This document shows, piece after piece, positions 1 through 64,000 of a stretch of DNA of 64,000 nucleotides (positions within the stretch are counted from its first letter, which is position 1; every line of letters starts with the position of its first letter). Source of the stretch: Bacillus sp. FJAT-18017 (GTDB lineage: Bacteria > Bacillota > Bacilli > Bacillales > Cytobacillaceae). The stretch covers positions 3,817,501-3,881,500 of the forward strand of contig NZ_CP012602.1 in the NCBI RefSeq assembly GCF_001278805.1, written 5' to 3'. Below the pieces are notes generated by a model. That model saw only the letters and a list, made by a program, of their open reading frames with translations. It ran no database searches and was not told the DNA's origin. The translations under genes were made by a program, and so were the position numbers.

Positions 1-948
1 TTTTCCAGTTGGATAGTTAGCAACTGCGAAATTAGTAGGGAATTTGCCTTGTGCTGCACCAATTGCCCATGTTGCCCAAGCCTGCATCGCAACTGTTCTT
101 TGCTGTTCATTTGCCCATGCTTGGAACGTACCGCCTACGTCAGCTCCACCTGATGATTCAGGAGAAACCTTATCCTTCAGTTTCAAGTCAGCCAAGCGTT
201 GAATGGCTTCAACTGCTTCAGGACTATTGAAAGTAAATTTCTTCATATCATCACTAAGCGGGCTGCCGCCATCAATATAGAAGAAAGGCCATGCTTCATA
301 ATATCCAGGCAAAATGTAAGTAGAAAATCCGTAAACGTCTGTTTTGCCATCGCCATCGCGGTCAAATGTCAATTTTTCCGCAGCGTCCATGAATTCATCC
401 CAAGTCCATTCGCCATTTGCAGGTGGCTCAACGCCGCGCTCTTTAAACAGGTCAAGATTCAATAGCATAGTGTGAACCGTCATAGAGTTCGGAATGCCGT
501 ATAACTTGCCATCATACTTGTATGCATCAAGAGCGTTCGGATAGAAATCCTTCAGTTCATCTTTTGAATAAAGATCATCAACCGATTCAATAACACCCTG
601 GTCGATTTGATCGATGCTGACAGCACTTCCGCTAATGTCTACCGGTGCAATATCAGGCCAGGATTTCCCTGCAATCGAAACACCAAGTTTATTTGGCAGT
701 TCAGCCCAAGGAACTTGGACAAGCTCCACTTTGACACCTTCATGTTCTGCTTCAAATTGCTTGATTTTTTCTTCCATCCAGTGATATTTGTTATCTTTGT
801 CATCCGGCCAGCGCGGGCCGTCCCATACGGTGATGGTTCCTTTCCAATCTTTGCCGCTGTCGGAACCCTTTGTACTGTCACTGCTGCATGCTGCCAAAGC
901 TCCAATACTTAAACTAGCCGCAAGAAATAAGTTAAGCATTTTCTTCAT
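1..948 (-). CDS. ABC transporter sugar/muropeptide-binding lipoprotein, 3' end missing
   Basis: The reading frame starts at ATG 948 behind a GGGGGAA ribosome site and runs off the left edge after about 316 codons. The N-terminus is a lipoprotein signal with lipobox LAAC (Cys21), followed by a Ser/Asp/Lys-rich linker. Extracellular solute-binding protein family 1 features follow: an ITVWDGPRW strand, a DIAPVD segment and a GIPNSMTVHTMLLN segment, as in family-1 sugar-binding proteins. It is the last visible gene of the murein-salvage operon, about 110 nt after anmK, and permease genes would be expected just outside the window. Its ligand is inferred from context to be a murein-derived sugar or muropeptide; the sequence does not prove this. 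Confidence 0.9.
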   Translation of the reverse strand, partial: MKKMLNLFLAASLSIGALAACSSDSTKGSDSGKDWKGTITVWDGPRWPDDKDNKYHWMEEKIKQFEAEHEGVKVELVQVPWAELPNKLGVSIAGKSWPDIAPVDISGSAVSIDQIDQGVIESVDDLYSKDELKDFYPNALDAYKYDGKLYGIPNSMTVHTMLLNLDLFKERGVEPPANGEWTWDEFMDAAEKLTFDRDGDGKTDVYGFSTYILPGYYEAWPFFYIDGGSPLSDDMKKFTFNSPEAVEAIQRLADLKLKDKVSPESSGGADVGGTFQAWANEQQRTVAMQAWATWAIGAAQGKFPTNFAVANYPTGK

Positions 949-1056
949 TGAATTTCCCCCTAAATTTTTTTAAAAATAAAATGTCCTTATGAGATTCAGC
1001 AAGATTGTCACCGATTATTTCCGGCCCTCGCCTCCTTTCCGTATCAATTGCCTTTC

Positions 1057-2223
1057 CTACCAGGCGATTTTTCCCATAATAACTTCACTTCTCGCCCCTG
1101 TAGCCGATGGCAGATTGTTGTATCGTTTCATCAAACACTGGTAACCCAGCAGGGCAAATACGACAGCTTCTTTCGCATCGCCTGGAATACCAAGCTCTTC
1201 AGTGCTGCCTATCTTTATCGCATTAGGAAGCTGGATTTGCAGCCGTTCTATTAAAGTACGGTTATGCCATCCTCCGCCGCTGACAAATACTTCTTTAATT
1301 TTGTGGCTTTCTATATATCTTGAAATATCCGAAGCTAGCGTCCTTGCTGTTAACTCTGTTATGGTGGCCAATTTATCGGCTGCAGACAAGCTGGATTCTT
1401 CCCAGCATTTTCTCGCATACTCAATGCCAAACAGTTCCCTGCCCGTGCTTTTCGGGGGTGTTTGTTTGTAGTAATCATGGGCAAAAAGCTTGTTGAGCCA
1501 ATTTTCATCGACATTTCCGCCTGCCGCAATCGTGCCATTTTCATCAAAGCTTTGCTTTCCATTTGTAGCCCAGCCGGCAAAGGCATCGATGATCATATTG
1601 CCTGGCCCCGTATCAAATGCAAGGATGCTTTCTTCGCTGATTTCAGGCGGCAAAACTGTAATGTTGGCAATCCCGCCGATGTTCACCAATACACGGCCGT
1701 ATTCTTTTTCCCGAAACAACAATTGGTCGGCATACGGTACCAAAGGTGCCCCTTGTCCCCCCGCCGCCATGTCTCTTGTTCGAAAGTCACCGACCGTTGT
1801 AACGCCGGTGCGTTCAGCAATGAGGCCAATATCTCCGATTTGCAGCGTCGAGGAAACGGAATGTCCAGCAATTTCAGCATGTTCCGGCTGGTGAAATATC
1901 GTTTGGCCATGTGAACTTATCAGGTCAATTTCATCCATCGTCTTGTTTGCCTCAGTTACGACTTTTTTGGCAGCATCAGCAAACAGTTCGCCAAGCAGCA
2001 TGTTCATCGCCGATATATCCTCTATACGGGCCTTGTCAGGGTCGCATAACTGCAAAATCTTTTCTCGTACCATCTCTGAATATGGCAGTGTCGTAAAATG
2101 CAAAAGATTTAGTTGGATGACTTCTTTTTCCTCTTTAATAGATACCAATGCCGCATCAATTCCATCCAGGGAAGTTCCCGACATTAAGCCGACAACCACC
2201 TTTTCTGCTTTGTCCTTATTCAC
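1057..2223 (-). CDS. anmK: Anhydro-N-acetylmuramic acid kinase
   Basis: A protein of 388 residues, the usual AnmK length. The GLMSGTSLDGID motif near residue 12 and the GDFRTRDMAAGGQGAPLVP segment (catalytic Asp of the family) are intact, as are NIGGIAN and the AFDTGPGNMIID nucleotide-site motif. Known AnmK enzymes open the 1,6-anhydro ring of anhydroMurNAc and phosphorylate it to MurNAc-6-phosphate, the substrate of MurQ encoded in the same operon. The start is GTG at 2223 preceded by GGAGG. The gene follows nagZ by 42 nt. An anhydroMurNAc kinase implies that lytic transglycosylase products are consumed, which fits the SpoIID-family protein encoded divergently at 9056. Confidence 0.96.
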   Translation of the reverse strand: MNKDKAEKVVVGLMSGTSLDGIDAALVSIKEEKEVIQLNLLHFTTLPYSEMVREKILQLCDPDKARIEDISAMNMLLGELFADAAKKVVTEANKTMDEIDLISSHGQTIFHQPEHAEIAGHSVSSTLQIGDIGLIAERTGVTTVGDFRTRDMAAGGQGAPLVPYADQLLFREKEYGRVLVNIGGIANITVLPPEISEESILAFDTGPGNMIIDAFAGWATNGKQSFDENGTIAAGGNVDENWLNKLFAHDYYKQTPPKSTGRELFGIEYARKCWEESSLSAADKLATITELTARTLASDISRYIESHKIKEVFVSGGGWHNRTLIERLQIQLPNAIKIGSTEELGIPGDAKEAVVFALLGYQCLMKRYNNLPSATGARSEVIMGKIAW

Positions 2224-2265
2224 GTTCCAACCTCCATTCAGCGAGTAAGTTTTTTATGCGCCACC

Positions 2266-3861
2266 TTAGTTTTGTATGGTCACCGGCAGTTTGCCAGTTA
2301 CCTGTACCTTTCCGTAAATCGCCTGGGCGGCTATTTTAAGCGCAGGATACGGAAATTCATATGTGCAAATATAAGCATGGACATCAGGCAAATAGGCTAA
2401 ATCATACGGGCTCCTCATTGCGACAATCACTACCGGCACGCCTGTACCGTACAGCCTTTCCACAAGCCCAACTTGTGAATCGCCTGGCTTGGCGGTTAAT
2501 GTGCCAATGATAATCACATCAAAATCCTTTGCCAGCTCAGCGGCTTTATCGATTTCTTCAGCTGTTGCCGGATTGGATAACTGCAATATATGTGCGCCAG
2601 GATCATTTTCCTTAACAGCCTCGCCAAGGTGCATGGACGAATAACGCTTATCTTCCACTTGCATCGTATAGTTATTTTCCGAATAAACTACAAGTACTTT
2701 TTGGCTGCCCGCTGGATCGAGCGGCAAAATATTATTATTTTTCACAACAGAGATGCCCTGCTTATAAATCTCGTCCGCCAACTGCTCATGCTCCGCGCAG
2801 CCAACGATGGAAGGAACTGGCGCATCGGTTACAAGATTCATATTATCCCAGCGAACATATTTATCTTTTAATCTTTGAATCCGCCCTACCGAGGCATCAA
2901 TGGCTGCCTCTTCGATCTCACCAGCGTCAACTGCCGCAACAATTGAATCAATGGTGTCTTTCTGGAGGTTATGGAGATGGGAAACCATTACGAGATCCAC
3001 CCCTGCTTTAATGGCGGACACACCACCGGCAGCGGTACCGATCGTATTGGCAATAGCGTTCATTTCCATGCAATCGGTCGTAATGACACCATCAAACCCG
3101 AGCTGCTCGCGGAGAAGTCCGGTAATGACTTTTTTGGATAAAGTCGCTGGAACACCAGGTGAATCCTCGATTGCTGGAAAATACACATGTGCGGACATGA
3201 TCGTATCGGCACCTTGTTTTATATTTTCGATAAATGGCTTTAATTCAATTTCATAAAGCCTTTCCAAGCTATGGGAGATAACCGGAAGGTCCAGGTGTGA
3301 ATCAACATTCGTATCTCCATGTCCCGGGAAATGCTTCAATGTAGTAATGACACCGGCATCCTGCATGCCTTTCATAGCGTTTTGGCCGAAGAAGCCAACC
3401 TTGTCGGCCGATTCGCCATAGGAACGCACTCCGATAACAGGATTGTCGGGATTATTGTTAACATCAAGCACAGGAGCCAGATTCCAGTTGATCCCGAGAG
3501 CCTTGAGTTCTTTTCCGGTAGCAAGACCAACCTGATAAGCGTTTTCCGGGTTCCCGGTGGCTCCTAACAGCATGGCACCGGGGAAGATAGTTGCCCCTTC
3601 GCCAAGCCGGCGGACAACCCCATTTTCCTGGTCGATGCAAATCAAAAGCGGCTGTTTGTGCCCCGCCTCTCTTGCTTCTGTTTGAAGCTCGTTCGTCAGA
3701 TTTAAAATGTCTTGAGGAGTCCCAATGTTTCGCCCAAAGAGAATGATGCCTCCGACATGGTGCTCCCTGATTAGTTCTTTTATTTCTTCGGATGCGGTTG
3801 TTCCTTTAAAACCAACGACCAACAGCTGTCCGACTTTTTTGCGCAGTTCACTGCTTTTCAA
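2266..3861 (-). CDS. nagZ: Beta-N-acetylglucosaminidase NagZ (GH3), cytoplasmic form
   Basis: Glycoside hydrolase family 3, 531 residues from the preferred TTG at 3861. The longer ATG frame from 3888 would place a perfect AAAGGAGGTG ribosome site inside the coding sequence; that site sits right after the upstream stop and 8 nt before the TTG. The KHFPGHGDT motif with the His/Asp dyad of NagZ-type enzymes is present, as is the TTDCMEM motif with the nucleophile Asp. A C-terminal alpha/beta domain resembles that of the two-domain Bacillus NagZ. There is no signal peptide, whereas B. subtilis NagZ (YbbD) is exported. It should remove GlcNAc from imported muropeptides in the cytosol. Confidence 0.95.
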   Translation of the reverse strand: MKSSELRKKVGQLLVVGFKGTTASEEIKELIREHHVGGIILFGRNIGTPQDILNLTNELQTEAREAGHKQPLLICIDQENGVVRRLGEGATIFPGAMLLGATGNPENAYQVGLATGKELKALGINWNLAPVLDVNNNPDNPVIGVRSYGESADKVGFFGQNAMKGMQDAGVITTLKHFPGHGDTNVDSHLDLPVISHSLERLYEIELKPFIENIKQGADTIMSAHVYFPAIEDSPGVPATLSKKVITGLLREQLGFDGVITTDCMEMNAIANTIGTAAGGVSAIKAGVDLVMVSHLHNLQKDTIDSIVAAVDAGEIEEAAIDASVGRIQRLKDKYVRWDNMNLVTDAPVPSIVGCAEHEQLADEIYKQGISVVKNNNILPLDPAGSQKVLVVYSENNYTMQVEDKRYSSMHLGEAVKENDPGAHILQLSNPATAEEIDKAAELAKDFDVIIIGTLTAKPGDSQVGLVERLYGTGVPVVIVAMRSPYDLAYLPDVHAYICTYEFPYPALKIAAQAIYGKVQVTGKLPVTIQN

Positions 3862-3877
3862 GATTTTTGCACCTCCT

Positions 3878-4594
3878 TTAAATATCAAAACCTGGAATGC
3901 TTGGCCCTCTCCTGATATTCGCCCCGACAGGATATTTTAATGTTTGAGCATAGGCAGTCCGGTTCAGGCATCCTCTCATCGTTCCGAGTGCCTTATAGTA
4001 ATCGTAATAGCGAAAATCCTTTGAGTTCATGACGAACCAATATTGGCTTAGCGCCTCAAGATATGTATCAAACTCATCGCTGACATCCACATAGATTTCC
4101 GGAGTGTACCCTTCCATGTCCTCCCAATTCTCACTATGGAACATCCGGGTTAAGGAGTGCGGCGGAAGCCCCTCCAACACAAAACCCGGAAGAGCAGCTC
4201 TTAACCAGGCGGCTTGAACAATTTTTGGACAAATGGCATGGTCGGGATGTATACTATTCTCCCAATGGGTGATGACGACATTCGGCTTTAATTTTCTGAA
4301 CAAGGTGGCTACATGGGATATGGTTGCATCGTCATCCTTTAATTCAGCATCTTTATAATCAAGGGTAATGCTCTCGGCGCCTAATACAGCGGCAGCCTTT
4401 TCGGCCTCATTTATTTTTTGCTGGCGATATTCCTCCACAGTCACTCCCGCCGGTGTCCCTTTCTCACCTGCAGTTAAATGCAATAATGTGACTCTATGGC
4501 CAGCTTTTGCATATTTATGGGCAATCGCGCCAGCTTGAAGTTCTACATCGCCGCAATGAGCCCCTACAAGCATGAGGTGAATTTTCTTTTCCAC
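3878..4594 (-). CDS. PIG-L/LmbE-family deacetylase-like protein with altered active site
   Basis: A protein of 238 residues starting with GTG 4594 behind GGGGGAAGTA. The fold is that of the LmbE/PIG-L (MshB, BshB) zinc N-acetyl-sugar deacetylases: an N-terminal LMLVGAH strand-loop, and a WENSIHPDHA motif with the third zinc ligand. The usual AHPDD/AHADD signature reads AHCGD here, so His13 and Asp16 (zinc ligands in MshB numbering) remain, but position 15, normally the general-base Asp, is Gly. The position between an amidase-like gene and nagZ suggests action on an amino sugar of murein. Whether it is an active deacetylase is uncertain given the substitution. It does not look like bshB of bacillithiol synthesis. 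Confidence 0.85.
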   Translation of the reverse strand: MEKKIHLMLVGAHCGDVELQAGAIAHKYAKAGHRVTLLHLTAGEKGTPAGVTVEEYRQQKINEAEKAAAVLGAESITLDYKDAELKDDDATISHVATLFRKLKPNVVITHWENSIHPDHAICPKIVQAAWLRAALPGFVLEGLPPHSLTRMFHSENWEDMEGYTPEIYVDVSDEFDTYLEALSQYWFVMNSKDFRYYDYYKALGTMRGCLNRTAYAQTLKYPVGANIRRGPSIPGFDI

Positions 4595-4609
4595 ATTACT
4601 TCCCCCTGA

Positions 4610-5659
4610 TCAATTGAAATGTGAGCGAATGATATTATGCAGCCTTGGCCTCAGCCGAAGGATTGGATCCTTCCTGCCAAAGTGGACCCGATTTGTCAGC
4701 AAGATGACATGCAGCTTATTCTCCGGGTCAAACCATATACTCGTTCCCGTAAAGCCGGTATGGCCATAGGAGGAAGCAGAGAAAAGGTCGCCGCAGCTTG
4801 ATTGGAGGGGACTTTTTAGGACCCAGCCCAGGCCTCTGAATTCATCGCTGAACGGCGAGAAATTCATCCTGGCAATTTGCATTGATGATTTTGATAAAAT
4901 TCGATTCCCCTTGAAAGCGCCATCATTTTCAACCATACTAGCATAATTTGCAAGATCGTGGATGGTCGAGAATAAACCTGCATGGCCGCTTATACCGCCC
5001 ATACTTTCGGTATTGTCATCATGAACAATTCCCTGCTTATATCCGTTTAATTTTTCGCTGTATTCTGTTGCAGCGTAACGAGACTTTTCGAAGCTCGGTA
5101 GAAACCCTGTTTCAACCATATCGAGCTTGTCGAACAATTCTCGTTTCACATAAGCTTCAAACCGTTCACCAGTTACGGTTTCAATTAATCTATACAGTGT
5201 AATAAACCCGAGGTCGCTATAAATCACCTTTTCGCCAACGCCCGCCACCAGCTTCTCATCATAAATGCGTTCCAAAATTTGCTCAGTGGTCAAATTTTCG
5301 CGGAAATATTCATAATGGGCGGCAAGGCCTGACGTGTGGGTCAATAAGTTTTTTATCGAAATATCCGCTTTTCCATGCTTTCCGAAATCAGGCAGGAAAT
5401 GGGCAACTTTATCATCGAGCCGCCATACCCCTTCTTCAATAAGCTTCAGAATCATCGGTAATGTCGCAACCACTTTAGTTAACGAAGCCAAATCAAAAAC
5501 CGTATTCAGCTGCATTGGCTGTTTCTCAGGATAAACTACCCGGGAGCCAATCGCTTTTTGAAGGATCATTTCACCTTGATAGGAAATATGGATTACAGCC
5601 CCAGGGATATGTTCCTGGTTGATTTCATCTTGAAGAAAGTCGAGGATTCGCCTTTCCAT
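4610..5659 (-). CDS. Serine hydrolase of the beta-lactamase/AmiE type, cytoplasmic
   Basis: A protein of 349 residues whose ATG directly follows the murQ stop (TAAATG), so translation is coupled. It belongs to the penicillin-binding/beta-lactamase class C fold: SLTK (Ser59, Lys62), YSDLGF in place of YxN, and HTG near the C-terminus. The same family in the B. subtilis mur operon is AmiE, an N-acetylmuramyl-L-alanine amidase. AmiE is secreted, but this protein has no signal peptide. It would therefore cleave peptide from MurNAc (or anhydroMurNAc) after import. Esterase or D-aminopeptidase activity are alternatives for the fold; operon context favours the amidase. Confidence 0.85.
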   Translation of the reverse strand: MERRILDFLQDEINQEHIPGAVIHISYQGEMILQKAIGSRVVYPEKQPMQLNTVFDLASLTKVVATLPMILKLIEEGVWRLDDKVAHFLPDFGKHGKADISIKNLLTHTSGLAAHYEYFRENLTTEQILERIYDEKLVAGVGEKVIYSDLGFITLYRLIETVTGERFEAYVKRELFDKLDMVETGFLPSFEKSRYAATEYSEKLNGYKQGIVHDDNTESMGGISGHAGLFSTIHDLANYASMVENDGAFKGNRILSKSSMQIARMNFSPFSDEFRGLGWVLKSPLQSSCGDLFSASSYGHTGFTGTSIWFDPENKLHVILLTNRVHFGRKDPILRLRPRLHNIIRSHFN

Positions 5660-6589
5660 TTATGGCTGCTGCCCCTCTTTGGCAAGTTCGATTGCCTTTC
5701 GGGTAAAACCATTTGCCAACTCAATCACTTCATTTGCCTTCTCAACAGGAACCCCGCCCATCAGCATCACAATAGCCGGTTTTACTTTTTGGTTCGTTTC
5801 TTTCAGAGATTTTTCGGCTTGCTCATAGGAGGCCCCTGTTATTTCCATAACTATTTGTTTGGCTCTCTCGACTAACTTTAAATTACTTGCATTTAAATCA
5901 ACCATAAGATTGTCATATATTTTGCCAAGTTTGATCATCGTTGTCGTCGACAGCATATTTAAGATCATCTTTTGGGCAGTTGCCGCCTTTAAGCGCGTTG
6001 AGCCTGATAGAATTTCCGGCCCGACTACCACTTCGATTTGATGGTCGGCATATTTGCTTATTTCAGCATTTTGATTACAAGCCAGCGAAACCGTTGCTGA
6101 TCCAATTTTTCGTGCATACTGAAGGGCGCCAATTACATAAGGTGTCCGTCCGCTTGCTGCAATTCCCACGACAACATCGTTTTTATTGAAGCCCCTGTTC
6201 TCGAGATCTTTAGCACCTTCTTCCGGATAATCCTCGGCACCTTCAACTGCAGTAAACATTGCCGATTCTCCCCCGGCTATTATGGCCTGGACCAGTTCAG
6301 GCGGTGTACAAAAGGTCGGGGGACATTCCGCCGCATCCAGCACGCCAAGCCTGCCGCTAGTTCCGGCACCGACATAAAACAACCGGCCATTATTTTTGAG
6401 GGTATGATAAATCACTTCGATTGCCGCTTCAATTTGGGGAAGCACTTCTTGAATTGCTTCGGCAACGCTGCTATCTTCTTTATTCATTAGGTTTATGATT
6501 TCATGGGTTGAAAGCTGGTCTATATTTCGCGACCGTTCATTCCGCTGCTCGGTGGTTAATCCAGTTAAGTTAACATTCACATTGGACAC
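5660..6589 (-). CDS. murQ: N-acetylmuramic acid 6-phosphate etherase
   Basis: SIS-domain etherase that converts MurNAc-6-phosphate to GlcNAc-6-phosphate and D-lactate. About 306 to 309 residues, aligning end to end with B. subtilis MurQ from LTTEQRN at the N-terminus. The GAGTSGRLGVLDAAECPPTF segment and the EGAEDYPEEGAKDL segment with catalytic Glu residues are intact. Two GTG starts are possible: 6589 lies only 1 nt after GGAAAGG, while 6580 has normal 10-nt spacing, so 6580 is preferred. The gene is coupled to the amidase-like gene downstream. The cognate PTS transporter (murP) and regulator (murR), which accompany murQ in B. subtilis, are not nearby. Confidence 0.97.
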   Translation of the reverse strand: MSNVNVNLTGLTTEQRNERSRNIDQLSTHEIINLMNKEDSSVAEAIQEVLPQIEAAIEVIYHTLKNNGRLFYVGAGTSGRLGVLDAAECPPTFCTPPELVQAIIAGGESAMFTAVEGAEDYPEEGAKDLENRGFNKNDVVVGIAASGRTPYVIGALQYARKIGSATVSLACNQNAEISKYADHQIEVVVGPEILSGSTRLKAATAQKMILNMLSTTTMIKLGKIYDNLMVDLNASNLKLVERAKQIVMEITGASYEQAEKSLKETNQKVKPAIVMLMGGVPVEKANEVIELANGFTRKAIELAKEGQQP

Positions 6590-6722
6590 GCCTTTCCAAC
6601 TTGCTGATTTAGAAAAATTATGAAACTACTCATGGATAGATTAAACAAATCCAACTCCGCAACCTGGCCGGTTTCATTCCGGCCCACCCGCATCCGTGAG
6701 CTGCTTGTAAAACATTGTATAA

Positions 6723-7676
6723 CTATAATTCTTTGTAAAATTGCTGATATTCTTTCCAAGTTTTGAAACCGAGCTTGCCGTAAAACTTGGTTAATCCGGT
6801 CCAATCAATAACGATTCTATCTATCCCTCTATCTCTTAAAATAGAAACGGCCGCTTGGACAATCGCTAAACCATATCCATTTTTTCTTTCTGTCCGCTCG
6901 ATTCCCAATGGCCCAATTCCACCCAATGGTTCCTTGAACAGTGGAGCCCAATAAACATTCTGGGCAATAAAAGGTGAATCGGGGTCATTGATCCTGCAGA
7001 AGCCAATAATGTTCTCATTCTTTTTTAATAGGACAAATTCTCTTCCAGTTCCGCCTTTCCTGAAATAGTGATGGGCTTCATATTCCCATCTCCCAGGAAA
7101 ACAGCGATGCAGGAAGGATAGCAACTGTTCCTTTTCATTCTCTTGAAGAAGTGTAAATTGAATATCCTTAAACTCTGGCTTGGCTGTTTTATCAGTGGTT
7201 TGATACTGCTGAATTAAATCCGTTTCAACACCACTAGCCTGATAACCTTTTCGTTCAAACCAGTTTTTAGTATTGGAATCGTCCTTTGAAATGCCAGGAA
7301 AGTAATGATATGGGTCACGGCCCAAAAATACTTTCTTGCAGTTATGCTCTCTGAATGCCTTCTCGCTCTTGTTTAGTAAAGCGCTTCCAATTCCGCTATG
7401 GCGGTTAGAAGTTCGAACAAGTAATACCTGGACCCAGCCTGTTTGTTTATCTATTGGTATATTTATTTTCTCTCTCCATATCTTTGAAACAATGAAACCT
7501 GCTATCTGACCGTCATCATCAATCGCCATCCACGATCCTTCTGTCAGGATGTTTTCATCATCAAAGCTGTTTTGTTTAAAAAGCTCCCTGGTCATTGGAA
7601 AATGGGATCCAATTTCCGAATTCCACAAATCGACCAACTGTGATAACCTACTTATATCCCATGATATGTATCTCAC
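6723..7676 (-). CDS. Tandem GNAT-domain N-acetyltransferase
   Basis: A protein of 317 residues with two GNAT folds. The first (about 1-150) contains the acetyl-CoA loop TSNRHSGIGSALL; the second (about 160-317) contains ERTERKNGYGLAIVQAAV and a C-terminal tail ending in YGKLGFKTWKEYQQFY, typical of GNAT proteins. Start is GTG 7676, nine bases after GAGGGG. It is the first gene after the internal promoter at 7731-7758 and is followed by murQ after about 133 nt. The substrate cannot be read from sequence; acetylation of an amino sugar or muropeptide product is a guess from the operon. Confidence 0.85.
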   Translation of the reverse strand: MRYISWDISRLSQLVDLWNSEIGSHFPMTRELFKQNSFDDENILTEGSWMAIDDDGQIAGFIVSKIWREKINIPIDKQTGWVQVLLVRTSNRHSGIGSALLNKSEKAFREHNCKKVFLGRDPYHYFPGISKDDSNTKNWFERKGYQASGVETDLIQQYQTTDKTAKPEFKDIQFTLLQENEKEQLLSFLHRCFPGRWEYEAHHYFRKGGTGREFVLLKKNENIIGFCRINDPDSPFIAQNVYWAPLFKEPLGGIGPLGIERTERKNGYGLAIVQAAVSILRDRGIDRIVIDWTGLTKFYGKLGFKTWKEYQQFYKEL

Positions 7677-7730
7677 TCAGGGCAGCCCCTCTTCCTCACA
7701 GCATTCCGTCCAACTGATTTAGATAACCCC

Positions 7731-7769
7731 ATTATATCAAGGTGTTAGGAAATGTGAAATAAAAATTCA
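7731..7769 (-). promoter_or_regulatory. Internal promoter with overlapping TGAAAT palindrome
   Basis: On the minus strand TTCACA (7753-7758), a 16-nt spacer and TATAAT (7731-7736) form a good SigmaA promoter for the GNAT-murQ-nagZ-anmK part of the operon. The palindrome at 7755-7769 (TGAAAT/AATTCA arms on the plus strand) overlaps the -35 box. It matches the stronger palindrome at 8875-8889, so both are probable operators of one repressor. RpiR/MurR-type regulation is an inference. Confidence 0.6.
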
Positions 7770-7798
7770 AAATTTATTAATACTTTTGTATTTTTATT

Positions 7799-8764
7799 TC
7801 AAACTTCTTTCATATTTTCTACAAAACTTGTATCGAGCTGTTGATCACTGCTTGCCAATCCTGCTATTACTGCTCCACCTACAGGCGCAATTGCTGGCTT
7901 AATCAACTGAACCTCTATATTCAGTTTCTGCAGTTTTTCATAGATAATTGGCTTCAGGAGATCTTCTCGATGAAAGACTCCACCAGCCATTACAACTGGA
8001 ATCGGTTCAGTAGGATCCTTAAAAAGTTTCTTCTTTAAACATCCAATAGCTTCCGCGAATTTGGAACCGGCATCCTGAATAATTTGCTGGGCTACTTCAT
8101 CATGTTGAGCCGCCGCATCTGTAACGTATTTACTAAGCGGTGCAATGGCGCTTCTCGATTTTCCGGTTTCATAAACAAAGCGGATAAGGTCCGGTACGTC
8201 CGCAACCCCGAAATGTCCTAGAACCGAGTCTGTCAAAATCGTAGTTGGCCCTCTTCCATCGTACGCTTTAAAAACTGCATTTAACGCAGCCCTGCCGATG
8301 TCGTAACCGCTGCCTTCATCATCAATTAAATAGCCCCAGCCGCCGACTCTTTGCCGATTTCCTTCAGCATTTATCCCAAATGTAATCGACCCGGTTCCAG
8401 CTATTTGTACGATTCCAGGAACACCTAACGTTCCGGAGTACAGTGCATTTACGGCATCATTATCAACAATAACCCTGACATCGGCAGACACGAAGTTTGT
8501 AAGCAGCTTCTCCATTGTCGCCCTCGCTTCTGGGCGATCAACCCCTGACATACCAGCAAATACAGTGTGAAGCATTGAAACTGACTTTTCGTCCTGGCTC
8601 TTTAATGAACTAAATAATACTGCCAGTTCTCTTTCCACAACCTTTAGATCCACACCGTTATGATTGGTTGCGCCAACCGTTTCACTTGCATATACTTTTC
8701 CAAACCGATCGGCAATAACTCCCTTTGTTTTTGTTCCACCGCCATCAATCCCAAGTACATACAT
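7799..8764 (-). CDS. BadF/BadG-family amino-sugar kinase (MurNAc/GlcNAc kinase, MurK-like)
   Basis: An ASKHA-fold kinase of 321 residues. The phosphate-1 motif GIDGGGTKTKG lies at residues 5-15, QIAGTGSI forms phosphate-2, and GGWGYLIDDEGSGYDIG is the family's substrate loop. ATG 8764 is chosen over the upstream in-frame TTG at 8782 because the GGGGGC ribosome site lies between them. Related enzymes phosphorylate GlcNAc or MurNAc (MurK of Clostridium uses both). As the operon uses an ABC importer rather than a phosphorylating PTS, a cytosolic kinase is needed to make MurNAc-6-phosphate for MurQ, which makes this role likely. Confidence 0.9.
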   Translation of the reverse strand: MYVLGIDGGGTKTKGVIADRFGKVYASETVGATNHNGVDLKVVERELAVLFSSLKSQDEKSVSMLHTVFAGMSGVDRPEARATMEKLLTNFVSADVRVIVDNDAVNALYSGTLGVPGIVQIAGTGSITFGINAEGNRQRVGGWGYLIDDEGSGYDIGRAALNAVFKAYDGRGPTTILTDSVLGHFGVADVPDLIRFVYETGKSRSAIAPLSKYVTDAAAQHDEVAQQIIQDAGSKFAEAIGCLKKKLFKDPTEPIPVVMAGGVFHREDLLKPIIYEKLQKLNIEVQLIKPAIAPVGGAVIAGLASSDQQLDTSFVENMKEV

Positions 8765-8805
8765 GAAATATTTAGCCCCCAAGATTCATTCTTTTTTACA
8801 ACTTT

Positions 8806-8833
8806 ATTATAACTCCGTAAAACTAAATTTCAA
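8806..8833 (-). promoter_or_regulatory. Promoter of the amino-sugar kinase gene
   Basis: On the minus strand TTGAAA (8828-8833), a 16-nt spacer and TATAAT (8806-8811) lie about 42 nt upstream of the kinase start. The -35 box is embedded in a TGAAATTTA half-palindrome, the same element as in the nearby operator, which fits negative control. Confidence 0.6.
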
Positions 8834-8874
8834 TTAGTTTAGTTAAATTTTAAAATATTATTTTATATATTTTG

Positions 8875-8889
8875 TGAAATAAAATTTCA
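8875..8889. promoter_or_regulatory. Candidate MurR-like operator palindrome
   Basis: TGAAATAAAATTTCA is a 15-bp palindrome with perfect 6-bp arms, placed between the divergent promoters of the kinase operon and the SpoIID-family gene. Similar TGAAATTTA half-sites lie at about 8827-8835 and 8907-8915. The regulator is not encoded next to it. Confidence 0.5.
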
Positions 8890-8919
8890 GAATAATTTTA
8901 AAAAATATGAAATTTAATG

Positions 8920-8949
8920 TTGACTATACTAGTTTTTGGTCCCTATAAT
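8920..8949 (+). promoter_or_regulatory. SigmaA promoter of the SpoIID-family gene
   Basis: TTGACT (8920-8925), an 18-nt spacer and TATAAT (8944-8949) give a near-consensus promoter about 100 nt upstream of the start at 9056. A TGAAATTTA half-site sits just upstream of the -35 box. Confidence 0.7.
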
Positions 8950-9020
8950 TTAAGTATCATGGAAAAGTAGTTTACTAGAAGGGAGATGTTTCGGAAAACT
9001 TGAAGTTTCTTCGCAGGACT

Positions 9021-9034
9021 TGAAAGCGCTACCA
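9021..9034 (+). promoter_or_regulatory. Candidate CcpA cre site in the leader
   Basis: TGAAAGCGCTACCA matches the TGWNANCGNTNWCA cre consensus at all but one position. It lies about 65 nt downstream of the predicted transcription start and 21 nt before the start codon, where CcpA binding would act as a roadblock during growth on glucose. Confidence 0.45.
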
Positions 9035-9055
9035 CTTAAATTCAAGGAGGATAAA

Positions 9056-10852
9056 ATGCTAACAAAACAAGTAAGAAAATTCATCAGTGTGTTGTCCATT
9101 GTGTTTATTGTCTCAGGTCTATTTTTTAGTTTCTTCTCCGCCACTTCGACTGCATCCGCCGCAAAGCCTCAAAGGACTTTTACCGAAAAAATCATGGCCA
9201 AGGATACGGCAAATCGTACCCTTGAATTGGAATATCAGGGCAAACTAAAGCTAGCTGAAGAGTACAAAGTCTCTCAATGGGTAGATGGCAAGCAGTATAT
9301 AAAGTCTCTCCGCGATGTCCGAGTTGGCGCTGAAAATATAACAGTTAAAGTCAATGGTGAGCGAGAAATTATTAAAATCACACTCAATGGAGTTACGCCT
9401 GTGGAGAACATGAGAGTTGGTATTATGACAACCAACTTCGCTACAATGGAGCATGAGCAAATTAAATTGAGCTCTCCTACTGGTCTACAAATTGTGGACA
9501 AGCTGGGGGATGCAACTTTTGAGTCTGCTGCTAATGAGATTGTCACCATTACATCGGCTGATGGCACTGTTTCGGTTGTAAAGGCAGATGGGACTGAAGC
9601 GTTCTCTACTAAAAATAGAATCTATATTTCTACCGATGAAGCTAGCAAGATTAAAGTAGAAACAATTAAAAGAGGAAGTCCTCTTTATACCCCTGCTTAC
9701 AGAGGTACTTTTGAAATCACGTCTGTAAAGGGAAATAAGCTGCAATTAATTAACGAAGTTGGATTAGAGGAGTATTTATACCAAGTAGTCCCTAGCGAAA
9801 TGCCGGCAAGCTTTGGCCTAAATGCGTTGAAGGCGCAAGCTGTTGCTGCTAGAACCTATGCATTGGGTGATTACCTGAGTGACCGCTTTGCAAAAGATGG
9901 TTATTTCGTCCTTGATAGTGTCATGAGCCAGGTGTATAACAACTCTCCTGAAAATGCTCTTACGACACAGGCTGTTCAGGAAACTGCAGGAAAAATCATG
10001 TATGGAGTTGACGGCAGTCTCGTAGATGCGAGATATTATTCAACCTCCGGCGGATTCGGTGCTTCCAAGCATCAAGTCTGGGCAGATGCTGATGGCTCCT
10101 TCCCTGGACAAGTTGTTCCATACCTATTGGCACAAAGCTATACATTTGATCCAAATGATTCAACAAAGATGCTGAACATTGATACACAAAACGAACAGGA
10201 AGTTCTAGATTTTTACAAAAACCTGTCCTATAACGGCTATGATGACACGTCCTTATATTTCAGGTGGAAAATCACTCTTACCAAAACCGAGCTGCAAAAC
10301 ACAATCAATAAAAACTTAGCTCCACGTTATGCAGCCGATCCGAAATTCGTTTTAACAAAAAATGAAGCTGGCGAATTCGTCAGCAAACCAATTCCAGCCC
10401 AAGGTATTGGCGAATTCAAGGACATGTATGTAACGAAGCGCGGTGACGGCGGCAATATTATGGAGCTTGTTATTGAAGGGTCCACAGGAACATACAAGAT
10501 TTTAAAAGAATACAATATTCGCTTTACGATTCGTCCAAATAAAGCAGATACACAAAGTGCAAATGATATTATTATCTATCGTGCCGCTGGCGGCAGCACA
10601 GACTATACAAATACAGCGTTAAAAAATGGTTCAATTCTCAATTCGGCATTCTTCAGCTTTGAAAAGGATGACGAAAAAGTTGTCTTCTATGGCGGCGGAA
10701 ATGGCCATGGCGCCGGGATGAGCCAATATGGTGCTTCCCAGCTTGGCTTGGCTGGAGTAAGTTATGACAAGATCCTGACTTCCTACTATCCGAATATGAA
10801 TCTAACAGATGTATCGGTCGTTGGGGCACCTGCACCAAAAGGGCAAGAATAA
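9056..10852 (+). CDS. Secreted SpoIID/LytB-domain protein (putative lytic transglycosylase)
   Basis: A protein of 598 residues from ATG 9056 (AAGGAGG six bases upstream; a longer frame from 9020 lacks a ribosome site). A signal peptide ends near TASA-A at residue 36, followed by a beta-rich region to about 225. The SpoIID domain runs from about 230 to the end, with VVPSEMP carrying Glu248 at the position of the catalytic Glu of SpoIID, AQAVAARTYAL next to it, and GGGNGHGAGMSQYGA near the C-terminus. SpoIID cleaves denuded glycan to leave anhydroMurNAc ends. Divergent arrangement with an anmK/nagZ operon suggests this protein makes the operon's substrates outside the cell. It is not spoIID itself, which is about 340 residues. 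Confidence 0.9.
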   Translation: MLTKQVRKFISVLSIVFIVSGLFFSFFSATSTASAAKPQRTFTEKIMAKDTANRTLELEYQGKLKLAEEYKVSQWVDGKQYIKSLRDVRVGAENITVKVNGEREIIKITLNGVTPVENMRVGIMTTNFATMEHEQIKLSSPTGLQIVDKLGDATFESAANEIVTITSADGTVSVVKADGTEAFSTKNRIYISTDEASKIKVETIKRGSPLYTPAYRGTFEITSVKGNKLQLINEVGLEEYLYQVVPSEMPASFGLNALKAQAVAARTYALGDYLSDRFAKDGYFVLDSVMSQVYNNSPENALTTQAVQETAGKIMYGVDGSLVDARYYSTSGGFGASKHQVWADADGSFPGQVVPYLLAQSYTFDPNDSTKMLNIDTQNEQEVLDFYKNLSYNGYDDTSLYFRWKITLTKTELQNTINKNLAPRYAADPKFVLTKNEAGEFVSKPIPAQGIGEFKDMYVTKRGDGGNIMELVIEGSTGTYKILKEYNIRFTIRPNKADTQSANDIIIYRAAGGSTDYTNTALKNGSILNSAFFSFEKDDEKVVFYGGGNGHGAGMSQYGASQLGLAGVSYDKILTSYYPNMNLTDVSVVGAPAPKGQE

Positions 10853-10867
10853 CAAATTAGCGATGAA

Positions 10868-10905
10868 AGAGAAGGAAGCAGAATATTGCTTCCTTCTCTT
10901 TTTTT
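10868..10905 (+). terminator. Rho-independent terminator
   Basis: A perfect 13-bp stem (10868-10880 with 10887-10899) with loop GAATAT and a T-run, 15 nt after the SpoIID-family stop codon. Confidence 0.9.
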
Positions 10906-11022
10906 ATTCACACAAATCAGTGCTCGGCGTGGACATTTCATTGGTACAAAGGTGTCACGGTTTGGCTGCTTACCACGCTTCTCTATGGAAATTCGCCGCC
11001 TTATACTGCTGGCGGATTGGTT

Positions 11023-11134
11023 TGTCCTGCATTTCTGAAAATCTGTCCTGCAAAGTTTGGGAAATGTCCTGTATTTTTCGGGAAATGTCCTGCATTTCTT
11101 AAAAACTGTCCTGTATACCGAAAAAGTTGTCCTG
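11023..11134. repeat. Tandem array of 21-bp units, TGTCCTG family
   Basis: TGTCCTG recurs exactly every 21 bp at 11023, 11044, 11065, 11086, 11107 and 11128; the 14 bases in between are A/T-rich and vary. There is no ribosome site or convincing start, though the period is a multiple of three so frames stay open through it. Arrays with the same period occur at 50960 and 59767. Confidence 0.85.
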
Positions 11135-11366
11135 ATTGATTTAGCCACCTCCCTTGTTCGTTCCTATCTATCACATTTCGGTATTACAAAAATGTGAAAA
11201 TGTACTTGAGCTGTTCCTACATCGGCTAAAAAGGATTTTCCAGTTAGGTAATAATACAATCCGCACGATTCGGAAAGGGATTACTAATACTCTAAGCTAT
11301 TTGGTAGATTAACTAGGTGGTTTTCGAGACTGCTAGTTAAAGGCCAAATCAATAAAGGTGATAATC
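11135..11366. other. Intergenic stretch without a recognised gene
   Basis: Between the 21-bp array and the small frame at 11367 I see no credible coding frame, terminator or promoter. It is ordinary A/T-rich sequence. Confidence 0.5.
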
Positions 11367-11474
11367 ATGGAAGGTATGCTTGTCCCTGTTACAAGAACAG
11401 CGGCAAGTTTTATTATGTTGGTGCTCGTAACCCTGGTTGTCGCTAGCACATCAATACACACAAAACCACTATAA
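11367..11474 (+). CDS. Possible 35-residue hydrophobic protein, maybe frameshifted
   Basis: An ATG 10 nt after AAAGGTG opens a 35-codon frame with one hydrophobic helix (SFIMLVLVTLVVASTSI). Just before its stop, the +1 frame continues as HYNFALSITIGPFIAKVPHHFL to a stop near 11535, which looks like the natural continuation of the same membrane protein. This could be a small membrane protein disrupted by a 1-nt indel, or chance. No family recognised. Confidence 0.3.
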   Translation: MEGMLVPVTRTAASFIMLVLVTLVVASTSIHTKPL

Positions 11475-11646
11475 CTTCGCACTTTCGATTACAATTGGCC
11501 CATTTATTGCCAAAGTTCCCCACCATTTCTTGTGAAAGAAGATTAGGGAACCTTTATTTTATTGTTGTCTTGGGTTATTTAACATCTGTTGGCGCGTCCA
11601 GCTTATCTAAAAATAATTTACAGAACACCCAATGTAAGCAGTTTCT

Positions 11647-11675
11647 TTGAATTGTTATAATATTAGAATTATAAT
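11647..11675 (+). promoter_or_regulatory. SigmaA promoter of the acetoin reductase gene
   Basis: TTGAAT (11647-11652), a 17-nt spacer and TATAAT (11670-11675), about 70 nt upstream of the start codon at 11745. Confidence 0.65.
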
Positions 11676-11744
11676 GAAAAAGTATACTAGCATACCAACC
11701 GGTTGAGTAATAGTATTTTAATAAGTAAGGAGGAATAGTACATT

Positions 11745-12521
11745 ATGGCACAAAAAACAGCAGTTATTACAGGTTCCGGCCAAGGAATCGGAAAAGCATT
11801 GGCTGAACGTTTAGCAAGTGAAGACTTTGCAATTGTCTTAAGTGATCTTAACGAGAAAACAGTAACAGAAACTGCGGCAGAACTTAAAGACAAAGGATTT
11901 AACGTCACATCTTTTGTCGGGAATGTAACAAATCTTGAAGATCAAAAAGCACTCGTTCAACACGCTGTCGATACGTTCGGAAGTGTAGATGTTTTTATCA
12001 ACAATGCTTGTGTGGAAGGCCAAGTCGCACCTCTTACTAAAGTAGAACCTAAATCAGTTGATTTTGCTTTGGATGTTAACGTTAAAGGTGTCATCTATGG
12101 TATTCAGGCAGCTGCGAACCAAATGATCAAACAAGGTACTGGCGGTAAAATCATCAATGCTTGTTCAATCGCAGGCCAGGAAGGTTTTGAAATGCTAGGA
12201 GTATATTCCGCTACAAAATTTGCAGTTAAAGGTTTAACTCAAACCGCTGCGAAGGAACTGGCACAGCATAAAATTACCGTTAACTCCTACTGCCCAGGTA
12301 TCGTCGGAACTAGTATGTGGGAGCGCTTGGATGAAAAAATGATGGAACATATGGGCACGAAAAAAGGCGAAGCATTTGAGAAATTCACTCAAGGCATCGC
12401 ACTTGGCCGCGCTCAAACTCCGGAAGATGTAGCAAATCTGGTTTCATTCCTGGCTTCATCAAACTCCGATTACATCACAGGCCAAAATATCCTGACTGAT
12501 GGCGGTATGGTATTCAATTAA
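11745..12521 (+). CDS. Acetoin/diacetyl reductase (2,3-butanediol dehydrogenase), SDR family
   Basis: A protein of 258 residues behind AAGGAGG. It aligns along its whole length with BudC-type meso-2,3-butanediol dehydrogenase/diacetyl reductase: [12 protein letters not shown] dinucleotide loop, [36 protein letters not shown] and a C-terminal DGGMVFN. The catalytic triad is Ser141, Tyr154, Lys158. It would interconvert diacetyl, acetoin and 2,3-butanediol with NAD(H) in the cytoplasm. The structural NNAG motif reads NNAC (Cys89), an uncommon change. It is monocistronic, with its own promoter and terminator; no acetoin biosynthesis genes are adjacent. Confidence 0.92.
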
Positions 12522-12558
12522 TTTATAAATCTATGAATATGGTTATCTGCAAATAAGA

Positions 12559-12604
12559 AAAAGCCTGATTTCTCTTTTATACAATCGAGGAATCAGGCTT
12601 TTGT
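12559..12604 (+). terminator. Rho-independent terminator
   Basis: AAAGCCTGATT pairs with AATCAGGCTTT around a 20-nt loop that itself holds TCTC/GAGG pairing, followed by TTTTG. It ends the acetoin reductase transcript. Confidence 0.8.
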
Positions 12605-12715
12605 TTTACTATTTTTTGATAAACACATTTATAAGCTTTACAGGACCCACTCACGGCAGTGGGCGCCTTTAGGTTTAAAACCTGAAGAGCCACCCTTATG
12701 AAAATTAATTCAATA

Positions 12716-13093
12716 TTAGATTAAACCGCCTTTCTCAAAGCGCGATTAATCTAATAGAAGGGCTCTATTGGATTAAACAGCACTTCCCACACCGTGATTA
12801 ATCTAATAGAAGGGCTCTATTGGATTAAACAGCACTTCCCACACCGTGATTAATCTAATAGAAGGGCTCTATTGGATTAAACAGCTCCTCCCAGACCGTG
12901 ATTAATCTAATAGAAGGGCTCTATTGGATTAAACAGCTCCTCCCAGACCGTGATTAATCTAATAGAAGGGCGCCAATGGATTAAACAGCTACTCACTGAC
13001 CGCAATTAATCTAATAGAAGGGCCTATTGGATTAAACAGCACTTCCCACACCGCAATTAATCTAATAGAAGGACGCTAATGCATTAAACCGCC
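12716..13093. repeat. Tandem array of 52-bp hairpin units
   Basis: ATTAATCTAATAGAAG recurs at 12745, 12797, 12849, 12901, 12953, 13005 and 13056, a 52-bp period with one 51-bp step. In each unit TTAATCTAATAGA and TCTATTGGATTAA pair in a 12-of-13 stem around AGGGC, so the array is a string of identical hairpins joined by 20-nt linkers. Neighbouring units are nearly identical and the outer ones diverge. No open frame, no terminator T-run and no CRISPR-like spacers. Confidence 0.9.
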
Positions 13094-13167
13094 TTCCTAA
13101 TTATCAGAAGTTCAGGCTGTCTTCTCGAAAATCTATTTTATGGTTTCTGTCTTAGGAAGCTGTCCGG

Positions 13168-14337
13168 CTAACTATCATAGGACTTGTTATTTTGCTCAGG
13201 CATCTTCTTTCGAAATCGTAAAATTAGTACTCCAATAAGCGCAAGAATGCCAACGAGTGTACCAGGAAGTAATACAAGAAAATTACGTTTTTCTTCCTTT
13301 GATGATTTTGGAGGAGGATTCTCCTTGGCCGTCTTCTTAATAGTTTCTTTTTTGAAGTTCTCTAATTTTATCGAGGTAATGAGTTGCTTATCTTCACCGG
13401 ATATTTCTAATGTTCCCTCGGCATTCATTTTCATGGTCACCGCCTGGTTTGCTGGCTGTGTAAAGTAAACGTCCCTTGTGGTTTTATATTCCCCATTATC
13501 CATAGGGATGATGGTTCCCTCAGGAATAAAATCCGTCTTAAAATTTCCGAATGCATAATCGAGCAAGGCAACCGTGTCATCGTAGGCATCTTTACGCGCA
13601 GCGCCTTTCAACGTTACAACAATAATACTTGTCCCAGCTCTCTCTGCAGCTGTTACCAAGGTATGGCCTGCTTCGTCAATATATCCTGTTTTTCCGCCGA
13701 TAATTCCCTCGTAAGGTCTTTCTCTTAGTAATTTATGATGTGTAAATAATGTGGTTTTCCACGACTGGCCCTGCCACTTTAGCTGTTTCGTACCAAAGAT
13801 CCTTCTGAACTCTTCATTTTTCAGCGCATGTTGTGTAATTACCGCCAAATCCCTCGCCGATGTTTGGTGGTTTGGTGCAAACAGGCCGTGTGGATTTTGA
13901 AATGTGGTTTCCTCCGCCCCAATTTCCTTTAAATATTCATTTAATTTTTGGGAAAACTGTTCAATTGAACCATCAAGATGCTCGGCTATAGCGACCCCGG
14001 CATCATTTCCGGAATTAATCAAAAGTCCTTCAATAAGCTTTCTTAGCGAAACCTGTTCCCCTGCTTCAAGATAAACCCGTGAGCCTTCAGTTTCTCTGGC
14101 AGTCTGGCTGACGGTTACTGTATCATTGAGGTTCCCTTTTTCTATCGAATAAATCGCCGTGGCTACCTTGGTCAAACTAGCCGGGTACTTCCTTTCCCTA
14201 GAGTTTTTTTCAAAAAGAATTTCGCCGCTCTTTGCATCCATTACAATAGCAGCACCGCTTTTGATAACTGGAACTTCATCAGCATGGACCCTAGGGACGA
14301 AAAGAAAGATAAACACAATAAATAGTACCTTTTTCAT
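13168..14337 (-). CDS. D-alanyl-D-alanine carboxypeptidase (low-molecular-mass PBP, DacF-like)
   Basis: A protein of 389 residues, peptidase S11. Signal peptide of about 19 residues ending VHA. The three active-site motifs are SLTK (Ser54, Lys57), SGN (109-111) and KTG (216-218). A PBP5 C-terminal beta domain (about 260-335) follows, then a C-terminal membrane anchor (about 350-373) with a basic tail; most relatives have an amphipathic helix instead. It trims the terminal D-Ala from stem peptides at the outer membrane face. Start ATG 14337 behind GGTGA. B. subtilis dacF is sporulation-specific and heads the spoIIA operon; here the gene stands alone, so that role is not implied. Confidence 0.92.
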   Translation of the reverse strand: MKKVLFIVFIFLFVPRVHADEVPVIKSGAAIVMDAKSGEILFEKNSRERKYPASLTKVATAIYSIEKGNLNDTVTVSQTARETEGSRVYLEAGEQVSLRKLIEGLLINSGNDAGVAIAEHLDGSIEQFSQKLNEYLKEIGAEETTFQNPHGLFAPNHQTSARDLAVITQHALKNEEFRRIFGTKQLKWQGQSWKTTLFTHHKLLRERPYEGIIGGKTGYIDEAGHTLVTAAERAGTSIIVVTLKGAARKDAYDDTVALLDYAFGNFKTDFIPEGTIIPMDNGEYKTTRDVYFTQPANQAVTMKMNAEGTLEISGEDKQLITSIKLENFKKETIKKTAKENPPPKSSKEEKRNFLVLLPGTLVGILALIGVLILRFRKKMPEQNNKSYDS

Positions 14338-14465
14338 ACTTCACCTGCCATATCAACATAAAAACCTTTAAAACAATAGTACTATTTCCTCATACACATT
14401 AAAATAGGAAAATTATGAATAACCTTTTACATCTTATTTACCGAAAGTTTAAGTATGTCTGCCAA

Positions 14466-14493
14466 CAAAAAAATCCCCCAAGGCTTCCTTAGG
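14466..14493 (-). terminator. Second terminator-like hairpin after the GH13 gene
   Basis: On the minus strand CTCCTAAGG pairs (with G-U pairs) to CCTTGGGGG, followed by seven T. It lies about 130 nt downstream of the first terminator of the glucosidase operon, ahead of dacF-like. Confidence 0.55.
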
Positions 14494-14612
14494 AGATTAA
14501 TTGTACAACCGGGGTACATATAAATAGGTTTTATCATATTTAAACATCATATAAGTTTGCTCGGTTTACTCCTGAAATTTTAAGGTGAGGTCTAGCAGTC
14601 CGTATCGAGGAA

Positions 14613-14645
14613 ACTAAAAAAAGAAGAGGCAACCGCCCCCTCTTC
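14613..14645 (-). terminator. Rho-independent terminator of the oligosaccharide operon
   Basis: On the minus strand GAAGAGG pairs with CCTCTTC around a G/C-rich interior, followed by TTTTTTT. It begins within 15 nt of the GH13 stop codon. Confidence 0.8.
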
Positions 14646-14653
14646 CACAGATT

Positions 14654-16339
14654 CTACTTCTTTAACCGGTAAACCCTTGCTTCATAAGGCTTCAGGCGCA
14701 ATTGTTCAATTGGCTGGTTTGTATCCACTTCATAGTTTGAAATCAGCAGCTCTTTAGTAGAGTATGAAATGCCCTCTGGCAGGCCAAATTCAGGGGTTTC
14801 CTTACTGAAGTTACAAATCACCAAAAGCTGTTCATTCTCGAGAGTCCTTGTGAAAGCATAAATCTGTTCATCGTCTTCAAGGATGATATCATACGTTCCA
14901 TAAACAATAATTTCATTCTGTTTCCGAAGCTGAATTAATTTTTGATAATAAGAGAAAATAGAGTCTTTATCTTCAAGAGCCGCTTCCACATTAATCTCTT
15001 TATAATTTGGATTCACATTGATCCAAGGCGTTCCTTCAGTAAACCCGGCATTCGGGCTGTCGTCCCATTGAATCGGGGTTCTTGCATTATCCCGGCTTCT
15101 TTCATGGATTCCCTTGAAAATTTCATCATGTGATAGGAACTCTGGAGTCAAATCACGATACGCGTTCAATGTCTCAATATCCCGGTATTCTTCAATTGAA
15201 TCGAATTTTACGTTCGTCATCCCGATTTCTTCGCCCTGATAAATATAAGGAGTACCCTGCATCATATGGAGGCATGTGGCAATCATTTTACCGGAAATCA
15301 CCCGATATTCATCAGAATCGTTGCCCCATCGGGAAATGGCCCGCGGCTGATCGTGATTGCTCCAATACAAGCTATTCCAGCCATCGTTTTCGAGACCCTT
15401 TTGCCATTTGGTAAAAATCTTTTTCAAATCGGTTAGTTTCCATTCCATAGGATCCCATTTGCCATATTTTCCATCGCCAATGCCTACATGCTCGAAATGG
15501 AAAACCATATTCAGTTCTTTTCTTGATTCACCCGTATAGAGTTTTCCTTGCTCAACAGATCCCCCGGGCATTTCACCTACCGTGATGGTGTCGTATCCGC
15601 TTAAAGCCTCGCGATTCATCTCTTGGAGAAATTCGTGAATTCTCGGCCCGTTCATGTAATATTTGCTTCCGTTCCCATAAGGCAGTCCATATTCAACTTC
15701 ACCCTCAGGATAATCGGTATCTTTGGAGATGAAATTGATTACATCCATCCGGAAACCATCAACACCTTTATCAAGCCAAAAACGCATCATGTCATACACT
15801 TCCTGCCTTAAGACAGGATTTTCCCAATTTAAGTCAGGCTGTTTTTTGCTAAAAAGATGCAAGTAATATTCGTCAGTTTGTTCATCATATTCCCAAACAC
15901 TTCCGCCGAATGCGGCTCCCCAGTTGGTTGGCGGCTGCCCATCTTTTCCTTTTTTCCAAATATAATAATCCCTGTAAGGGTTATCCTTGGACGTTCTGGA
16001 TTGCTTAAACCATTCATGTTCATCACTTGAATGGTTCACAACAAGGTCCATCATAATTTTGATGCCATTTTTATGGGCTTCTTCAAGCATTCTATCAAAG
16101 TCAGCCATTGTGCCAAACTCATCCATGATATTCCGGTAGTCCGAAATATCATATCCGTTATCATCATTCGGGGATTTGTAAACAGGAGAAAGCCAGATAA
16201 CATCGATACCCAATTCTCTCAAGTACGGTAATTTCTCGGTAATTCCGTTCAAATCACCTACTCCGTCCCCATTCGAATCATTGAAACTTCTAGGATAAAT
16301 TTGATAAATAACACTTTCTTTCCACCAATTCTTTTCCAA
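14654..16339 (-). CDS. malL: Oligo-1,6-glucosidase (GH13), MalL-like
   Basis: A protein of 561 residues starting at TTG 16339 with GGAGTG upstream. All GH13 regions are present: DLVVNH (98-103), GFRMDVINF with nucleophile Asp199, GEMPGG with acid Glu256, and WSNHDQPR with Asp330. The calcium motif DSNGDGVGDL lies at 21-30. Val200, directly after the nucleophile, is the residue known to favour alpha-1,6 over alpha-1,4 bonds in this family, so isomaltose, panose and isomaltooligosaccharides are likely substrates. No signal peptide: it acts on sugars delivered by the ABC importer encoded just upstream, separated by a dispersed repeat. Confidence 0.92.
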   Translation of the reverse strand: MEKNWWKESVIYQIYPRSFNDSNGDGVGDLNGITEKLPYLRELGIDVIWLSPVYKSPNDDNGYDISDYRNIMDEFGTMADFDRMLEEAHKNGIKIMMDLVVNHSSDEHEWFKQSRTSKDNPYRDYYIWKKGKDGQPPTNWGAAFGGSVWEYDEQTDEYYLHLFSKKQPDLNWENPVLRQEVYDMMRFWLDKGVDGFRMDVINFISKDTDYPEGEVEYGLPYGNGSKYYMNGPRIHEFLQEMNREALSGYDTITVGEMPGGSVEQGKLYTGESRKELNMVFHFEHVGIGDGKYGKWDPMEWKLTDLKKIFTKWQKGLENDGWNSLYWSNHDQPRAISRWGNDSDEYRVISGKMIATCLHMMQGTPYIYQGEEIGMTNVKFDSIEEYRDIETLNAYRDLTPEFLSHDEIFKGIHERSRDNARTPIQWDDSPNAGFTEGTPWINVNPNYKEINVEAALEDKDSIFSYYQKLIQLRKQNEIIVYGTYDIILEDDEQIYAFTRTLENEQLLVICNFSKETPEFGLPEGISYSTKELLISNYEVDTNQPIEQLRLKPYEARVYRLKK

Positions 16340-16392
16340 AAGAATTCACTCCGTTCATATCAGTTTTCAATCGATATAGGTTAAACTTAAGT

Positions 16393-16590
16393 TTTCCATA
16401 ATTTCCGCCCCAGGCACTTCGCTTTCCACGGGCGGCCTGGGAGCCTCCTCGTCGCTTTGCTCCTGCGGGGTCTCCCACTGACCTTTTCTCCCGTTAGGAC
16501 ATTGAGTAAGCTCCCAAGGATAGCATCGCAGGAGAAAATGCGGTTTTTGCATTTTCGAACGAGTCTTCGTGCCTTCCGCTCCAATCAATA
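16393..16590. repeat. Dispersed Bacillus-type intergenic repeat (G/C-rich, about 200 bp)
   Basis: Much more G/C-rich than its surroundings and with paired segments (for example GGCGGCCTGG and CTCCTGCGGGGTCTCC). The ending GCCTTCCGCTCCAATCAA and the phrase CTTTCCACGGGCGGCC resemble a repeat I recognise from many Bacillaceae intergenic regions. It separates the MalG-like permease from the glucosidase. The three short frames that cross it look non-coding. Confidence 0.65.
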
Positions 16591-16637
16591 AAATGCCTGC
16601 GCTTCTGGAATTCTTCAGTTGAACTCATCTAGTCATG

Positions 16638-17459
16638 CTATTTAATAGACCCTTTCATTACACCGCTAATAATCCACTTTTGCGCAAAAATATAGACAAT
16701 AATCATTGGGGCAAGTGCCATTAGATAGGATGCGAATGCCAGATTATAGTCAGTACTGAACTGGGATTGAAATACGTACTGAACCAAAGGAAGTGTAGCC
16801 ATTTCCCGGTCACTAAGCAGAACAAGCGGCAGCATAAAGTCATTCCAGGCGCCAAGTGCAGTAATAATTGCTACTGTTGCATTCATTGGGGCAAGCAAAG
16901 GGAAAATGACCTTCCAAAATACCTTCCATGAACTTGCCCCATCCATAATCGCAGCCTCTTCCAGCTCGATTGGAATTGAACGAATGAAACCAATGTAAAT
17001 GAAAATATTGAAGGATAGATTAAAGACAATGTATAAAATAATTAAACCGCCCAGATTATCCATACCCCAGGCACTTGTTTGTTTAACAAGCGGGAGCATA
17101 ATAATTGGGAAAGGTATAAACATCGCGCTCAAAAAATAATAGTACAAAGATTTAAAGAACCTTTTGTGCATATTCCTTGCGATAGCATAAGCAACCAGAG
17201 AGTTTGTCAGTACAGTGAAAAATGTGACAACCACGGTTACAACTGCACTATTTTTTAATGCATTGAAAAAATTCGTCATCTCGATCGCCCTAGTGAAATT
17301 ATCGAATGACCATGATTTTGGAAGAGCAAGCAGATTTCCTATCATTTCAGGTGGCGTTTTAAACGCAATGGTAACCGTTAAATATAATGGAAAAAGAATG
17401 ACTAATGAGCCTAAGATCAAAAGAATCGTGACGGTCCAGTTTGTCCTTTTTTGAATCAT
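16638..17459 (-). CDS. Sugar ABC transporter permease, MalG type
   Basis: A protein of 273 residues with six membrane segments and the inner-membrane permease EAA loop (ELEEAAIMDGASSWKVFWKVIFP). Its ATG overlaps the stop of the MalF-like gene by 4 nt (ATGA), so the two subunits are made together. It ends in the KGSIK tail typical of CUT1 MalG subunits. Together with the MalF-like permease and the binding protein it imports oligosaccharides; the ATPase is not in this operon and is probably a shared MsmX-type protein, as in B. subtilis. Confidence 0.92.
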   Translation of the reverse strand: MIQKRTNWTVTILLILGSLVILFPLYLTVTIAFKTPPEMIGNLLALPKSWSFDNFTRAIEMTNFFNALKNSAVVTVVVTFFTVLTNSLVAYAIARNMHKRFFKSLYYYFLSAMFIPFPIIMLPLVKQTSAWGMDNLGGLIILYIVFNLSFNIFIYIGFIRSIPIELEEAAIMDGASSWKVFWKVIFPLLAPMNATVAIITALGAWNDFMLPLVLLSDREMATLPLVQYVFQSQFSTDYNLAFASYLMALAPMIIVYIFAQKWIISGVMKGSIK

Positions 17460-18319
17460 TCGTACTTAGCCTCCCTCTTGTTCAACACTTTGAGTTGGAA
17501 GAGCGATATGGCGACAATCACGATAAAGTACAATACAGCATTCGCTGATTGATAAGCGAATTCCCCGCCTTCAAATCCACCTCGATAAATGAGCAGCGAA
17601 ATCGATTCTGTCGATCTTCCCGGACCTCCTCCAGTCAGTGCGACAATCTGGTCAAACACTTGAAGGAAACCTTTCATTGATAAAACCATATTAATCGTGA
17701 AAAATGCAGCAATCATCGGAAACGTGATACTCCAGAACTTTCTCCAGGCTCCAGCACCGTCAATACTAGCAGCTTCATACAAATCCTCAGGAATAGTAAC
17801 AAGCCCTGCCAAGTAAAGAATGGTACTAAACGCAACAGATTGCCAGACTGCAACCAGAACAATTCCCAGCCAGGCAAGGTCGGGGTCTCCTAGTATATTC
17901 CTCGATAGCCAATCCCAGCCGAGAGACTCACCAACTTGTGGCAGCATATGTGCGAAAATAAAGTTAAAGATAAACCCTACAATCAAAATACTTAATATAT
18001 ATGGCAGAAAATAAACAGCCCTCAATGATTTTTGGAATTTAATCTTCGAGTTCAGGCCCATTGCAATCAACAGGCTAATAATATTTACAAGAATAGTTGT
18101 AACAATTGCAAATTGGAACGTAAACAGGTAAGCATCCCCTGCCCGGTCATCCTTAAATACATTTATATAATTTTTAAGTCCAACAAAGTTCCAGTTTCCG
18201 TAACCCTTCCAATCTGTAAAACTATAAAAGATTCCCTGTAAAGCAGGATAAGTATGAAAGATAAAGAAAAGTACACAGGCGGGTACAGCAATTAACAAGT
18301 AAAAGTTGCTCTTCTTCAT
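17456..18319 (-). CDS. Sugar ABC transporter permease, MalF type
   Basis: A protein of 287 residues with six membrane helices and an EAA loop (DLYEAASIDGAGAWRKFWSITFP), characteristic of CUT1 permeases for di- and oligosaccharides. Start ATG 18319 behind AGGAGG. It lies about 220 nt downstream of the binding-protein gene, the gap being filled by a dispersed repeat, and overlaps the MalG-like gene by 4 nt. Confidence 0.92.
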   Translation of the reverse strand: MKKSNFYLLIAVPACVLFFIFHTYPALQGIFYSFTDWKGYGNWNFVGLKNYINVFKDDRAGDAYLFTFQFAIVTTILVNIISLLIAMGLNSKIKFQKSLRAVYFLPYILSILIVGFIFNFIFAHMLPQVGESLGWDWLSRNILGDPDLAWLGIVLVAVWQSVAFSTILYLAGLVTIPEDLYEAASIDGAGAWRKFWSITFPMIAAFFTINMVLSMKGFLQVFDQIVALTGGGPGRSTESISLLIYRGGFEGGEFAYQSANAVLYFIVIVAISLFQLKVLNKREAKYE

Positions 18320-18345
18320 TAAGGTAAACCTCCTTTTTTAAACAA

Positions 18346-18490
18346 GTGCAAGCGCCTTGGTCATCGCCGTACAAACTGGAGAGGCTTCGACTGAGATAAA
18401 GGAATCACGAAGAGCGCTAGCGATTCGATGATGACTTATCGTAGGGAGGAGACCTGAAGTTTGCTAGGCGATAGGCGCTGGAGCTAGAGG
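18346..18490. repeat. Second dispersed Bacillus-type repeat
   Basis: Starts with CAAGCGCCTTGGTCA and ends with GGCGCTGGAGCTAGA; AGCGCCT and AGGCGCT form the terminal inverted arms. The two end signatures match another repeat family I recognise from Bacillaceae genomes. It sits between the binding-protein and MalF-like genes, so it is transcribed with the operon and may alter the ratio of binding protein to permease. Confidence 0.6.
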
Positions 18491-18538
18491 TAGAGAAGGA
18501 ACAGGGCATCATAACCTACCAATGCCCCGTCTTTCAAA

Positions 18539-19780
18539 TTAACGATTTTGAACCTTTTCCCACTCAGCATCCAATTTCTTCAAGAATTTTTCTTTGTCCT
18601 TTTTAGTAACAAATTCTTGCAGGTAACCGTCCGCTCCCATTCCTGCAGGGTAATAGTGGTCAGGGAAGCTTGTAAGCGCGCCTGTTTCAAAGTTTGCTTT
18701 GATTCCTTCAAATACTGGATCTTCCTGGTAAACATCTTGAATGGCAGAGAACGCTTTCTGTTCGTCGGTATACTTTTTCGCTGTTTCTTTATTCATCATG
18801 AATTCAATAAATTTAGTCGCTTCTTCTTTGTGTTCAGTGTCCTTATTCATTGTCAGGACAACGTCAACGCCAGATACAAGTTTATTTTGTGCCGGATCGT
18901 TTGTGACAGGCATTGGGAATACGCCAAGTTGAATATCAGGATTTGCTTTTTTAATTTCAGGAATAGCCCAGTTCCCTTGGAGGTAGAAGACCCCTTTTCC
19001 GCTTGCAAACGCATTGTTGCCATCGCCATATGCTACTCCCATGTTATCTTTGTGGCCATAGCTTGTAAGTGTCAACATCTTGTCCGCAACTTCTTCATAG
19101 CTTTCTACAAAACTAGCTTCGCCTTTGTTTTTCTTTTCTGCAAAGTCTTCTCCGGCAATATTAGCGCCAAGAGAGTTCCAGGCTATCATTCCAGTCCAGG
19201 CATCTTTTAATGTAAAGTAAATTGGAATTTCGCCGGCTTGCTTAGCTTTATCCAATGCTGCAACAAATTCATCCCAGGTTTTTGGAACTTCAAGGCCAAG
19301 CGCATCGAACTTCTCTTTGTTGTAGATGACAGCATTTGCATTCGTAGCATATGGCAATCCATAAGTTCCTTTTTCATCCGGGCCAACCAATCTGCCAATC
19401 ATATCCACATAGGAAGGCTGGACAGTTTTGAGCAGCTCGGAATCAGAGAAGTCCTCTAGAACCCCTGCCCTTCCCAGTTCTCCATAAGTGGCGTTCCCGC
19501 CAATTGCCATCAAGTCAGGAAGGTCATTTTTCGTTAAACGGGTTTTAAGAACTGTTTCAGCTTCAGGAGGTGCATCGAGTTTAATTTTAATATCCGGATT
19601 TTGTTCTTCGAATTCTTTAATGAAACCTTTATAGGTATTAATGTTTTCAACTTTGTTCGAAAACAATTCAAGAGTAACTTTTCCATCGCTGCTTGCTCCG
19701 TCCCCAGAAGAGCAGCCTGCCAAAATGGTTGCGCCGAGTGCAACACTCATAAAACCCATTGCGATTTTGTTCTTTAACAT
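18539..19780 (-). CDS. Oligosaccharide-binding lipoprotein of ABC transporter
   Basis: A protein of 413 residues, extracellular solute-binding family 1. Lipobox LAGC with lipidated Cys23, Gly/Ser/Asp linker, then the two-lobed binding fold (VTLELFSNKVEN; YGLPYATNANAVIYNKE; GVFYLQGNWAIPEI). Start ATG 19780 with AGGAGG. It is the first gene of a four-gene minus-strand operon ending in an oligo-1,6-glucosidase, so isomaltose or related alpha-glucosides are the likely cargo. Expression is presumably controlled by the LacI-type repressor encoded upstream through the three operators at 19808-19914. Confidence 0.93.
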   Translation of the reverse strand: MLKNKIAMGFMSVALGATILAGCSSGDGASSDGKVTLELFSNKVENINTYKGFIKEFEEQNPDIKIKLDAPPEAETVLKTRLTKNDLPDLMAIGGNATYGELGRAGVLEDFSDSELLKTVQPSYVDMIGRLVGPDEKGTYGLPYATNANAVIYNKEKFDALGLEVPKTWDEFVAALDKAKQAGEIPIYFTLKDAWTGMIAWNSLGANIAGEDFAEKKNKGEASFVESYEEVADKMLTLTSYGHKDNMGVAYGDGNNAFASGKGVFYLQGNWAIPEIKKANPDIQLGVFPMPVTNDPAQNKLVSGVDVVLTMNKDTEHKEEATKFIEFMMNKETAKKYTDEQKAFSAIQDVYQEDPVFEGIKANFETGALTSFPDHYYPAGMGADGYLQEFVTKKDKEKFLKKLDAEWEKVQNR

Positions 19781-19807
19781 TGTATATGCCTCCTAAGTTT
19801 TAATAGA

Positions 19808-19914
19808 GTAAACGTTTACGTAAATAGGTAAAAAAACGAATTCAAAAAGAGATCGTCACCTCAATCTAAGGTAAACGTTTACGTAAATGCCCATAAGAAA
19901 GAGTAAACGTTTAC
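19808..19914. promoter_or_regulatory. Three LacI-family operators
   Basis: The perfect palindrome GTAAACGTTTAC occurs at 19808-19819, 19871-19882 and 19903-19914, between the repressor stop and the binding-protein start. Centre-to-centre distances are 63 and 32 bp, near whole helical turns, compatible with looping or cooperative binding. No clear -35/-10 pair stands out here. Confidence 0.8.
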
Positions 19915-19940
19915 TAAAAACAGTATGTAAAGGAGAAGGA

Positions 19941-20945
19941 TTAACGTTCCTTTACACTATTTCGTTCAATAATCGTATGTTGAATAATTTTGCTATCAGG
20001 AACCTGGTCTGTTTCCATCATATCCAGCAGCATTTCTCCGGCAATCTCACCCATTTCAATGAATGGCTGGTGAATCGTAGTTAGCGGTGGAACTGACATG
20101 CTTGCGAGATTAATATCATCGTACCCGATAATTGAAATGTCTTCCGGTACTTTTTTTCCAAGAAGATTGGCTGTTGAAATTGCTCCAATTGCGATCTCAT
20201 CACTTGCAGCAAAAATGGCTGTGACATCAGGTACCTGATTTAACATATCGCGCATCCCGGTTATCCCCCTGTCAAATCCAAAGCCGCCTGTATTAACGAT
20301 ATGATTTTCATCAAATTGAATATGATTTTCCTTCATGGCTTGAATAAAACCTTCAATCCTTGGTTTACCTGCTATGATATCTTCACTGTTGCCGCTGATC
20401 ATTCCGATGTTTCTATGTCCTTTTTGAATCAAATACTCTGTTGCTGAATAAGCTGCTTGAAAATCATCAACCTTAACATAGGGAACCGGTAATGAATCAG
20501 ATTTAGTCGATAGCAGCACAAGTGGAACATTCATTTTTTCAATAACCTGATAGTATTCCTTAAGTAAAACTTCGCTTGTGAAAATAATTCCGTCTACACG
20601 CTTTTCACCTAATAGCCGAAGATACTTCATCGTCTTCTCGGCATCGGATTCTGTATGGCATACAATGACACTCGATCCTTGGTCACTGGCTGCCTTTTCA
20701 ATTCCTCTTAACAAGTCTGTCACCAAGGAGCCTCCCAAGGATGGAAATAAAACTCCGATTGTATGAGTCTTGTTATTGATTAAGCCTCTAGCAACAGCAT
20801 TCGGTTGATATCCAAGATCTTCAATCACTTGAAGGACCTTTTGCTTCGTTTTCGCAGAATAACCAGGCTGGCCATTCAAAATTCGTGAGACGGTTGCAAT
20901 AGATACATTTGCCTTTTTTGCCACATCTTTAATTGTATAAGCCAT
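19941..20945 (-). CDS. LacI-family transcriptional repressor of the oligosaccharide operon
   Basis: A protein of 334 residues. The N-terminal helix-turn-helix begins TIKDVAKKANVSIATVSRILNG and is followed by the hinge and a periplasmic-binding-like sugar domain (GVLFPSLGG, GIIFTSEVLL, AIFAASDEIAIGAI, TTIHQPFIEMGEIA). It lies immediately upstream of, and in the same direction as, the ABC operon, with its palindromes in both its own promoter and the operon promoter. This suggests autorepression and induction by an imported alpha-glucoside. Resembles MalR/IolR-group regulators; exact orthology not claimed. Confidence 0.93.
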   Translation of the reverse strand: MAYTIKDVAKKANVSIATVSRILNGQPGYSAKTKQKVLQVIEDLGYQPNAVARGLINNKTHTIGVLFPSLGGSLVTDLLRGIEKAASDQGSSVIVCHTESDAEKTMKYLRLLGEKRVDGIIFTSEVLLKEYYQVIEKMNVPLVLLSTKSDSLPVPYVKVDDFQAAYSATEYLIQKGHRNIGMISGNSEDIIAGKPRIEGFIQAMKENHIQFDENHIVNTGGFGFDRGITGMRDMLNQVPDVTAIFAASDEIAIGAISTANLLGKKVPEDISIIGYDDINLASMSVPPLTTIHQPFIEMGEIAGEMLLDMMETDQVPDSKIIQHTIIERNSVKER

Positions 20946-20986
20946 ACAGGCCGTTTCCCACCTTCTTCATTCTAATACGTTCTAAC

Positions 20987-21033
20987 GAAAACGTTTACGT
21001 AATTAAAATACCATACAATGAAAACCTTTTCAA
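20987..21033 (-). promoter_or_regulatory. Repressor gene promoter with operator
   Basis: On the minus strand TTGAAA (21028-21033), a 17-nt spacer and TATTTT (21005-21010) form the promoter. GAAAACGTTTAC at 20987-20998, one base from the operon operators, covers the transcription start, so the repressor likely controls itself. Confidence 0.65.
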
Positions 21034-21645
21034 TAGTTAAAAATTATGGGAAATTTTTTACTCAAATACTTTTACTTACAATAAACCTCGTATTTTAAAC
21101 GTATTTAGTTAAGTCTTCTTTCAACTCACTAAAGTAATTTCCAGCGGATTTCCATGGTTTATGAACATCTGATTGATCTCCCATCTTTCGTTATGACCTC
21201 TTTAATCACTTATTATTAAGTGGTTATCCCCTTTATTTTCTTGGGCCGATTCACACAGTATTTGTCGATTTAAAAGATTACGTATATTGCGGGATTCGGT
21301 AGATAAATAGTCAAAAATCTAAAAAACCTATTAATCTTAGTGATATATTTCCTATCCAAATAAGATTGGCTCTGTCTGCTGTTGTGACAATATTTGTCGA
21401 AATTCCAATCTGCAATAAAAGAATAATTAAAAATGCCTTTCACTTCCCTTCTACAGATAAAGCCATAGATGCATCTTCATACCTCCTTATTCAAATTTTA
21501 TCTTTTGCTAGATTACAATAATATTTCCAGGTTGGGAAAATCCTGCCAATAATGGATAAGGCTGTATTTTTATAGATTGTTTATGCAATAAGATTCCGAT
21601 ACGCTAAAGAAGAAAGGAGGACAGTCTAGAACTATATACATTTTA
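21034..21645. other. 612-bp intergenic region without a gene
   Basis: A/T-rich; no coding frame with a ribosome site on either strand. It separates the divergent repressor gene and the protease gene. An AAAGGAGG at about 21612 is 25 nt from the first in-frame TTG of the protease and too distant to serve it. Confidence 0.6.
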
Positions 21646-21687
21646 TTGGATACTGTATTCACTAATTTAAGAGGGAGTTGGAATGTA

Positions 21688-24600
21688 TTGGTCAAAAGTA
21701 AACGATTGCGGAAATGGGTTTCACTATGCCTAATATTCATTCTTACACTAACACTCACTGCCCCTGCCTTTGCTACAGGAAGTACTTCCAAAAATCAAGT
21801 TGATATGAAATCAAACGCCCCCCAATTAGCTGCTGACAAAATTGCTTCTAAACTATCAAAACAATTTGAAGATAAAGAGTATGTCACCTACCTCATTAAG
21901 ATGAAAGATCAAGCGGATGTGAATTCCGTTTCGAAAAAAGCCCACCAAGCCTCGGCAAAGAAAAAAGAAACTCCAGCCGCTGCCAAGCTATCCATGCGTA
22001 ATGCTGTTGTTTCGTCACTTCGGGAAACAGCATCCCGTACACAATATGGTTTGGAAAAATACTTAGGAAACATGCAATCCAAAGGAGAAGTAAAAAGCTA
22101 TGAAAGCTTCTTTATCGTAAACGCAATGGCTGTTACGAGTACAAAAGAAGTAATGGAGAAGATTGCTTTACGTGCTGAGGTAGAGAAACTTCTGCCCAAC
22201 GAAGAGCGCTTCCTTAATAAAGCAGAAAAGTCACCGGAAGGCGCGATGTTAGAAGCAGATATCCAGCCTAACAATATTGAGTGGAACATCAATCAGGTCG
22301 ATGCTCCTGGAGCCTGGGAGATGGGAATCGATGGAACTGGCATAGTCGTTGCAAATCTTGATTCTGGTGTCGAACTGAATCATCCTGCTCTGCAGCGCAA
22401 ATGGCGCGGATATGACGCGAACGGTAATGTCGTCGATCCTGAACTCAGCTGGTACGACCCACACAGTGGCGCCTCAATGCCAGCCGATACGGATGGCCAC
22501 GGGACACATACGATGGGCACAATGGTTGGTTCGGAAGCAAACGGTTCGAACCAAATTGGGGTTGCACCTGGCGCGAAATGGATTGCAGTCCGGATTTTCA
22601 ATCCATCCACGACTGATAACATTATTTTGCGCGGCGCTCAATGGCTGATTGCTCCGGTTGATAGCGAAGGCAATCTCCACCCGGAAATGGCCCCAGACGT
22701 TGTGAACAACTCGTGGGGCGGCGGCCCTGGCCTTGACGAGTGGTTCCGCCCAATGGTCCAGGCATGGCGTGCTGCACAAATTTTCCCTGAGTTTTCAGCA
22801 GGAAACGTCCGCACAGGTAACCCAGGTGGCCCTGGTTCTGTAGCGAATCCTGCCAACTATCCGGAATCCTTTGCAACAGGAGCAACAGATATCAATAATC
22901 AATTGGCCTCCTTCTCACTCGAAGGCCCGTCTCCTTATGGTGAAATTAAGCCTGAAGTAGCGGCACCAGGAGTAAATGTCCGCTCATCTGTACCAGGCGG
23001 GGGCTATGAAGGCGGCTGGAACGGGACATCAATGGCCGGTCCGCATACGACGGCACTAGCCGCTTTGCTCCTTCAAGTAAACTCATCTCTCACCGTTGAC
23101 CAACTGGAGGAAATTATCCAAACAACGGCTACACCATTAACAGATGCTGAGTATCCGACAAGCCCTAACAACGGGTACGGAAGCGGATTAATTAATGTTG
23201 CAAATGCAGTTGGCTCCATCCTGAGCGGACTAGGTTCAGTATCCGGCCGGGTCGCAACCGCCGGCGATGACTTAGAAAAACCAGTTCTCGAGCACACACC
23301 TTTAACACAGGCCTACACTGGATTAGACATTCCAATTTCAGCCCGCGTATCGGATAATATTGGCGTCGTTACAGTAGAAGCGTATGCCCGTGTCAAAGGC
23401 AGCTCCCACTGGACGTTCATTCCAATGGAACGGAAATCTGGTGATTACAAAAACGGTGTGTACGAAGGAAATATTCCTTACTTCCTCGTTAGTACAGAGG
23501 GTACGGAATACTATATTCGCGTAAACGACTACGGTAATAACGGTTTTGAAACAAATAAGTATTCAATTGAAGTGTCCAACGGGGTGAAGCCTGGTTACAT
23601 GCAGGACTTCGAAACAAATATTCTTGGCTTTACAACCGGTGGAACGAATAACACCTGGGAGTGGGGTGTTCCTGTCGGCGGCCCTGGTTCCGCAGCTTCC
23701 GGTGAAAAGCTGATTGCAACCAACGTAGACGGACCATATTCTAACAATTCCAACTCCTACATGATGATGCCTCCAATCGACCTTTTAGATAGCAATGAAG
23801 GGGCTCTTCTCTCCTTCAAGCACTGGTTTAACCTAGAGAATAATTTTGACAGAGGCGTTGTGTATGCAGCCGCTGAATCTACCGATTTTCAATTTGTCCC
23901 ACTAGCCCAGTTCACAGGGGCAAGCAATGGCTGGAAAAACCAAATGGTTGACCTTACACAATTTGCAGGAGAACAAGTATACGTCATTTTCAACCTGCAT
24001 AGTGATGGTTCTCAGGCACGGGATGGATGGTATATTGACGATGTGTCACTTATTGGTGCGGATGATGTTGCACCTGCTGTTCCTGCTGACTTAACTGCGC
24101 AAGCAAATTCACTGGGAATTGTTTCGCTTAACTGGTCAGCAGCCACTGATGCCGATTTAAAAGATTACCTAGTTTATCGCTCATCCGTCTCCGGTGAAGG
24201 CTATGAACTAATCGGAACGTCAACAGCGAACAGCTTTACAGATTCCAACACAGCTAATGATGAAACCTATTACTATGTCGTCACAGCTAAAGATTACTTT
24301 GGAAACGAAAGTGGACACTCGAACGAAGCGTCGGTCACGGTTACTGCTCCAGTAACAGTGTACAGCGATAACTTTGATGGAGAAACCGATAATGGCTGGA
24401 CACATTCTGGTACTAGTGATGAATGGGAACGCGGTACTCCTTCCGGCACAGGTGCACCTGTTCCTCCGTCCGCTCCAAATGTATGGGGAACTGATCTTGA
24501 TGGAAATTATGAGAGCAGAAGCAATTTCTCACTCGTTTCTCCAGTCATCGATCTCACACAAGTAACAAACGCAACACTTGCCTTTGCACACTGGTATGAG

Positions 24601-27012
24601 CTTGAGACAAACTACGATAAAGGCTTCGTCGAAATTACCAAGGATGGCGGAACAACCTGGACTCAGCTCGGGCTCTTCAGCCACTCAACAAACGGCAAAA
24701 ATTGGTCTACCGTGACGTATGATATAGGCGCTTACGCCGGTCATGAGGTTCAAGTACGATACCGCGTTACGTCTGATGGCAGTGTCGTGAAGCTCGGCTG
24801 GTATATCGATAACTTTGCTGTATTGGCAGCGGCTTCACCACAAGGTTCTGCAAAAGCAGACGATATTCAGGAAACCGAAAAACCGAAAGCAGTTTATAGT
24901 GAACCTGCAGTGAAACTGTCCAGAACAGAAAAGGATGCTATGCCTAATACAAAGCAAACTCAAGGCGGAGTTGGGCTCCAAAGCCTACCTGCCAATGCGA
25001 CAGTGACTGTTCTCGAAACCGGTCGTTCTACTAGAACTGACGCCAGCAACGGAAATTTCAGCATGATCCATGTAGCTGGTGACTTTACGCTTCGTGCAGA
25101 AGCATACGGATTTTATCCACAAACCCGTGCAATCACAATTGTTGATGGCAGCGATACATCGGCCAACTTTACACTCGAACCGATCCCTCATGGTACTGTA
25201 ACGGGTGTGGTGACAGACGAAAGATCACATGCACCAATTGCAGGTGCGACTGTAATGGTATTGGAAGATGCCCGGATTACACCAGTCACAACTGATGAAA
25301 ATGGCGCATTCTCGCTTGAAGTATTGGAAGGAACCTATACTTTAGCGGTTTCCGCCGATCAATACTACAACAAAAATTCAACTGTCACCGTTGACGGAAA
25401 TGGTTCAGCTGAAGCAAATGTAGCGTTGAAACCATTTATCGGATTTGAAGGAACAATCGGCTATGACGACGGGACAGCGGAAAATGCCCGTGCCTGGAAC
25501 GCAGCAGGAAATGCGTGGGCTGTTAAAATGACGCCAGAAAATGGTGCAGCCCAAGTAACCGGCGCAATGTTCCGCTTCTGGGATACAGAATGGCCAGTAC
25601 CAGGAGGCACAGCATTCCAATACGCAATTTATGATGCTACTGGTGCAAATGGTGCACCTGGCCGATTACTGGCAGGCCCAATGGACGGTACGGCCAAACG
25701 TGACGGCACCTGGACATCTGTGAGCTTCCAGGAACCTGTCATGGTCGAGGGAGATTTCTACGTTGTTTATATTCAAAAATTTGCGAATCCAAACACACCA
25801 GGATTGGCTACTGATGAAGACGGCAAAAACGCTCTGCGCAGCTGGCAACGTGTCGGCGGTGCCTGGAGCCAGTCTCCTGCTGCCGAGGGCAACTACATGA
25901 TTCGCGCGGTTGTTCAATACCCTGTTACTGCACCTGTTATTACGTCTCCTGCAGACGGCTCCTTCACAAAGGATGAAAAGGTGACGGTAAACGGAACTTC
26001 TCAAGCAAACGGTGCTACTGTAAAGCTGTACAACGGTACAGAAGAAGTTGGAACTGGAACTGTTGAAAACGGGAAGTTCAGTATCGAAACAACATTAAAT
26101 ACAGGAGCAAATGCTTTATCTGCTGAGGCTGTTGTAAACGGAAAAATAACAGACCGCTCTGAGCCTGTCAATGTGACTTTGGATCTGACTGCGCCTGTTC
26201 TCAACGTCACAGCACCTGTTCAGGATCACAAAACAAATGTTGAAATGGTTTATGTAAAAGGGACGACAGGTGATGAGAATCTTGATACCTTAACTGTGAA
26301 CGGGCAATCTGTAAACGTTAATTCCGATGGCAGTTTCTCACACAAAATTCTCTTAGATGGCGGCGCAAATACGATTACTATAGTTTCTACTGACCGCGCG
26401 GGTAACGCCACAACAATTACCCGTAATGTAGTAGTCGACATTAGCACCCCTGAAATTACAAACATCACACCAGCCAACGATGTTCGCATTAAACCGGGCG
26501 AAAGCGTCCGTGTATCCTTCGATAGTGAAGAAGGACTCAACGCTTCATTCCGAATCGAATTGCCATTAATGGTTTCTGGCGGCAACAATGAAATAACCAT
26601 GACCGAAATGTCTCCGGGCCATTATGAAGGAACGTATAAGACTCCTGACACGCTTAAAATTGAAGGCGGCGTGATTGTCATCAAGGCATCCGATCAGGCC
26701 GGCAACAAGGTCGAAGCTGCAGCGCCAGGAAAGCTTTACGTAGCTGAACCAGAGAACAAAGCACCAATCGCTGTGATTCGTGGTGATGCTACAGCTAAGC
26801 AGAAGAAGGCTACAACCTTTGACGGTTCGGGGTCCAGTGATCCGGATGGAAAGATCGTTAAGTATGAGTGGAACTTCGGCGATGGATCGACTGGTTCCGG
26901 TGCAACTGTGCAGCACAAATTTAATGCTAGAGGCACCTACACGGTAACGTTAACTGTTACTGACGACAAAGGCGCAACCAATTCAACCACGCACACGATT
27001 AAAGTAAATTAA
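21688..27012 (+). CDS. Bacillopeptidase F-like secreted subtilase with large C-terminal region
   Basis: About 1774 residues from TTG 21688 (GAGGGAG upstream); the frame is open back to TTG 21646, but the nearest ribosome site there is too far away. Order: signal peptide (to about 32), I9-like propeptide (about 60-180), subtilase domain with Asp225 in NLDSG, His271 in DGHGTHT, oxyanion Asn near 341 and Ser448 in NGTSMAGPH. Then come two jelly-roll/MAM-like modules each preceding a fibronectin-type or linker segment (YIDDVSLIG and WYIDNFAVL), carboxypeptidase-regulatory repeats (about 990-1130), Ig-like repeats and a C-terminal PKD domain. The N-terminal arrangement resembles Bpr. No LPxTG or SLH anchor, so it is probably released. 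Confidence 0.92.
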   Translation: MVKSKRLRKWVSLCLIFILTLTLTAPAFATGSTSKNQVDMKSNAPQLAADKIASKLSKQFEDKEYVTYLIKMKDQADVNSVSKKAHQASAKKKETPAAAKLSMRNAVVSSLRETASRTQYGLEKYLGNMQSKGEVKSYESFFIVNAMAVTSTKEVMEKIALRAEVEKLLPNEERFLNKAEKSPEGAMLEADIQPNNIEWNINQVDAPGAWEMGIDGTGIVVANLDSGVELNHPALQRKWRGYDANGNVVDPELSWYDPHSGASMPADTDGHGTHTMGTMVGSEANGSNQIGVAPGAKWIAVRIFNPSTTDNIILRGAQWLIAPVDSEGNLHPEMAPDVVNNSWGGGPGLDEWFRPMVQAWRAAQIFPEFSAGNVRTGNPGGPGSVANPANYPESFATGATDINNQLASFSLEGPSPYGEIKPEVAAPGVNVRSSVPGGGYEGGWNGTSMAGPHTTALAALLLQVNSSLTVDQLEEIIQTTATPLTDAEYPTSPNNGYGSGLINVANAVGSILSGLGSVSGRVATAGDDLEKPVLEHTPLTQAYTGLDIPISARVSDNIGVVTVEAYARVKGSSHWTFIPMERKSGDYKNGVYEGNIPYFLVSTEGTEYYIRVNDYGNNGFETNKYSIEVSNGVKPGYMQDFETNILGFTTGGTNNTWEWGVPVGGPGSAASGEKLIATNVDGPYSNNSNSYMMMPPIDLLDSNEGALLSFKHWFNLENNFDRGVVYAAAESTDFQFVPLAQFTGASNGWKNQMVDLTQFAGEQVYVIFNLHSDGSQARDGWYIDDVSLIGADDVAPAVPADLTAQANSLGIVSLNWSAATDADLKDYLVYRSSVSGEGYELIGTSTANSFTDSNTANDETYYYVVTAKDYFGNESGHSNEASVTVTAPVTVYSDNFDGETDNGWTHSGTSDEWERGTPSGTGAPVPPSAPNVWGTDLDGNYESRSNFSLVSPVIDLTQVTNATLAFAHWYELETNYDKGFVEITKDGGTTWTQLGLFSHSTNGKNWSTVTYDIGAYAGHEVQVRYRVTSDGSVVKLGWYIDNFAVLAAASPQGSAKADDIQETEKPKAVYSEPAVKLSRTEKDAMPNTKQTQGGVGLQSLPANATVTVLETGRSTRTDASNGNFSMIHVAGDFTLRAEAYGFYPQTRAITIVDGSDTSANFTLEPIPHGTVTGVVTDERSHAPIAGATVMVLEDARITPVTTDENGAFSLEVLEGTYTLAVSADQYYNKNSTVTVDGNGSAEANVALKPFIGFEGTIGYDDGTAENARAWNAAGNAWAVKMTPENGAAQVTGAMFRFWDTEWPVPGGTAFQYAIYDATGANGAPGRLLAGPMDGTAKRDGTWTSVSFQEPVMVEGDFYVVYIQKFANPNTPGLATDEDGKNALRSWQRVGGAWSQSPAAEGNYMIRAVVQYPVTAPVITSPADGSFTKDEKVTVNGTSQANGATVKLYNGTEEVGTGTVENGKFSIETTLNTGANALSAEAVVNGKITDRSEPVNVTLDLTAPVLNVTAPVQDHKTNVEMVYVKGTTGDENLDTLTVNGQSVNVNSDGSFSHKILLDGGANTITIVSTDRAGNATTITRNVVVDISTPEITNITPANDVRIKPGESVRVSFDSEEGLNASFRIELPLMVSGGNNEITMTEMSPGHYEGTYKTPDTLKIEGGVIVIKASDQAGNKVEAAAPGKLYVAEPENKAPIAVIRGDATAKQKKATTFDGSGSSDPDGKIVKYEWNFGDGSTGSGATVQHKFNARGTYTVTLTVTDDKGATNSTTHTIKVN

Positions 27013-27025
27013 AAGATATACTACT

Positions 27026-27062
27026 CCATCGGGCTCCCTGAGAAATCAGGGGGCTTGTTTTA
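27026..27062 (+). terminator. Terminator after the protease gene
   Basis: CTCCCTGA pairs with TCAGGGGG around GAAA-type loop, followed by CTTGTTTT, starting about 17 nt after the stop codon. Confidence 0.75.
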
Positions 27063-27177
27063 GATTAGATAACCCAATTCCAATATTCCAATCTTGGAGA
27101 GAACAATCAATAGGAGTACTTCAAATATGCCAAGCCTGTTAGAATATCAAATAATTAATATCATTAAAATACAATGA

Positions 27178-27212
27178 AAAGACCAACAGTAAACTGTGTT
27201 GGTCTTGTTTTG
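27178..27212. terminator. Bidirectional terminator between convergent genes
   Basis: AAGACCAACA and TGTTGGTCTT form a perfect 10-bp stem with GTAAACTG loop, with TGTTTT on the plus side and A-rich sequence (T-rich on minus) on the other. It ends transcripts from both the protease and the epimerase-like gene. Confidence 0.75.
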
Positions 27213-27259
27213 CAATTCTATTCAACTTTACATTGGGTGTACGTGAGCAAAATCGGTTC

Positions 27260-28195
27260 TTATTGCGTTTGTTTCATATACTCAATCGTCTGCCTTAGAC
27301 CTTCACGATAGGATGTACGAGGGATTGGACCAATAAAATTTTCATACTTTTCACCATTTAGTACAATTGGTTCTTCATTCAAGTAAAACATCTCAACCAC
27401 TTCACGCATTTGACGATTAAAAAGGCCCAAAAATCGAATCATATTCTTCGAAACAGTAGATACGCCTTTTTGATACCCAGTTATTTCTCGGACCGTTTCA
27501 ACTATTTCATCTCCCGAAATGGTGCCAAAGCCAGGTATATTCCAACTTTGTCCGTATGCCTTCTCTTGAAGGGACAAACTAACCATTGCCCTGGCGCCGT
27601 CTGGTGTATAGATAAATTCCCTGGAAATGCTTTGGTTACCCACAAAGCTGGAACTTTTATCTTTCACTATATTTAACAGGGTATAATTCAAAATCGTGTT
27701 TTCTGCATTGGGTCCATAAAAATCAGGAAAATGTGCAATTAGTGCAGGAATATTTGATTTCTTGACCAAGTTTTCAACTTCCAGGCGAATGCGTCCCTTT
27801 TTCGTATGAGGATTTTTAACTGTTGTTTCACTCGTTTTTTCCCCTACGCTCCTTCCGTAGGCATAAATATTATCTACGATGGCCAGCTTGGCGGAATGCT
27901 TCTCGGCGGTTTGAAGAATATTAGACATCATTATCGGAAGTTTCTCCTCCCATTCAACATAAGGAATGTTGGCAGATTGAAAAATAGTGTCTACGCCATT
28001 AGCCGCCCCGTCTAAATCGTCTATACGAAATACATCTCCTGTATAGATTGTTATATTGGGATCGTCCGCAAACAGTTTTTCCAATTTTTCACGAGTACGT
28101 GCGAACGCTGTTACCATTATTCCTCTACTCGATAATTCCTTAACAATGGAATAACCCATACCTCCTGAAGCCCCTAATACTAAAGCTTTTTGCAT
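27260..28195 (-). CDS. NAD(P)-dependent epimerase/dehydratase-like (extended/atypical SDR)
   Basis: A protein of 311 residues. It begins ALVLGASGGMGYSIV, the Rossmann GxxGxxG loop, followed by FART, GDVFRIDDL, IDNIYAYG (Tyr of the active-site region) and PGFGTISGDEIV. It fits the NAD-dependent epimerase/dehydratase superfamily without a clear known substrate. Start ATG 28195 with AGGGGAGGG. A palindrome matching the TetR operator lies in the gap before it, so it is the probable target of the TetR regulator encoded immediately upstream. Confidence 0.85.
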   Translation of the reverse strand: MQKALVLGASGGMGYSIVKELSSRGIMVTAFARTREKLEKLFADDPNITIYTGDVFRIDDLDGAANGVDTIFQSANIPYVEWEEKLPIMMSNILQTAEKHSAKLAIVDNIYAYGRSVGEKTSETTVKNPHTKKGRIRLEVENLVKKSNIPALIAHFPDFYGPNAENTILNYTLLNIVKDKSSSFVGNQSISREFIYTPDGARAMVSLSLQEKAYGQSWNIPGFGTISGDEIVETVREITGYQKGVSTVSKNMIRFLGLFNRQMREVVEMFYLNEEPIVLNGEKYENFIGPIPRTSYREGLRQTIEYMKQTQ

Positions 28196-28213
28196 AACAA
28201 TTCCCTCCCCTTA

Positions 28214-28228
28214 TTAACCACTGGTCAA
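28214..28228. promoter_or_regulatory. TetR operator in front of the SDR gene
   Basis: TTAACCACTGGTCAA is nearly palindromic and shares the TTGACCA core with the palindrome upstream of the tetR gene at 28827-28841. Confidence 0.6.
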
Positions 28229-28243
28229 ATTATTTTAAAAAAA

Positions 28244-28813
28244 TTAATCAACTAATCGCATCAAAAATTTCGCATGAGAATCGGCCATATCTTTTACCTC
28301 TTCATAGGTAGTAACATGACGGCAATAATGTGTGACAAAGCCATGCAGGGATAAAAAAATGCTATATATATTTTGAAGAGAAATGTTTTTATCACATAAA
28401 TCGAAAATGCATTGTGCAAATTTCTCATAGCTTTTATTTGGACCTTGATTGATATAATTTCTTACTTCTTCATCTTTTATCAAGAACATAATTTCATAAT
28501 GGCTTTGGTGTGTAAGGCCAAATTCAATGAAGCCAAGAAGGATATTCCTTAGCTTATCCTTATTCTCAATCTCTTGTTGCATCACTTCATCCAGTATTTG
28601 ATCCAGCATGGAGAAATGGTCTTCCACTAATGCAAAAAACAACTCTGCTTTATTTTTAAAATGATAATAAAGTGCACCATGACTGTAATCTAATTCTTTT
28701 GCTATTTGTCTCATAGATACATGCTGATAGCCTCTTTCCACAAATAGGCCTCTTGCAGCTTCCATAATCATTTCTCTTGTTAGTTCTTGTTGGACAGTCT
28801 TTCTTGGCGACAT
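28244..28813 (-). CDS. TetR/AcrR-family repressor
   Basis: A protein of 189 residues with an N-terminal TetR helix-turn-helix (MIMEAARGLFVERGYQHVSMRQIA ... SHGALYYHFKNKAELF) and a divergent all-helical C-terminal ligand domain. It lies 48 nt upstream of the SDR gene on the same strand, with matching palindromes before each gene. The ligand is unknown; an autoregulated redox-detoxification pair is a reasonable inference. Start ATG 28813 behind GGAGGTAATC. Confidence 0.9.
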   Translation of the reverse strand: MSPRKTVQQELTREMIMEAARGLFVERGYQHVSMRQIAKELDYSHGALYYHFKNKAELFFALVEDHFSMLDQILDEVMQQEIENKDKLRNILLGFIEFGLTHQSHYEIMFLIKDEEVRNYINQGPNKSYEKFAQCIFDLCDKNISLQNIYSIFLSLHGFVTHYCRHVTTYEEVKDMADSHAKFLMRLVD

Positions 28814-28826
28814 GATTACCTCCTAA

Positions 28827-28841
28827 TTGACCACTGTTCAA
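28827..28841. promoter_or_regulatory. TetR operator at its own promoter
   Basis: TTGACCACTGTTCAA is flanked by AA and TT to give AATTGA/TCAATT arms. It lies 13 nt upstream of the tetR start codon, overlapping the leader and start-site region. Confidence 0.6.
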
Positions 28842-28935
28842 TTTAAAGTATATTTCATAAATTTTCCATTGTCAACTATAAAAAAGTAATACTACAATCT
28901 GGGTTCTGTGCCCTTTTATTCAACAATCTAGACCG

Positions 28936-29037
28936 ATGGTTAAAGGACAGATTGCCGGGTTTGTTGAACAAGCGGGAATACCTAAAAAGGATAAAAATCC
29001 CCTGTATCCAGACCAATTTTATACTCAATTGGCTAAC
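28936..29037 (+). pseudogene. Possible gene remnant (unrecognised)
   Basis: The plus strand reads VKGQIAGFVEQAGIPKKDK and then NPLYPDQFYTQLANL, which has protein-like composition and uses common codons, unlike typical intergenic sequence. The ATG at 28936 has no ribosome site and the frame continues only as the antisense of the next gene. I take it as a fragment of an unidentified gene, with low confidence. Confidence 0.25.
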
Positions 29038-29343
29038 TTATTTGTTCCACCATTTGTCCGTCTGGAATTTTTCTGGTATTTCTTGCTCGAAAGGGTTGTT
29101 ATAACCTAATCCTTCAAGAGTATCGAACCACAAATCTCTTTTGGACAACGGGAATTTCTTACCACACCATGGACAGTAAGAAATTACTATTAATGAGGAC
29201 CCTCCATCGTGTATGATTACTCCATATTCATCAAACTTGGCACTATAATGGATTAAATGATCAGGACATTGAAAAGGATCTTCATGAAATTCACAAGCAA
29301 AATTTGCCCAGTAAGTCATATCTTCGCAGCAATGTTTAACCAT
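29038..29343 (-). CDS. Small Cys-rich protein (DUF6980-like)
   Basis: A protein of 101 residues beginning MVKHCCEDM and containing CPDHLIHY and a CPWCGKKFP knuckle, so it probably binds zinc through the HCC and CPWC cysteines. Spacing resembles the DUF6980 group of uncharacterised proteins; assignment from memory of the pattern, not a search. Start ATG 29343 with an AAAGGGG ribosome site. No functional context is evident. Confidence 0.75.
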   Translation of the reverse strand: MVKHCCEDMTYWANFACEFHEDPFQCPDHLIHYSAKFDEYGVIIHDGGSSLIVISYCPWCGKKFPLSKRDLWFDTLEGLGYNNPFEQEIPEKFQTDKWWNK

Positions 29344-29375
29344 AAAGTATCCCCTTTTCTTTAGGAATTCCGCTA

Positions 29376-29791
29376 CTATTCTTCAACCTGTCCCTTTAGC
29401 AGAATGGACAATAATTTATCTGCAACTTCTTTTGGTCTCACATCTATTATTCGGAGCTTATTAATATCAACCCAAATCGGCTGATAGGTACCTAGTTCCA
29501 TGCTTGCATTAGAGTATTCTTCCCCTTGCCCATTATCTATGGTGCCGTCAATAATATCGCATAAGAAGAAATATTGTGTACTGTTATACACAACCTCGGC
29601 AAAGCATTCCTTAACTTCTATATTTACAAATAATTCTTCAAGGGCTTCCCTTTTTGTTGCCTCTTCAGGCGTTTCCCCCTCTTCAATTCCGCCCCCCAGA
29701 AAACCGAAATAAGTAAGTTCCCCCCCTAACCCTCTATCAACACAACTTTATTGTTTTTTACAAGGATAACAGATCCTCTTTTCTCATACAA
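29376..29791 (-). pseudogene. Frameshifted NUDIX hydrolase gene
   Basis: The C-terminal 71 codons (29376-29591) and upstream sequence in the same frame read GLGGELTYFGFLGGGIEEG, then ETPEEATKREALEEL, an almost complete NUDIX box. The expected N-terminus (MYEKRGSVILVKNNKVVLIE, from TTG 29791 behind AAAGGAG) is in a different frame and meets TAG at about 29728. One indel near 29728-29745, beside a run of seven C (29720-29726), separates the two parts. This is either a pseudogene or a sequencing error in the homopolymer. The Gly expected after EExx in the box is Phe. Confidence 0.75.
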
Positions 29792-30048
29792 ACTCCTTTA
29801 TTATTTATATAACTGACCTCGCGTTTATCTATCAGAAGAGTCTTTGTTAAACTAAGCCTGCCCTTGGTCTCTCTTTAAAGATTTCTGCAAAAAGGTACTA
29901 TACTCCTTTTAGAAAACAAACTCCGGTATAAAAAGTCTTAATGACGCAAAAAAAAGACAGCGGATAGCTGCCTTTACTAATGAGAATTAGTATTACAATT
30001 TTATTTTTAATATTTTTACTATATTATATTTTTTCCTTTAAAACTGAA
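29792..30048. other. Intergenic stretch with one terminator hairpin
   Basis: On the minus strand AAGGCAGC/GCTGTCTT (29954-29974) followed by eight T is a terminator, probably a second stop for the MscS transcript. No gene seen. Confidence 0.5.
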
Positions 30049-30093
30049 CCCTCTACGCCCAATATCCAATCGCTTAAGTTTGAACGCAGAGGG
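30049..30093 (-). terminator. Hairpin after the MscS gene
   Basis: CCCTCTACG (30049-30057) pairs with CGCAGAGGG (30085-30093) with one mismatch and a 27-nt loop, directly after the mscS stop on the minus strand; the T-run is weak. Confidence 0.5.
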
Positions 30094-30102
30094 CTTAAAT
30101 CT

Positions 30103-31233
30103 TTAATTATCTCGGTCAAAAGAGGAGCCCATCGAAGGGAACATTTCATTTGATTCCTGGGAAACATAAATGGTTCGAGTTGGAAAAGCAACTGCCACTC
30201 CCTCTTCCTCTAATATCCCCATGATCGCCAGGTTGACTTCATGTTTAATTTGCACATGTTCTCCCCAATCCGTTGTCGTTGTAAAGAAATAGATCAGAAT
30301 ATCAAGACCGCTATCCCCATAATGGTCAAAAGCCACCATAATCGTATCCGGGTGGATATCGTCACGATTGTTCAAGAGCTGGTCAATCTTTTTAACTACT
30401 TTTTGAATTTGGTCCTTGTTGGTCAAATAATTGAGTCCTAAATTAAAATTAACGCGTCTTTTTCCCATCCGGCTCCAATTCGTAATCGCCTCGTTTGCCA
30501 GTGTTGCATTCGGTACCGTAACCAGTGCCTGGCTGAATGTACGAACTTTCGTGCTTCGGAAATTAATATCCTCTACCGTCCCTTCAACACTTGGCGTATA
30601 GATCCAATCCCCTATTGAAAAAGGTTTTTCCGTAACGATGACGACCCCGCCGATAATATTTCCTACCGCTTCTTTTGCGGCCAAAGCAAATGCCAGCCCG
30701 CCTAATCCAAGCCCAGCAACGAGCCCGTTTACGTCATAATCGAATTCCTGTCCAATAATGCTGATGCTGATTGCAACCAGGATAACGCGGATCGTTCTCG
30801 ATAGAAACGGCAGTAGAATTAAATCGATTCGATTGTTCATCCTCTGATTCAAACTGATTAAAATACCGGTAGTAGGAGACGACAAATTAAAAAATCCCCA
30901 TGTTATTAAAACAATCACCATCGAACGCAAAAACTTCAAAAACAACTCATTATGCTGTTCGATAAATGGAAAATAATCCATGGCGACATACAAACCAACA
31001 ATAATAAACGCCCAGCTTAAAGGCTTTTCAAAGCTTAAGCAGATTTGAGTTAAGAATTCAGTCGGCGTTTTTTTGGTCAATTTTATAATTAACTGAAATA
31101 CATACTTCGTAAACAGGTTTCGAAATAGAATGAATGCAACCAATATCCCTATTGAAATTCCTAAGTCTTTTAAAATACTTTCATCCAATCCCATGAATGA
31201 AAAACCGATGACAAATGATGAAACAAACGACAT
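30103..31233 (-). CDS. MscS-family mechanosensitive channel
   Basis: A protein of 376 residues. Four N-terminal membrane helices, then the MscS pore helix and beta domain: NGLVAGLGLGGLAFALAAK matches the TM3 Gly/Ala packing motif, followed by EAVGNIIGGVVIVTEKPFSIGDWI and the VEDINFRSTKVRT segment. Relatives protect cells from hypo-osmotic shock by releasing solutes. Start ATG 31233 (GAAGGG upstream). Monocistronic. B. subtilis YkuT/YhdY are of the same family; the paralogue group is not assigned. Confidence 0.92.
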   Translation of the reverse strand: MSFVSSFVIGFSFMGLDESILKDLGISIGILVAFILFRNLFTKYVFQLIIKLTKKTPTEFLTQICLSFEKPLSWAFIIVGLYVAMDYFPFIEQHNELFLKFLRSMVIVLITWGFFNLSSPTTGILISLNQRMNNRIDLILLPFLSRTIRVILVAISISIIGQEFDYDVNGLVAGLGLGGLAFALAAKEAVGNIIGGVVIVTEKPFSIGDWIYTPSVEGTVEDINFRSTKVRTFSQALVTVPNATLANEAITNWSRMGKRRVNFNLGLNYLTNKDQIQKVVKKIDQLLNNRDDIHPDTIMVAFDHYGDSGLDILIYFFTTTTDWGEHVQIKHEVNLAIMGILEEEGVAVAFPTRTIYVSQESNEMFPSMGSSFDRDN

Positions 31234-31666
31234 GATAAATACCCTTCTTTCTTGTTGCGTATCTCTGTTAGCAATCTTACTTCAGCAAAAAGAAGTTTTG
31301 ATGAAAACCCTGCCCACAAATATCAGCTTATGAACCGATACATCCTCATATGATAACATTTGGACAGGACTTTTTTAAATAGAACGATAGTCGCGGGTTA
31401 CAGGTAGTTATTGGCTGTGCTGAAAGCATATTACAGTATTTTAAAATAATGCTAGCCATTCTTTAGAGGGTTATATTGATTGCAGAAGTATAGGAGTAAA
31501 ACCAATACATAAAAAAACTCCCCTAGAAATAATCAGATTGTTTATTAATCTGTCTACTTCTATGGGAGCATATTATTTTCAGACTCTGAACATTTAAATT
31601 ACTATGTTATAATCATTAAAATTATTTATTCAGCTGGGAAACTATCAATAGGAAAGGGAGAAACAG
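31234..31666. other. Divergent intergenic region with a minus-strand terminator-like hairpin
   Basis: At 31511-31569 two nested stems (ACTCCCCTAGAA/TTCTATGGGAG and CAGATT/AATCTG) are followed, on the minus strand, by seven T. No minus-strand gene lies between it and the lysE start, so it would terminate an mscS leader or a small RNA. On the plus strand TATAAT at 31608-31613 may be the lysE -10 box, with a weak -35. Confidence 0.4.
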
Positions 31667-32296
31667 ATGGATAGCTTACTAACATACATATTAATTGTTG
31701 CGATGATGGTTATTATACCAGGCGCAGATACTATGCTCCTGGTGAAAAATACACTTAGTTATGGTTCAAAGGCTGGACGTTATACAGTTCTTGGAATGGC
31801 AGCGGGACTATCTTTTTGGACAATTATAGCTATCCTTGGGTTAGCGGTTGTTGTTGCAAAGTCCATGATCCTTTTCAATACCATCAAATATTTGGGAGCC
31901 GCATACTTAATTTATTTAGGAGTCAAAAGCTTTTTTGCTAAAAGCACATTCTCTTTAGAAGAAATTAAAGCTCATGCAAATGCACCTATAGATAATTCAG
32001 ATAGGCATAATAAAAGTTCTTTTATGCAGGCGTTACTTAGTAATATTCTTAATCCTAAAACTGTTTTAGTCTATATAACTATCATGCCGCAATTTATCAA
32101 TTTAAATGAAAATGTAAACCAGCAATTGATTGTATTAGCCTTAATACTAACTCTACTCGCTGTCTTGTGGTTTTTATTTCTCGTTAGTCTAATTGATTAC
32201 GCAAAAAAATGGTTGAATAACTCCAGATTCCAGAAAGCGTTTCAAAAATCAACCGGATTAATATTAGTAGGTTTCGGCATAAAAACAGGAATTTAA
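31667..32296 (+). CDS. LysE/RhtB-family exporter
   Basis: A protein of 209 residues with five or six membrane helices. The N-terminal PGADTMLLVKNTLSYGSKAG and later LLSNILNPKTVLVYI motifs are those of LysE/RhtB amino-acid exporters. A charged cytoplasmic loop lies around residues 95-120. Start ATG 31667 behind AAAGGGAG; a strong terminator follows. The exported compound cannot be told from sequence. Confidence 0.92.
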   Translation: MDSLLTYILIVAMMVIIPGADTMLLVKNTLSYGSKAGRYTVLGMAAGLSFWTIIAILGLAVVVAKSMILFNTIKYLGAAYLIYLGVKSFFAKSTFSLEEIKAHANAPIDNSDRHNKSSFMQALLSNILNPKTVLVYITIMPQFINLNENVNQQLIVLALILTLLAVLWFLFLVSLIDYAKKWLNNSRFQKAFQKSTGLILVGFGIKTGI

Positions 32297-32306
32297 ACTT
32301 ATACCC

Positions 32307-32337
32307 AAACACCGTTCAGAATGTTGAACGGTGTTTT
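32307..32337 (+). terminator. Terminator after lysE-type gene
   Basis: AAACACCGTTCA and TGAACGGTGTTT form a perfect 12-bp stem with a 6-nt loop and T-rich 3' side. Confidence 0.9.
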
Positions 32338-32393
32338 CTATTGAGCATTACGTTTGTTTCGGACGATTTAAATAACTTTATTAATTTACCTTT

Positions 32394-32753
32394 TTAGCAC
32401 CAAGTACCGTCTAAATATTTAATACGATTACCATAATGGACGTGCCAATGCATATGTTTGTTGCTTTGGTACTCACCTATATTGGTGGAAACCGTACAGG
32501 CACCGTATCTGTCGTTTACTTGTTTTGATACTTTTTGAATAACGGAAAATAGGTCGTTCAAGATATCTTTGTCTTCTGGTTTAATATCAATTAGTGAAGG
32601 AATGTGTTTCTTGGGGATTACAACGATATGCACTTCATAAAAAGGCCGAGTATGATAAAAAGCAAGAGTATGGTCAGTTTCCCAAACTTTTTCAACTGCT
32701 GTCTTACCACTCAAGACTTCATCGCAATAAAAATCCTCAACATCACTAGCCAT
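32394..32753 (-). CDS. HIT-family nucleotide-binding hydrolase
   Basis: A protein of 119 residues, the usual HIT length. The histidine triad appears as HMHWHVHYG near residues 97-105, with the family strand VHIVVIPKKHIPSL upstream. Members hydrolyse nucleoside phosphoramidates or dinucleoside polyphosphates. Start ATG 32753 with GGGGGTTG. Monocistronic and convergent with the lysE-type gene; no partner is evident. Confidence 0.9.
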   Translation of the reverse strand: MASDVEDFYCDEVLSGKTAVEKVWETDHTLAFYHTRPFYEVHIVVIPKKHIPSLIDIKPEDKDILNDLFSVIQKVSKQVNDRYGACTVSTNIGEYQSNKHMHWHVHYGNRIKYLDGTWC

Positions 32754-33035
32754 AAGTTACAACCCCCAAATGTTTTACTTCTAATTAATATTACGACAAA
32801 TGTTCCCAATTCCCTCCAATTTCAAGGAAAATATCAGTCTCAACGTGAAATTGCTACTACAGCATTTTATTTAAATTTCTTCGTAGTATTTCACTCCTTT
32901 ACATATTCAAATTTCGCAACCTAAAAATTTCCACAATTTCCCCTCTATTTGTTTTAGTCTTCCACTCATTTTTACTATTATAGAAAGAGAGATATTTTTT
33001 GGAAGATAAAATGACAAATTACAAGGAGGATAAGG

Positions 33036-33653
33036 ATGGACGAAAACGTTTCAGCATTTCAAGACCTTCCCACAACATGTATTTCTGACACAATGGACGG
33101 GTTAAATAATATGGATCCGTTAATTAAACCGTTAAAAGAGGAATACAGAATTGCAGGGCGTGCCTATACCGTAAAGATGCCTGTTGGAGATAATCAATGC
33201 GTACTACGCGCAATTCGTGAGGCGAAACCAGGAGATATTATTGTTGTAGATGCCAAAGGAGATACTTATCGAACCATTGCAGGGGATTTCATTCTCGGTC
33301 TTGCTCAAACATTGGGTATTAAGGGAATTGTAACCGATGGTGTAATTCGTGATATCATCGGAGTCAAAAAGCTTAATTTTCCAGTATTCTGCAAAGGCAC
33401 AACCGTTGCAGCAAGTGCAAAAGGCGGCTGGGGTGAAGTAAACGTACCTATTTCTTGTGGAGGAACCTCTGTTAGCCCTGGAGACATCATTGTTGCAGAT
33501 GCTGATGGAGTAGTCGTTGTTCCTAAGGCAATTGAGGAAGAAGTTTTAAGAAAAGCGAAAGTAAAACTGGTTAAGGATCAAGAAAGAGAAGAACAAGTAT
33601 CGGGTAAGCCCGAAGAAGTAATTCGTTATTTAGATCATATGTTAAATAAATAG
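33036..33653 (+). CDS. RraA-family protein (HMG/CHA aldolase-like)
   Basis: A protein of 205 residues behind AAGGAGGATAAGG. It has the RraA/menG-like fold: TCISDTMDG near the start, GDIIVVDAKGD, GIVTDGVIRDI with the Arg-Asp pair that binds substrate and metal in 4-hydroxy-4-methyl-2-oxoglutarate aldolases, and GDIIVADADGVVVVP. Bacilli use such proteins in various roles (aldolase, oxaloacetate decarboxylase, or RNase E-inhibitor homologue without RNase E). The genome context does not settle which; decarboxylase/aldolase is the conservative reading. Confidence 0.88.
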   Translation: MDENVSAFQDLPTTCISDTMDGLNNMDPLIKPLKEEYRIAGRAYTVKMPVGDNQCVLRAIREAKPGDIIVVDAKGDTYRTIAGDFILGLAQTLGIKGIVTDGVIRDIIGVKKLNFPVFCKGTTVAASAKGGWGEVNVPISCGGTSVSPGDIIVADADGVVVVPKAIEEEVLRKAKVKLVKDQEREEQVSGKPEEVIRYLDHMLNK

Positions 33654-33662
33654 TCAATTTCC

Positions 33663-33700
33663 AAAAAGAAGAACGAATTCATTCAGTTCTCTTTTTGTTT
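33663..33700 (+). terminator. Terminator after the RraA-type gene
   Basis: AAAAAGAAGAAC pairs with GTTCTCTTTTT around a 12-nt loop, one bulged or mismatched base, followed by GTTTT. Confidence 0.75.
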
Positions 33701-33725
33701 TAACCAACCGAATGAGAACCATAAA

Positions 33726-33758
33726 AATGCCCTGTCAGCAATTCAGTGACAGGGCATT
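33726..33758 (-). terminator. Terminator of the chemotaxis receptor gene
   Basis: AATGCCCTGTCA and TGACAGGGCATT form a 12-bp perfect stem with loop GCAATTCAG. The minus strand continues TTTTTAT; it lies 9 nt after the receptor stop. Confidence 0.85.
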
Positions 33759-33765
33759 CTTATTA

Positions 33766-35445
33766 TTAAAACTTCCCAAATTCGTTTTCGTCCAAATCAA
33801 TCTCGTTTCGGGCGACAGCTGCTTGGGCCAAAGCATTTTCAACTTCTTGTTGTGGATGCCCTATCCTCTCTTGCTTTAGGCCAAGCTCATTTATTGTGTT
33901 TTTCAGCTTAAACTGTCCTACCTTGCTTCTCAATGCTTCTGCCTGATTGGACAACTGCTCACTTGCAACCGCTCCCTGTTCCGATGTGGCTGAGTTGGAC
34001 TGAATTACTTGTGAAACCTGCATGATTCCCTGATTAATTTGTGAAATACCAATCGATTGTTCATTTGACGCTACTGAAATATCATGAATATGTGCTGCCA
34101 CTCTTGCTATATCTTCGACTACCTTGCCAAGGGCCGTTGCCGTCTCATCGGCAATCTTCATTCCCCCATCCGCCTTCCGGATGGAACCTTCTATTAATTC
34201 TGCCGTTTCTTTAGCTGCCTTAGCCGATCTTGCGGCAAGACTGCGGACTTCATCAGCAACTACCGCAAAACCTTTTCCATGTTGCCCTGCCCTTGCTGCT
34301 TCAACTGCTGCATTCAGCGCAAGAATATTAGTTTGAAAGGCGATTTCATCGATTACTTTAATGATTTTAAAAATGCTTTCGGAGGATTCATGGATATCGT
34401 CCATTGCCTTTAGCATTTCATTCATCCGGGAGTTTCCTTCTTCGGCATTTAGTCTGGTTATTTCCGCTAATCTGTTAGCCTCATTGGCATGGTCCGCATT
34501 ATGTTTTGTCTGGGCAGAGATTTCTTCAACGGTAGCTGACAATTGTTCAACAGAACTTGCTTGCTCTGTTGCCCCTTGCGATAAAGAAGTGCTCGATTCT
34601 GATATTTGTCTTGAACCGGATGCAACCTGGTCGGCGGCATTTCGAATTTCCAACATAGTCTGATTCAGATTCTTGGACATTTTACGAAAGGCACTAGCCA
34701 GTGCGCCAATCTCATCTTTTGTATTAATCCAGATTTGTACATCCAGGTTGCCTTCCGCGATTTGTTCAGCTGTTTCAACCATTTTTTCAATAGGCTTCCT
34801 GATGTTGCGAATAATGAAAATTGCCATAACCAGACCGAGAAAAAAGGCAATTACCGCAGCCGAAATAATATAAATAACAATTTGGTCTGTTTGCGCTCTT
34901 AACTCATTTGTTAGCTTTTTACCATCTTCACTTTTTAATTGTAACGCTGCATCGAAATAGTGGTCTATTTCATTCGCGGCCTGGATTCCCTCGGTATTAT
35001 TCAAGGCAAGCGCTTCTTTGTTCTTGTTCTCTAAAACAAGGCCTACCACTTCGATTCTGATCATATCGTAATTTTTGAAGGTTTCAGTCAGTGAATTATA
35101 TGTATCACTCAATTCCTCGCCTTGAATGCTGCTTCCAACTGCGGTTAAGTTACGGTCTATCTCTTCGCTTAAATCCTGAATCCTTGTGATAGTTTTTTCT
35201 TTCTCTTGTTTATCATCTGTTATAAACAATTCCATAACAGCAGCTTTCAAATCATTGAAATTGTTATTTGCGCGGCCCATATCCGCAGTTGCGATCCCGT
35301 AAGAAGCGTATAGATGATTATAATCGGATTCCGAGTATTTCAGACTTATGATGCCAATTGCACTAACAACAACCGTAAAGAAATAAAGTGTCACGAAAGC
35401 CCAGATTAATTTCCAGCGAATCTTCAAATTTAAATACCAATTCAT
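33766..35445 (-). CDS. Methyl-accepting chemotaxis protein
   Basis: A protein of 559 residues: TM1 about 11-32, an all-helical four-helix-bundle sensor (about 33-186), TM2 about 187-209, HAMP about 210-263, then the long cytoplasmic coiled coil with the hairpin tip [21 protein letters not shown]. This is a class with a single transmembrane sensor pair. The extracellular ligand is not predictable. A SigmaD promoter at 35523-35549 places it in the motility regulon. Start ATG 35445 with AGTAGGGG upstream. Confidence 0.94.
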
Positions 35446-35522
35446 ATATATCCCCTACTTCTCCTATGTTATTAAAAAATTCCTATCTCAAAACATGGTT
35501 TGTATATATCATTATTTTTTTA

Positions 35523-35549
35523 ATATCGGATGCTTCCCAAGAAAGTTTA
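35523..35549 (-). promoter_or_regulatory. SigmaD (flagellar) promoter of the chemotaxis receptor
   Basis: On the minus strand TAAA (35546-35549), a 15-nt spacer and TCCGATAT (35523-35530) match the SigmaD consensus TAAA-N15-GCCGATAT at 11 of 12 positions. It lies about 75 nt upstream of the start codon, matching the expected motility control of a chemoreceptor. Confidence 0.75.
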
Positions 35550-35765
35550 AGGTTTGGGGAGGGTCTCATAGGTATTCTGCCGGATACCGATGGGAGAATT
35601 TAACTAAATTAAAAAATCAAGCCCAGTACTATTGATTCAATTTTCATAATATTAAATATTTTCAATTTCCTTCATCCCGTTTCTGCATTAAAATAATTAT
35701 TGAGCAAACCTAAAGTTTCGCCTTACATAAGAATCGCCGCTCAAATAATAATCAGGAGGTTTTTT

Positions 35766-37088
35766 ATGAAGAAATGGACTAAAGCAGTCATCCCGGCAAC
35801 ACTGGCCTTAGCAATGGTTGCATCAACCCCTGTTTTTGCTGACCCTCAGTCAAGGCCAAACGGTCCGTACATCGAAAATGAACAAAATGTTTCATTGTCG
35901 AGTTACATGTCAAACCCCGAATTATACAAGGCTCTGCAAAAGCTTGAAGCTGCGTCTAAAGGGAAAATGAAACTTGAGATTGCCGGTTATTCCAACCTTT
36001 CTCCTGACGGCTATCAGACAGAAGCAGATAAAGGAGAGCCTCTGTATGTAGTCAAATTCGGTGACGCTGATCCAACTAAAAAACGGATTCTAATCACGAC
36101 TCAAATCCATGGGAATGAACAAATCGGCACAGAAGCTGCACTGGACATTATTCAAAAATTATCTTCCAACTCAGCAGAAGTGGACAAGATCCTGAAGAAC
36201 GTTTCAATCTGGATCATGCCAAGGATCAATCCTGAAGGATCCGATAACACATATCAGGAAAAATGGTATCCGACTCGTTATACTCACCAGACCTGGCTTC
36301 CATCGAACATCCAGCTTCCTGCTGATACGAAGGCCCCTTGGTACTACAACAGCGATGGCAGTGAAAGGGCACAAAATAACAACGGCCGCGTCGTTTATGG
36401 AATCCCTGGATATGACCAGAACCGGGACTACAATCCCAACCTCGACTTTAGAATTGAGAACGAGGATAAGACAGAAGTAGCGAATTTCCTAAATAACCGT
36501 CAGAAAAATAACAGCAACTACGGCGGTTTCTTCGTTACCGCTGAGTCCAGGACAGTGTCCAGTGTGTTCAAGGAATTCAAGCCTGATGTCTATGTAGATG
36601 TCCATCACCGCGGCTTCAATACTGTTTCTGACGAGGATAACCGATCAGTCCCGATGCAACTGGCGGCTGTAGTGGCCGATCCATACAAGGACCCGTTCAC
36701 AGGGAAACAGTATGAGGTTGACGCGGATGTTCTTAAGCTTGGTAAACAGGTCAATGCTCTTGCCGCCCAAACACTGCAAAGAGGCTTCTCCCATTTTGGA
36801 GCGGTACAAAAATACCCTGATGTAAACCTTCCGGGCACAGCGCTCGGGGCGTTTGCCTTAAATGACGCCGCAATCATGCTAATGGAAATCAATGGCCAAA
36901 GCCAGACCCTGGGGCAAAAACAGGCCGGTATGCTAAAAGAAACAGTCAAAGCTCCACTTTATGATTTATTCAGCGCTTTGGCTGACGGATCCATCGACAA
37001 TGTCGACCCTGCCGTCTATGATGCAATCCCTGAAGCTTCGAACAGGATTGAAGATCCAACCACCAGGGAGAATGAGAAAGATTTTTAG
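35766..37088 (+). CDS. Secreted M14-family zinc carboxypeptidase
   Basis: A protein of 440 residues from ATG 35766 behind AGGAGG (the longer frame to 35700 lacks one). Signal peptide cleaved after VFA (residue 25). Peptidase M14 zinc site: HGNEQIG with His115 and Glu118, then VDVHHRG with His280, and general base Glu374 in LMEINGQ. It would trim C-terminal residues from peptides outside the cell. A loop rich in Tyr/Trp/Asn (about 160-225) is long for the family. Monocistronic with its own terminator. Confidence 0.9.
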   Translation: MKKWTKAVIPATLALAMVASTPVFADPQSRPNGPYIENEQNVSLSSYMSNPELYKALQKLEAASKGKMKLEIAGYSNLSPDGYQTEADKGEPLYVVKFGDADPTKKRILITTQIHGNEQIGTEAALDIIQKLSSNSAEVDKILKNVSIWIMPRINPEGSDNTYQEKWYPTRYTHQTWLPSNIQLPADTKAPWYYNSDGSERAQNNNGRVVYGIPGYDQNRDYNPNLDFRIENEDKTEVANFLNNRQKNNSNYGGFFVTAESRTVSSVFKEFKPDVYVDVHHRGFNTVSDEDNRSVPMQLAAVVADPYKDPFTGKQYEVDADVLKLGKQVNALAAQTLQRGFSHFGAVQKYPDVNLPGTALGAFALNDAAIMLMEINGQSQTLGQKQAGMLKETVKAPLYDLFSALADGSIDNVDPAVYDAIPEASNRIEDPTTRENEKDF

Positions 37089-37096
37089 AAGTGGAC

Positions 37097-37134
37097 AAAG
37101 GACTGCCAACAGAAATGCTGGCAGTCCTTTTATT
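37097..37134 (+). terminator. Terminator after the carboxypeptidase gene
   Basis: AAAGGACTGCCA and TGGCAGTCCTTT form a perfect 12-bp stem with a 10-nt loop, followed by TATTTGTTTT. Confidence 0.9.
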
Positions 37135-37273
37135 TGTTTTTTCGGTGCGTTATCCATTCCTCTAAAGCTCAATTCCACCTGCCCTCACAAGAAAATAATT
37201 ACTTCAGCCCTCTACTTTAATTAGAATATTATGGTAAAATTAAAAGACACTAAAATCCATTCGGGGGTTAGAA

Positions 37274-38176
37274 ATGGCATCCATAACCTACACAGTTATC
37301 TTATTAGGCAGTTTCTTTTATTTAGTGAGGAAAAGCGAAGAACCGGAGTCTAATTTTCCGTTGAAAATAATAGGTTACTTTATCTTGGGTTCATTTGCTT
37401 TCAACTTCAACCTCATTTCCATACCGCTTGGATTTATTGTATACCTATTGCTTTTTCGCCCGAAATTGAATGTGGATATTAAGCGAACCGCCTCTGTTTT
37501 GGGTTTCCTAACCTTTATCGTCGTTCAGTGGCTTTTGCCATTTGCTAATCTAGAATGGCAAAGCAATGCTGTATCCATTGAACATAAGCTGGGGTCAGTT
37601 TATTCGATAAACTTTCAAGAGGAATATGAAAGAATCCGGCATAAATTAGATCTGGAGAATAACAGTTTGAGCCTCCAGGATTTTGTAATCGAATATAACA
37701 AAAACGGAACAATCAGAGATCTCCATTTGGAACTTATCAGCACAGAGGACAATGGCTTAAAACATTATACAATACAATATAATAGTGAAAAAAACAGATA
37801 TCAGGTTCTTCAAAGTCAGCTTGATAACTGGCTTCAATACGACCGGTTAGTTGATGCTGACCTTTTCTTTAAAAATCTCGGTGTGCTTAATATTCAGGAT
37901 ATTACAAGATCCAAAGGCGACTATTCTTATTATGTTGTAAGAGGTTCAGGAGAATGGATTGAATATGATTCAGAAAATCAAGCTAGTTTTATGGTGAAGA
38001 ATGGAAAAATACAAGAAGTTAATCAAGACCAGTTACCTGTAGAGGGTTACTATGTTGCAACTTATGCAATGAAGAAAACTCACGAAGAAAAAAATGAAGA
38101 TGGAAACATTATTGAAGAGGCCTATGAAAGTACCGAATCAACTTCTTACCTATTTGAAGTAAGTTCAATAGAATAA
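37274..38176 (+). CDS. Membrane protein of unknown function
   Basis: A protein of 300 residues, not recognised. Three hydrophobic segments (about 3-18, 31-56, 70-90) are followed by a soluble, probably extracellular region rich in charged and aromatic residues (ITRSKGDYSYYVVRGSGEW near 215-235). The C-terminus has an EKNEDGNIIEEAYEST stretch that is acidic. Start ATG 37274 with GGGGGTT. No neighbours share the operon. The architecture suggests a membrane-anchored sensor or lipoprotein-like folding domain; no function inferred. Confidence 0.75.
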   Translation: MASITYTVILLGSFFYLVRKSEEPESNFPLKIIGYFILGSFAFNFNLISIPLGFIVYLLLFRPKLNVDIKRTASVLGFLTFIVVQWLLPFANLEWQSNAVSIEHKLGSVYSINFQEEYERIRHKLDLENNSLSLQDFVIEYNKNGTIRDLHLELISTEDNGLKHYTIQYNSEKNRYQVLQSQLDNWLQYDRLVDADLFFKNLGVLNIQDITRSKGDYSYYVVRGSGEWIEYDSENQASFMVKNGKIQEVNQDQLPVEGYYVATYAMKKTHEEKNEDGNIIEEAYESTESTSYLFEVSSIE

Positions 38177-38189
38177 TAAAAAGCAAACC

Positions 38190-38225
38190 AGGGACGTTTT
38201 TCATCTTCCACAGATGAGAAACGTC
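38190..38225. repeat. GGGACGGTTC-type hairpin, copy 1 (possible terminator)
   Basis: GGACGTTTTTCATCT and AGATGAGAAACGTCC pair around TCCAC with one mismatch. It lies 14 nt after the membrane-protein stop and may terminate it. Five further copies occur in the window. Confidence 0.8.
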
Positions 38226-38391
38226 CTTATTTATCTTATACGAGTTATAGGTGTCCTTTTTCCTAAAAGAACAAATTTTCTGGGAATTACATACCATTTT
38301 TGTTAATAATCTAGTAAATTATTTGTTATTTCGACTTTATTCCCATAAAATTGGTTACGTTCACAATCTTACTCTAGGAGGAGGAAACGTA

Positions 38392-38802
38392 ATGAAGAAA
38401 TTTATGGTTTCATTTTTGTCGTTTGCTTTCTTGTTGGTGGGTTATTCGAATGCAGCTTTTGCTGAAGCGGACAGAGATTGTGGTGAATTTTCTAGTAACG
38501 AGGAAGTTATGAGCTTCTGGCATTCAAACGGGTACAGTGCAACTAATGACCCTCATGACTTAGACAGGGATAATGACGGGCTGCCATGTGAGGTTTCTCA
38601 ATCCGAATATGATAATTTTGTAGCAACACAAACTTCAAGCAATGATGATAATTCCAATGACACTTCAGGTTCAACAGATGCCGCTGCTGAAGGCGAAGCA
38701 TTGCCAGAAACAGCTTCCAATTCCATCACTATGGTTGGGCTAGGGGCAGGATTAGCCTTACTTGGCTATCTTCTAGTTTTCCGTAAAAAGCATACAAGCT
38801 AA
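38392..38802 (+). CDS. Excalibur-domain surface protein with class D sortase signal (LPETA)
   Basis: A protein of 136 residues from ATG 38392 behind GGAGGAAACGT. Signal peptide to about residue 24 (AFA-E). The Excalibur calcium-binding motif is DLDRDNDGLPCE (57-67) with a second Cys at 30. A Ser/Asp/Asn-rich linker (80-100) leads to the sorting signal LPETA (104-108), a hydrophobic helix and an RKK tail. LPxTA is the class D sortase recognition type, and such a sortase is encoded 65 nt downstream, so this is the probable substrate. The calcium-binding domain may bind a nuclease or the wall; no enzyme activity is expected. Confidence 0.9.
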   Translation: MKKFMVSFLSFAFLLVGYSNAAFAEADRDCGEFSSNEEVMSFWHSNGYSATNDPHDLDRDNDGLPCEVSQSEYDNFVATQTSSNDDNSNDTSGSTDAAAEGEALPETASNSITMVGLGAGLALLGYLLVFRKKHTS

Positions 38803-38821
38803 GGTTCGCATGCAACAAAGG

Positions 38822-38851
38822 AAAAACGGCAAAATCTCATTGCCGTTTTTC
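38822..38851 (+). terminator. Terminator between surface-protein and sortase genes
   Basis: AAAAACGGCAA pairs with TTGCCGTTTTT around AATCTCA. It ends immediately before the sortase ribosome site, so sortase expression would need read-through or its own start, giving more substrate than enzyme. Confidence 0.75.
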
Positions 38852-38867
38852 CAATGAGGTGACTTTA

Positions 38868-39518
38868 ATGAGTAGGGTTCTACTAGGATACATTCTCATC
38901 ATAACTGGAGTTTTATTGGGTTCTTATCATTTTTTCGAATGGCACATAGGCCGGTCAGCCGCTGAGGAAATGACAACAGAAGAGCTTTCCGCTATAAAAC
39001 GGGAAACTGCACCTCCCCTGAACTTAAAGGCTGAAGAAGAGGTTATCCCGGATACTATGAATATGAAGCCAAAGGCCAGCGGACCTAATGCAACTCCAGA
39101 ATCGGCTGCCAATTTTTCGAAAGGTGAAAAGGTCGCTTATCTGATGATTCCAAAACTTAATCGGAAATATTCAGTGTACTGGGGAACGGATGAAAGAACT
39201 TTAAAAAAGGGAGTTGGCATGTTTTCCAGCAAACTAACCACCCCGCCTGATGGTGGTGGACATACAGTTTTAAGCGGCCACAGGGACACTGTTTTTTACA
39301 GGCTGGATGACTTAAAGGATGGAGATCTGTTGACTATTTCTTTTAACAACTCTATCTATACGTACAAAATAAACAAGATTTTCATCACCGATCCCGATGA
39401 TCGGAGCGTCATTGTAAAAAAAGACACCCCAACCCTTACATTGACAACATGTTACCCCTTTAACTATGTTGGCAGTGCTCCCGAACGATATATAATCCAG
39501 GCTGAACTGCTTAACTAA
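38868..39518 (+). CDS. srtD: Class D sortase
   Basis: A protein of 216 residues from ATG 38868 behind GAGGTGAC. N-terminal membrane anchor (about 3-22), then the sortase beta barrel with the catalytic triad His138 (SGHRDT), Cys195 (TLTTCYPF) and Arg207 (APERYI). The FYRLDDLKDGD spacing and the TLTTC sequence fit class D. It transfers the LPxTA protein encoded just upstream onto peptidoglycan. In B. subtilis SrtD acts with YhcR and YfkN; here the partner is a small Excalibur protein. The hairpin copy 2 follows the gene. Confidence 0.92.
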   Translation: MSRVLLGYILIITGVLLGSYHFFEWHIGRSAAEEMTTEELSAIKRETAPPLNLKAEEEVIPDTMNMKPKASGPNATPESAANFSKGEKVAYLMIPKLNRKYSVYWGTDERTLKKGVGMFSSKLTTPPDGGGHTVLSGHRDTVFYRLDDLKDGDLLTISFNNSIYTYKINKIFITDPDDRSVIVKKDTPTLTLTTCYPFNYVGSAPERYIIQAELLN

Positions 39519-39519
39519 A

Positions 39520-39561
39520 TAGGGACGTTTCTCCTCTGTGGTAGAAGAGAAACGTCCCTAT
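39520..39561. repeat. GGGACGGTTC-type hairpin, copy 2
   Basis: TAGGGACGTTTCTC and GAGAAACGTCCCTA form a 14-bp stem with inner CTCT/AGAAG pairing, right after the sortase stop; it probably terminates that transcript. Confidence 0.8.
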
Positions 39562-39644
39562 TGATTTGTTTTAAAAGAATGTTGCGGAATATCAATAATT
39601 TATGATCAGCCATATTCGGCAAACGATAGCAAAGCATTATCCTT

Positions 39645-40445
39645 TTAGCTCATAACTGCCCATTTCATCCCAATAAAAATTGGCGGAAAATAGGCTGGGG
39701 TAACCCAATTATATGATCCATCGTCCTGAAGCTGGCCAATCTGTATTTCCTTGTCTTCATCTAGACGTATTGCCCACTTGTCGCTGACCACTGTGGCATT
39801 TTGGTCTCGGACTAACTCGATAGCCTCATCAAAGGTATATGTAAGTGCGGATGAATCGTCAGGTAGTGAATTCTGCATGCTAAGCTTTTGATGTTCTTCA
39901 GAATCCCATACCTCTATGAAATCAAAACCTTTAAGCCCTGACTGTAATACCCGGTCTCTAAACCGGTCCGAGACAAAAACAGGAGAATTGATTAGAAACT
40001 TTTCTTCGTGATCAACAATTTTAAAAATATCCTGTCCTTCTGCAATTTCCGCTAAAAAAGCATACTTCTTATAAGTCAAGATTTGATTATCCGGCAGCCT
40101 AGTTGCTTCGGATTGTTCTCCATCAATACAATCAAGGACATTCAACACATTAACGGCATAGTACTTTTCATTTTCTGTTGTCATAAGTGGAAGTAACTCT
40201 GCCTTATCGGTCAAAAGACCCGACAACACTTCAACAGCTTTTTCACTTAAGATGGGGACTGATAAAAGTCCTGAGGGAAAATCACTCTTTTTCCCTTTTT
40301 TATAGATTCGGACCTGAGGTGTTTCCCAAATATCTTCCATAGGTTTTCCACGAAAGTTTTTACTAAATAACTTTCTTACTTGGTCAGTTGTACTATTAAA
40401 AACTTCATACTTTTCTATAAAGCTATTCAATTGCCAGATTTTCAA
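39645..40445 (-). CDS. Putative immunity protein (Imm11/DUF1629-like) with extra C-terminal domain
   Basis: A protein of 266 residues. The first 195 residues resemble the Imm11 (DUF1629) immunity family: KIWQLNSF start, PSGLLSVPILSEKAVEVL, YYAVNVLNVLDCID, FVSDRFRDRVLQSGLKGFDFIEVW. The last 65 residues (TFDEAIELVRDQNATVV, then WVTPAYFPPIFIGMKW) form a separate small domain that recalls DUF2829. It lies 76 nt downstream of the toxin gene on the same strand, the normal position for immunity to the AHH nuclease. Cytoplasmic, no signal peptide. Assignment by pattern, not search. Confidence 0.75.
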   Translation of the reverse strand: MKIWQLNSFIEKYEVFNSTTDQVRKLFSKNFRGKPMEDIWETPQVRIYKKGKKSDFPSGLLSVPILSEKAVEVLSGLLTDKAELLPLMTTENEKYYAVNVLNVLDCIDGEQSEATRLPDNQILTYKKYAFLAEIAEGQDIFKIVDHEEKFLINSPVFVSDRFRDRVLQSGLKGFDFIEVWDSEEHQKLSMQNSLPDDSSALTYTFDEAIELVRDQNATVVSDKWAIRLDEDKEIQIGQLQDDGSYNWVTPAYFPPIFIGMKWAVMS

Positions 40446-40521
40446 TTGATTCTCCTCCCTTACATTTTAAACCCCTTTTACCGGATACTATCATAACTTC
40501 CTAGTAAAAGGGGCAGTAAAT

Positions 40522-43500
40522 TTATTTAAAACGATGAAGAAGTATTTCTCCTGTTAAAAGCTGCTTCCTGATAACATCCAAAGTTCCCTCTAGAGCAGCA
40601 GCAATCTCCTCTTTTGTTTTACCTTCATTTCGCCTTACCGTGTTGTCCAAAAGATTCCTTACATGGTCAAAATAGGAATTTAAATGTCTGCCATTATGTG
40701 TGGCAATATACATACCACCATCCCAATCAGGAAAGCTATAATGTGAACTTTTTGGTATATGTGGGAGCCATACACCATTTGTTGGGGAATTTATATCAAT
40801 TCCATAATCTGTTAAGATGTCTCTTGCCTCTTTAGCAGCATCATATTGTGCACCTTCAGGCACGATATGATGTGCCTGCCAATTCGTAATGTCCCCATTT
40901 ATTTCTGGTGGATCAATTCCCACTTTTCTCAGAGATTCTCCCAATCTAGTAGAAGGAATACCAGAAGAATGTAATTCTTTTGTCTGCCCTATTACTTTAC
41001 TTGTATAAAATCCTGGATAGTAACAACTTACATTATGGACAAGAATCCCTACATCGGAAATATAATAGGTGTGGAAATCTGCAACACTGAAGTTATAAAC
41101 CTTATTTTTTCCCTGTTTTATTTCGATCGATTCAATTGGAAGCTGATTCCCGCTACTCGTTTCAACAAAATCTCCCACTCTGAGATCGCCGGCATTAACC
41201 CACCCTTTACCGTTAACCCAGAATGGATGATCTGCAGTTGTGCTTATGGTTTCATTTCCTATTACTAAATCATAAATTTCATCAGCTTCGTTTTCGAATA
41301 CCATATCAACAGGCTTATAAGTAATTTCGCCAGTTTCTATATTCTTGGATAAAACAAAGTCTCCAACTCTAATATCTTCAATAGATTTTGTTCCACTGTT
41401 TGTTTTTATCTGGGTACCCGAGGTAAAACAGTTACATGAAAGTTTCCAAATCTGAAGATAACTATTAAGATCATCAGAATTGGTAATCCCCAGGCCATCC
41501 AGATGAGAAGGCTTAAACCCAAGCTCAGTCAACTTAGCCATATCTTCTGGTACGAACCCTCGATTAAGCGCATTAACTAGTGCCCTAGCTTCAGTTCCAT
41601 TGGTAACCCAGTATTTTGCATAATCATCAGGCCGGATGTTCTTCTCCGCCAATTTAACTGCATCATCAAGGTGAATGCCGTTATCAAGAATCCTGCTGAT
41701 CTGGCTTGGATTCAGGCCAAGATCAATAAGCTTTTGCAGATTCTCCAATCCCTCGACGCCCTCGGTTTTTCCGATGCGCTCGATAATATCTTTGCTCACC
41801 CCTGAATCCGTCAGTTGTTTAACAAGGATTTCAACCCGCGGAAGGCTGTCAATCCCAGATTTTTTTACTACCTCATTGACGAAATCCTTGGAGAATTGAT
41901 TAGCCAGCCTGTCAGCCGCTGCCCGATTTGCCATTCTTGAAGCGATGGCATTGTAAATATCATCGATTGCACTCTTTATTCCCGGGAAAAACTTGACGAG
42001 CAGGCTGCCACCAAGTGCAGCTACGATACTAAGGATTGCTTGCGTAATAATTGCATCGCCTACAGATGTATCACCCAAGATATAATATTGATACATAAGA
42101 TTTAGCAGTTCAACCAGGAAGTATATTGCCAGGATAGCGAGCACCAATCCTAAGATTCCGCCGAGAATCGTGCCTGATGCCAGCAAGGAAATTGCTGAAA
42201 ACAGCGCGATGAAGCTGTCAATCAAGGCGACTAATGAAGCGATGTCCACAATCATGCTTGTCGATCCGCCTGCTGTTCCGCCACTGATCATATAGCCGGC
42301 CGAGCCGCTTTTCGGATCCATCGCGATATAGCCGGTTCCGTGCCAGTCATAATACTGGATTTCCTCTTCTGGAATAGTCACGATGCGGCCTTGGTTCACC
42401 GAATTGGTAATGTCATTCTTGACGGTGCTGCTTACCTTTAATTTTGGCAGGACTTTACTTATGTTTTGTTTCGTTACGGTGTAAACCGGAATGCCCCGCT
42501 TGTTGGCTTCCTCCAGCACCTTTATGGTTGATACGGAAGGGAGTCCGAGGAACTGTTCGTAAATGCCATGTTCCATCGCTGATTCCAGGGAACCTGTTGC
42601 AAGCATGAACGATAGTTCGTCCTGTTTCTTGCCTGTTTTGCTGACGACGGAAGCGATGTTCCGATCGACATCGATATACATGCCCCCAGGCGCTATCTTT
42701 GCAGGAGCCATGAACATATAGCCGACATTCAGCTGATAGCCGGTCATTGCTCCGCTCAGCAGCCGGTTTGCTGAAACGTCATATTGCTGTGAAATGAGCT
42801 GTCTAGCAACATCGAGCTGTCCAAAGTATGATTTTACAACCCCGTTTAAAATTTCTCCGAGCGCCTCATCTGTATACATCGTATCTGTGTTAACTTTGTC
42901 TTTCAGCGCTTCTACATTTGTTTTAATCTCATTCAGTTCGCCAGAGGCAATTTTTCCAAAATCCAGTCCGACTGCGTAGAATGCACCAGCAGTTACAGGG
43001 TTTTTCACTTCTTCTTCACCCATTCCCGGGGCGCTGAAGCTCATGACAAATTCCTGGGTGTAGGCGAGCCCGACCGGCTTGCCCTCTGCTACGGTATTTC
43101 CATCCACTTTTAATAGCGGAGTCACTTCAACCATGTAGGCTGGAGTCTTGAAAATACCACCATATTCAGAAATGATGTTGGCGTCCTCTTCGGTGGCAGG
43201 CGCCCATGAGAGTGTGATTCTTTTTCCGTACAGGTCCACTGCCTTCGCTCTATGCTTGAAAGCATCCTCACCTGAAAAGTTGAATCCAAACGGACTTCCG
43301 CCGCGGATGCTGAAGCTGACCCACTCGTTCATTTCATCCGGCAGCGAAGTTAATTCCTTGGTGATGGCAACCGTTTTATAAGGAAGTGTTAGTGGAAGGA
43401 TCCCGAGCTTTTGCTCCTTTACTTCCCAACCGCCAATTACATCATTCAATTGGGCATTCTCAAGTCCTTGCTCCTTAATATATACCTCAAGCTTGGACAT

Positions 43501-44811
43501 TGCTTCCGAAAGATGGCCTTGGATGGCGGTCATGTCAAGATTGGTAACCGTCCTCGCATCACCTGATTGATCTCCAGTGTTCTGCGCTGCGTCAAGCAGC
43601 ACTTTTTTATTCAATCCAGTCAATTCCTCAAACTTCAGGCCTTCTTTGTAGACGTTTTGCTTGAAGCTTGGATCAAGTGGAACCCAGGCAGCTTCACCTT
43701 TTTGCGCTCCTGCGCCGCGATAGTCTTCATACGGGACTTCCGCTTCCACCCACGTATGCTCCATTTGGACAGCCATGATTTTCCCCTGCCCATGGACAGC
43801 CCTAAGCGGAATTCCGAGCGCTCCAAGTGTCTGAATTGCCTGTTGCGGGTTGGTGACACCGACCCAGTTTTTCACCTGTTCAATCGGAATCTCTACCGTC
43901 CCGGTTACATAACGTGCAGGTATTCCTTTATAACGAAGCAGCGAGATTAAGAGCGAAGCCTGGTCAACATCATTCCCGGCCAATTGCTGAAGAGTTCCAG
44001 TTGCGCCTTTTCGTGAACCGAGGTACGGTTCGAATTTCACCTCGTTCCTGACATAGTCATAAAGCGACAGGGCGGATCCATCAAGGGAATCAGCCAATTT
44101 TTTGATGTCATCGGTTGCTTTTGTTTCAGCAGTTTCCGCTAGATCCTCCGGTGTCTGGGCAAGGTTCTGGCTTTCTTCAGAGCCCAGGTATGCCGGGGTG
44201 ACTTCGTTTTCAGTTGCCAGTTCGTCCGCCTTTAGCTCCATGTCCCGGTTTGGCAGCGTATTGCCTGTCGGGAAATGCGGGGCCTCAGGTGATAGCTGTT
44301 GCTGGAGTGCACCGAGCTTTTCTTTTACCTTCTTAAACTCAGAGTCTTTTAAGCTCTTGCCACCTATCATGGACTCCAGCTCTGCAAGCTCACTCTTAAC
44401 ATCCTCAAGCTTCTTGTTAAAATCAGCTTGATACGCTTCGAGCCGTTCAATTGCTTTAGGATACTTTTTAGCTTTTTCTTTTTGCTTGCTGAACTCTTTT
44501 TTGATATCAGCCTCTGATGACTCGATTAATTTTTTTGTATCTTTTACGGCTGATTGTAACAACTTGATGTTTTTCTTCTCTAGGTTTTCGTCCATTTCCC
44601 CAAAGGTTTCGGTCATACCAGCGGACAATTTTTCAAGCTCCGTTTTCGGAAGGTTTGATGCAGCCTGGGCATTAACTGCCCCAAGCTGCAAAAACTTATC
44701 CTTCGCCTGATAGGTCATGACGACATTCATGGTCGGGAACCCGAATGAGAAGTAGACACTGAAAAGCAGGATGATGGATATGAATTTTATCCTTGTTTTT
44801 ATTGATTTCAT
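40522..44811 (-). CDS. Polymorphic toxin: TGase-like, HINT and AHH nuclease domains
   Basis: A protein of 1429 residues. Signal/anchor about 8-30; coiled coil 55-175; transglutaminase-like domain about 240-385 with His352 (EHTWVEA) and Asp380 (VPLDPS) but Asp281 where the catalytic Cys belongs; a beta-rich region; a hydrophobic block with two or three membrane segments about 853-945; helical repeats about 980-1120; a HINT domain from Cys1128 (CFTSGTQIKT) to HN at 1259-1260; and a C-terminal AHH nuclease with the QAHHIVPEG motif (His1314, His1315) followed by HNGRH. AHH domains are HNH-type DNases in toxins. HINT probably releases the toxin tip. The ATG overlaps the upstream stop (ATGA). Confidence 0.9.
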   Translation of the reverse strand: MKSIKTRIKFISIILLFSVYFSFGFPTMNVVMTYQAKDKFLQLGAVNAQAASNLPKTELEKLSAGMTETFGEMDENLEKKNIKLLQSAVKDTKKLIESSEADIKKEFSKQKEKAKKYPKAIERLEAYQADFNKKLEDVKSELAELESMIGGKSLKDSEFKKVKEKLGALQQQLSPEAPHFPTGNTLPNRDMELKADELATENEVTPAYLGSEESQNLAQTPEDLAETAETKATDDIKKLADSLDGSALSLYDYVRNEVKFEPYLGSRKGATGTLQQLAGNDVDQASLLISLLRYKGIPARYVTGTVEIPIEQVKNWVGVTNPQQAIQTLGALGIPLRAVHGQGKIMAVQMEHTWVEAEVPYEDYRGAGAQKGEAAWVPLDPSFKQNVYKEGLKFEELTGLNKKVLLDAAQNTGDQSGDARTVTNLDMTAIQGHLSEAMSKLEVYIKEQGLENAQLNDVIGGWEVKEQKLGILPLTLPYKTVAITKELTSLPDEMNEWVSFSIRGGSPFGFNFSGEDAFKHRAKAVDLYGKRITLSWAPATEEDANIISEYGGIFKTPAYMVEVTPLLKVDGNTVAEGKPVGLAYTQEFVMSFSAPGMGEEEVKNPVTAGAFYAVGLDFGKIASGELNEIKTNVEALKDKVNTDTMYTDEALGEILNGVVKSYFGQLDVARQLISQQYDVSANRLLSGAMTGYQLNVGYMFMAPAKIAPGGMYIDVDRNIASVVSKTGKKQDELSFMLATGSLESAMEHGIYEQFLGLPSVSTIKVLEEANKRGIPVYTVTKQNISKVLPKLKVSSTVKNDITNSVNQGRIVTIPEEEIQYYDWHGTGYIAMDPKSGSAGYMISGGTAGGSTSMIVDIASLVALIDSFIALFSAISLLASGTILGGILGLVLAILAIYFLVELLNLMYQYYILGDTSVGDAIITQAILSIVAALGGSLLVKFFPGIKSAIDDIYNAIASRMANRAAADRLANQFSKDFVNEVVKKSGIDSLPRVEILVKQLTDSGVSKDIIERIGKTEGVEGLENLQKLIDLGLNPSQISRILDNGIHLDDAVKLAEKNIRPDDYAKYWVTNGTEARALVNALNRGFVPEDMAKLTELGFKPSHLDGLGITNSDDLNSYLQIWKLSCNCFTSGTQIKTNSGTKSIEDIRVGDFVLSKNIETGEITYKPVDMVFENEADEIYDLVIGNETISTTADHPFWVNGKGWVNAGDLRVGDFVETSSGNQLPIESIEIKQGKNKVYNFSVADFHTYYISDVGILVHNVSCYYPGFYTSKVIGQTKELHSSGIPSTRLGESLRKVGIDPPEINGDITNWQAHHIVPEGAQYDAAKEARDILTDYGIDINSPTNGVWLPHIPKSSHYSFPDWDGGMYIATHNGRHLNSYFDHVRNLLDNTVRRNEGKTKEEIAAALEGTLDVIRKQLLTGEILLHRFK

Positions 44812-47800
44812 GACCCTTTTCTACCTCCGGTATACCAGTTCGATTGGTATAGGCTCAGCACTCGCTCCAGTTTAAACCTAAGCGCGTCCTGGTCGCTTTC
44901 ATTTGCCAAAACATGAAGCCCCTTTTTGACTTCTTCAATTGCCAGTTCCAGTTCTTCTTTTGTTTTTGGCTGATACACTAAATAGCCTCTTAGCGTATTG
45001 GACAGGTTTTTCAGAAGTCCTTTGCCTTTGGTACTCGAGATGCTGGCGGATTTCAGGGAGCCAACTGCCTCAAGCAGAAGGGTTTCTTCACTCTGGGTGA
45101 ATTCGAGCTGAAATTCCTTGCTTTCAAAATTGAAGAATTCCCCTTGATCCCAAAGACCATTTTCGGTAACCAGTGAATAGTGCCCGCTCACCATTGGGTT
45201 GGCAATCAGATAATGAAGGGTTATTTCCTCATCTGGTTCCATTGTTTTTTTCCAATTATAATTGTTTTCTTGAGCCGTGAAGTCCATCGGATCTATCACG
45301 CGGATCCCTTCAGGGACGACTTCAGTTAACTGGACGTCAATCGGGCCGCCATTTGATTTCACCTTTATTTCAACCATTTGTACGTCTCCAGGATTGGAGG
45401 ATGGTTCCTTCGGTGTGATTTGTTTAATCATGGCGCCTTCAAGCTGTTCAGATGTCAATCCCTGTAGTTGGCGGCTGTCAAAGCCTACATGCACGGCCAC
45501 TCCGTTCCCGTATTCATTTGCTACGATTGCAGGGTGGCTGCCAAGGGTTGCCCACGTCTCACCAGTAGTCAGGTCGTATTTTTGCAAAGCTCCCCCAAAA
45601 GTGCCAGTAAAGCTTGAAAACTCCTTAGAGGAAAGACTGCTTTCCGTGATTGTCTGAGTTCCATTCAGTTTGGCGCCAAAAGGATTAAAGGTCTGGAAGT
45701 TTGCCAGATTGGCATTGGCCGTTGCAATCAAACGATGGCCATTATGGATTTTTGCAAGCAGTTCCTGATCGTCAAGCCCTGTCAGCGGCTGTTGTGTATC
45801 ACTCACAAGGTACACATTATATTTGTTTGACCTGAGTTCTTTCATGAAGTCCTGTGCAGTTGTCACCACAGTGGCATAATCCGATTCCTTCACCAATTTT
45901 TCAATCCAAGTGTTAGCTTCAAGCTTTTCGGTCCAGACAAGGATTCTGGATCCCTCTTTTACCAATTTGCTGACTTCAATTGAGACATCCACTGAGAACG
46001 AACCGCTATCGAGCGCAATAATTTCGCCATTCTGCAGGGTTGTTCTTAAAACAACAAGGTAGTTCCCGATTTTTAAGCCCTTTGTATTGTAGGAGTAGCT
46101 TTTTGTAACGGTTCCATTAATGGCCAGTTCGGTCTGGTCTTCAAACGTTTTGACCACTTGTCCGGTTTCCGGCTGGATGACCAGTACTTCTGTTTTGGCA
46201 TCCTTTACGGCGCTGTTTCCTGTATTCGTGACTGTATAGTTCAGGTCAACAGGTTTACCGCTAATGACCTTCTTGTCTCCCACTGTCAGTGTGCCTTCCA
46301 AGCCATAGCCGAGGTCAGCCGTTGATAGGATTGTCATTACTGTTTCATCAGATGATACTAGGACATCTCCGTCCCATACCTCCGTTTTCACCGTATACTT
46401 GCCTGGTAGTGCCTGGCCGCTCTTCCACGTAAGGGAGCGATCCGCACCCTCTTGTGCCGACAGGTAAGGCAGTATGATTTCGTCTTCGAATTGGGACTGG
46501 TTATCAGAATTTAAGACGGTTGTTTTGATTGCAAGATTTGCAAAGTCTTTATTGGTTGCACCGTTTTCAATATGATGCTGGATGACCACGTCCTGTCCCG
46601 ACTGATACTCAGCCTTGTCTGTAGTGGTCTCGGCCTCCACGCTTCCCTGGGCAACAATCGTAAAAGGCGCAGTTGCCTCGGAAACCTTTTGGCCATCGTT
46701 CTGAACAAGAGTTACCTTGACAGCATAGTCGCCTGTATATGTATTACCAGTATTCCAGACGAGGTCTTGGGCATGGATTCCTTTTGCAGCTAGCTGGTCA
46801 ATCGGATACGTTCCGACTTCTGACACCACACCGCCGCTATTGTCCACAATCTCAACAACTGCTTGTAAATCAGCAGCCTGATCAGAGTTGTTTTCAACTT
46901 CAATATGAATTTCAGCGTTTTCGTTTGCGGTAAAGTCGGAATCATTTAACTGAATCCGCGTTTGCAGCGAATCGTTTACCTTCACTTGCATGTTCGGCAA
47001 TGGAACCGCAATTTGCTCACCGCTTTTTGCCGTATAAGTCAGTTTTGTGTTAGTTGTGATGTCCTCTGTTTCTCCCGGCGAGAAGGAAGTTCCCTTCAAG
47101 GCAAGTGTGATTGACTGCGTCTGGTTCATGACAATGATGTCATAATTCCATTCAACTGTTTTTGTTCCATTCGCGTTATTAACAACCCTCGAAGGTGCAG
47201 GAGTGGACTTTGTCTGATCGACCGTTATGCCACTTGGCAGGGTTGTGGTAAGGACGACATTTTTGCCGGCAAGATTAAAGACCTCTCCGCCGATTCCATT
47301 CATCATTTCCTCAAGCTCCTCGGCAGTTGGGCTAAAGCGGTACGTTCCCTCAGTAGCGATTGCAATTTGCTCCATCAGATATTTATCCACACCGTTACCA
47401 AGGCCGATGGTATGGATGGTAATCCCTTCCCCGTTTGCTGCTTTTGCTTGAGTTAAAGCAGAACTTCTTGAAGATTGCCCATCCGATAATAAGACAATGA
47501 CTTTCTCCCGTTCACTATTGCTTTCTTTCTTGAATAAGCTTCTTGCTGAGTTAATGCCAGAATCAATTGATGTACCTCCTGAGGCATACGCTTTATCAGC
47601 TGCTTTTTTCAAAAGATTGATATCCGGTGTGAGGTTCTGAATGACAGTTGCCCAGTAATCGAAAAAGATGACTCCTCCACGATCACCCGGCTGGATTAGC
47701 TCCATCAGCTTCTTCGTCGCTTCCTTTGTCTGTGTGACAGATCCATCCATACTGCCGGATGTATCAATGACAAAAATCATATCCAGCGGTTTTCTTTCCG

Positions 47801-49475
47801 GTTCGGTAGGAGCACCAAGCCCTTTTAAGACAAACTCGGCATTCACTGTATCCGAACCCGGATTTACAATTTCCTTATTTAAGGCTTGCTCTGCGTCAAT
47901 TCTTGTTGGAGGTGGTGGAGGCAGCACTTCGAATTTCTTTTCCGTCTCGGTTACAGCCTTGCCATCCTTGTAAACATATCCCTTTATCGTATACGTCGTC
48001 TCTTGTCCAACTTCCGGTGTGAACTTGAGCATATTTGTATTGATGTTCGGTTCGGCTGGGGTAGTGGAAACTACTTTTTCTTGAGAAGCAACCAGTTCGC
48101 CAGATTTTGAATATACTTCAATTTTCTGTGTTGCCTCTCCCTTCACGTTGCTGGAATGGAAGAGTGAGAGTTGGACATTTACTTCCTTGGATTGTCCGAC
48201 AGTCGTCTTTTCTGGTGAGAGCAGGATTGTCGCACTATCAACTCTATTGCTTGGAACGATTTCGAAAGACTTCTGGCTGGTAGCCGCGACTTTCCCGGTT
48301 TGTTTATTTTTTATTTGAACAACTGCAGTATAATCGCCCGGTGTGCGGTTTTGGGTATTCCAGATTAAACCTCCCTCCGCTTGGACGGTTTCGTACTTCC
48401 CGGCTGGTGTTTTAATAAAGGCCTGTACCTGTAATTGCTCAGTAGAAGATTCATAGATTGGGTTTATTTCCAGCATTTCATATGCTTCAAACCGGTCGCT
48501 CTTAACCTTTTCTGATTGAGTTACCTTGTATAATTCAATTGCGGAAATAGCGGCACTCGTTGTCTCGAGGTGAGAATTGAGTGCTTTGAGTGCCCATAAC
48601 GTAATGTATGGATCATTCGCCCAGCTTCCGTTTTCCTCCTGTAGCTGAAGGATTGTATCATGAACAAAGCCTACCGGCTGGAGCCCATTCGTTTCCAAAA
48701 CGGCTTGATACGCCATGAGGGTTTTTAGTAATGTACCTTCTTCAAGTCCCCATGTTTGGTCTTCCTGCTGCAATGATAGGATAAAGTCACCGGCTTGAAT
48801 CAAAGAGGACAATACTTCACTAGATGTTGAACCAGTTTTAAGGATAAATTCATTTAATAAGAGGATAATCTGTGCTGTAACAAATATGCTGTCTTGCTGG
48901 CGGTCGTTGTAGCCCCAGCTCCCATTTTCCTTTTGCTGCTTAATCAGATACGCAATTCCTTTTTGAATGATGTCTTTGTTGGAAGGATCTTTTTCCAACA
49001 GTGCGCCTAGGACTAAGGCTGTGTCAAAAACATCGCTGTCATAACCTTCAGCAAGGCCCCATCCCCCATCCGTGCTTTGGGCACCAAAAAAAGTTTGAAC
49101 TTCCTTGCTGCCTTTTTGGGATAGGGTTCTCGCCATAAAATCAAAATTAGCGGTTTCCTGATTCTTTAACCAATCTGATGATTTTAGAAGTGAGCCATCA
49201 TTTGGGAGGCTCTCAGTCAGGTACTTTGTGATTTCCGAGGTATTTCTCATCTTTTCGGCAAAATGAGTTCCCCAGCTGCCATCCTCGTTTTGGCTTCCAG
49301 TGAGCCAGCTTTGCCCAGTCAAGATACTTTGCTCAATCTCTGCCTTTGTAGCAGTTGGAACGGACTTCTCCGCCGATCCATTTGCCGGCAATACAGAAAA
49401 AACCGTAAAGATCATGACAAGTGTCAAAATCAACAATTTTCTGCAGCCCAAATGGTTAGAGTGTAACCATTTCAT
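44808..49475 (-). CDS. Giant secreted protein: prenyltransferase-like repeats, vWA and CARDB-like domains
   Basis: A protein of 1555 residues from ATG 49475 behind AAAGGAGG; an upstream in-frame ATG at 49508 would place that site inside the gene. Signal peptide to about residue 37. Residues 45-330 hold five or six squalene-cyclase/prenyltransferase-like repeats, each with a DGSWG, NGSWG or GGWG turn. Ig-like/CARDB domains follow, then a von Willebrand A domain (about 560-760) with MIDAS DTSGS at Asp571, Ser573 and Ser575, then further CARDB-like repeats and a glutamine-amidotransferase-like strand region near 1200. No anchor motif. Four-nt overlap with the toxin gene indicates a shared complex or export partner. 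No function is established. Confidence 0.85.
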   Translation of the reverse strand: MKWLHSNHLGCRKLLILTLVMIFTVFSVLPANGSAEKSVPTATKAEIEQSILTGQSWLTGSQNEDGSWGTHFAEKMRNTSEITKYLTESLPNDGSLLKSSDWLKNQETANFDFMARTLSQKGSKEVQTFFGAQSTDGGWGLAEGYDSDVFDTALVLGALLEKDPSNKDIIQKGIAYLIKQQKENGSWGYNDRQQDSIFVTAQIILLLNEFILKTGSTSSEVLSSLIQAGDFILSLQQEDQTWGLEEGTLLKTLMAYQAVLETNGLQPVGFVHDTILQLQEENGSWANDPYITLWALKALNSHLETTSAAISAIELYKVTQSEKVKSDRFEAYEMLEINPIYESSTEQLQVQAFIKTPAGKYETVQAEGGLIWNTQNRTPGDYTAVVQIKNKQTGKVAATSQKSFEIVPSNRVDSATILLSPEKTTVGQSKEVNVQLSLFHSSNVKGEATQKIEVYSKSGELVASQEKVVSTTPAEPNINTNMLKFTPEVGQETTYTIKGYVYKDGKAVTETEKKFEVLPPPPPTRIDAEQALNKEIVNPGSDTVNAEFVLKGLGAPTEPERKPLDMIFVIDTSGSMDGSVTQTKEATKKLMELIQPGDRGGVIFFDYWATVIQNLTPDINLLKKAADKAYASGGTSIDSGINSARSLFKKESNSEREKVIVLLSDGQSSRSSALTQAKAANGEGITIHTIGLGNGVDKYLMEQIAIATEGTYRFSPTAEELEEMMNGIGGEVFNLAGKNVVLTTTLPSGITVDQTKSTPAPSRVVNNANGTKTVEWNYDIIVMNQTQSITLALKGTSFSPGETEDITTNTKLTYTAKSGEQIAVPLPNMQVKVNDSLQTRIQLNDSDFTANENAEIHIEVENNSDQAADLQAVVEIVDNSGGVVSEVGTYPIDQLAAKGIHAQDLVWNTGNTYTGDYAVKVTLVQNDGQKVSEATAPFTIVAQGSVEAETTTDKAEYQSGQDVVIQHHIENGATNKDFANLAIKTTVLNSDNQSQFEDEIILPYLSAQEGADRSLTWKSGQALPGKYTVKTEVWDGDVLVSSDETVMTILSTADLGYGLEGTLTVGDKKVISGKPVDLNYTVTNTGNSAVKDAKTEVLVIQPETGQVVKTFEDQTELAINGTVTKSYSYNTKGLKIGNYLVVLRTTLQNGEIIALDSGSFSVDVSIEVSKLVKEGSRILVWTEKLEANTWIEKLVKESDYATVVTTAQDFMKELRSNKYNVYLVSDTQQPLTGLDDQELLAKIHNGHRLIATANANLANFQTFNPFGAKLNGTQTITESSLSSKEFSSFTGTFGGALQKYDLTTGETWATLGSHPAIVANEYGNGVAVHVGFDSRQLQGLTSEQLEGAMIKQITPKEPSSNPGDVQMVEIKVKSNGGPIDVQLTEVVPEGIRVIDPMDFTAQENNYNWKKTMEPDEEITLHYLIANPMVSGHYSLVTENGLWDQGEFFNFESKEFQLEFTQSEETLLLEAVGSLKSASISSTKGKGLLKNLSNTLRGYLVYQPKTKEELELAIEEVKKGLHVLANESDQDALRFKLERVLSLYQSNWYTGGRKGS

Positions 49476-49580
49476 TCGCTTTCCTCCTTTAAAAAATATA
49501 AACAACATATTAATAGTATCAATTAGAACTGGTAATTATTGTCGAAACATGCCATTATTGGTAATTTTTATGTAAATAAA

Positions 49581-49619
49581 GAGACGGTTCTCATCTGCCA
49601 AAGATGGAGAACCGTCCCT
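49581..49619. repeat. GGGACGGTTC-type hairpin, copy 3
   Basis: AGACGGTTCTCATCT and AGATGGAGAACCGTCC pair around GCCAA, followed by CTTTT. It lies upstream of the surface-protein/toxin operon in minus orientation. Confidence 0.8.
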
Positions 49620-49620
49620 T

Positions 49621-49809
49621 TTAAGAAAAAAATTCATCATCGAAGTTTTCGTTTACTTCAAACTCCCTAGTTTTCCCCCTTGATATTTTTATTATGTAAT
49701 CTGCATGAATCCATTCAGTTCCTTTTGAGCCGTATTGGGAAAATATCATTGCTTCCTTCACTGAAAAGGGACGGTTCCATCCCGCTGATGTGAACCGTCC
49801 CTTCTTCAT
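49621..49809 (-). CDS. Questionable 62-residue frame between two hairpin repeats
   Basis: The start codon and first 16 codons lie within hairpin copy 4 and the frame ends at copy 3. The middle (FSVKEAMIFSQYGSKGTEW) and the DEFFS tail look protein-like, but there is no ribosome site. It may be a decayed small gene or chance between repeats. No family recognised. Confidence 0.25.
   Translation of the reverse strand: MKKGRFTSAGWNRPFSVKEAMIFSQYGSKGTEWIHADYIIKISRGKTREFEVNENFDDEFFS
49766..49804. repeat. GGGACGGTTC-type hairpin, copy 4
   Basis: AAGGGACGGTTC and GAACCGTCCCTT form a 12-bp stem with inner ATC/GAT pairing around CCGCT. Confidence 0.8.
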
Positions 49810-49831
49810 CTTTTACTTATAAAGTGAATCT

Positions 49832-49957
49832 CCATCAGTGGGGGTTTTCCTCATCCCCCACTGATGGTTAGATGAACCAATCGGACCTTTACGGGCAGTT
49901 GATCCCCCACCTATCTTCTTCAATTCCTCTGAATCTTGAGGGGGTCTTACTGCCCGT
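49832..49957. terminator. Two G/C-rich hairpins after the SDR gene
   Basis: CCATCAGTGGGGG/CCCCCACTGATGG (49832-49867) is a perfect 13-bp stem. ACGGGCAGT/ACTGCCCGT with inner GATCCCCC/GGGGGTC (49891-49957) abuts the SDR stop codon. Neither has a T-run on the minus strand, so termination is plausible but not certain. Confidence 0.5.
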
Positions 49958-50610
49958 TAAGAGTGGGATAAACTTTTAATTGCATCCTCAATTGGCGTTT
50001 CCCCTGAAACTAAATCAAAAGCCTTATTAAATGCATTTTCTTGGTCGATAACGGCCAGAATCGTCTTTGCTACATCCTCCCTCGGAATCGATCCTCGCTC
50101 CAGATTTTCCGCTACAGTTACCTTGCCTGTTCCCGGTTCATTCAGCAGGCCTCCCGGGCGAATGATCGTGTAGTTGAGCCCGCTTTGAACGAGCATCCGA
50201 TCAGCATAGTGCTTTGCGACGTAATAGGGCTTAATTTGCTCATTCCAATTTTCCCGGTTATGAGCCTGAAGCGCACTTACCATGATGAATCTCCCTACTC
50301 CTGCCCGTTCAGCAGCTTCCATCATTTTCACCGCTCCATCTAGATCAATCAGCAGCGTTTTATCAAGTCCGGTATGTCCGCCTGAACCGGCTGAAAACAC
50401 AACTGCATCACAGCCTTTCACGGTTTTTGCAAGTTCCTCAACTGTTCCCTCAAGATTACCTAATACCGCTTCTACACCGGACTGTTCAAACTCCCTTACT
50501 TGCTCTTCTTTTCGAACAAATGCCTTGACGGTGTGCTTGCTGCTATCATGTAACAGATTCACTAATTGCTTCCCGATTTGGCCGTTTGCTCCGACAACTA
50601 ATACCTTCAT
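49957..50610 (-). CDS. NAD(P)H-binding atypical SDR, YhfK-like
   Basis: A protein of 217 residues: VLVVGANGQIGKQLV Rossmann start, FVRKEEQ, GNLEG, VVFSAGSGGHTG, FIMVSALQAHNRE, YYVAKHYADRML and TIIRPGGL. This matches the B. subtilis YhfK/NAD(P)-binding atypical SDR group (NmrA-like subset). Start ATG 50610 with GGAGAGGAGT region upstream. Substrate unknown. Single gene. Confidence 0.85.
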   Translation of the reverse strand: MKVLVVGANGQIGKQLVNLLHDSSKHTVKAFVRKEEQVREFEQSGVEAVLGNLEGTVEELAKTVKGCDAVVFSAGSGGHTGLDKTLLIDLDGAVKMMEAAERAGVGRFIMVSALQAHNRENWNEQIKPYYVAKHYADRMLVQSGLNYTIIRPGGLLNEPGTGKVTVAENLERGSIPREDVAKTILAVIDQENAFNKAFDLVSGETPIEDAIKSLSHS

Positions 50611-50953
50611 GCTTCATACTCCTCTCCAATTAGTATCCATTTATTAATTTACCCTATTAGCTTTATAGATAACTGTTTTGGATAATCCGAAGAGTAAAAG
50701 GAGGAGTTTGCAGCACTTTTATAAACAACTTTTTGGAAAATTGGGCACCATTTCAGGGTCTTCGTTTTCTGGGATGTGCGGTTCCGCGATTGAAAGACGG
50801 ATCAAAAACCCACAGAACTTCAGTTATATGTTTTAGTCTCGAGTGATGTTCGTTCATGGAGCTTTCAAAATGTCTGGGCAATGTCTCCTGTGGTGCTTAA
50901 TTCGGTGAGAGTTAAAACATTCTGCGGAGAATAGGTAAGCCTTGTTATCATTT
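50611..50953. other. Intergenic region without a recognised gene
   Basis: No supported frame. Ordinary A/T-rich sequence until the 21-bp array at 50954. Confidence 0.5.
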
Positions 50954-51050
50954 ATGAATCACTTTTTTAATTTTATCAAACACTTTATTAATTTTATTAA
51001 ACACTTTTATAATGTTATGGGGCACCTTCTAAGTTTTATGTGTCACAGGG
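50954..51050. repeat. Tandem 21-bp array, CAC family
   Basis: CAC recurs exactly every 21 bp at 50960, 50981, 51002, 51023 and 51044, with T-rich filler (consensus CACTTTTTTAATTTTATNAAA). The later units (TATGGGGCACC) resemble the array at 59767, so both probably belong to one family. Confidence 0.8.
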
Positions 51051-51280
51051 AGGTTCCCAAGCGTTCGCTGGGAGAAGGCCCATGGAAAACGATACGCATA
51101 ATGACAATCAAAGTACACTTGTTCCTGCGGGTTATATTTTTATAAGCTTTGTGGTAGTCATCTTTGAAATTTTAATTTATAAAACCGTTAATAACTGACA
51201 ACAAAAAAATGTAACAAAAGACAATTGTTCCGGACCATATGTCGACCAACGAAATCCTTGAGACCATGAATAAGGAACAC
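51051..51280. other. Intergenic region, nothing identified
   Basis: Between the array and the permease terminator no coding frame is supported. The frame crossing the array has no ribosome site and is discounted. Confidence 0.5.
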
Positions 51281-51309
51281 AAAAAAGAGAGCCCTAATTC
51301 GGACTCTCT
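51281..51309 (-). terminator. Terminator of the hydantoinase-type operon
   Basis: On the minus strand AGAGAGTCC pairs with GGGCTCTCT around GAATTA, followed by TTTTTT. It is about 110 nt downstream of the permease stop. Confidence 0.8.
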
Positions 51310-51421
51310 AAGAAAATAAAGTTCAACCACTAATTAAACTTTTTCTTTATGAGTGGTTGTAAAAGTGCTATAAATGACGCCAAATACGAGAAACGCCCTT
51401 TGTGCCCGTTCTCTTGAAATG

Positions 51422-52792
51422 TCACCTTACAGTACCTGACACCGGAGAAACAAGAGCACCTTCCCCACGTTCACTACTCTCATCCACAACAACTTCAGTA
51501 AAGTGGTCGGGAGCGAATTTGGCTTTAATTTTCATAGCGGCATAGTAAACAATGACGGCGGCGATAAGGGATTGAACCGCTGGCAAGCCCATTGGATTAA
51601 CGTATTGAGTATAGTATCCTACTAAAGTACTGGCGACGAGTGCGATTGTTGCCATCCAGTTCCAGCCTTTGTTGTCTACCCACTGCTGCTTTCTGATAAG
51701 GAAGAAATCTGCCATCATGATGCCTCCAATGGCTGGATAGATAAGTGCAGTCATGTAAAGGAAGTCCATGAAATAATCCAGAATTCCTGCCAGCGCGATT
51801 ACAATTGAAACAATCGTACCAGCAAATGTGAGAAGGGCGCGGCCTTTGTTGGAGTTCACGTTCAACATATTAGCCAGGGCGAGCCCCATGCTATAGTTAT
51901 TCACCAATTGGCTTGTCCATGTTGCGAGCCATAAAATAATGAAGCCCCATATTGGGAAACCAAGATTCATCATGACATTTACGATATCCGCATCGCCGAC
52001 TCCAATCGACATGATTGCCCCAACATAGAACAGGGGGAAACCGACTCCTACTATGCCAATCGGGATCAGGATATTATCTCTTACCTTTGGCTTTGCGTAT
52101 CGGGTATAATCAGCAGAAATTACCCACTGAGAAACATTAATACCAATAACCAGGCTGATAGCAGCAAGGAATGTCATTTGCGGCTCGGGATTCCAGGATG
52201 AAATTTTTTCCCAGCCGGTATTCCGCAGAGCATAATAAATTCCACCCGCTACCAATAATAAGCCTGCTGGCACAGCCAGGTAATCCGTCCATTTCATTGA
52301 AGAATAACCAATGATGGAGGGAAGTGCGAACAGAAGGCCCGCAATTATGGTGACAAGGGCCCATAGTCCCCATTGCGTTTCATAATCAATTCCGAACATA
52401 GCTGAAATTGCATTACCTGCAACAGCTGTTTGCAGTGCCCACCAGCCCATTGAAACAATGAAAATGGTCATACCAACGATTAACCTTGCCTGGGTTGAGC
52501 CGAAGCTTGTCCTGGCAATAACTGACGAAGATCGGCCGGTTTTAGCCCCAATATAGCCAGATAACGCGTTGCCAATCCATTGAAAAACAAACAAGGCAAT
52601 GGCCAAAATCCAAAAAAGTTCTCCCAATCCGAAGCTCGCGATTAATGCAGCTCCAACCATAAGAACTGGGATGGTAAACTCTAGCCCTCCAAAAATAACT
52701 GCGGGAGAAATCCAGTGCTGTCTTTCACTTAAAGGAACCGGCGATAACGCCTCGTCCTTGCCCCCACTATTCTTTATTGATACGTCTTCCAT
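51422..52792 (-). CDS. NCS1-family permease (cytosine/purine/hydantoin type)
   Basis: A protein of 456 residues with about twelve membrane helices. NCS1 features include the N-terminal PVPLSERQHW, a GLGELFWILAIALF helix, SGYIGAKTGRSSSVIARTSFG (helix 1-2 region) and SQWVISADYTRYAKP. It is closest to CodB/PucI-type transporters for cytosine, purines, allantoin or hydantoins. It is the last gene of the hyu operon, so a hydantoin-like or cyclic amide substrate is likely. Hairpin copy 5 lies between it and the cupin gene. Start ATG 52792 with AGGAGC. Confidence 0.9.
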   Translation of the reverse strand: MEDVSIKNSGGKDEALSPVPLSERQHWISPAVIFGGLEFTIPVLMVGAALIASFGLGELFWILAIALFVFQWIGNALSGYIGAKTGRSSSVIARTSFGSTQARLIVGMTIFIVSMGWWALQTAVAGNAISAMFGIDYETQWGLWALVTIIAGLLFALPSIIGYSSMKWTDYLAVPAGLLLVAGGIYYALRNTGWEKISSWNPEPQMTFLAAISLVIGINVSQWVISADYTRYAKPKVRDNILIPIGIVGVGFPLFYVGAIMSIGVGDADIVNVMMNLGFPIWGFIILWLATWTSQLVNNYSMGLALANMLNVNSNKGRALLTFAGTIVSIVIALAGILDYFMDFLYMTALIYPAIGGIMMADFFLIRKQQWVDNKGWNWMATIALVASTLVGYYTQYVNPMGLPAVQSLIAAVIVYYAAMKIKAKFAPDHFTEVVVDESSERGEGALVSPVSGTVR

Positions 52793-52880
52793 CCACTTCA
52801 GCTCCTTCTATTGAAATATTCTGTATTTCTTAATAAAGATCCTATTGAAGTCTGATTTTCTTGGTTGTGCGCTTTTGGGT

Positions 52881-52928
52881 AGATGAGAACGGTCCCCTCT
52901 CCACTTTTGGCAGAGGAGAACGTCTCCA
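52881..52928. repeat. GGGACGGTTC-type hairpin, copy 5 (degenerate)
   Basis: GAGAACGGTCCCCTCT and AGAGGAGAACGTCTCC pair imperfectly. It sits between the cupin and permease genes and may attenuate permease expression. Confidence 0.6.
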
Positions 52929-52941
52929 GTTTATCTTCTTT

Positions 52942-53271
52942 CTAGCCGACTAGTACCCAGACGATTTCGCAGTCTTCGGTGCCGTCATTGTAGGCGATAT
53001 GCTCCTGTCCTGCGGGGATGAATGTGGCTTCCCCTGCAGACACCCGATAGGTTTTCCCGATTGTTTCAGTGACGATTGAGCCCTTTAGAATAATTGAATA
53101 CTCGTTTTCGGCATGATTGGATACCCCGGCCAAAGGGACCCTCTTTCCAGGAGAAATGGTCACTGTTCCCATCCTGAAATCCCCTGATATTCCCTTTTTT
53201 CCAAAGATGGTCTTTAGCGGGACAGCGGTACCAGGATCCGCATTTATATTTTTTAAAGTAAGGACATCCAC
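52942..53271 (-). CDS. Small cupin-domain protein
   Basis: A single cupin of 109 residues: GTVTISPGKRVPL, NHAENEYSIILKG, and GEATFIPAGQEHIAYNDG form the two cupin motifs, with His/Glu ligands in the second. Start is GTG 53271, one base after the hyuB stop, with GGGAGG within the hyuB end, so the genes are coupled. It probably binds a small ligand or metal and may be an auxiliary enzyme of the operon. Confidence 0.88.
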   Translation of the reverse strand: MDVLTLKNINADPGTAVPLKTIFGKKGISGDFRMGTVTISPGKRVPLAGVSNHAENEYSIILKGSIVTETIGKTYRVSAGEATFIPAGQEHIAYNDGTEDCEIVWVLVG

Positions 53272-53272
53272 T

Positions 53273-55024
53273 TTAGACTGCCTCCCTTTGCTTGCGCTGT
53301 TCAGTTACCCCTTCAATTTCATAGGTTTGAGGGTTTACTTTCACTCCAAAGTCGTTTTCGGCCTGGGAAACGGAAATATATCCGTTTTTGACATCACTTG
53401 CCACCTTTTCAGCCGGTCGCTTTAACGGGTCACCAAAACCGCCTCCAGTTGCAGTGACAAGTTTGACAACATCGCCCTTATTCAATGGATATCTTGCATA
53501 TATTCCGTATGGGCCATCAACTTCGCCATTTGCTTTTTCAACGTAGAATTCATTGGTTGAACCGTCCTTGCCATCGCTCATTCCCCATGGAGCGAATTTA
53601 TGGCGGCCGAATGTTACCGAAACCTGCTGATTGTCGCTCATCGCCCTATAGGAACGCACGACTCCCGATCCCCCAATATACTCACCTGCGCCGGTTCCAT
53701 CGGCCCGAAGGCTGTACTCATCGACCATAACACCGTACCTTGTTTCAGCAACCTCAACTGGAACATTATACGTTTCACCATCACCGATACAGAATTTTCC
53801 TCTTGCACCATCCTGACCCTCAGAAGCACCCCATCCTCCGACTGATGGCTCAACAATAAGGAATGGTTCATTTGAATCCTGATGCAAACCGGACAACACA
53901 ACTGAACAAACCGAGAGAAGATGCCCTGCAGAAAGCCGGTGCGGGATGTGTGGGGCTAACGCTTTCCATATCAGGTCCGCGCCAGCCTGCATGCTTTCCC
54001 AATAGATCGATACAGGTGCAGGCCGTTCTGCTGACAGGACTGATGCCTTATCCGTTATGACTTCCAGCAGGCGGAACACTCCGTCATTTGCATCCTGGGA
54101 AGGATTTGTAATCGCCATAAAGATGGCTCGCACAGCCGATACGAGTGCAGTATAAGAGCAATTGATCGGCCCCATGACCTGCGGATGGCTTCCTCTGAAG
54201 TCTGCAACAAACTTCTCATCTGTGATTGTTACCTTAACTTTTACGAGGAAAGGACCATTGCCGAAACCGTCATCATCGATGTAGTTTTCAGCCTCAAATG
54301 TTCCCTTCGGCAGCTTTTTAAGCTCTTGACGGGCAAGCTGCTCGCCATGATCGAGCAAATAGTGGACAGAGGAAAGGACAAGCTCTTTCCCATGCTTGCT
54401 GCATAATTCCTTCACCCGTTTTTCGCCTGTCTTCAATGCGGCAACCTGTGCCCACATATCCCCCAACGACAGATCCGGGAATCGGACATTTGCCTCGATG
54501 ATATCAACAATCGCCTGGTTGATTTGTCCTTCACTAAACAGCTTTACACATGGGAATTGCAGCCCCTCCTGGAAGATATCGGTCGCATCGTTGCTGAACG
54601 ATCCAGGATCTTTGCCGCCTACCTCTGTCCAGTGGGCTTTATTAGCAGAAAATGCAACGATTTCACCTTCATAAAAAATCGGCATGACAAGCCCGACGTC
54701 AGAAAGGTGGGATCCCCCGCCGCCATAGGAATCATTGATGATGACGATATCCCCTTCTTTCAGCTTGCCGTCTCCGAACTTTTTCAATGTCTGCTTGACC
54801 ATGTCAGAGAGCATTCCTATAAAACCAGTAACACCATTCCCTTGAGTCAGCAATTGCCCTTTGGCATCTGTAAGGCCGCTTGCATAATCGAGGACCTCAT
54901 AGATAATCGGGCTCATCGATGTTTTTGCAAGGGCAATAAACATCTCGTCGCCAATTGCTATTAAGGAATCTTTGACAATCTCGAGTGTAAATGGGTCTAC
55001 TTTCGTCCGAACAACTTGAGTCAT
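53273..55024 (-). CDS. Hydantoinase B / oxoprolinase family protein
   Basis: A protein of 583 residues from ATG 55024, one base after the hyuA stop with GGGGGTGG at the right distance. Hydantoinase_B family: DPFTLEIVKDSL at the N-terminus, YASGLTDAKGQLL, SYGGGGSHLSDVGL, GGWGASEGQDGARGKF. Together with HyuA it forms an ATP-dependent cyclic-amide opening or acetophenone/acetone carboxylase-type enzyme. No sign of truncation. Start at 55045 is rejected because it would run into the hyuA end without a ribosome site. Confidence 0.92.
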   Translation of the reverse strand: MTQVVRTKVDPFTLEIVKDSLIAIGDEMFIALAKTSMSPIIYEVLDYASGLTDAKGQLLTQGNGVTGFIGMLSDMVKQTLKKFGDGKLKEGDIVIINDSYGGGGSHLSDVGLVMPIFYEGEIVAFSANKAHWTEVGGKDPGSFSNDATDIFQEGLQFPCVKLFSEGQINQAIVDIIEANVRFPDLSLGDMWAQVAALKTGEKRVKELCSKHGKELVLSSVHYLLDHGEQLARQELKKLPKGTFEAENYIDDDGFGNGPFLVKVKVTITDEKFVADFRGSHPQVMGPINCSYTALVSAVRAIFMAITNPSQDANDGVFRLLEVITDKASVLSAERPAPVSIYWESMQAGADLIWKALAPHIPHRLSAGHLLSVCSVVLSGLHQDSNEPFLIVEPSVGGWGASEGQDGARGKFCIGDGETYNVPVEVAETRYGVMVDEYSLRADGTGAGEYIGGSGVVRSYRAMSDNQQVSVTFGRHKFAPWGMSDGKDGSTNEFYVEKANGEVDGPYGIYARYPLNKGDVVKLVTATGGGFGDPLKRPAEKVASDVKNGYISVSQAENDFGVKVNPQTYEIEGVTEQRKQREAV

Positions 55025-55025
55025 C

Positions 55026-57071
55026 TCATTCCACCCCCGTATCAATGATTAAATTACCGTACTCATCCACCAGCAGGGATTGTCCAGGATAAATCACTGT
55101 CGATGCAGAGGGCTCCTCGACAATCGCCGGACCGGAAACAGAGACATTTTTTCCAAGAAGCTGGCGGTGATAGACATTAGTATCAATCCATCCCTTGTCT
55201 TCAAAGTAAACCGGGCGTGTTTCCTTAAAAGCAACACCCGCATCGCTTGCAATCTTGTCCAGCTTTTTAAGCTGAGGTTTCACGACTTTCCCAAAAGCAG
55301 TGACATGAAGATTAACGATTTCAGTAGGAGTGCCCTCTAGCTTGAATGTATAGTTCTTTTCATGAAGGTCGCCAAATCGCTGTTCAACTTCGGAAAGTGT
55401 ATTTTCATTCCATTCACCAGCAGGAACCGGAACCTTAACTGTATGCTCCTGGCCTAAATAGCGGATATCCGCAAATCTAGTAAACAATACCTTTTCCTCA
55501 GAAATTCCTTCCTCCTTAAATTGCTCGAATGCTCCCCTTTCAATAGATGACCACTCGTTGTTTATTTCATCTGGATTAAGCTGGCTGACCCTTCTGATAT
55601 AGGTCTGAATATAATCATGGCGAAGGTCTGTCATCAGCATTCCCCAAGCTGAAAATACAGAGGAAGCGACCGGAACAATTACTTTCTTGACACCTAATTC
55701 TTTGGCAAGAGCAGGGGCATGCATGGATCCGCCGCCGCCAAAAGCAACGAGTGAAAAATCGCCCGGGTTGTGGCCCTTGCGGATGGAAATCAGCTTTAAC
55801 GCATTTAGCATGTTGGAATTCGCAATCCTGATAATCCCCAATGCAGCTTCTTCAACGCTCAATCCGAAATGGTCTGCTACTTTTTCTTTAATGGCTGCTT
55901 TTACTTTTTCCAAATCCACGTGATAATCAAAATTTTCCGGTGAAAGCCTTCCAGTAACCAGGTTCGCATCGGTAGTGGTCGGCTCGGTTCCTCCCTGTCC
56001 ATATGCGACAGGACCAGGAGAAGCACCAGCTGACTGCGGCCCAACTTTAAGCGACCCTGCACCATCTATCCAGGCAATCGATCCGCCGCCATTTCCAATC
56101 TCCACAATATCGACAACCGGTACTTTGATTGGGTAACCGGCATTCCGTTCATTTTTTTCAATAAAATAATCAGTGGAAACCTTTACTTCCCCTTGATTGA
56201 TAAGAGAGCATTTTGCGGTTGTACCGCCAATGTCAAATGCAATGATGTTCTTCTCCCCGATGATTTCACCTAGAACCGCTGCTCCATAAATGCCTGCAAC
56301 AGGCCCTGATTCAACCATATTGATAGGCGTCTGCTTGGCGCTATTAAACGTTGTTGTTCCGCCATTCGATTGCATTATGTAATTCTGGCTATCAGTCTGG
56401 TTTTCTACCAATTTTTCATGAAGGCGATTAACATAAGATGCAGCAATCGGTTTAACATACGAATTAAGAACAGTTGTGCTGGTCCTTTCGTATTCCCTCC
56501 ACTCTTTCGTCACCTCGTGCGAAGCAGTAACAGCAACTTCCGGCCAAATCTCTTTAATCATTTCAACCGTTTCAATCTCATGAACTGGATTTACATAGGA
56601 ATGCAGATAGGCTACCGCAATCGCCTCGACTCCAACATTTTTGAAGTAGGGGATAACCTCTTTCAGTCTTTCCTTATCCAGGGCTGCAATTACTTCACCT
56701 TTATAGTTCAGACGCTCTTCCACTTCCTGGCGCAAATACCGCTCAACAAATGGCACCGGCTTTTGGTAGCGTACATTAAATAAATCCGGGCGATTTCCAC
56801 GGGCAATCTCCAGCACATCCCGGAATCCTTTTGTTGTAATTAATCCCGTCTTTACTCCCTTCCGTTCAGTAAGGGCATTAATAATAACAGTAGTCCCATG
56901 GATAAACGTCTGGATTGAACGCTGGTCAATCCCGCTTTTCTCGATAACATCAATTACACCTTTTTCAAAGTTTGGAGGTGTGGTGTGGCTTTTCGCAACA
57001 CCAATGCTTCCCTCTTCATTGACGTAAACCAGATCGGTAAAAGTTCCGCCAATATCAGTAGCTACCCGCAT
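55026..57071 (-). CDS. Hydantoinase A / oxoprolinase family protein
   Basis: A protein of 681 residues from ATG 57071 behind GAAAGGTGG (the longer frame lacks a site). RVATDIGGTFTDLVYVN is the phosphate-binding loop of the hydantoinase A N-terminal domain; FIHGTTVIINAL and FDIGGTTAKCSLI follow, then the C-terminal AFGGGGSMHAPALAKELG. Substrate candidates are hydantoins, N-methylhydantoin, 5-oxoproline or caprolactam-type lactams; the sequence alone does not decide. It starts 38 nt after the XRE regulator stop. Confidence 0.93.
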   Translation of the reverse strand: MRVATDIGGTFTDLVYVNEEGSIGVAKSHTTPPNFEKGVIDVIEKSGIDQRSIQTFIHGTTVIINALTERKGVKTGLITTKGFRDVLEIARGNRPDLFNVRYQKPVPFVERYLRQEVEERLNYKGEVIAALDKERLKEVIPYFKNVGVEAIAVAYLHSYVNPVHEIETVEMIKEIWPEVAVTASHEVTKEWREYERTSTTVLNSYVKPIAASYVNRLHEKLVENQTDSQNYIMQSNGGTTTFNSAKQTPINMVESGPVAGIYGAAVLGEIIGEKNIIAFDIGGTTAKCSLINQGEVKVSTDYFIEKNERNAGYPIKVPVVDIVEIGNGGGSIAWIDGAGSLKVGPQSAGASPGPVAYGQGGTEPTTTDANLVTGRLSPENFDYHVDLEKVKAAIKEKVADHFGLSVEEAALGIIRIANSNMLNALKLISIRKGHNPGDFSLVAFGGGGSMHAPALAKELGVKKVIVPVASSVFSAWGMLMTDLRHDYIQTYIRRVSQLNPDEINNEWSSIERGAFEQFKEEGISEEKVLFTRFADIRYLGQEHTVKVPVPAGEWNENTLSEVEQRFGDLHEKNYTFKLEGTPTEIVNLHVTAFGKVVKPQLKKLDKIASDAGVAFKETRPVYFEDKGWIDTNVYHRQLLGKNVSVSGPAIVEEPSASTVIYPGQSLLVDEYGNLIIDTGVE

Positions 57072-57109
57072 GATTTTCCACCTTTCTTCAATTGATTTAT
57101 TATAGCCAG

Positions 57110-57655
57110 TTAAAAAATAACTGGTGTTAACACACAAAGTAATATGGATTCTTCATTTGCCGGGTTTTCAAGGGTATGCTGGTGTGACGATGGAAAGTGG
57201 ATTGAGTCGCCTTGGCGCAAAATGTATTCCTTCCCGTCAATATGAAAGATGACCAGCCCATTTAGAACATAATAAAATTCCTCCCCGGCATGCCCATATT
57301 GCTGGAACTGCTTTTGATTCGCCGCCACAGTTACCAGCAGCGGTTCCAGGTTTCTTCCTGGGAACTCCCCGTTCAGCCTTACATAAGTGAAATCTGAGCC
57401 TTTCAGTTGAAAGGGCTTATGCTCACCGGCCTTAATAGCATAATTCTGGTTTTGTTGTTCCTCTTCAAAAAATTCGGAAATTCTTACATTCAATGCATCT
57501 GCAATTTTCTTTAAGGAAGTAATTGCAAGCGAAGTTGCCCCTCTTTCAACCTGTGATAAAAAACTGATGGAGAGCTCAGTCCTTTCGCTCATATCCTTTA
57601 AAGTAAGCCCCCGCTGCTGCCTTAAATCCTTAATCTTTTTATAAATTTCCTCCAT
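57110..57655 (-). CDS. XRE-family regulator with C-terminal cupin
   Basis: A protein of 181 residues. An N-terminal helix-turn-helix (QRGLTLKDMSERTELSISFLSQVERG, split over residues 14-39) is followed by a cupin (EEFYYVLNGLVIFHIDG, GDSIHFPSSHQHTLENP), the PuuR-type layout that senses small metabolites. It heads the hydantoinase operon on the minus strand and presumably controls it. Start ATG 57655 behind AAAGGAG. An inverted repeat TATTACT/AGTAATA (57694-57720) lies 39 nt upstream and may be its operator. Confidence 0.9.
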   Translation of the reverse strand: MEEIYKKIKDLRQQRGLTLKDMSERTELSISFLSQVERGATSLAITSLKKIADALNVRISEFFEEEQQNQNYAIKAGEHKPFQLKGSDFTYVRLNGEFPGRNLEPLLVTVAANQKQFQQYGHAGEEFYYVLNGLVIFHIDGKEYILRQGDSIHFPSSHQHTLENPANEESILLCVLTPVIF

Positions 57656-57693
57656 ACGAGTCTCCTTTTGAAGCTCTACTTCAAAAATTTAAC

Positions 57694-57720
57694 TATTACT
57701 GAAACAAAATTAAAGTAATA
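57694..57720. promoter_or_regulatory. Candidate operator of the XRE-cupin regulator
   Basis: TATTACT (57694-57700) and AGTAATA (57714-57720) form a 7-bp inverted repeat with 13-nt spacing just upstream of the regulator gene. Confidence 0.35.
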
Positions 57721-57993
57721 CTGTAATTGAAAACAATATTAACACAGAGAATAAAAAATTAAAAGAATATTTTAAATTATTATTAAATTGGCAAAACCCT
57801 TACAATTACTCAAAAAAATAAGGACGGTTCTCATCTCTGCCGATAAGAACCACCCTAATTTATAGAAAAAGAATATTTTCCAATAATTGATAAACGATAG
57901 TTTTATTGATATACTAAACTTGCCTCTAACACCACATAACACTCCCCCACACTTCGGGCAAAAAACCCCTTCGGAAAGCAGGTTGAAAACAGT
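57721..57993. other. Intergenic region with hairpin copy 6
   Basis: AGGACGGTTCTCATC and GATAAGAACCACCC (57821-57855) pair with two mismatches, the sixth copy of the GGGACGGTTC hairpin family. No gene or clear promoter otherwise. Confidence 0.6.
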
Positions 57994-58860
57994 ATGAAAA
58001 AAAGGCCACTATGCAGCTGCGGCAGCAGATTAGCCGCGGAACATTGCTGCGAAAAATTCCAGATCCATTCCTTTACTATCCCCTTCACCAAGTCCCAAAC
58101 CCGCGAAAAGATAATTAAAAAACTCCAGATTGGTTCAGAATTTCAAATGAGAAACCGCGCACTTGCCTTCTTCTATGGAGACGACCTTATTGCCTACAAA
58201 CTTGGCAAACCAAAAGACCCCAACCGAAATGAATTTCTCTTTCACCTCTCATACTATTTCACTGATTACCTTGAAGATTTATCGCCCTCATCCTGGCAGG
58301 AATGCACTCCACTTTTTTGGGAGGAATTCATCTCTACCTACTTTCCAGGCAGAATTTCAATTTCAAAGACCGTCGATAAGACTGAAGAATTCTTTACAGA
58401 ACTTCAGAAATTTGTCCGCTGGCTCGACCGCAAAACTGGAACTTCCTGGTTCAATACTGTTGAGGGTTTTATACGTATGAATAAGGATGATATAAAAACA
58501 GGGGAAGCAGCACTGAATTCCCTTGTCCTCCATCATTTCCCTCATATCCATGATCACGATTTTGATCAAAAAGATTTTGAAGCTGATCAACAGCGCTTGG
58601 GTACACTGATCCATTCTGTTGATGGATTATTTGAAGTACAGACAGTCATAGATGATGTGTTTGTCCTTAACAATTTTGAAGACGGTAAGACCTATCACAC
58701 TAAAGGTCTGCCCAACTGCATTTTGCCCGGAATCTTGTTAAAAGGAGCAATTGGCAAAAGGAAACATGATTTCTTCTGGAGATGGTGCGCTACAGGCGCA
58801 GTATTTCCAAAGAGCTCAAAAAAGTTTATGCGAACAGATAAAACTGTAATAATTTTATAA
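57994..58860 (+). CDS. Protein of unknown function with SEC-C-like N-terminus
   Basis: A protein of 288 residues. It starts MKKRPLCSCGSRLAAEHCC, a C-x-C-x8-C-C pattern like the SEC-C zinc motif found at SecA ends. The remainder is helical with many aromatic and acidic residues (DDLIAYKLGKPKD; WEEFISTYFPGRI; HHFPHIHDHDFD). Not otherwise recognised. Start ATG 57994 with only a weak GGTTG upstream, so expression may be low. No operon partner. Confidence 0.75.
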   Translation: MKKRPLCSCGSRLAAEHCCEKFQIHSFTIPFTKSQTREKIIKKLQIGSEFQMRNRALAFFYGDDLIAYKLGKPKDPNRNEFLFHLSYYFTDYLEDLSPSSWQECTPLFWEEFISTYFPGRISISKTVDKTEEFFTELQKFVRWLDRKTGTSWFNTVEGFIRMNKDDIKTGEAALNSLVLHHFPHIHDHDFDQKDFEADQQRLGTLIHSVDGLFEVQTVIDDVFVLNNFEDGKTYHTKGLPNCILPGILLKGAIGKRKHDFFWRWCATGAVFPKSSKKFMRTDKTVIIL

Positions 58861-59028
58861 AAAGTCATAAATAAAGGGCCTGCCTCCTGAGCTTTTGCTG
58901 GAGTCATGCCCTGGTGATTCACCTACACTAAAGACTATCTTTAAGGTACTCATTTTAGACACACAAATTAGTATCAACAGTTACCGTTAGACGGGCGTAC
59001 TACACTCACTCTATAATCACATTAAAAC

Positions 59029-59484
59029 TTACACGCTCACATTTTCAATTTCCCTAATTTTATCGGCGACTGCAATTGTTAATTCTTCAGTGGTTTTGGG
59101 AACGAAATTCTTCAGAATGCTGTTGACCATCGAAGACGTTGCCCCGCGAGCAGTAATATTCAGGCACCCAGTCATCCTAGTGGAATTGCCGTCCAACTTT
59201 TCCGCTTCAAAATAGCCATTTCCGGTAAAGTTATCCGAAATTCCTGACAAGTCAAAGGTGACACGGCTAGGCTCCTCCCACTTTGTAATATCCACTTTCA
59301 ATTTAATTTTTTTCTTCATGAACCCCAGGTCGCCCTTAAATGCCCAAGTAGATTCCATATCACTAACAATTTCGTGTTCTATATACCCAGGGACAAGTGG
59401 CGCCCAATTATTAATTGAACTAACAAAGCTCCAAACTTTTTCAATTGGTACAGTCAAAACAACGCTGTGTACTCCGCTTGGCAT
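59029..59484 (-). CDS. SRPBCC/CoxG-like lipid-binding fold protein
   Basis: A protein of 151 residues with the START/polyketide-cyclase (SRPBCC) fold: VPIEKVWSFVSSINNWAPLVPGY at the N-terminus, a beta-rich core, and the C-terminal helix TEELTIAVADKIREIE. It is close to the CoxG subgroup (carbon monoxide dehydrogenase subunit G-like), but no cox genes are near. Start ATG 59484 behind AGGAGG. Ligand unknown. Confidence 0.85.
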   Translation of the reverse strand: MPSGVHSVVLTVPIEKVWSFVSSINNWAPLVPGYIEHEIVSDMESTWAFKGDLGFMKKKIKLKVDITKWEEPSRVTFDLSGISDNFTGNGYFEAEKLDGNSTRMTGCLNITARGATSSMVNSILKNFVPKTTEELTIAVADKIREIENVSV

Positions 59485-59766
59485 GATAAACCTCCTGTTC
59501 TTGTATTATCTCAATGCTTCCATTCTCCGATGTTACGTTCGTTAGACTTCGCAGCTGTGCTCCCGGACGGCTACCCTATGTTATACCCGGTCCATTCGGG
59601 GCTAGTTCTCCCGACGAAATGCTTACCCTTAAATGATTCTCTATGGATTGCTATCAAAAACTAACCATGTGGGGATTCATTGGGATAGCTTTTGTTACTT
59701 AATCATATTCAAAAAACTTCCTTGGCATGTGCTTAATTGTTGAACCTTCCCGCACCAAGCGGTTTT
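59485..59766. other. Intergenic region, nothing identified
   Basis: No frame with a ribosome site on either strand. The stretch 59530-59625 is more G/C-rich than its surroundings but holds no recognised element. Confidence 0.5.
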
Positions 59767-59899
59767 CACTTTTATAATGTCTATGAGCACTTTCTTGATT
59801 TCTATGGGCATTTTTTTGATTTCTATGGGCACTTTTTGAAATCCTATGGGCACTTTTTGAATTCCTATGGGCACTTTCTGGATTCCTATGGGCATTGTG
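59767..59899. repeat. Tandem 21-bp array, CTATGGGCAC family
   Basis: Seven units with CAC or CAT at 59767, 59788, 59809, 59830, 59851, 59872 and 59893, exactly 21 bp apart; consensus TCCTATGGGCACTTTTTGAAT. The plus-strand frame reads as heptads (HFLDFYG), but without a ribosome site. Same period and CAC phase as the array at 50954. Confidence 0.9.
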
Positions 59900-60062
59900 G
59901 TTATTTTATTCATACAGAGGAAACGCATTATTATCTTTTATAAGCAATTACTTTAGTCAGAACTCAATATATAAATCAAATAATTTGTCAAATCCAAGAA
60001 CATGCTTACTCTTTTTCAAAAATGGTATGATAATCATTAGTATTAAAATAATGGAGGACATC

Positions 60063-60461
60063 ATGAAGAAAACAGTCAAAGTTGTTGCAGCTATAATCGA
60101 AAATGAACAAAACGAGATTCTCTGTGCACTTCGGTCACCAGAAATGTCAATCCCGAATATGTGGGAGTTTCCAGGCGGTAAAGTGGAACCGAATGAGGAT
60201 TTATTCGCAGCACTTACGAGGGAGATTAAAGAGGAACTGCATTGCGAGGTTAAACCTTCAGAAATACATAACGATATCACCCATGAATATGAAACATTCA
60301 TCATTAATTTGATTGCGATTAAATGCAAGATTCTTAGCGGTACGCCAATCCCTACCGAGCATTCAAAACTAATCTGGCTGAAGCGTGAAAACCTGAACTC
60401 TCTAGTATGGGCTCCAGCGGATATTCCAGCAGTAGAAAATCTAATAAACGAAAAAGTATAG
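60063..60461 (+). CDS. (Deoxy)nucleoside triphosphate pyrophosphohydrolase, MutT-type NUDIX
   Basis: A protein of 132 residues from ATG 60063 behind GGAGG. NUDIX box: GGKVEPNEDLFAALTREIKEEL (box from about Gly39), with His60 where the family usually has Gly. It ends NEKV, the last codons lying in the left arm of the terminator palindrome shared with the convergent helicase gene. Probably sanitises the nucleotide pool by removing oxidised or modified dNTPs; substrate not proven. Confidence 0.9.
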   Translation: MKKTVKVVAAIIENEQNEILCALRSPEMSIPNMWEFPGGKVEPNEDLFAALTREIKEELHCEVKPSEIHNDITHEYETFIINLIAIKCKILSGTPIPTEHSKLIWLKRENLNSLVWAPADIPAVENLINEKV

Positions 60462-60482
60462 TCCGCGCGACTATACTTTTTT
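60451..60482. terminator. Bidirectional terminator shared by convergent genes
   Basis: AAAAAGTATAGTC (60451-60463) and GACTATACTTTTT (60469-60481) form a perfect 13-bp stem around CGCGC. The stops of the NUDIX gene (60459-60461) and the helicase gene (60471-60473) lie inside the two arms, so both proteins end in Lys-Val encoded by the same palindrome. Confidence 0.9.
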
Positions 60483-63281
60483 CGTAAATTCAATAAATAG
60501 ATTGTATGGAAGCTCATGTTCAAGTTCCATTTGGACTGTGATTGGTTTGTTGCCTTCAAAGCTGGTCGTGTTGCCTTTTCCGATATAAATAAACGGTTCA
60601 TTCTTGCCATCGATAACTTTGTATTTCCTGATAAACAAGTGCAGATGTATTTCCCTAGCCTTGTTATAGATTATATTTTGTCCGGTATTTGTATGCTGAG
60701 AAGTTGTATGAGGCGTTTGCCATTGGAAATGCCGTGTGTCGATTATTTCATCCTTATAGGCAAGCTTTTCCTCAACGTCTGCATCCTTATGCAAATCAAT
60801 ATACAAGAAGTAGTCATTTCCATGGGTAAGCAGGCCGGATCCTCTAAATGAACTATGGATTTTTCTAAAATTGGACAGAAAGGCTGCATCATTCATTTTA
60901 TACTGTTCGTACAATTTGAAATGCGGCACACCATAGTACTCGTTCTTAAATTCTTTTTCATACCGGAAAATCCCATACATCACATTGTCTTCAATATACT
61001 TCCGGTACTCCTCATTTCGGAGAACTTTTTCAAAAACGGGTGTCCGCACTAAAATCCCATCCTGCAAATCAAACAGCTTCAAATTCCTGCTCAATTCCCC
61101 ACTGTCGTAAAAGTCCTGATTCAAGGTTTGCAGCGCATGAAGAACACTATCGTCATCAACAAAATGGATCCACTTTAAGATTTCATTCTTAGCTGCCTCG
61201 AACGAGATGTGATCATGGTCAAGCAGGTATTTTATGATAACAAACTCATACACCCGCTTAAGCGGTAATTTACCTGAAAGCTCCTTAAGCGTTTTTTCAA
61301 AAATATCATCGCTCAATAAAGCTTTCAACCGTTCCGTCTTCTCCACTTTAGCGACAAACTGCAAATACGTTTTCTCTTTGTCGATGAATTTTACCGGGTC
61401 AGGCGCACCATCATACTTTAGATAATCCAATAAGAAGTAGGGAATTCGTCCCTGGTTAAGCTTTTTAAACTCAAAGTACTCTTCCTTCAGATACTTCATG
61501 GAATTAAAGTTTTCCTGATCGATCTGCTCGAGGATCCGTTCTTGGGAAATCTTATCCATTTGAATATGTGTAGAGCCGGGAATATTGGCAAAACCCGTTG
61601 CGATTGCAACCTTCAGGCTTTCCTTGTCATAATAGCGGCTGCCATTAAGCGCCAGGGCAATCAAGAATGTTTTATTATGATTCCCGATGAAATCGAGCAC
61701 CGTTAGGAAGCTTTTGTTGGCATACTTACGCAAACCGCGCCCAAGCTGCTGGATAAAAATAATCGGTGAGTTGGTCGGCCTTAACATGAGAACTGTGTTC
61801 ACCGAAGGAATATCGACACCTTCGTTAAAAATATCGACTGTAAAAATAAACTCCAGTTCATCCTGGTCATTTTCCAAACGGTTAATGGTTCGTTCACGAA
61901 TGTCAGCGGAGTCTCCTCCAGTCAGGCACGCACTCTTATAGCCTCTTCGGTTAAACTCGGCAGCCATGTACTCGGCATGCTCGATCCCCGCGCAAAAGCC
62001 AAGACACTTCCGCTTCTCTCCATCGTGTCCGTAGAATTCCATCTTCTCTATGATAAATTCAACCCGCTCATTCACTTTGAGGCGCTTGGTCACTTCGGCA
62101 ATGTCATCAATCGAAACATCGCTCAAATCAATTCCCTCAATATCGGTAATGCCAAAGTAGTGGAACGGAATAACCAGCTCATCATCAAGCGCCTCGTGCA
62201 GCCGTACCTCAAGCGCAACATTATTATCAAAAAGGTCAAACACATTGTACCCGTCGCTCCGTTCTGGGGTAGCGGTCATCCCAAGAGTGAACTTCGGAGT
62301 AAAATAGTTCAAAACATCTCGATAGGTTGGACTGGTTGCATGGTGAGCTTCATCGATGATAAGGTAATCAAACTCACCCTGTTCAAACTCTTGATAAGTC
62401 TTTGACAGAGTTTGAATTGTCGCAAAAACAAAATCCGCATTCTTTTCTTTGTGATTGCCAGTCAATAAACCAAAGGTAAGGTTTTCATTCGGAAGCAGCT
62501 TTTCAAACGTCTCCTTCGCTTTTCTGAGAATCTCTTCCCTATGTACAACAAATAGCAGCCTCTTCGGCCGGAAGCTTTTTACATCAAACGCAGACATATA
62601 GGTTTTCCCTGTCCCGGTTGCGGCAATCACAAGCGCCTTCTTTTCACCAAAGCCCCGGAGTCGGGCAAGATTATCAATCGCACGCCGCTGCATCCGGTTC
62701 GGAGTAATGTATTCCGGCTTTTCAAAAATCAAGTACTGCTTGGATTGGGCTCCCTTAAGAGTCTTCAGAAATTCCTCGTATTCCGCAATCAGCTTTTCGT
62801 CTGCAACCTGGGATCTTTCCCATAGAGCATCATATTCCTTCAAGACTTCTTTTATAAATGAAGCATCGCTCTTTGAAATAACCTCCACGTTCCATTCAAC
62901 ATTACTTTTCAACGCGCTCTGGGTAATATTGGATGAACCGATGATGACTTTATATGAATCTTCATATTCAAAAATATAAGCCTTCGTATGGAATCCAATC
63001 TCCTTATCCGTCACAAACACTTTTAAATCAACATTGCTAAACTCTCTAATTTTCTCCAATGCTTTCGCATCTGTAAAATTAAGATACGTAGAAGTAATAA
63101 TCTTCCCGGTAACACCTTTTTTCTCTGCCTCACGCAGCGGATCAAGCAACAGCTGAAGTCCGCTGAAGTTAATAAAGGCAACACTAAAATAAAATCTCCT
63201 GCACTCATTCATTGAATCTACCAATTCCTGAAGCAAATTCCCTTTATCTGAATTAACGATCAACCGCTTTTCAACCTGCAT
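60471..63281 (-). CDS. PLD-nuclease/DEAD-type helicase/DUF3427 protein
   Basis: A protein of 936 residues. N-terminal phospholipase D-like nuclease domain with a HTK motif (His98, Lys100) and IIGSSN (113-118). The SF2 helicase core has Walker A ATGTGKT (221-227), DEAH (310-313), GMTATP, and the motif VI region QQLGRGLR. The C-terminal domain ends FIYIGKGNTTSFEG and PITVQMELEHELPYNL, typical of DUF3427. This is a common stand-alone architecture that often sits in bacterial defence regions. Whether it defends against phage is not shown here. Start ATG 63281, weak upstream site. Confidence 0.9.
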   Translation of the reverse strand: MQVEKRLIVNSDKGNLLQELVDSMNECRRFYFSVAFINFSGLQLLLDPLREAEKKGVTGKIITSTYLNFTDAKALEKIREFSNVDLKVFVTDKEIGFHTKAYIFEYEDSYKVIIGSSNITQSALKSNVEWNVEVISKSDASFIKEVLKEYDALWERSQVADEKLIAEYEEFLKTLKGAQSKQYLIFEKPEYITPNRMQRRAIDNLARLRGFGEKKALVIAATGTGKTYMSAFDVKSFRPKRLLFVVHREEILRKAKETFEKLLPNENLTFGLLTGNHKEKNADFVFATIQTLSKTYQEFEQGEFDYLIIDEAHHATSPTYRDVLNYFTPKFTLGMTATPERSDGYNVFDLFDNNVALEVRLHEALDDELVIPFHYFGITDIEGIDLSDVSIDDIAEVTKRLKVNERVEFIIEKMEFYGHDGEKRKCLGFCAGIEHAEYMAAEFNRRGYKSACLTGGDSADIRERTINRLENDQDELEFIFTVDIFNEGVDIPSVNTVLMLRPTNSPIIFIQQLGRGLRKYANKSFLTVLDFIGNHNKTFLIALALNGSRYYDKESLKVAIATGFANIPGSTHIQMDKISQERILEQIDQENFNSMKYLKEEYFEFKKLNQGRIPYFLLDYLKYDGAPDPVKFIDKEKTYLQFVAKVEKTERLKALLSDDIFEKTLKELSGKLPLKRVYEFVIIKYLLDHDHISFEAAKNEILKWIHFVDDDSVLHALQTLNQDFYDSGELSRNLKLFDLQDGILVRTPVFEKVLRNEEYRKYIEDNVMYGIFRYEKEFKNEYYGVPHFKLYEQYKMNDAAFLSNFRKIHSSFRGSGLLTHGNDYFLYIDLHKDADVEEKLAYKDEIIDTRHFQWQTPHTTSQHTNTGQNIIYNKAREIHLHLFIRKYKVIDGKNEPFIYIGKGNTTSFEGNKPITVQMELEHELPYNLFIEFTKKV

Positions 63282-63396
63282 GATTCTACCCCTGTCGAAA
63301 TTTCATTGTTGCTAAAATTTTACTATACTATTAAAGAAGAAGGAAGATCTTAGCTCCTTTGCTAGTAAAAGCTAGAATGAAAATAAGGAGGGACAT

Positions 63397-64000
63397 ATGA
63401 ATAGAAAGTTTGCTATTTCGGATATTCACGGCCAGTTTGAACCGCTGAAAGCCTTGTTGGCCGAGGCAAAATTCAATCCAGAACAGGATACGCTTGTTGT
63501 TGTCGGTGATATGATCGACCGGGGTCCGCAATCAGCCGAAGTCGTCCGGTTTTTAAAGGGGATGCAGGACCAGCATCCGGAAAACATTTTTGTTACACTC
63601 GGAAATCATGAAATTATGATGCGGCGCTATGCCTTTGAGGGGAATAGCCATATGTGGCTGTATCATGGGGGAACTGAAGTAATTAAAGAGTTTAATACAG
63701 AGTTTGTAACAGTAACTGAACGGAACGAGCACTTTGTCTGGCTTGCCAACCTTCCCCTCTATGTTATGGATGAAGAACATTTCTTTACCCATGCTGGGAT
63801 TGATCCATTCGAACCACTCGCAAACCAAAAAGAAGATGTAACCTTCATGCAACTAAGGCAGTTGTACCTTCAGCCAGCAAACGCCATGACAAAACGGATT
63901 GGCAACAGAAAAATTGTCCATGGCCACACGCCGTATCCCTTTGTGTATCAAACAGAAAGATTTGTATCATGCGATACGGGAGCAAGCATCTTTAAAGAAG
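63397..64000 (+). CDS. Metallophosphoesterase (PrpE/ApaH-like), cut by the right edge
   Basis: Starts at ATG 63397 behind AAGGAGGG; 201 residues are visible. The calcineurin-like motifs are present: SDIHGQ (Asp9, His11), GDMIDRG, and LGNHE, with further HAG and GHTPY ligands. This matches PrpE and bis(5'-nucleosyl)-tetraphosphatase-type serine/threonine phosphatases. Divergent from the helicase gene. The C-terminus is outside the window. Confidence 0.93.
   Translation, partial: MNRKFAISDIHGQFEPLKALLAEAKFNPEQDTLVVVGDMIDRGPQSAEVVRFLKGMQDQHPENIFVTLGNHEIMMRRYAFEGNSHMWLYHGGTEVIKEFNTEFVTVTERNEHFVWLANLPLYVMDEEHFFTHAGIDPFEPLANQKEDVTFMQLRQLYLQPANAMTKRIGNRKIVHGHTPYPFVYQTERFVSCDTGASIFKE

Follow-up and report, generated by a model that had tools for sequence, protein, structure and literature searches.

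In CDI systems (CdiA/CdiB), a surface-displayed toxin with an exchangeable tip is accompanied by an immunity gene and by orphan cassettes. To our knowledge, it is poorly understood how large Sec-type polymorphic toxins are displayed by Gram-positive bacteria, and how the tips of such toxins enter the target cell. Section 19 of Zhang et al. 2012 (PMC3482391) describes toxins with an N-terminal transglutaminase that has lost a triad residue, followed by a variable C-terminal toxin, and the authors suggested that the inactive transglutaminase functions in peptide binding and in this way anchors the protein to the surface. The locus described here lies in a stretch of 64,000 nucleotides from Bacillus sp. 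FJAT-18017, hereafter the window, and pairs a large predicted toxin gene (B) with a second large gene (A). With a probability of roughly two in three, we consider A and B to be one secreted, surface-displayed two-protein toxin system with an exchangeable tip. A first, sequence-only reading of this DNA had not identified the pairing as a described system, and among the literature matches listed, which cover subscription journals thinly and do not extend to preprints, no paper was recognised as describing it.

Layout of the locus and architecture of A and B

Genes A and B, their domains, the immunity-like gene and the hairpin mentioned below are all located on the reverse (-) strand. Gene A (44808..49475) encodes a toroid/vWA/Ig partner protein with a signal-peptide-like, hydrophobic N-terminus. 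The open reading frame from the first ATG spans 44808-49508, and the ATG at 49475 is preceded by a AAAGGAGG site; a start here gives a protein of 1555 aa. Gene B (40522..44811; 1429 aa) encodes the predicted polymorphic toxin, and the A stop and B start overlap in an ATGA that can be read directly from the sequence (44808..44811), by which translation of A and B is probably coupled. Downstream lies an Imm11-family gene (39645..40445; 266 aa) with a TTG start and AGGGAGG upstream, which encodes the predicted immunity protein. The hairpin between B and Imm11 (40471..40514; fold z -2.25, 3 of 200 shuffles equally good) is possibly an attenuator or a terminator. Promoter and terminator counts were close to the shuffled expectation (20 versus 16.3 and 14 versus 10.4, respectively), and neither was used. 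A class D sortase and an LPXTA-type protein (38251-39518) were considered as members of the system and set aside, since A in the window lacks a sorting signal and the matching DNA in Bacillus sp. EB01 lies on the opposite side of A-B. A search with B across the window's own genome returned B itself as the sole match.

Protein A contains squalene-cyclase/prenyltransferase-like repeats of the toroid type (48519..49361; residues ~50-330 in a 1566-aa numbering). In the window this region scores narrowly below the Pfam cut-off (SQHop_cyclase_C, 25.5 versus 26.1 bits) and carries five Q-x-x-[DEN]-[GQ]-x-[WF] motifs, and it is above the cut-off in two relatives of A (L042, 48.5 bits; L060, 46.5 bits). 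The vWA domain (47304..47783; Pfam VWA, E 1.1e-22) contains the MIDAS-like residues DTSGSM, T and D, which we take to be a MIDAS. Ig-like domains are also present, as are a glutamine-amidotransferase-like alpha/beta domain (45405..45953) and a C-terminal helical region (44826..45092) that terminates in SNWYTGGRKGS. The CARDB match is weak (E 0.022, below its own cut-off), and the AlphaFold model of A places a beta domain at the start of this region.

The transglutaminase fold of B (43669..44085; Transglut_core, E 2.7e-15) starts at residue ~243 and not directly after the signal peptide, and carries Asp281 where an active enzyme would have its catalytic Cys; in a weak alignment this residue falls on the Cys of 3isr. 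Cys was found in this column in none of 118 readable proteins (120 listed of 257 B homologues found), and in none of 115 readable proteins of 120 listed homologues from a Geobacter-type query (687 found), while a Cys two residues before it occurs in 4 of 118 and 27 of 115, respectively. These two sets have three proteins in common and were chosen independently of the search pattern GNDxD[QI]ASLL, but they may miss active relatives. Sequences with a gap in this column were excluded (2/120 and 5/120 proteins, and 2/77 of the loci discussed below). The 77 loci themselves cannot test the loss of the Cys, since this pattern, one of the two used to find them, holds the Cys-replaced motif. A conserved core follows (42265..43668), running up to GGTAGGS and ending at residue ~849; beyond the transglutaminase domain it had no clear match among solved structures, and we do not claim a new fold. 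Next are a hydrophobic block (41977..42264; residues 850-945), which we propose as a membrane-crossing module, and a HINT autoprocessing domain (41032..41436; CNC1126-1128 to HN1260; PT-HINT, E 4.5e-31; 2lwy_A, E 4.3e-29), which opens with CNCFTSGT at 1126 and closes with HN at 1259-1260. The exchangeable tip is an AHH nuclease (40561..40887; AHH PF14412, E 1.3e-12), with the AHH motif within QAHHIVP at 1312.

The small gene matches Imm11 at 51.6 bits against a cut-off of 22.1 (Pfam, E 9.7e-14), and the strength of the profile matches argues that those of B, A and Imm11 are not due to chance. Zhang et al. 2012 (PMC3482391) list Tox-AHH among the partners of Imm11. The sequence-only reading had described a 4-nt overlap between the two giant genes, a 1555-residue partner, a HINT domain ending in HN, a C-terminal AHH motif, and an Imm11-like immunity gene next in order. 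All of these were recovered, and the absence of an AHH or HINT match, which it had named as a refutation, did not occur, as both match Pfam profiles.

Tip exchange and the hydrophobic block

In the same-genus relative G007, A is 94% identical to that of the window, and the body of B is 89% identical up to residue ~1120, after which the tip differs; an 88-aa open reading frame follows B in place of Imm11. This B is 1276 aa long, the same length as the B of Bacillus sp. EB01. In two metagenome-assembled genomes (MAGs; L062 and L066), the 1056-aa A is identical and the B cores are 100% identical to residue ~800, whereas at this one locus the two tips, each together with the gene next to it (172 aa for tip 1, 155 aa for tip 2), trade places between the main gene and an orphan tip cassette, which both relatives carry. 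Because repeats lie within the exchanged region and both sequences come from MAGs, misassembly could account for this second case. Pfam families that we read as nuclease, deaminase, tRNase or NADase tips were found in 36 of the 120 listed B homologues (257 found) and fall into 13 families, with PF11758, PF01442 and PF00877 (P0116) kept out of the count. A constant body with exchanged C-terminal tips, and a downstream immunity-like gene that changes with the tip, are what define a polymorphic toxin, so that B is almost certainly one, as had been claimed in the sequence-only reading; that B is toxic is predicted from its sequence.

Alternatively, A and B could primarily be an extracellular-matrix or adhesion pair, composed of a dead transglutaminase and a complement-like toroid/Ig frame, that gained its toxin tips secondarily in some lineages, with the function of A not tied to toxicity. 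A is indeed kept beside B proteins of the Ruminococcus type, whose tails of ~170 aa could be assigned to no family, some relatives' B end in short tails without a known tip, a dockerin-bearing A exists, and stand-alone toroid+Ig relatives occur in two genomes. However, tips and neighbour genes are exchanged together, and the near relative L038 has an AHH tip beside an Imm11-like gene, as in the window (57% and 61% identity), which makes the adhesion explanation improbable compared with a toxin system.

The hydrophobic block precedes the tip in all 36 listed proteins with a cytosol-type tip and in 4 of 70 with an NlpC/P60 tip, although this contrast is confounded with lineage, as the NlpC set came from one Geobacter-type query. 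Within the Bacillota the contrast comes down to one amidase-tipped protein without a block (L049), and P0211 passes the block threshold (1.68) despite a Pfam match that is presumably to a wall peptidase. Among the 50 non-NlpC proteins, six could not be scored because their tails were too short. We give the block an even chance of being a translocation module, and the processing and translocation of B as a whole are predicted from its sequence.

Pairing of A with B and probable display of A

A protein search with A gave 10 matches, of which three were full-length (self included), and since most had only the vWA domain in common, a locus-based search was adopted. B served as the entry point to the loci. 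The 80 best of 159 stretches, corresponding to 77 loci, were used, and an A-like open reading frame was present near B in 60 of these, using as seeds 56 frames of the same loci that match A at E < 1e-8. In six of the 60 the evidence is a fragment shorter than 600 aa only, and L093 rests on one seed. The partner is located upstream of B in 46 loci and downstream in 14. Frames of at least 600 aa that match A relatives made up 57 of 72 near B versus 3 of 22 elsewhere. Among the 17 partner-less loci, only two (L079 and L080) have at least 4 kb on both sides, and these contain B without a partner despite sufficient flanking sequence. In the giant-B loci L101, L104, L105, L108 and L113, the partner matches through Ig/CARDB-type regions only. 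Separation of the two giants in most relatives, which the sequence-only reading had named as its other refutation, was therefore not observed. Its definition of the partner by prenyltransferase repeats, vWA and CARDB stood in part: the toroid is the commonest partner feature (47/77 loci), but vWA was found in 10/77, and vWA and CARDB do not define the pairing.

When 291 Clostridia genomes were searched, the top five A matches (E < 1e-170, in four genomes) all adjoined B by coordinates, in a test centred on G101, which was picked for having the pair, and with a profile (A2) that includes L042 (G101) and L044, the latter apparently present in G192. B was present in five of the 291 genomes, the toroid+Ig half of A occurred without B in two, and in G328 a second, damaged copy also has A and B side by side. 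The similarities of A and B are correlated over 43 pairs (Spearman 0.78, reached in 0 of 2000 permutations), a relation confounded by common descent. On another view, A is a surface protein with no functional tie to B, which would be an ordinary polymorphic toxin, and the two only happen to lie in one operon. This view can point to the two B loci with enough sequence and no A, and to physical contact between A and B being a proposal from sequence. It is hard to reconcile with a pairing that persists in distant bacteria, whichever gene comes first, and even in the damaged copy, and we regard it as very improbable. A and B are very probably one functional unit, and may bind each other.

How A may be held outside the cell is suggested by its relatives. 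A TM-like tail ends 12 of 59 A-like proteins, 11 of these with an xTG (sortase-like) motif, and the six TM-tailed ends that were scanned gave no match to Gram_pos_anchor (Pfam). One relative's A ends in SLH (E 1.5e-37), and dockerin was found at the A ends of others (E 9.6e-6 and 1.8e-9). Because some relatives end in such sortase-like TM tails, SLH or dockerin, A is probably a display or anchor subunit. The earlier proposal of a carrier or surface anchor is indirectly supported by these relatives, but a Pfam and sequence scan of A in the window found neither a sortase, SLH or dockerin match nor a terminal TM segment. This absence, next to a hydrophobic N-terminus, would fit a diffusible two-part toxin in which A is the receptor-binding subunit (a vWA, Ig-like, amidotransferase-like adhesin) and anchoring is unneeded in the window's lineage, and vWA is often an adhesion domain. 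Several kinds of surface anchor at the ends of relatives, and the presence of vWA near B in only 10 loci, argue against this, and we consider a diffusible toxin unlikely and surface display the better reading.

Proposed mechanism and comparison with known systems

In the mechanism that we propose, both A and B would be exported by Sec, A would be held at the cell surface or in the extracellular matrix, and the dead transglutaminase and core of B would dock onto it. When producer and competitor come into contact, the hydrophobic block may aid passage of the tip across the target membrane, and HINT would cut after Asn1260 and release the AHH nuclease; cleavage is favoured over splicing because the residue after Asn1260 is Val. 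The freed nuclease would then cut nucleic acid, and Imm11 would protect the producer and its kin. More speculatively, and with the odds somewhat against it, A-B could be an undescribed, phylum-spanning delivery platform, in which a surface-anchored toroid/Ig frame carries a dead-transglutaminase toxin and a hydrophobic module is present or absent depending on a cytosolic or cell-wall target, making it a Gram-positive counterpart of CDI. A two-protein unit that is conserved, has a display subunit separable from the toxin and matches its hydrophobic module to the tip would make the question of display and delivery directly testable, and would account for many large proteins that are named merely transglutaminase-domain or VWA-domain protein.

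Umbrella toxin particles consist of other subunits and repeats than A-B, and the match to 8w20, which we take to be such a particle, is limited to the HINT region (E 1.3e-14). WapA/Rhs wall-associated toxins of Gram-positive bacteria are large secreted toxins with a variable tip and an immunity gene, but they are RHS-type, whereas B in the window has no RHS match and a separate partner protein. The inactive-transglutaminase toxins of PMC3482391 share with B the fold without its triad residue and the variable tip. They differ in having RHS repeats after the transglutaminase, for which B gave no match (Pfam), and in a transglutaminase that immediately follows the signal peptide; the passages on them consulted here mention no partner gene, whereas the window has gene A, and B has a ~500-aa core and a hydrophobic block. 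An RHS type is nevertheless present among our loci (L104), and a large Ig/CARDB gene lies upstream of it as well. Unlike CDI, neither A nor B in the window has a two-partner-secretion or beta-barrel match (Pfam, E up to 0.1), and the producer is Gram-positive, judging from its relatives; like CdiA/CdiB, the system would combine surface display and an exchangeable tip with an immunity gene and orphan cassettes.

The A-B operon and its surroundings

Gene A, encoding the 1555-aa toroid/vWA/Ig partner protein, starts on the minus strand at ATG 49475; the first ATG of its ORF is 49508, but the AAAGGAGG site belongs instead to ATG 49475. The stop of A and the start of B (44811-40522, minus strand, 1429 aa) overlap in ATGA, and the operon is followed by a small minus-strand gene of 266 aa (40445-39645). 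As the sequence-only reading had proposed, HINT and AHH domains were found in B (Pfam Transglut_core, PT-HINT, and AHH) and the small gene matched Imm11; A matched VWA. The genome is one 5.27-Mb contig, in which B itself was the sole match to B, and the closest named relatives among the matches listed were Bacillus sp. EB01 and Neobacillus sp. Marseille-Q6967.

At 38251-39518, genes for a class D (LPxTATN-type) sortase and a small Excalibur/LPXTA-type surface protein adjoin. The sortase has a match in 8/8 genomes of the genus, close ones being those of G007 (95%) and G005 (76%). In EB01, the block matching 38251-39518 sits across the A-B operon, on the side opposite to the window's, so one of the two must have changed position. 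Further features are a 1788-aa subtilase (21646-27012) that also contains PKD, MAM, and Ig-like domains, and a cytosine/purine permease family gene near large same-strand genes (51422-57137), where the 590-aa and 703-aa products may be hydantoinase-type proteins.

Pairing of A and B across relatives

A profile from 25 B proteins found 159 relatives in genome contigs, the best 80 of which gave 77 loci, for the most part from Bacillota and many from MAGs, with others from Geobacter/Pelobacter, Nitrospirae, Acidobacteriota, Elusimicrobia, Zixibacteria, Chloroflexi, Bacteroidales, and further records. An A-like ORF was located on the same strand at most 4.2 kb from B in 60/77 listed loci (46 upstream, 14 downstream), the evidence being a fragment below 600 aa in six of the 60 (L041, L045, L048, L071, L078, and L106) and the call in L093 depending on one seed. 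Of the 17/77 loci in which no A-like ORF was found, all except L079 and L080 have less than 4 kb on one or both sides. Among ORFs of at least 600 aa in the listed loci, 57/72 near B matched A relatives versus 3/22 elsewhere, and the loci of these three (L063, L074, and L102) each also have a nearer partner piece. Compared directly with the window's A, a toroid was detected near B in 47/77 and vWA in 10/77 listed loci. In the giant-B loci L101, L104, L105, L108, and L113, the partner matches via Ig/CARDB regions, and Pfam found RHS in L104 only. In HINT-bearing L050, L052-L054, L056, L070, and L081, B comes first, then a small gene, and then A, in place of the A, B arrangement. In Geobacter and Nitrospirae records (L061, L063), B carries an NlpC/P60 end, and two separate genes contain the A-like parts; in L063, a YARHG-domain gene directly follows B.

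The reverse test covered 291 Clostridia genomes centred on G101, a genome picked for having the pair, using an A-type profile (A2) that includes L042 (G101) and L044, the latter apparently part of G192 to judge from its match coordinates. A2 matched 14/291 genomes. Its five strongest copies come from four genomes and, by coordinates, adjoin B in every case; B occurred in those four, plus a fragment in G162. G242 and G307 contain a toroid+Ig relative but no B, and the remaining eight have short toroid matches. The reading of A as a chance operon partner of B appears highly improbable. Among 101 genomes around and including the window's, full-length A and the B body occurred in the same 2, and a third had HINT-region matches only; the system is thus patchy.

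Tip exchange and the hydrophobic block

In G007, of the same genus, A matches the window's at 94%, and B is 89% alike up to about residue 1120 and unrelated beyond; HINT is absent and the next small gene differs. The B of EB01 (L037) equals that of G007 in length (1276 aa). L062 and L066, both Lachnospiraceae MAGs, share one and the same A, and up to about residue 800 their B cores agree at 100%. The main tip of L062 is the orphan, a separate tip cassette, of L066 (98.4%, 574 aa), the main tip of L066 is the orphan of L062 (99.7%, 383 aa), and each tip keeps its own identical downstream gene. These orphans begin within the core (residues 651 and 691), so that a repeat is available for recombination. 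L062 and L066 are MAG contigs, in which repeats could mislead assembly, whereas the single-contig genome of G007 is free of this weakness. Further B-derived pieces occur at the damaged locus L048 and in L059 and L080. AHH (61% identity) and the Imm11-like gene (57%) are common to the window and L038; Zhang et al. 2012 list Imm11 with Tox-AHH (PMC3482391).

At least 100 residues follow the core in 118/120 listed B homologues (best 120 of 257), and 116/118 reach a 19-residue hydrophobicity of at least 1.6 within 120 residues after the core, those below being P0087 (1.52) and P0116 (NlpC, 0.98). This block was present in 36/36 of the 120 listed homologues whose tip reads as cytosol-acting and in 4/70 NlpC/P60-tipped proteins of a second set (best 120 of 687), a contrast with a Fisher p of 3.6e-24 when relatedness is ignored. 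Of the scored non-NlpC proteins in the second set, 33/44 were above threshold, and in many non-NlpC proteins of this set a hydrophobic tail of ~100-130 aa may be the tip itself. One that passes is P0211, whose Pfam family we take to be a wall peptidase. The block is missing from the tails of L049 (Amidase_2), L082 (phospholipase-A2-like), and L077 (CHAT-like). The contrast is consistent with a translocation module, yet it is confounded with lineage. Geobacter-type B tails (L071, L074) carry YYSGH and NSC motifs and by eye resemble CHAT/caspase-like proteases; of tails L071, L074, and L077, Pfam CHAT matched L077 only (E 7e-4).

Surface anchors and known systems

A TM-like hydrophobic tail was found in 12/59 A-like ORF ends (fragments of at least 130 aa included; judged by pattern and hydropathy), 11 of the 12 with an xTG motif; Pfam Gram_pos_anchor did not match the six TM-tailed ends scanned (L057, L058, L086, L088, L094, and L097). 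The A-like protein of L044 has SLH domains (E 1.5e-37), those of L095 and L102 carry type I dockerins, and the A-like end of L098 resembles one on visual inspection. A lipobox-like B N-terminus was present, by pattern, in 11/74 loci and 4/120 listed homologues. The window's A is without TM-like tail/xTG, SLH, or dockerin, as a diffusible two-part toxin would be; with such anchors on the A of some relatives, we consider that reading unlikely. In the mechanism proposed for A-B, the steps that follow secretion are inferred.

B tails of ~165-200 aa occur in L084, L086-L088, L090, L094, L095, L097, L098, and L102; Pfam gave no clear family for those scanned (L084, L088, and L095). The gene next to B is on the opposite strand in L084, L086, L088, and L095, and A in loci with such tails frequently ends in TM or dockerin. 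This group is possibly a non-toxic branch. Such a branch would suit an adhesion pair to which toxin tips were added later; given the AHH tip beside an Imm11-like gene in the window and L038, and the joint exchange of tips and neighbours in L062/L066, we regard that origin as quite improbable.

Among the papers listed by literature searches, none was recognised as a description of the toroid/Ig partner. A 2009 paper had noted transglutaminase modules in dockerin proteins of Ruminococcus flavefaciens, in sections that leave the A-B pairing unmentioned (PMC2721979). Polymorphic toxins, and toxins with inactive transglutaminases, are already known from Zhang et al. 2012 (PMC3482391).
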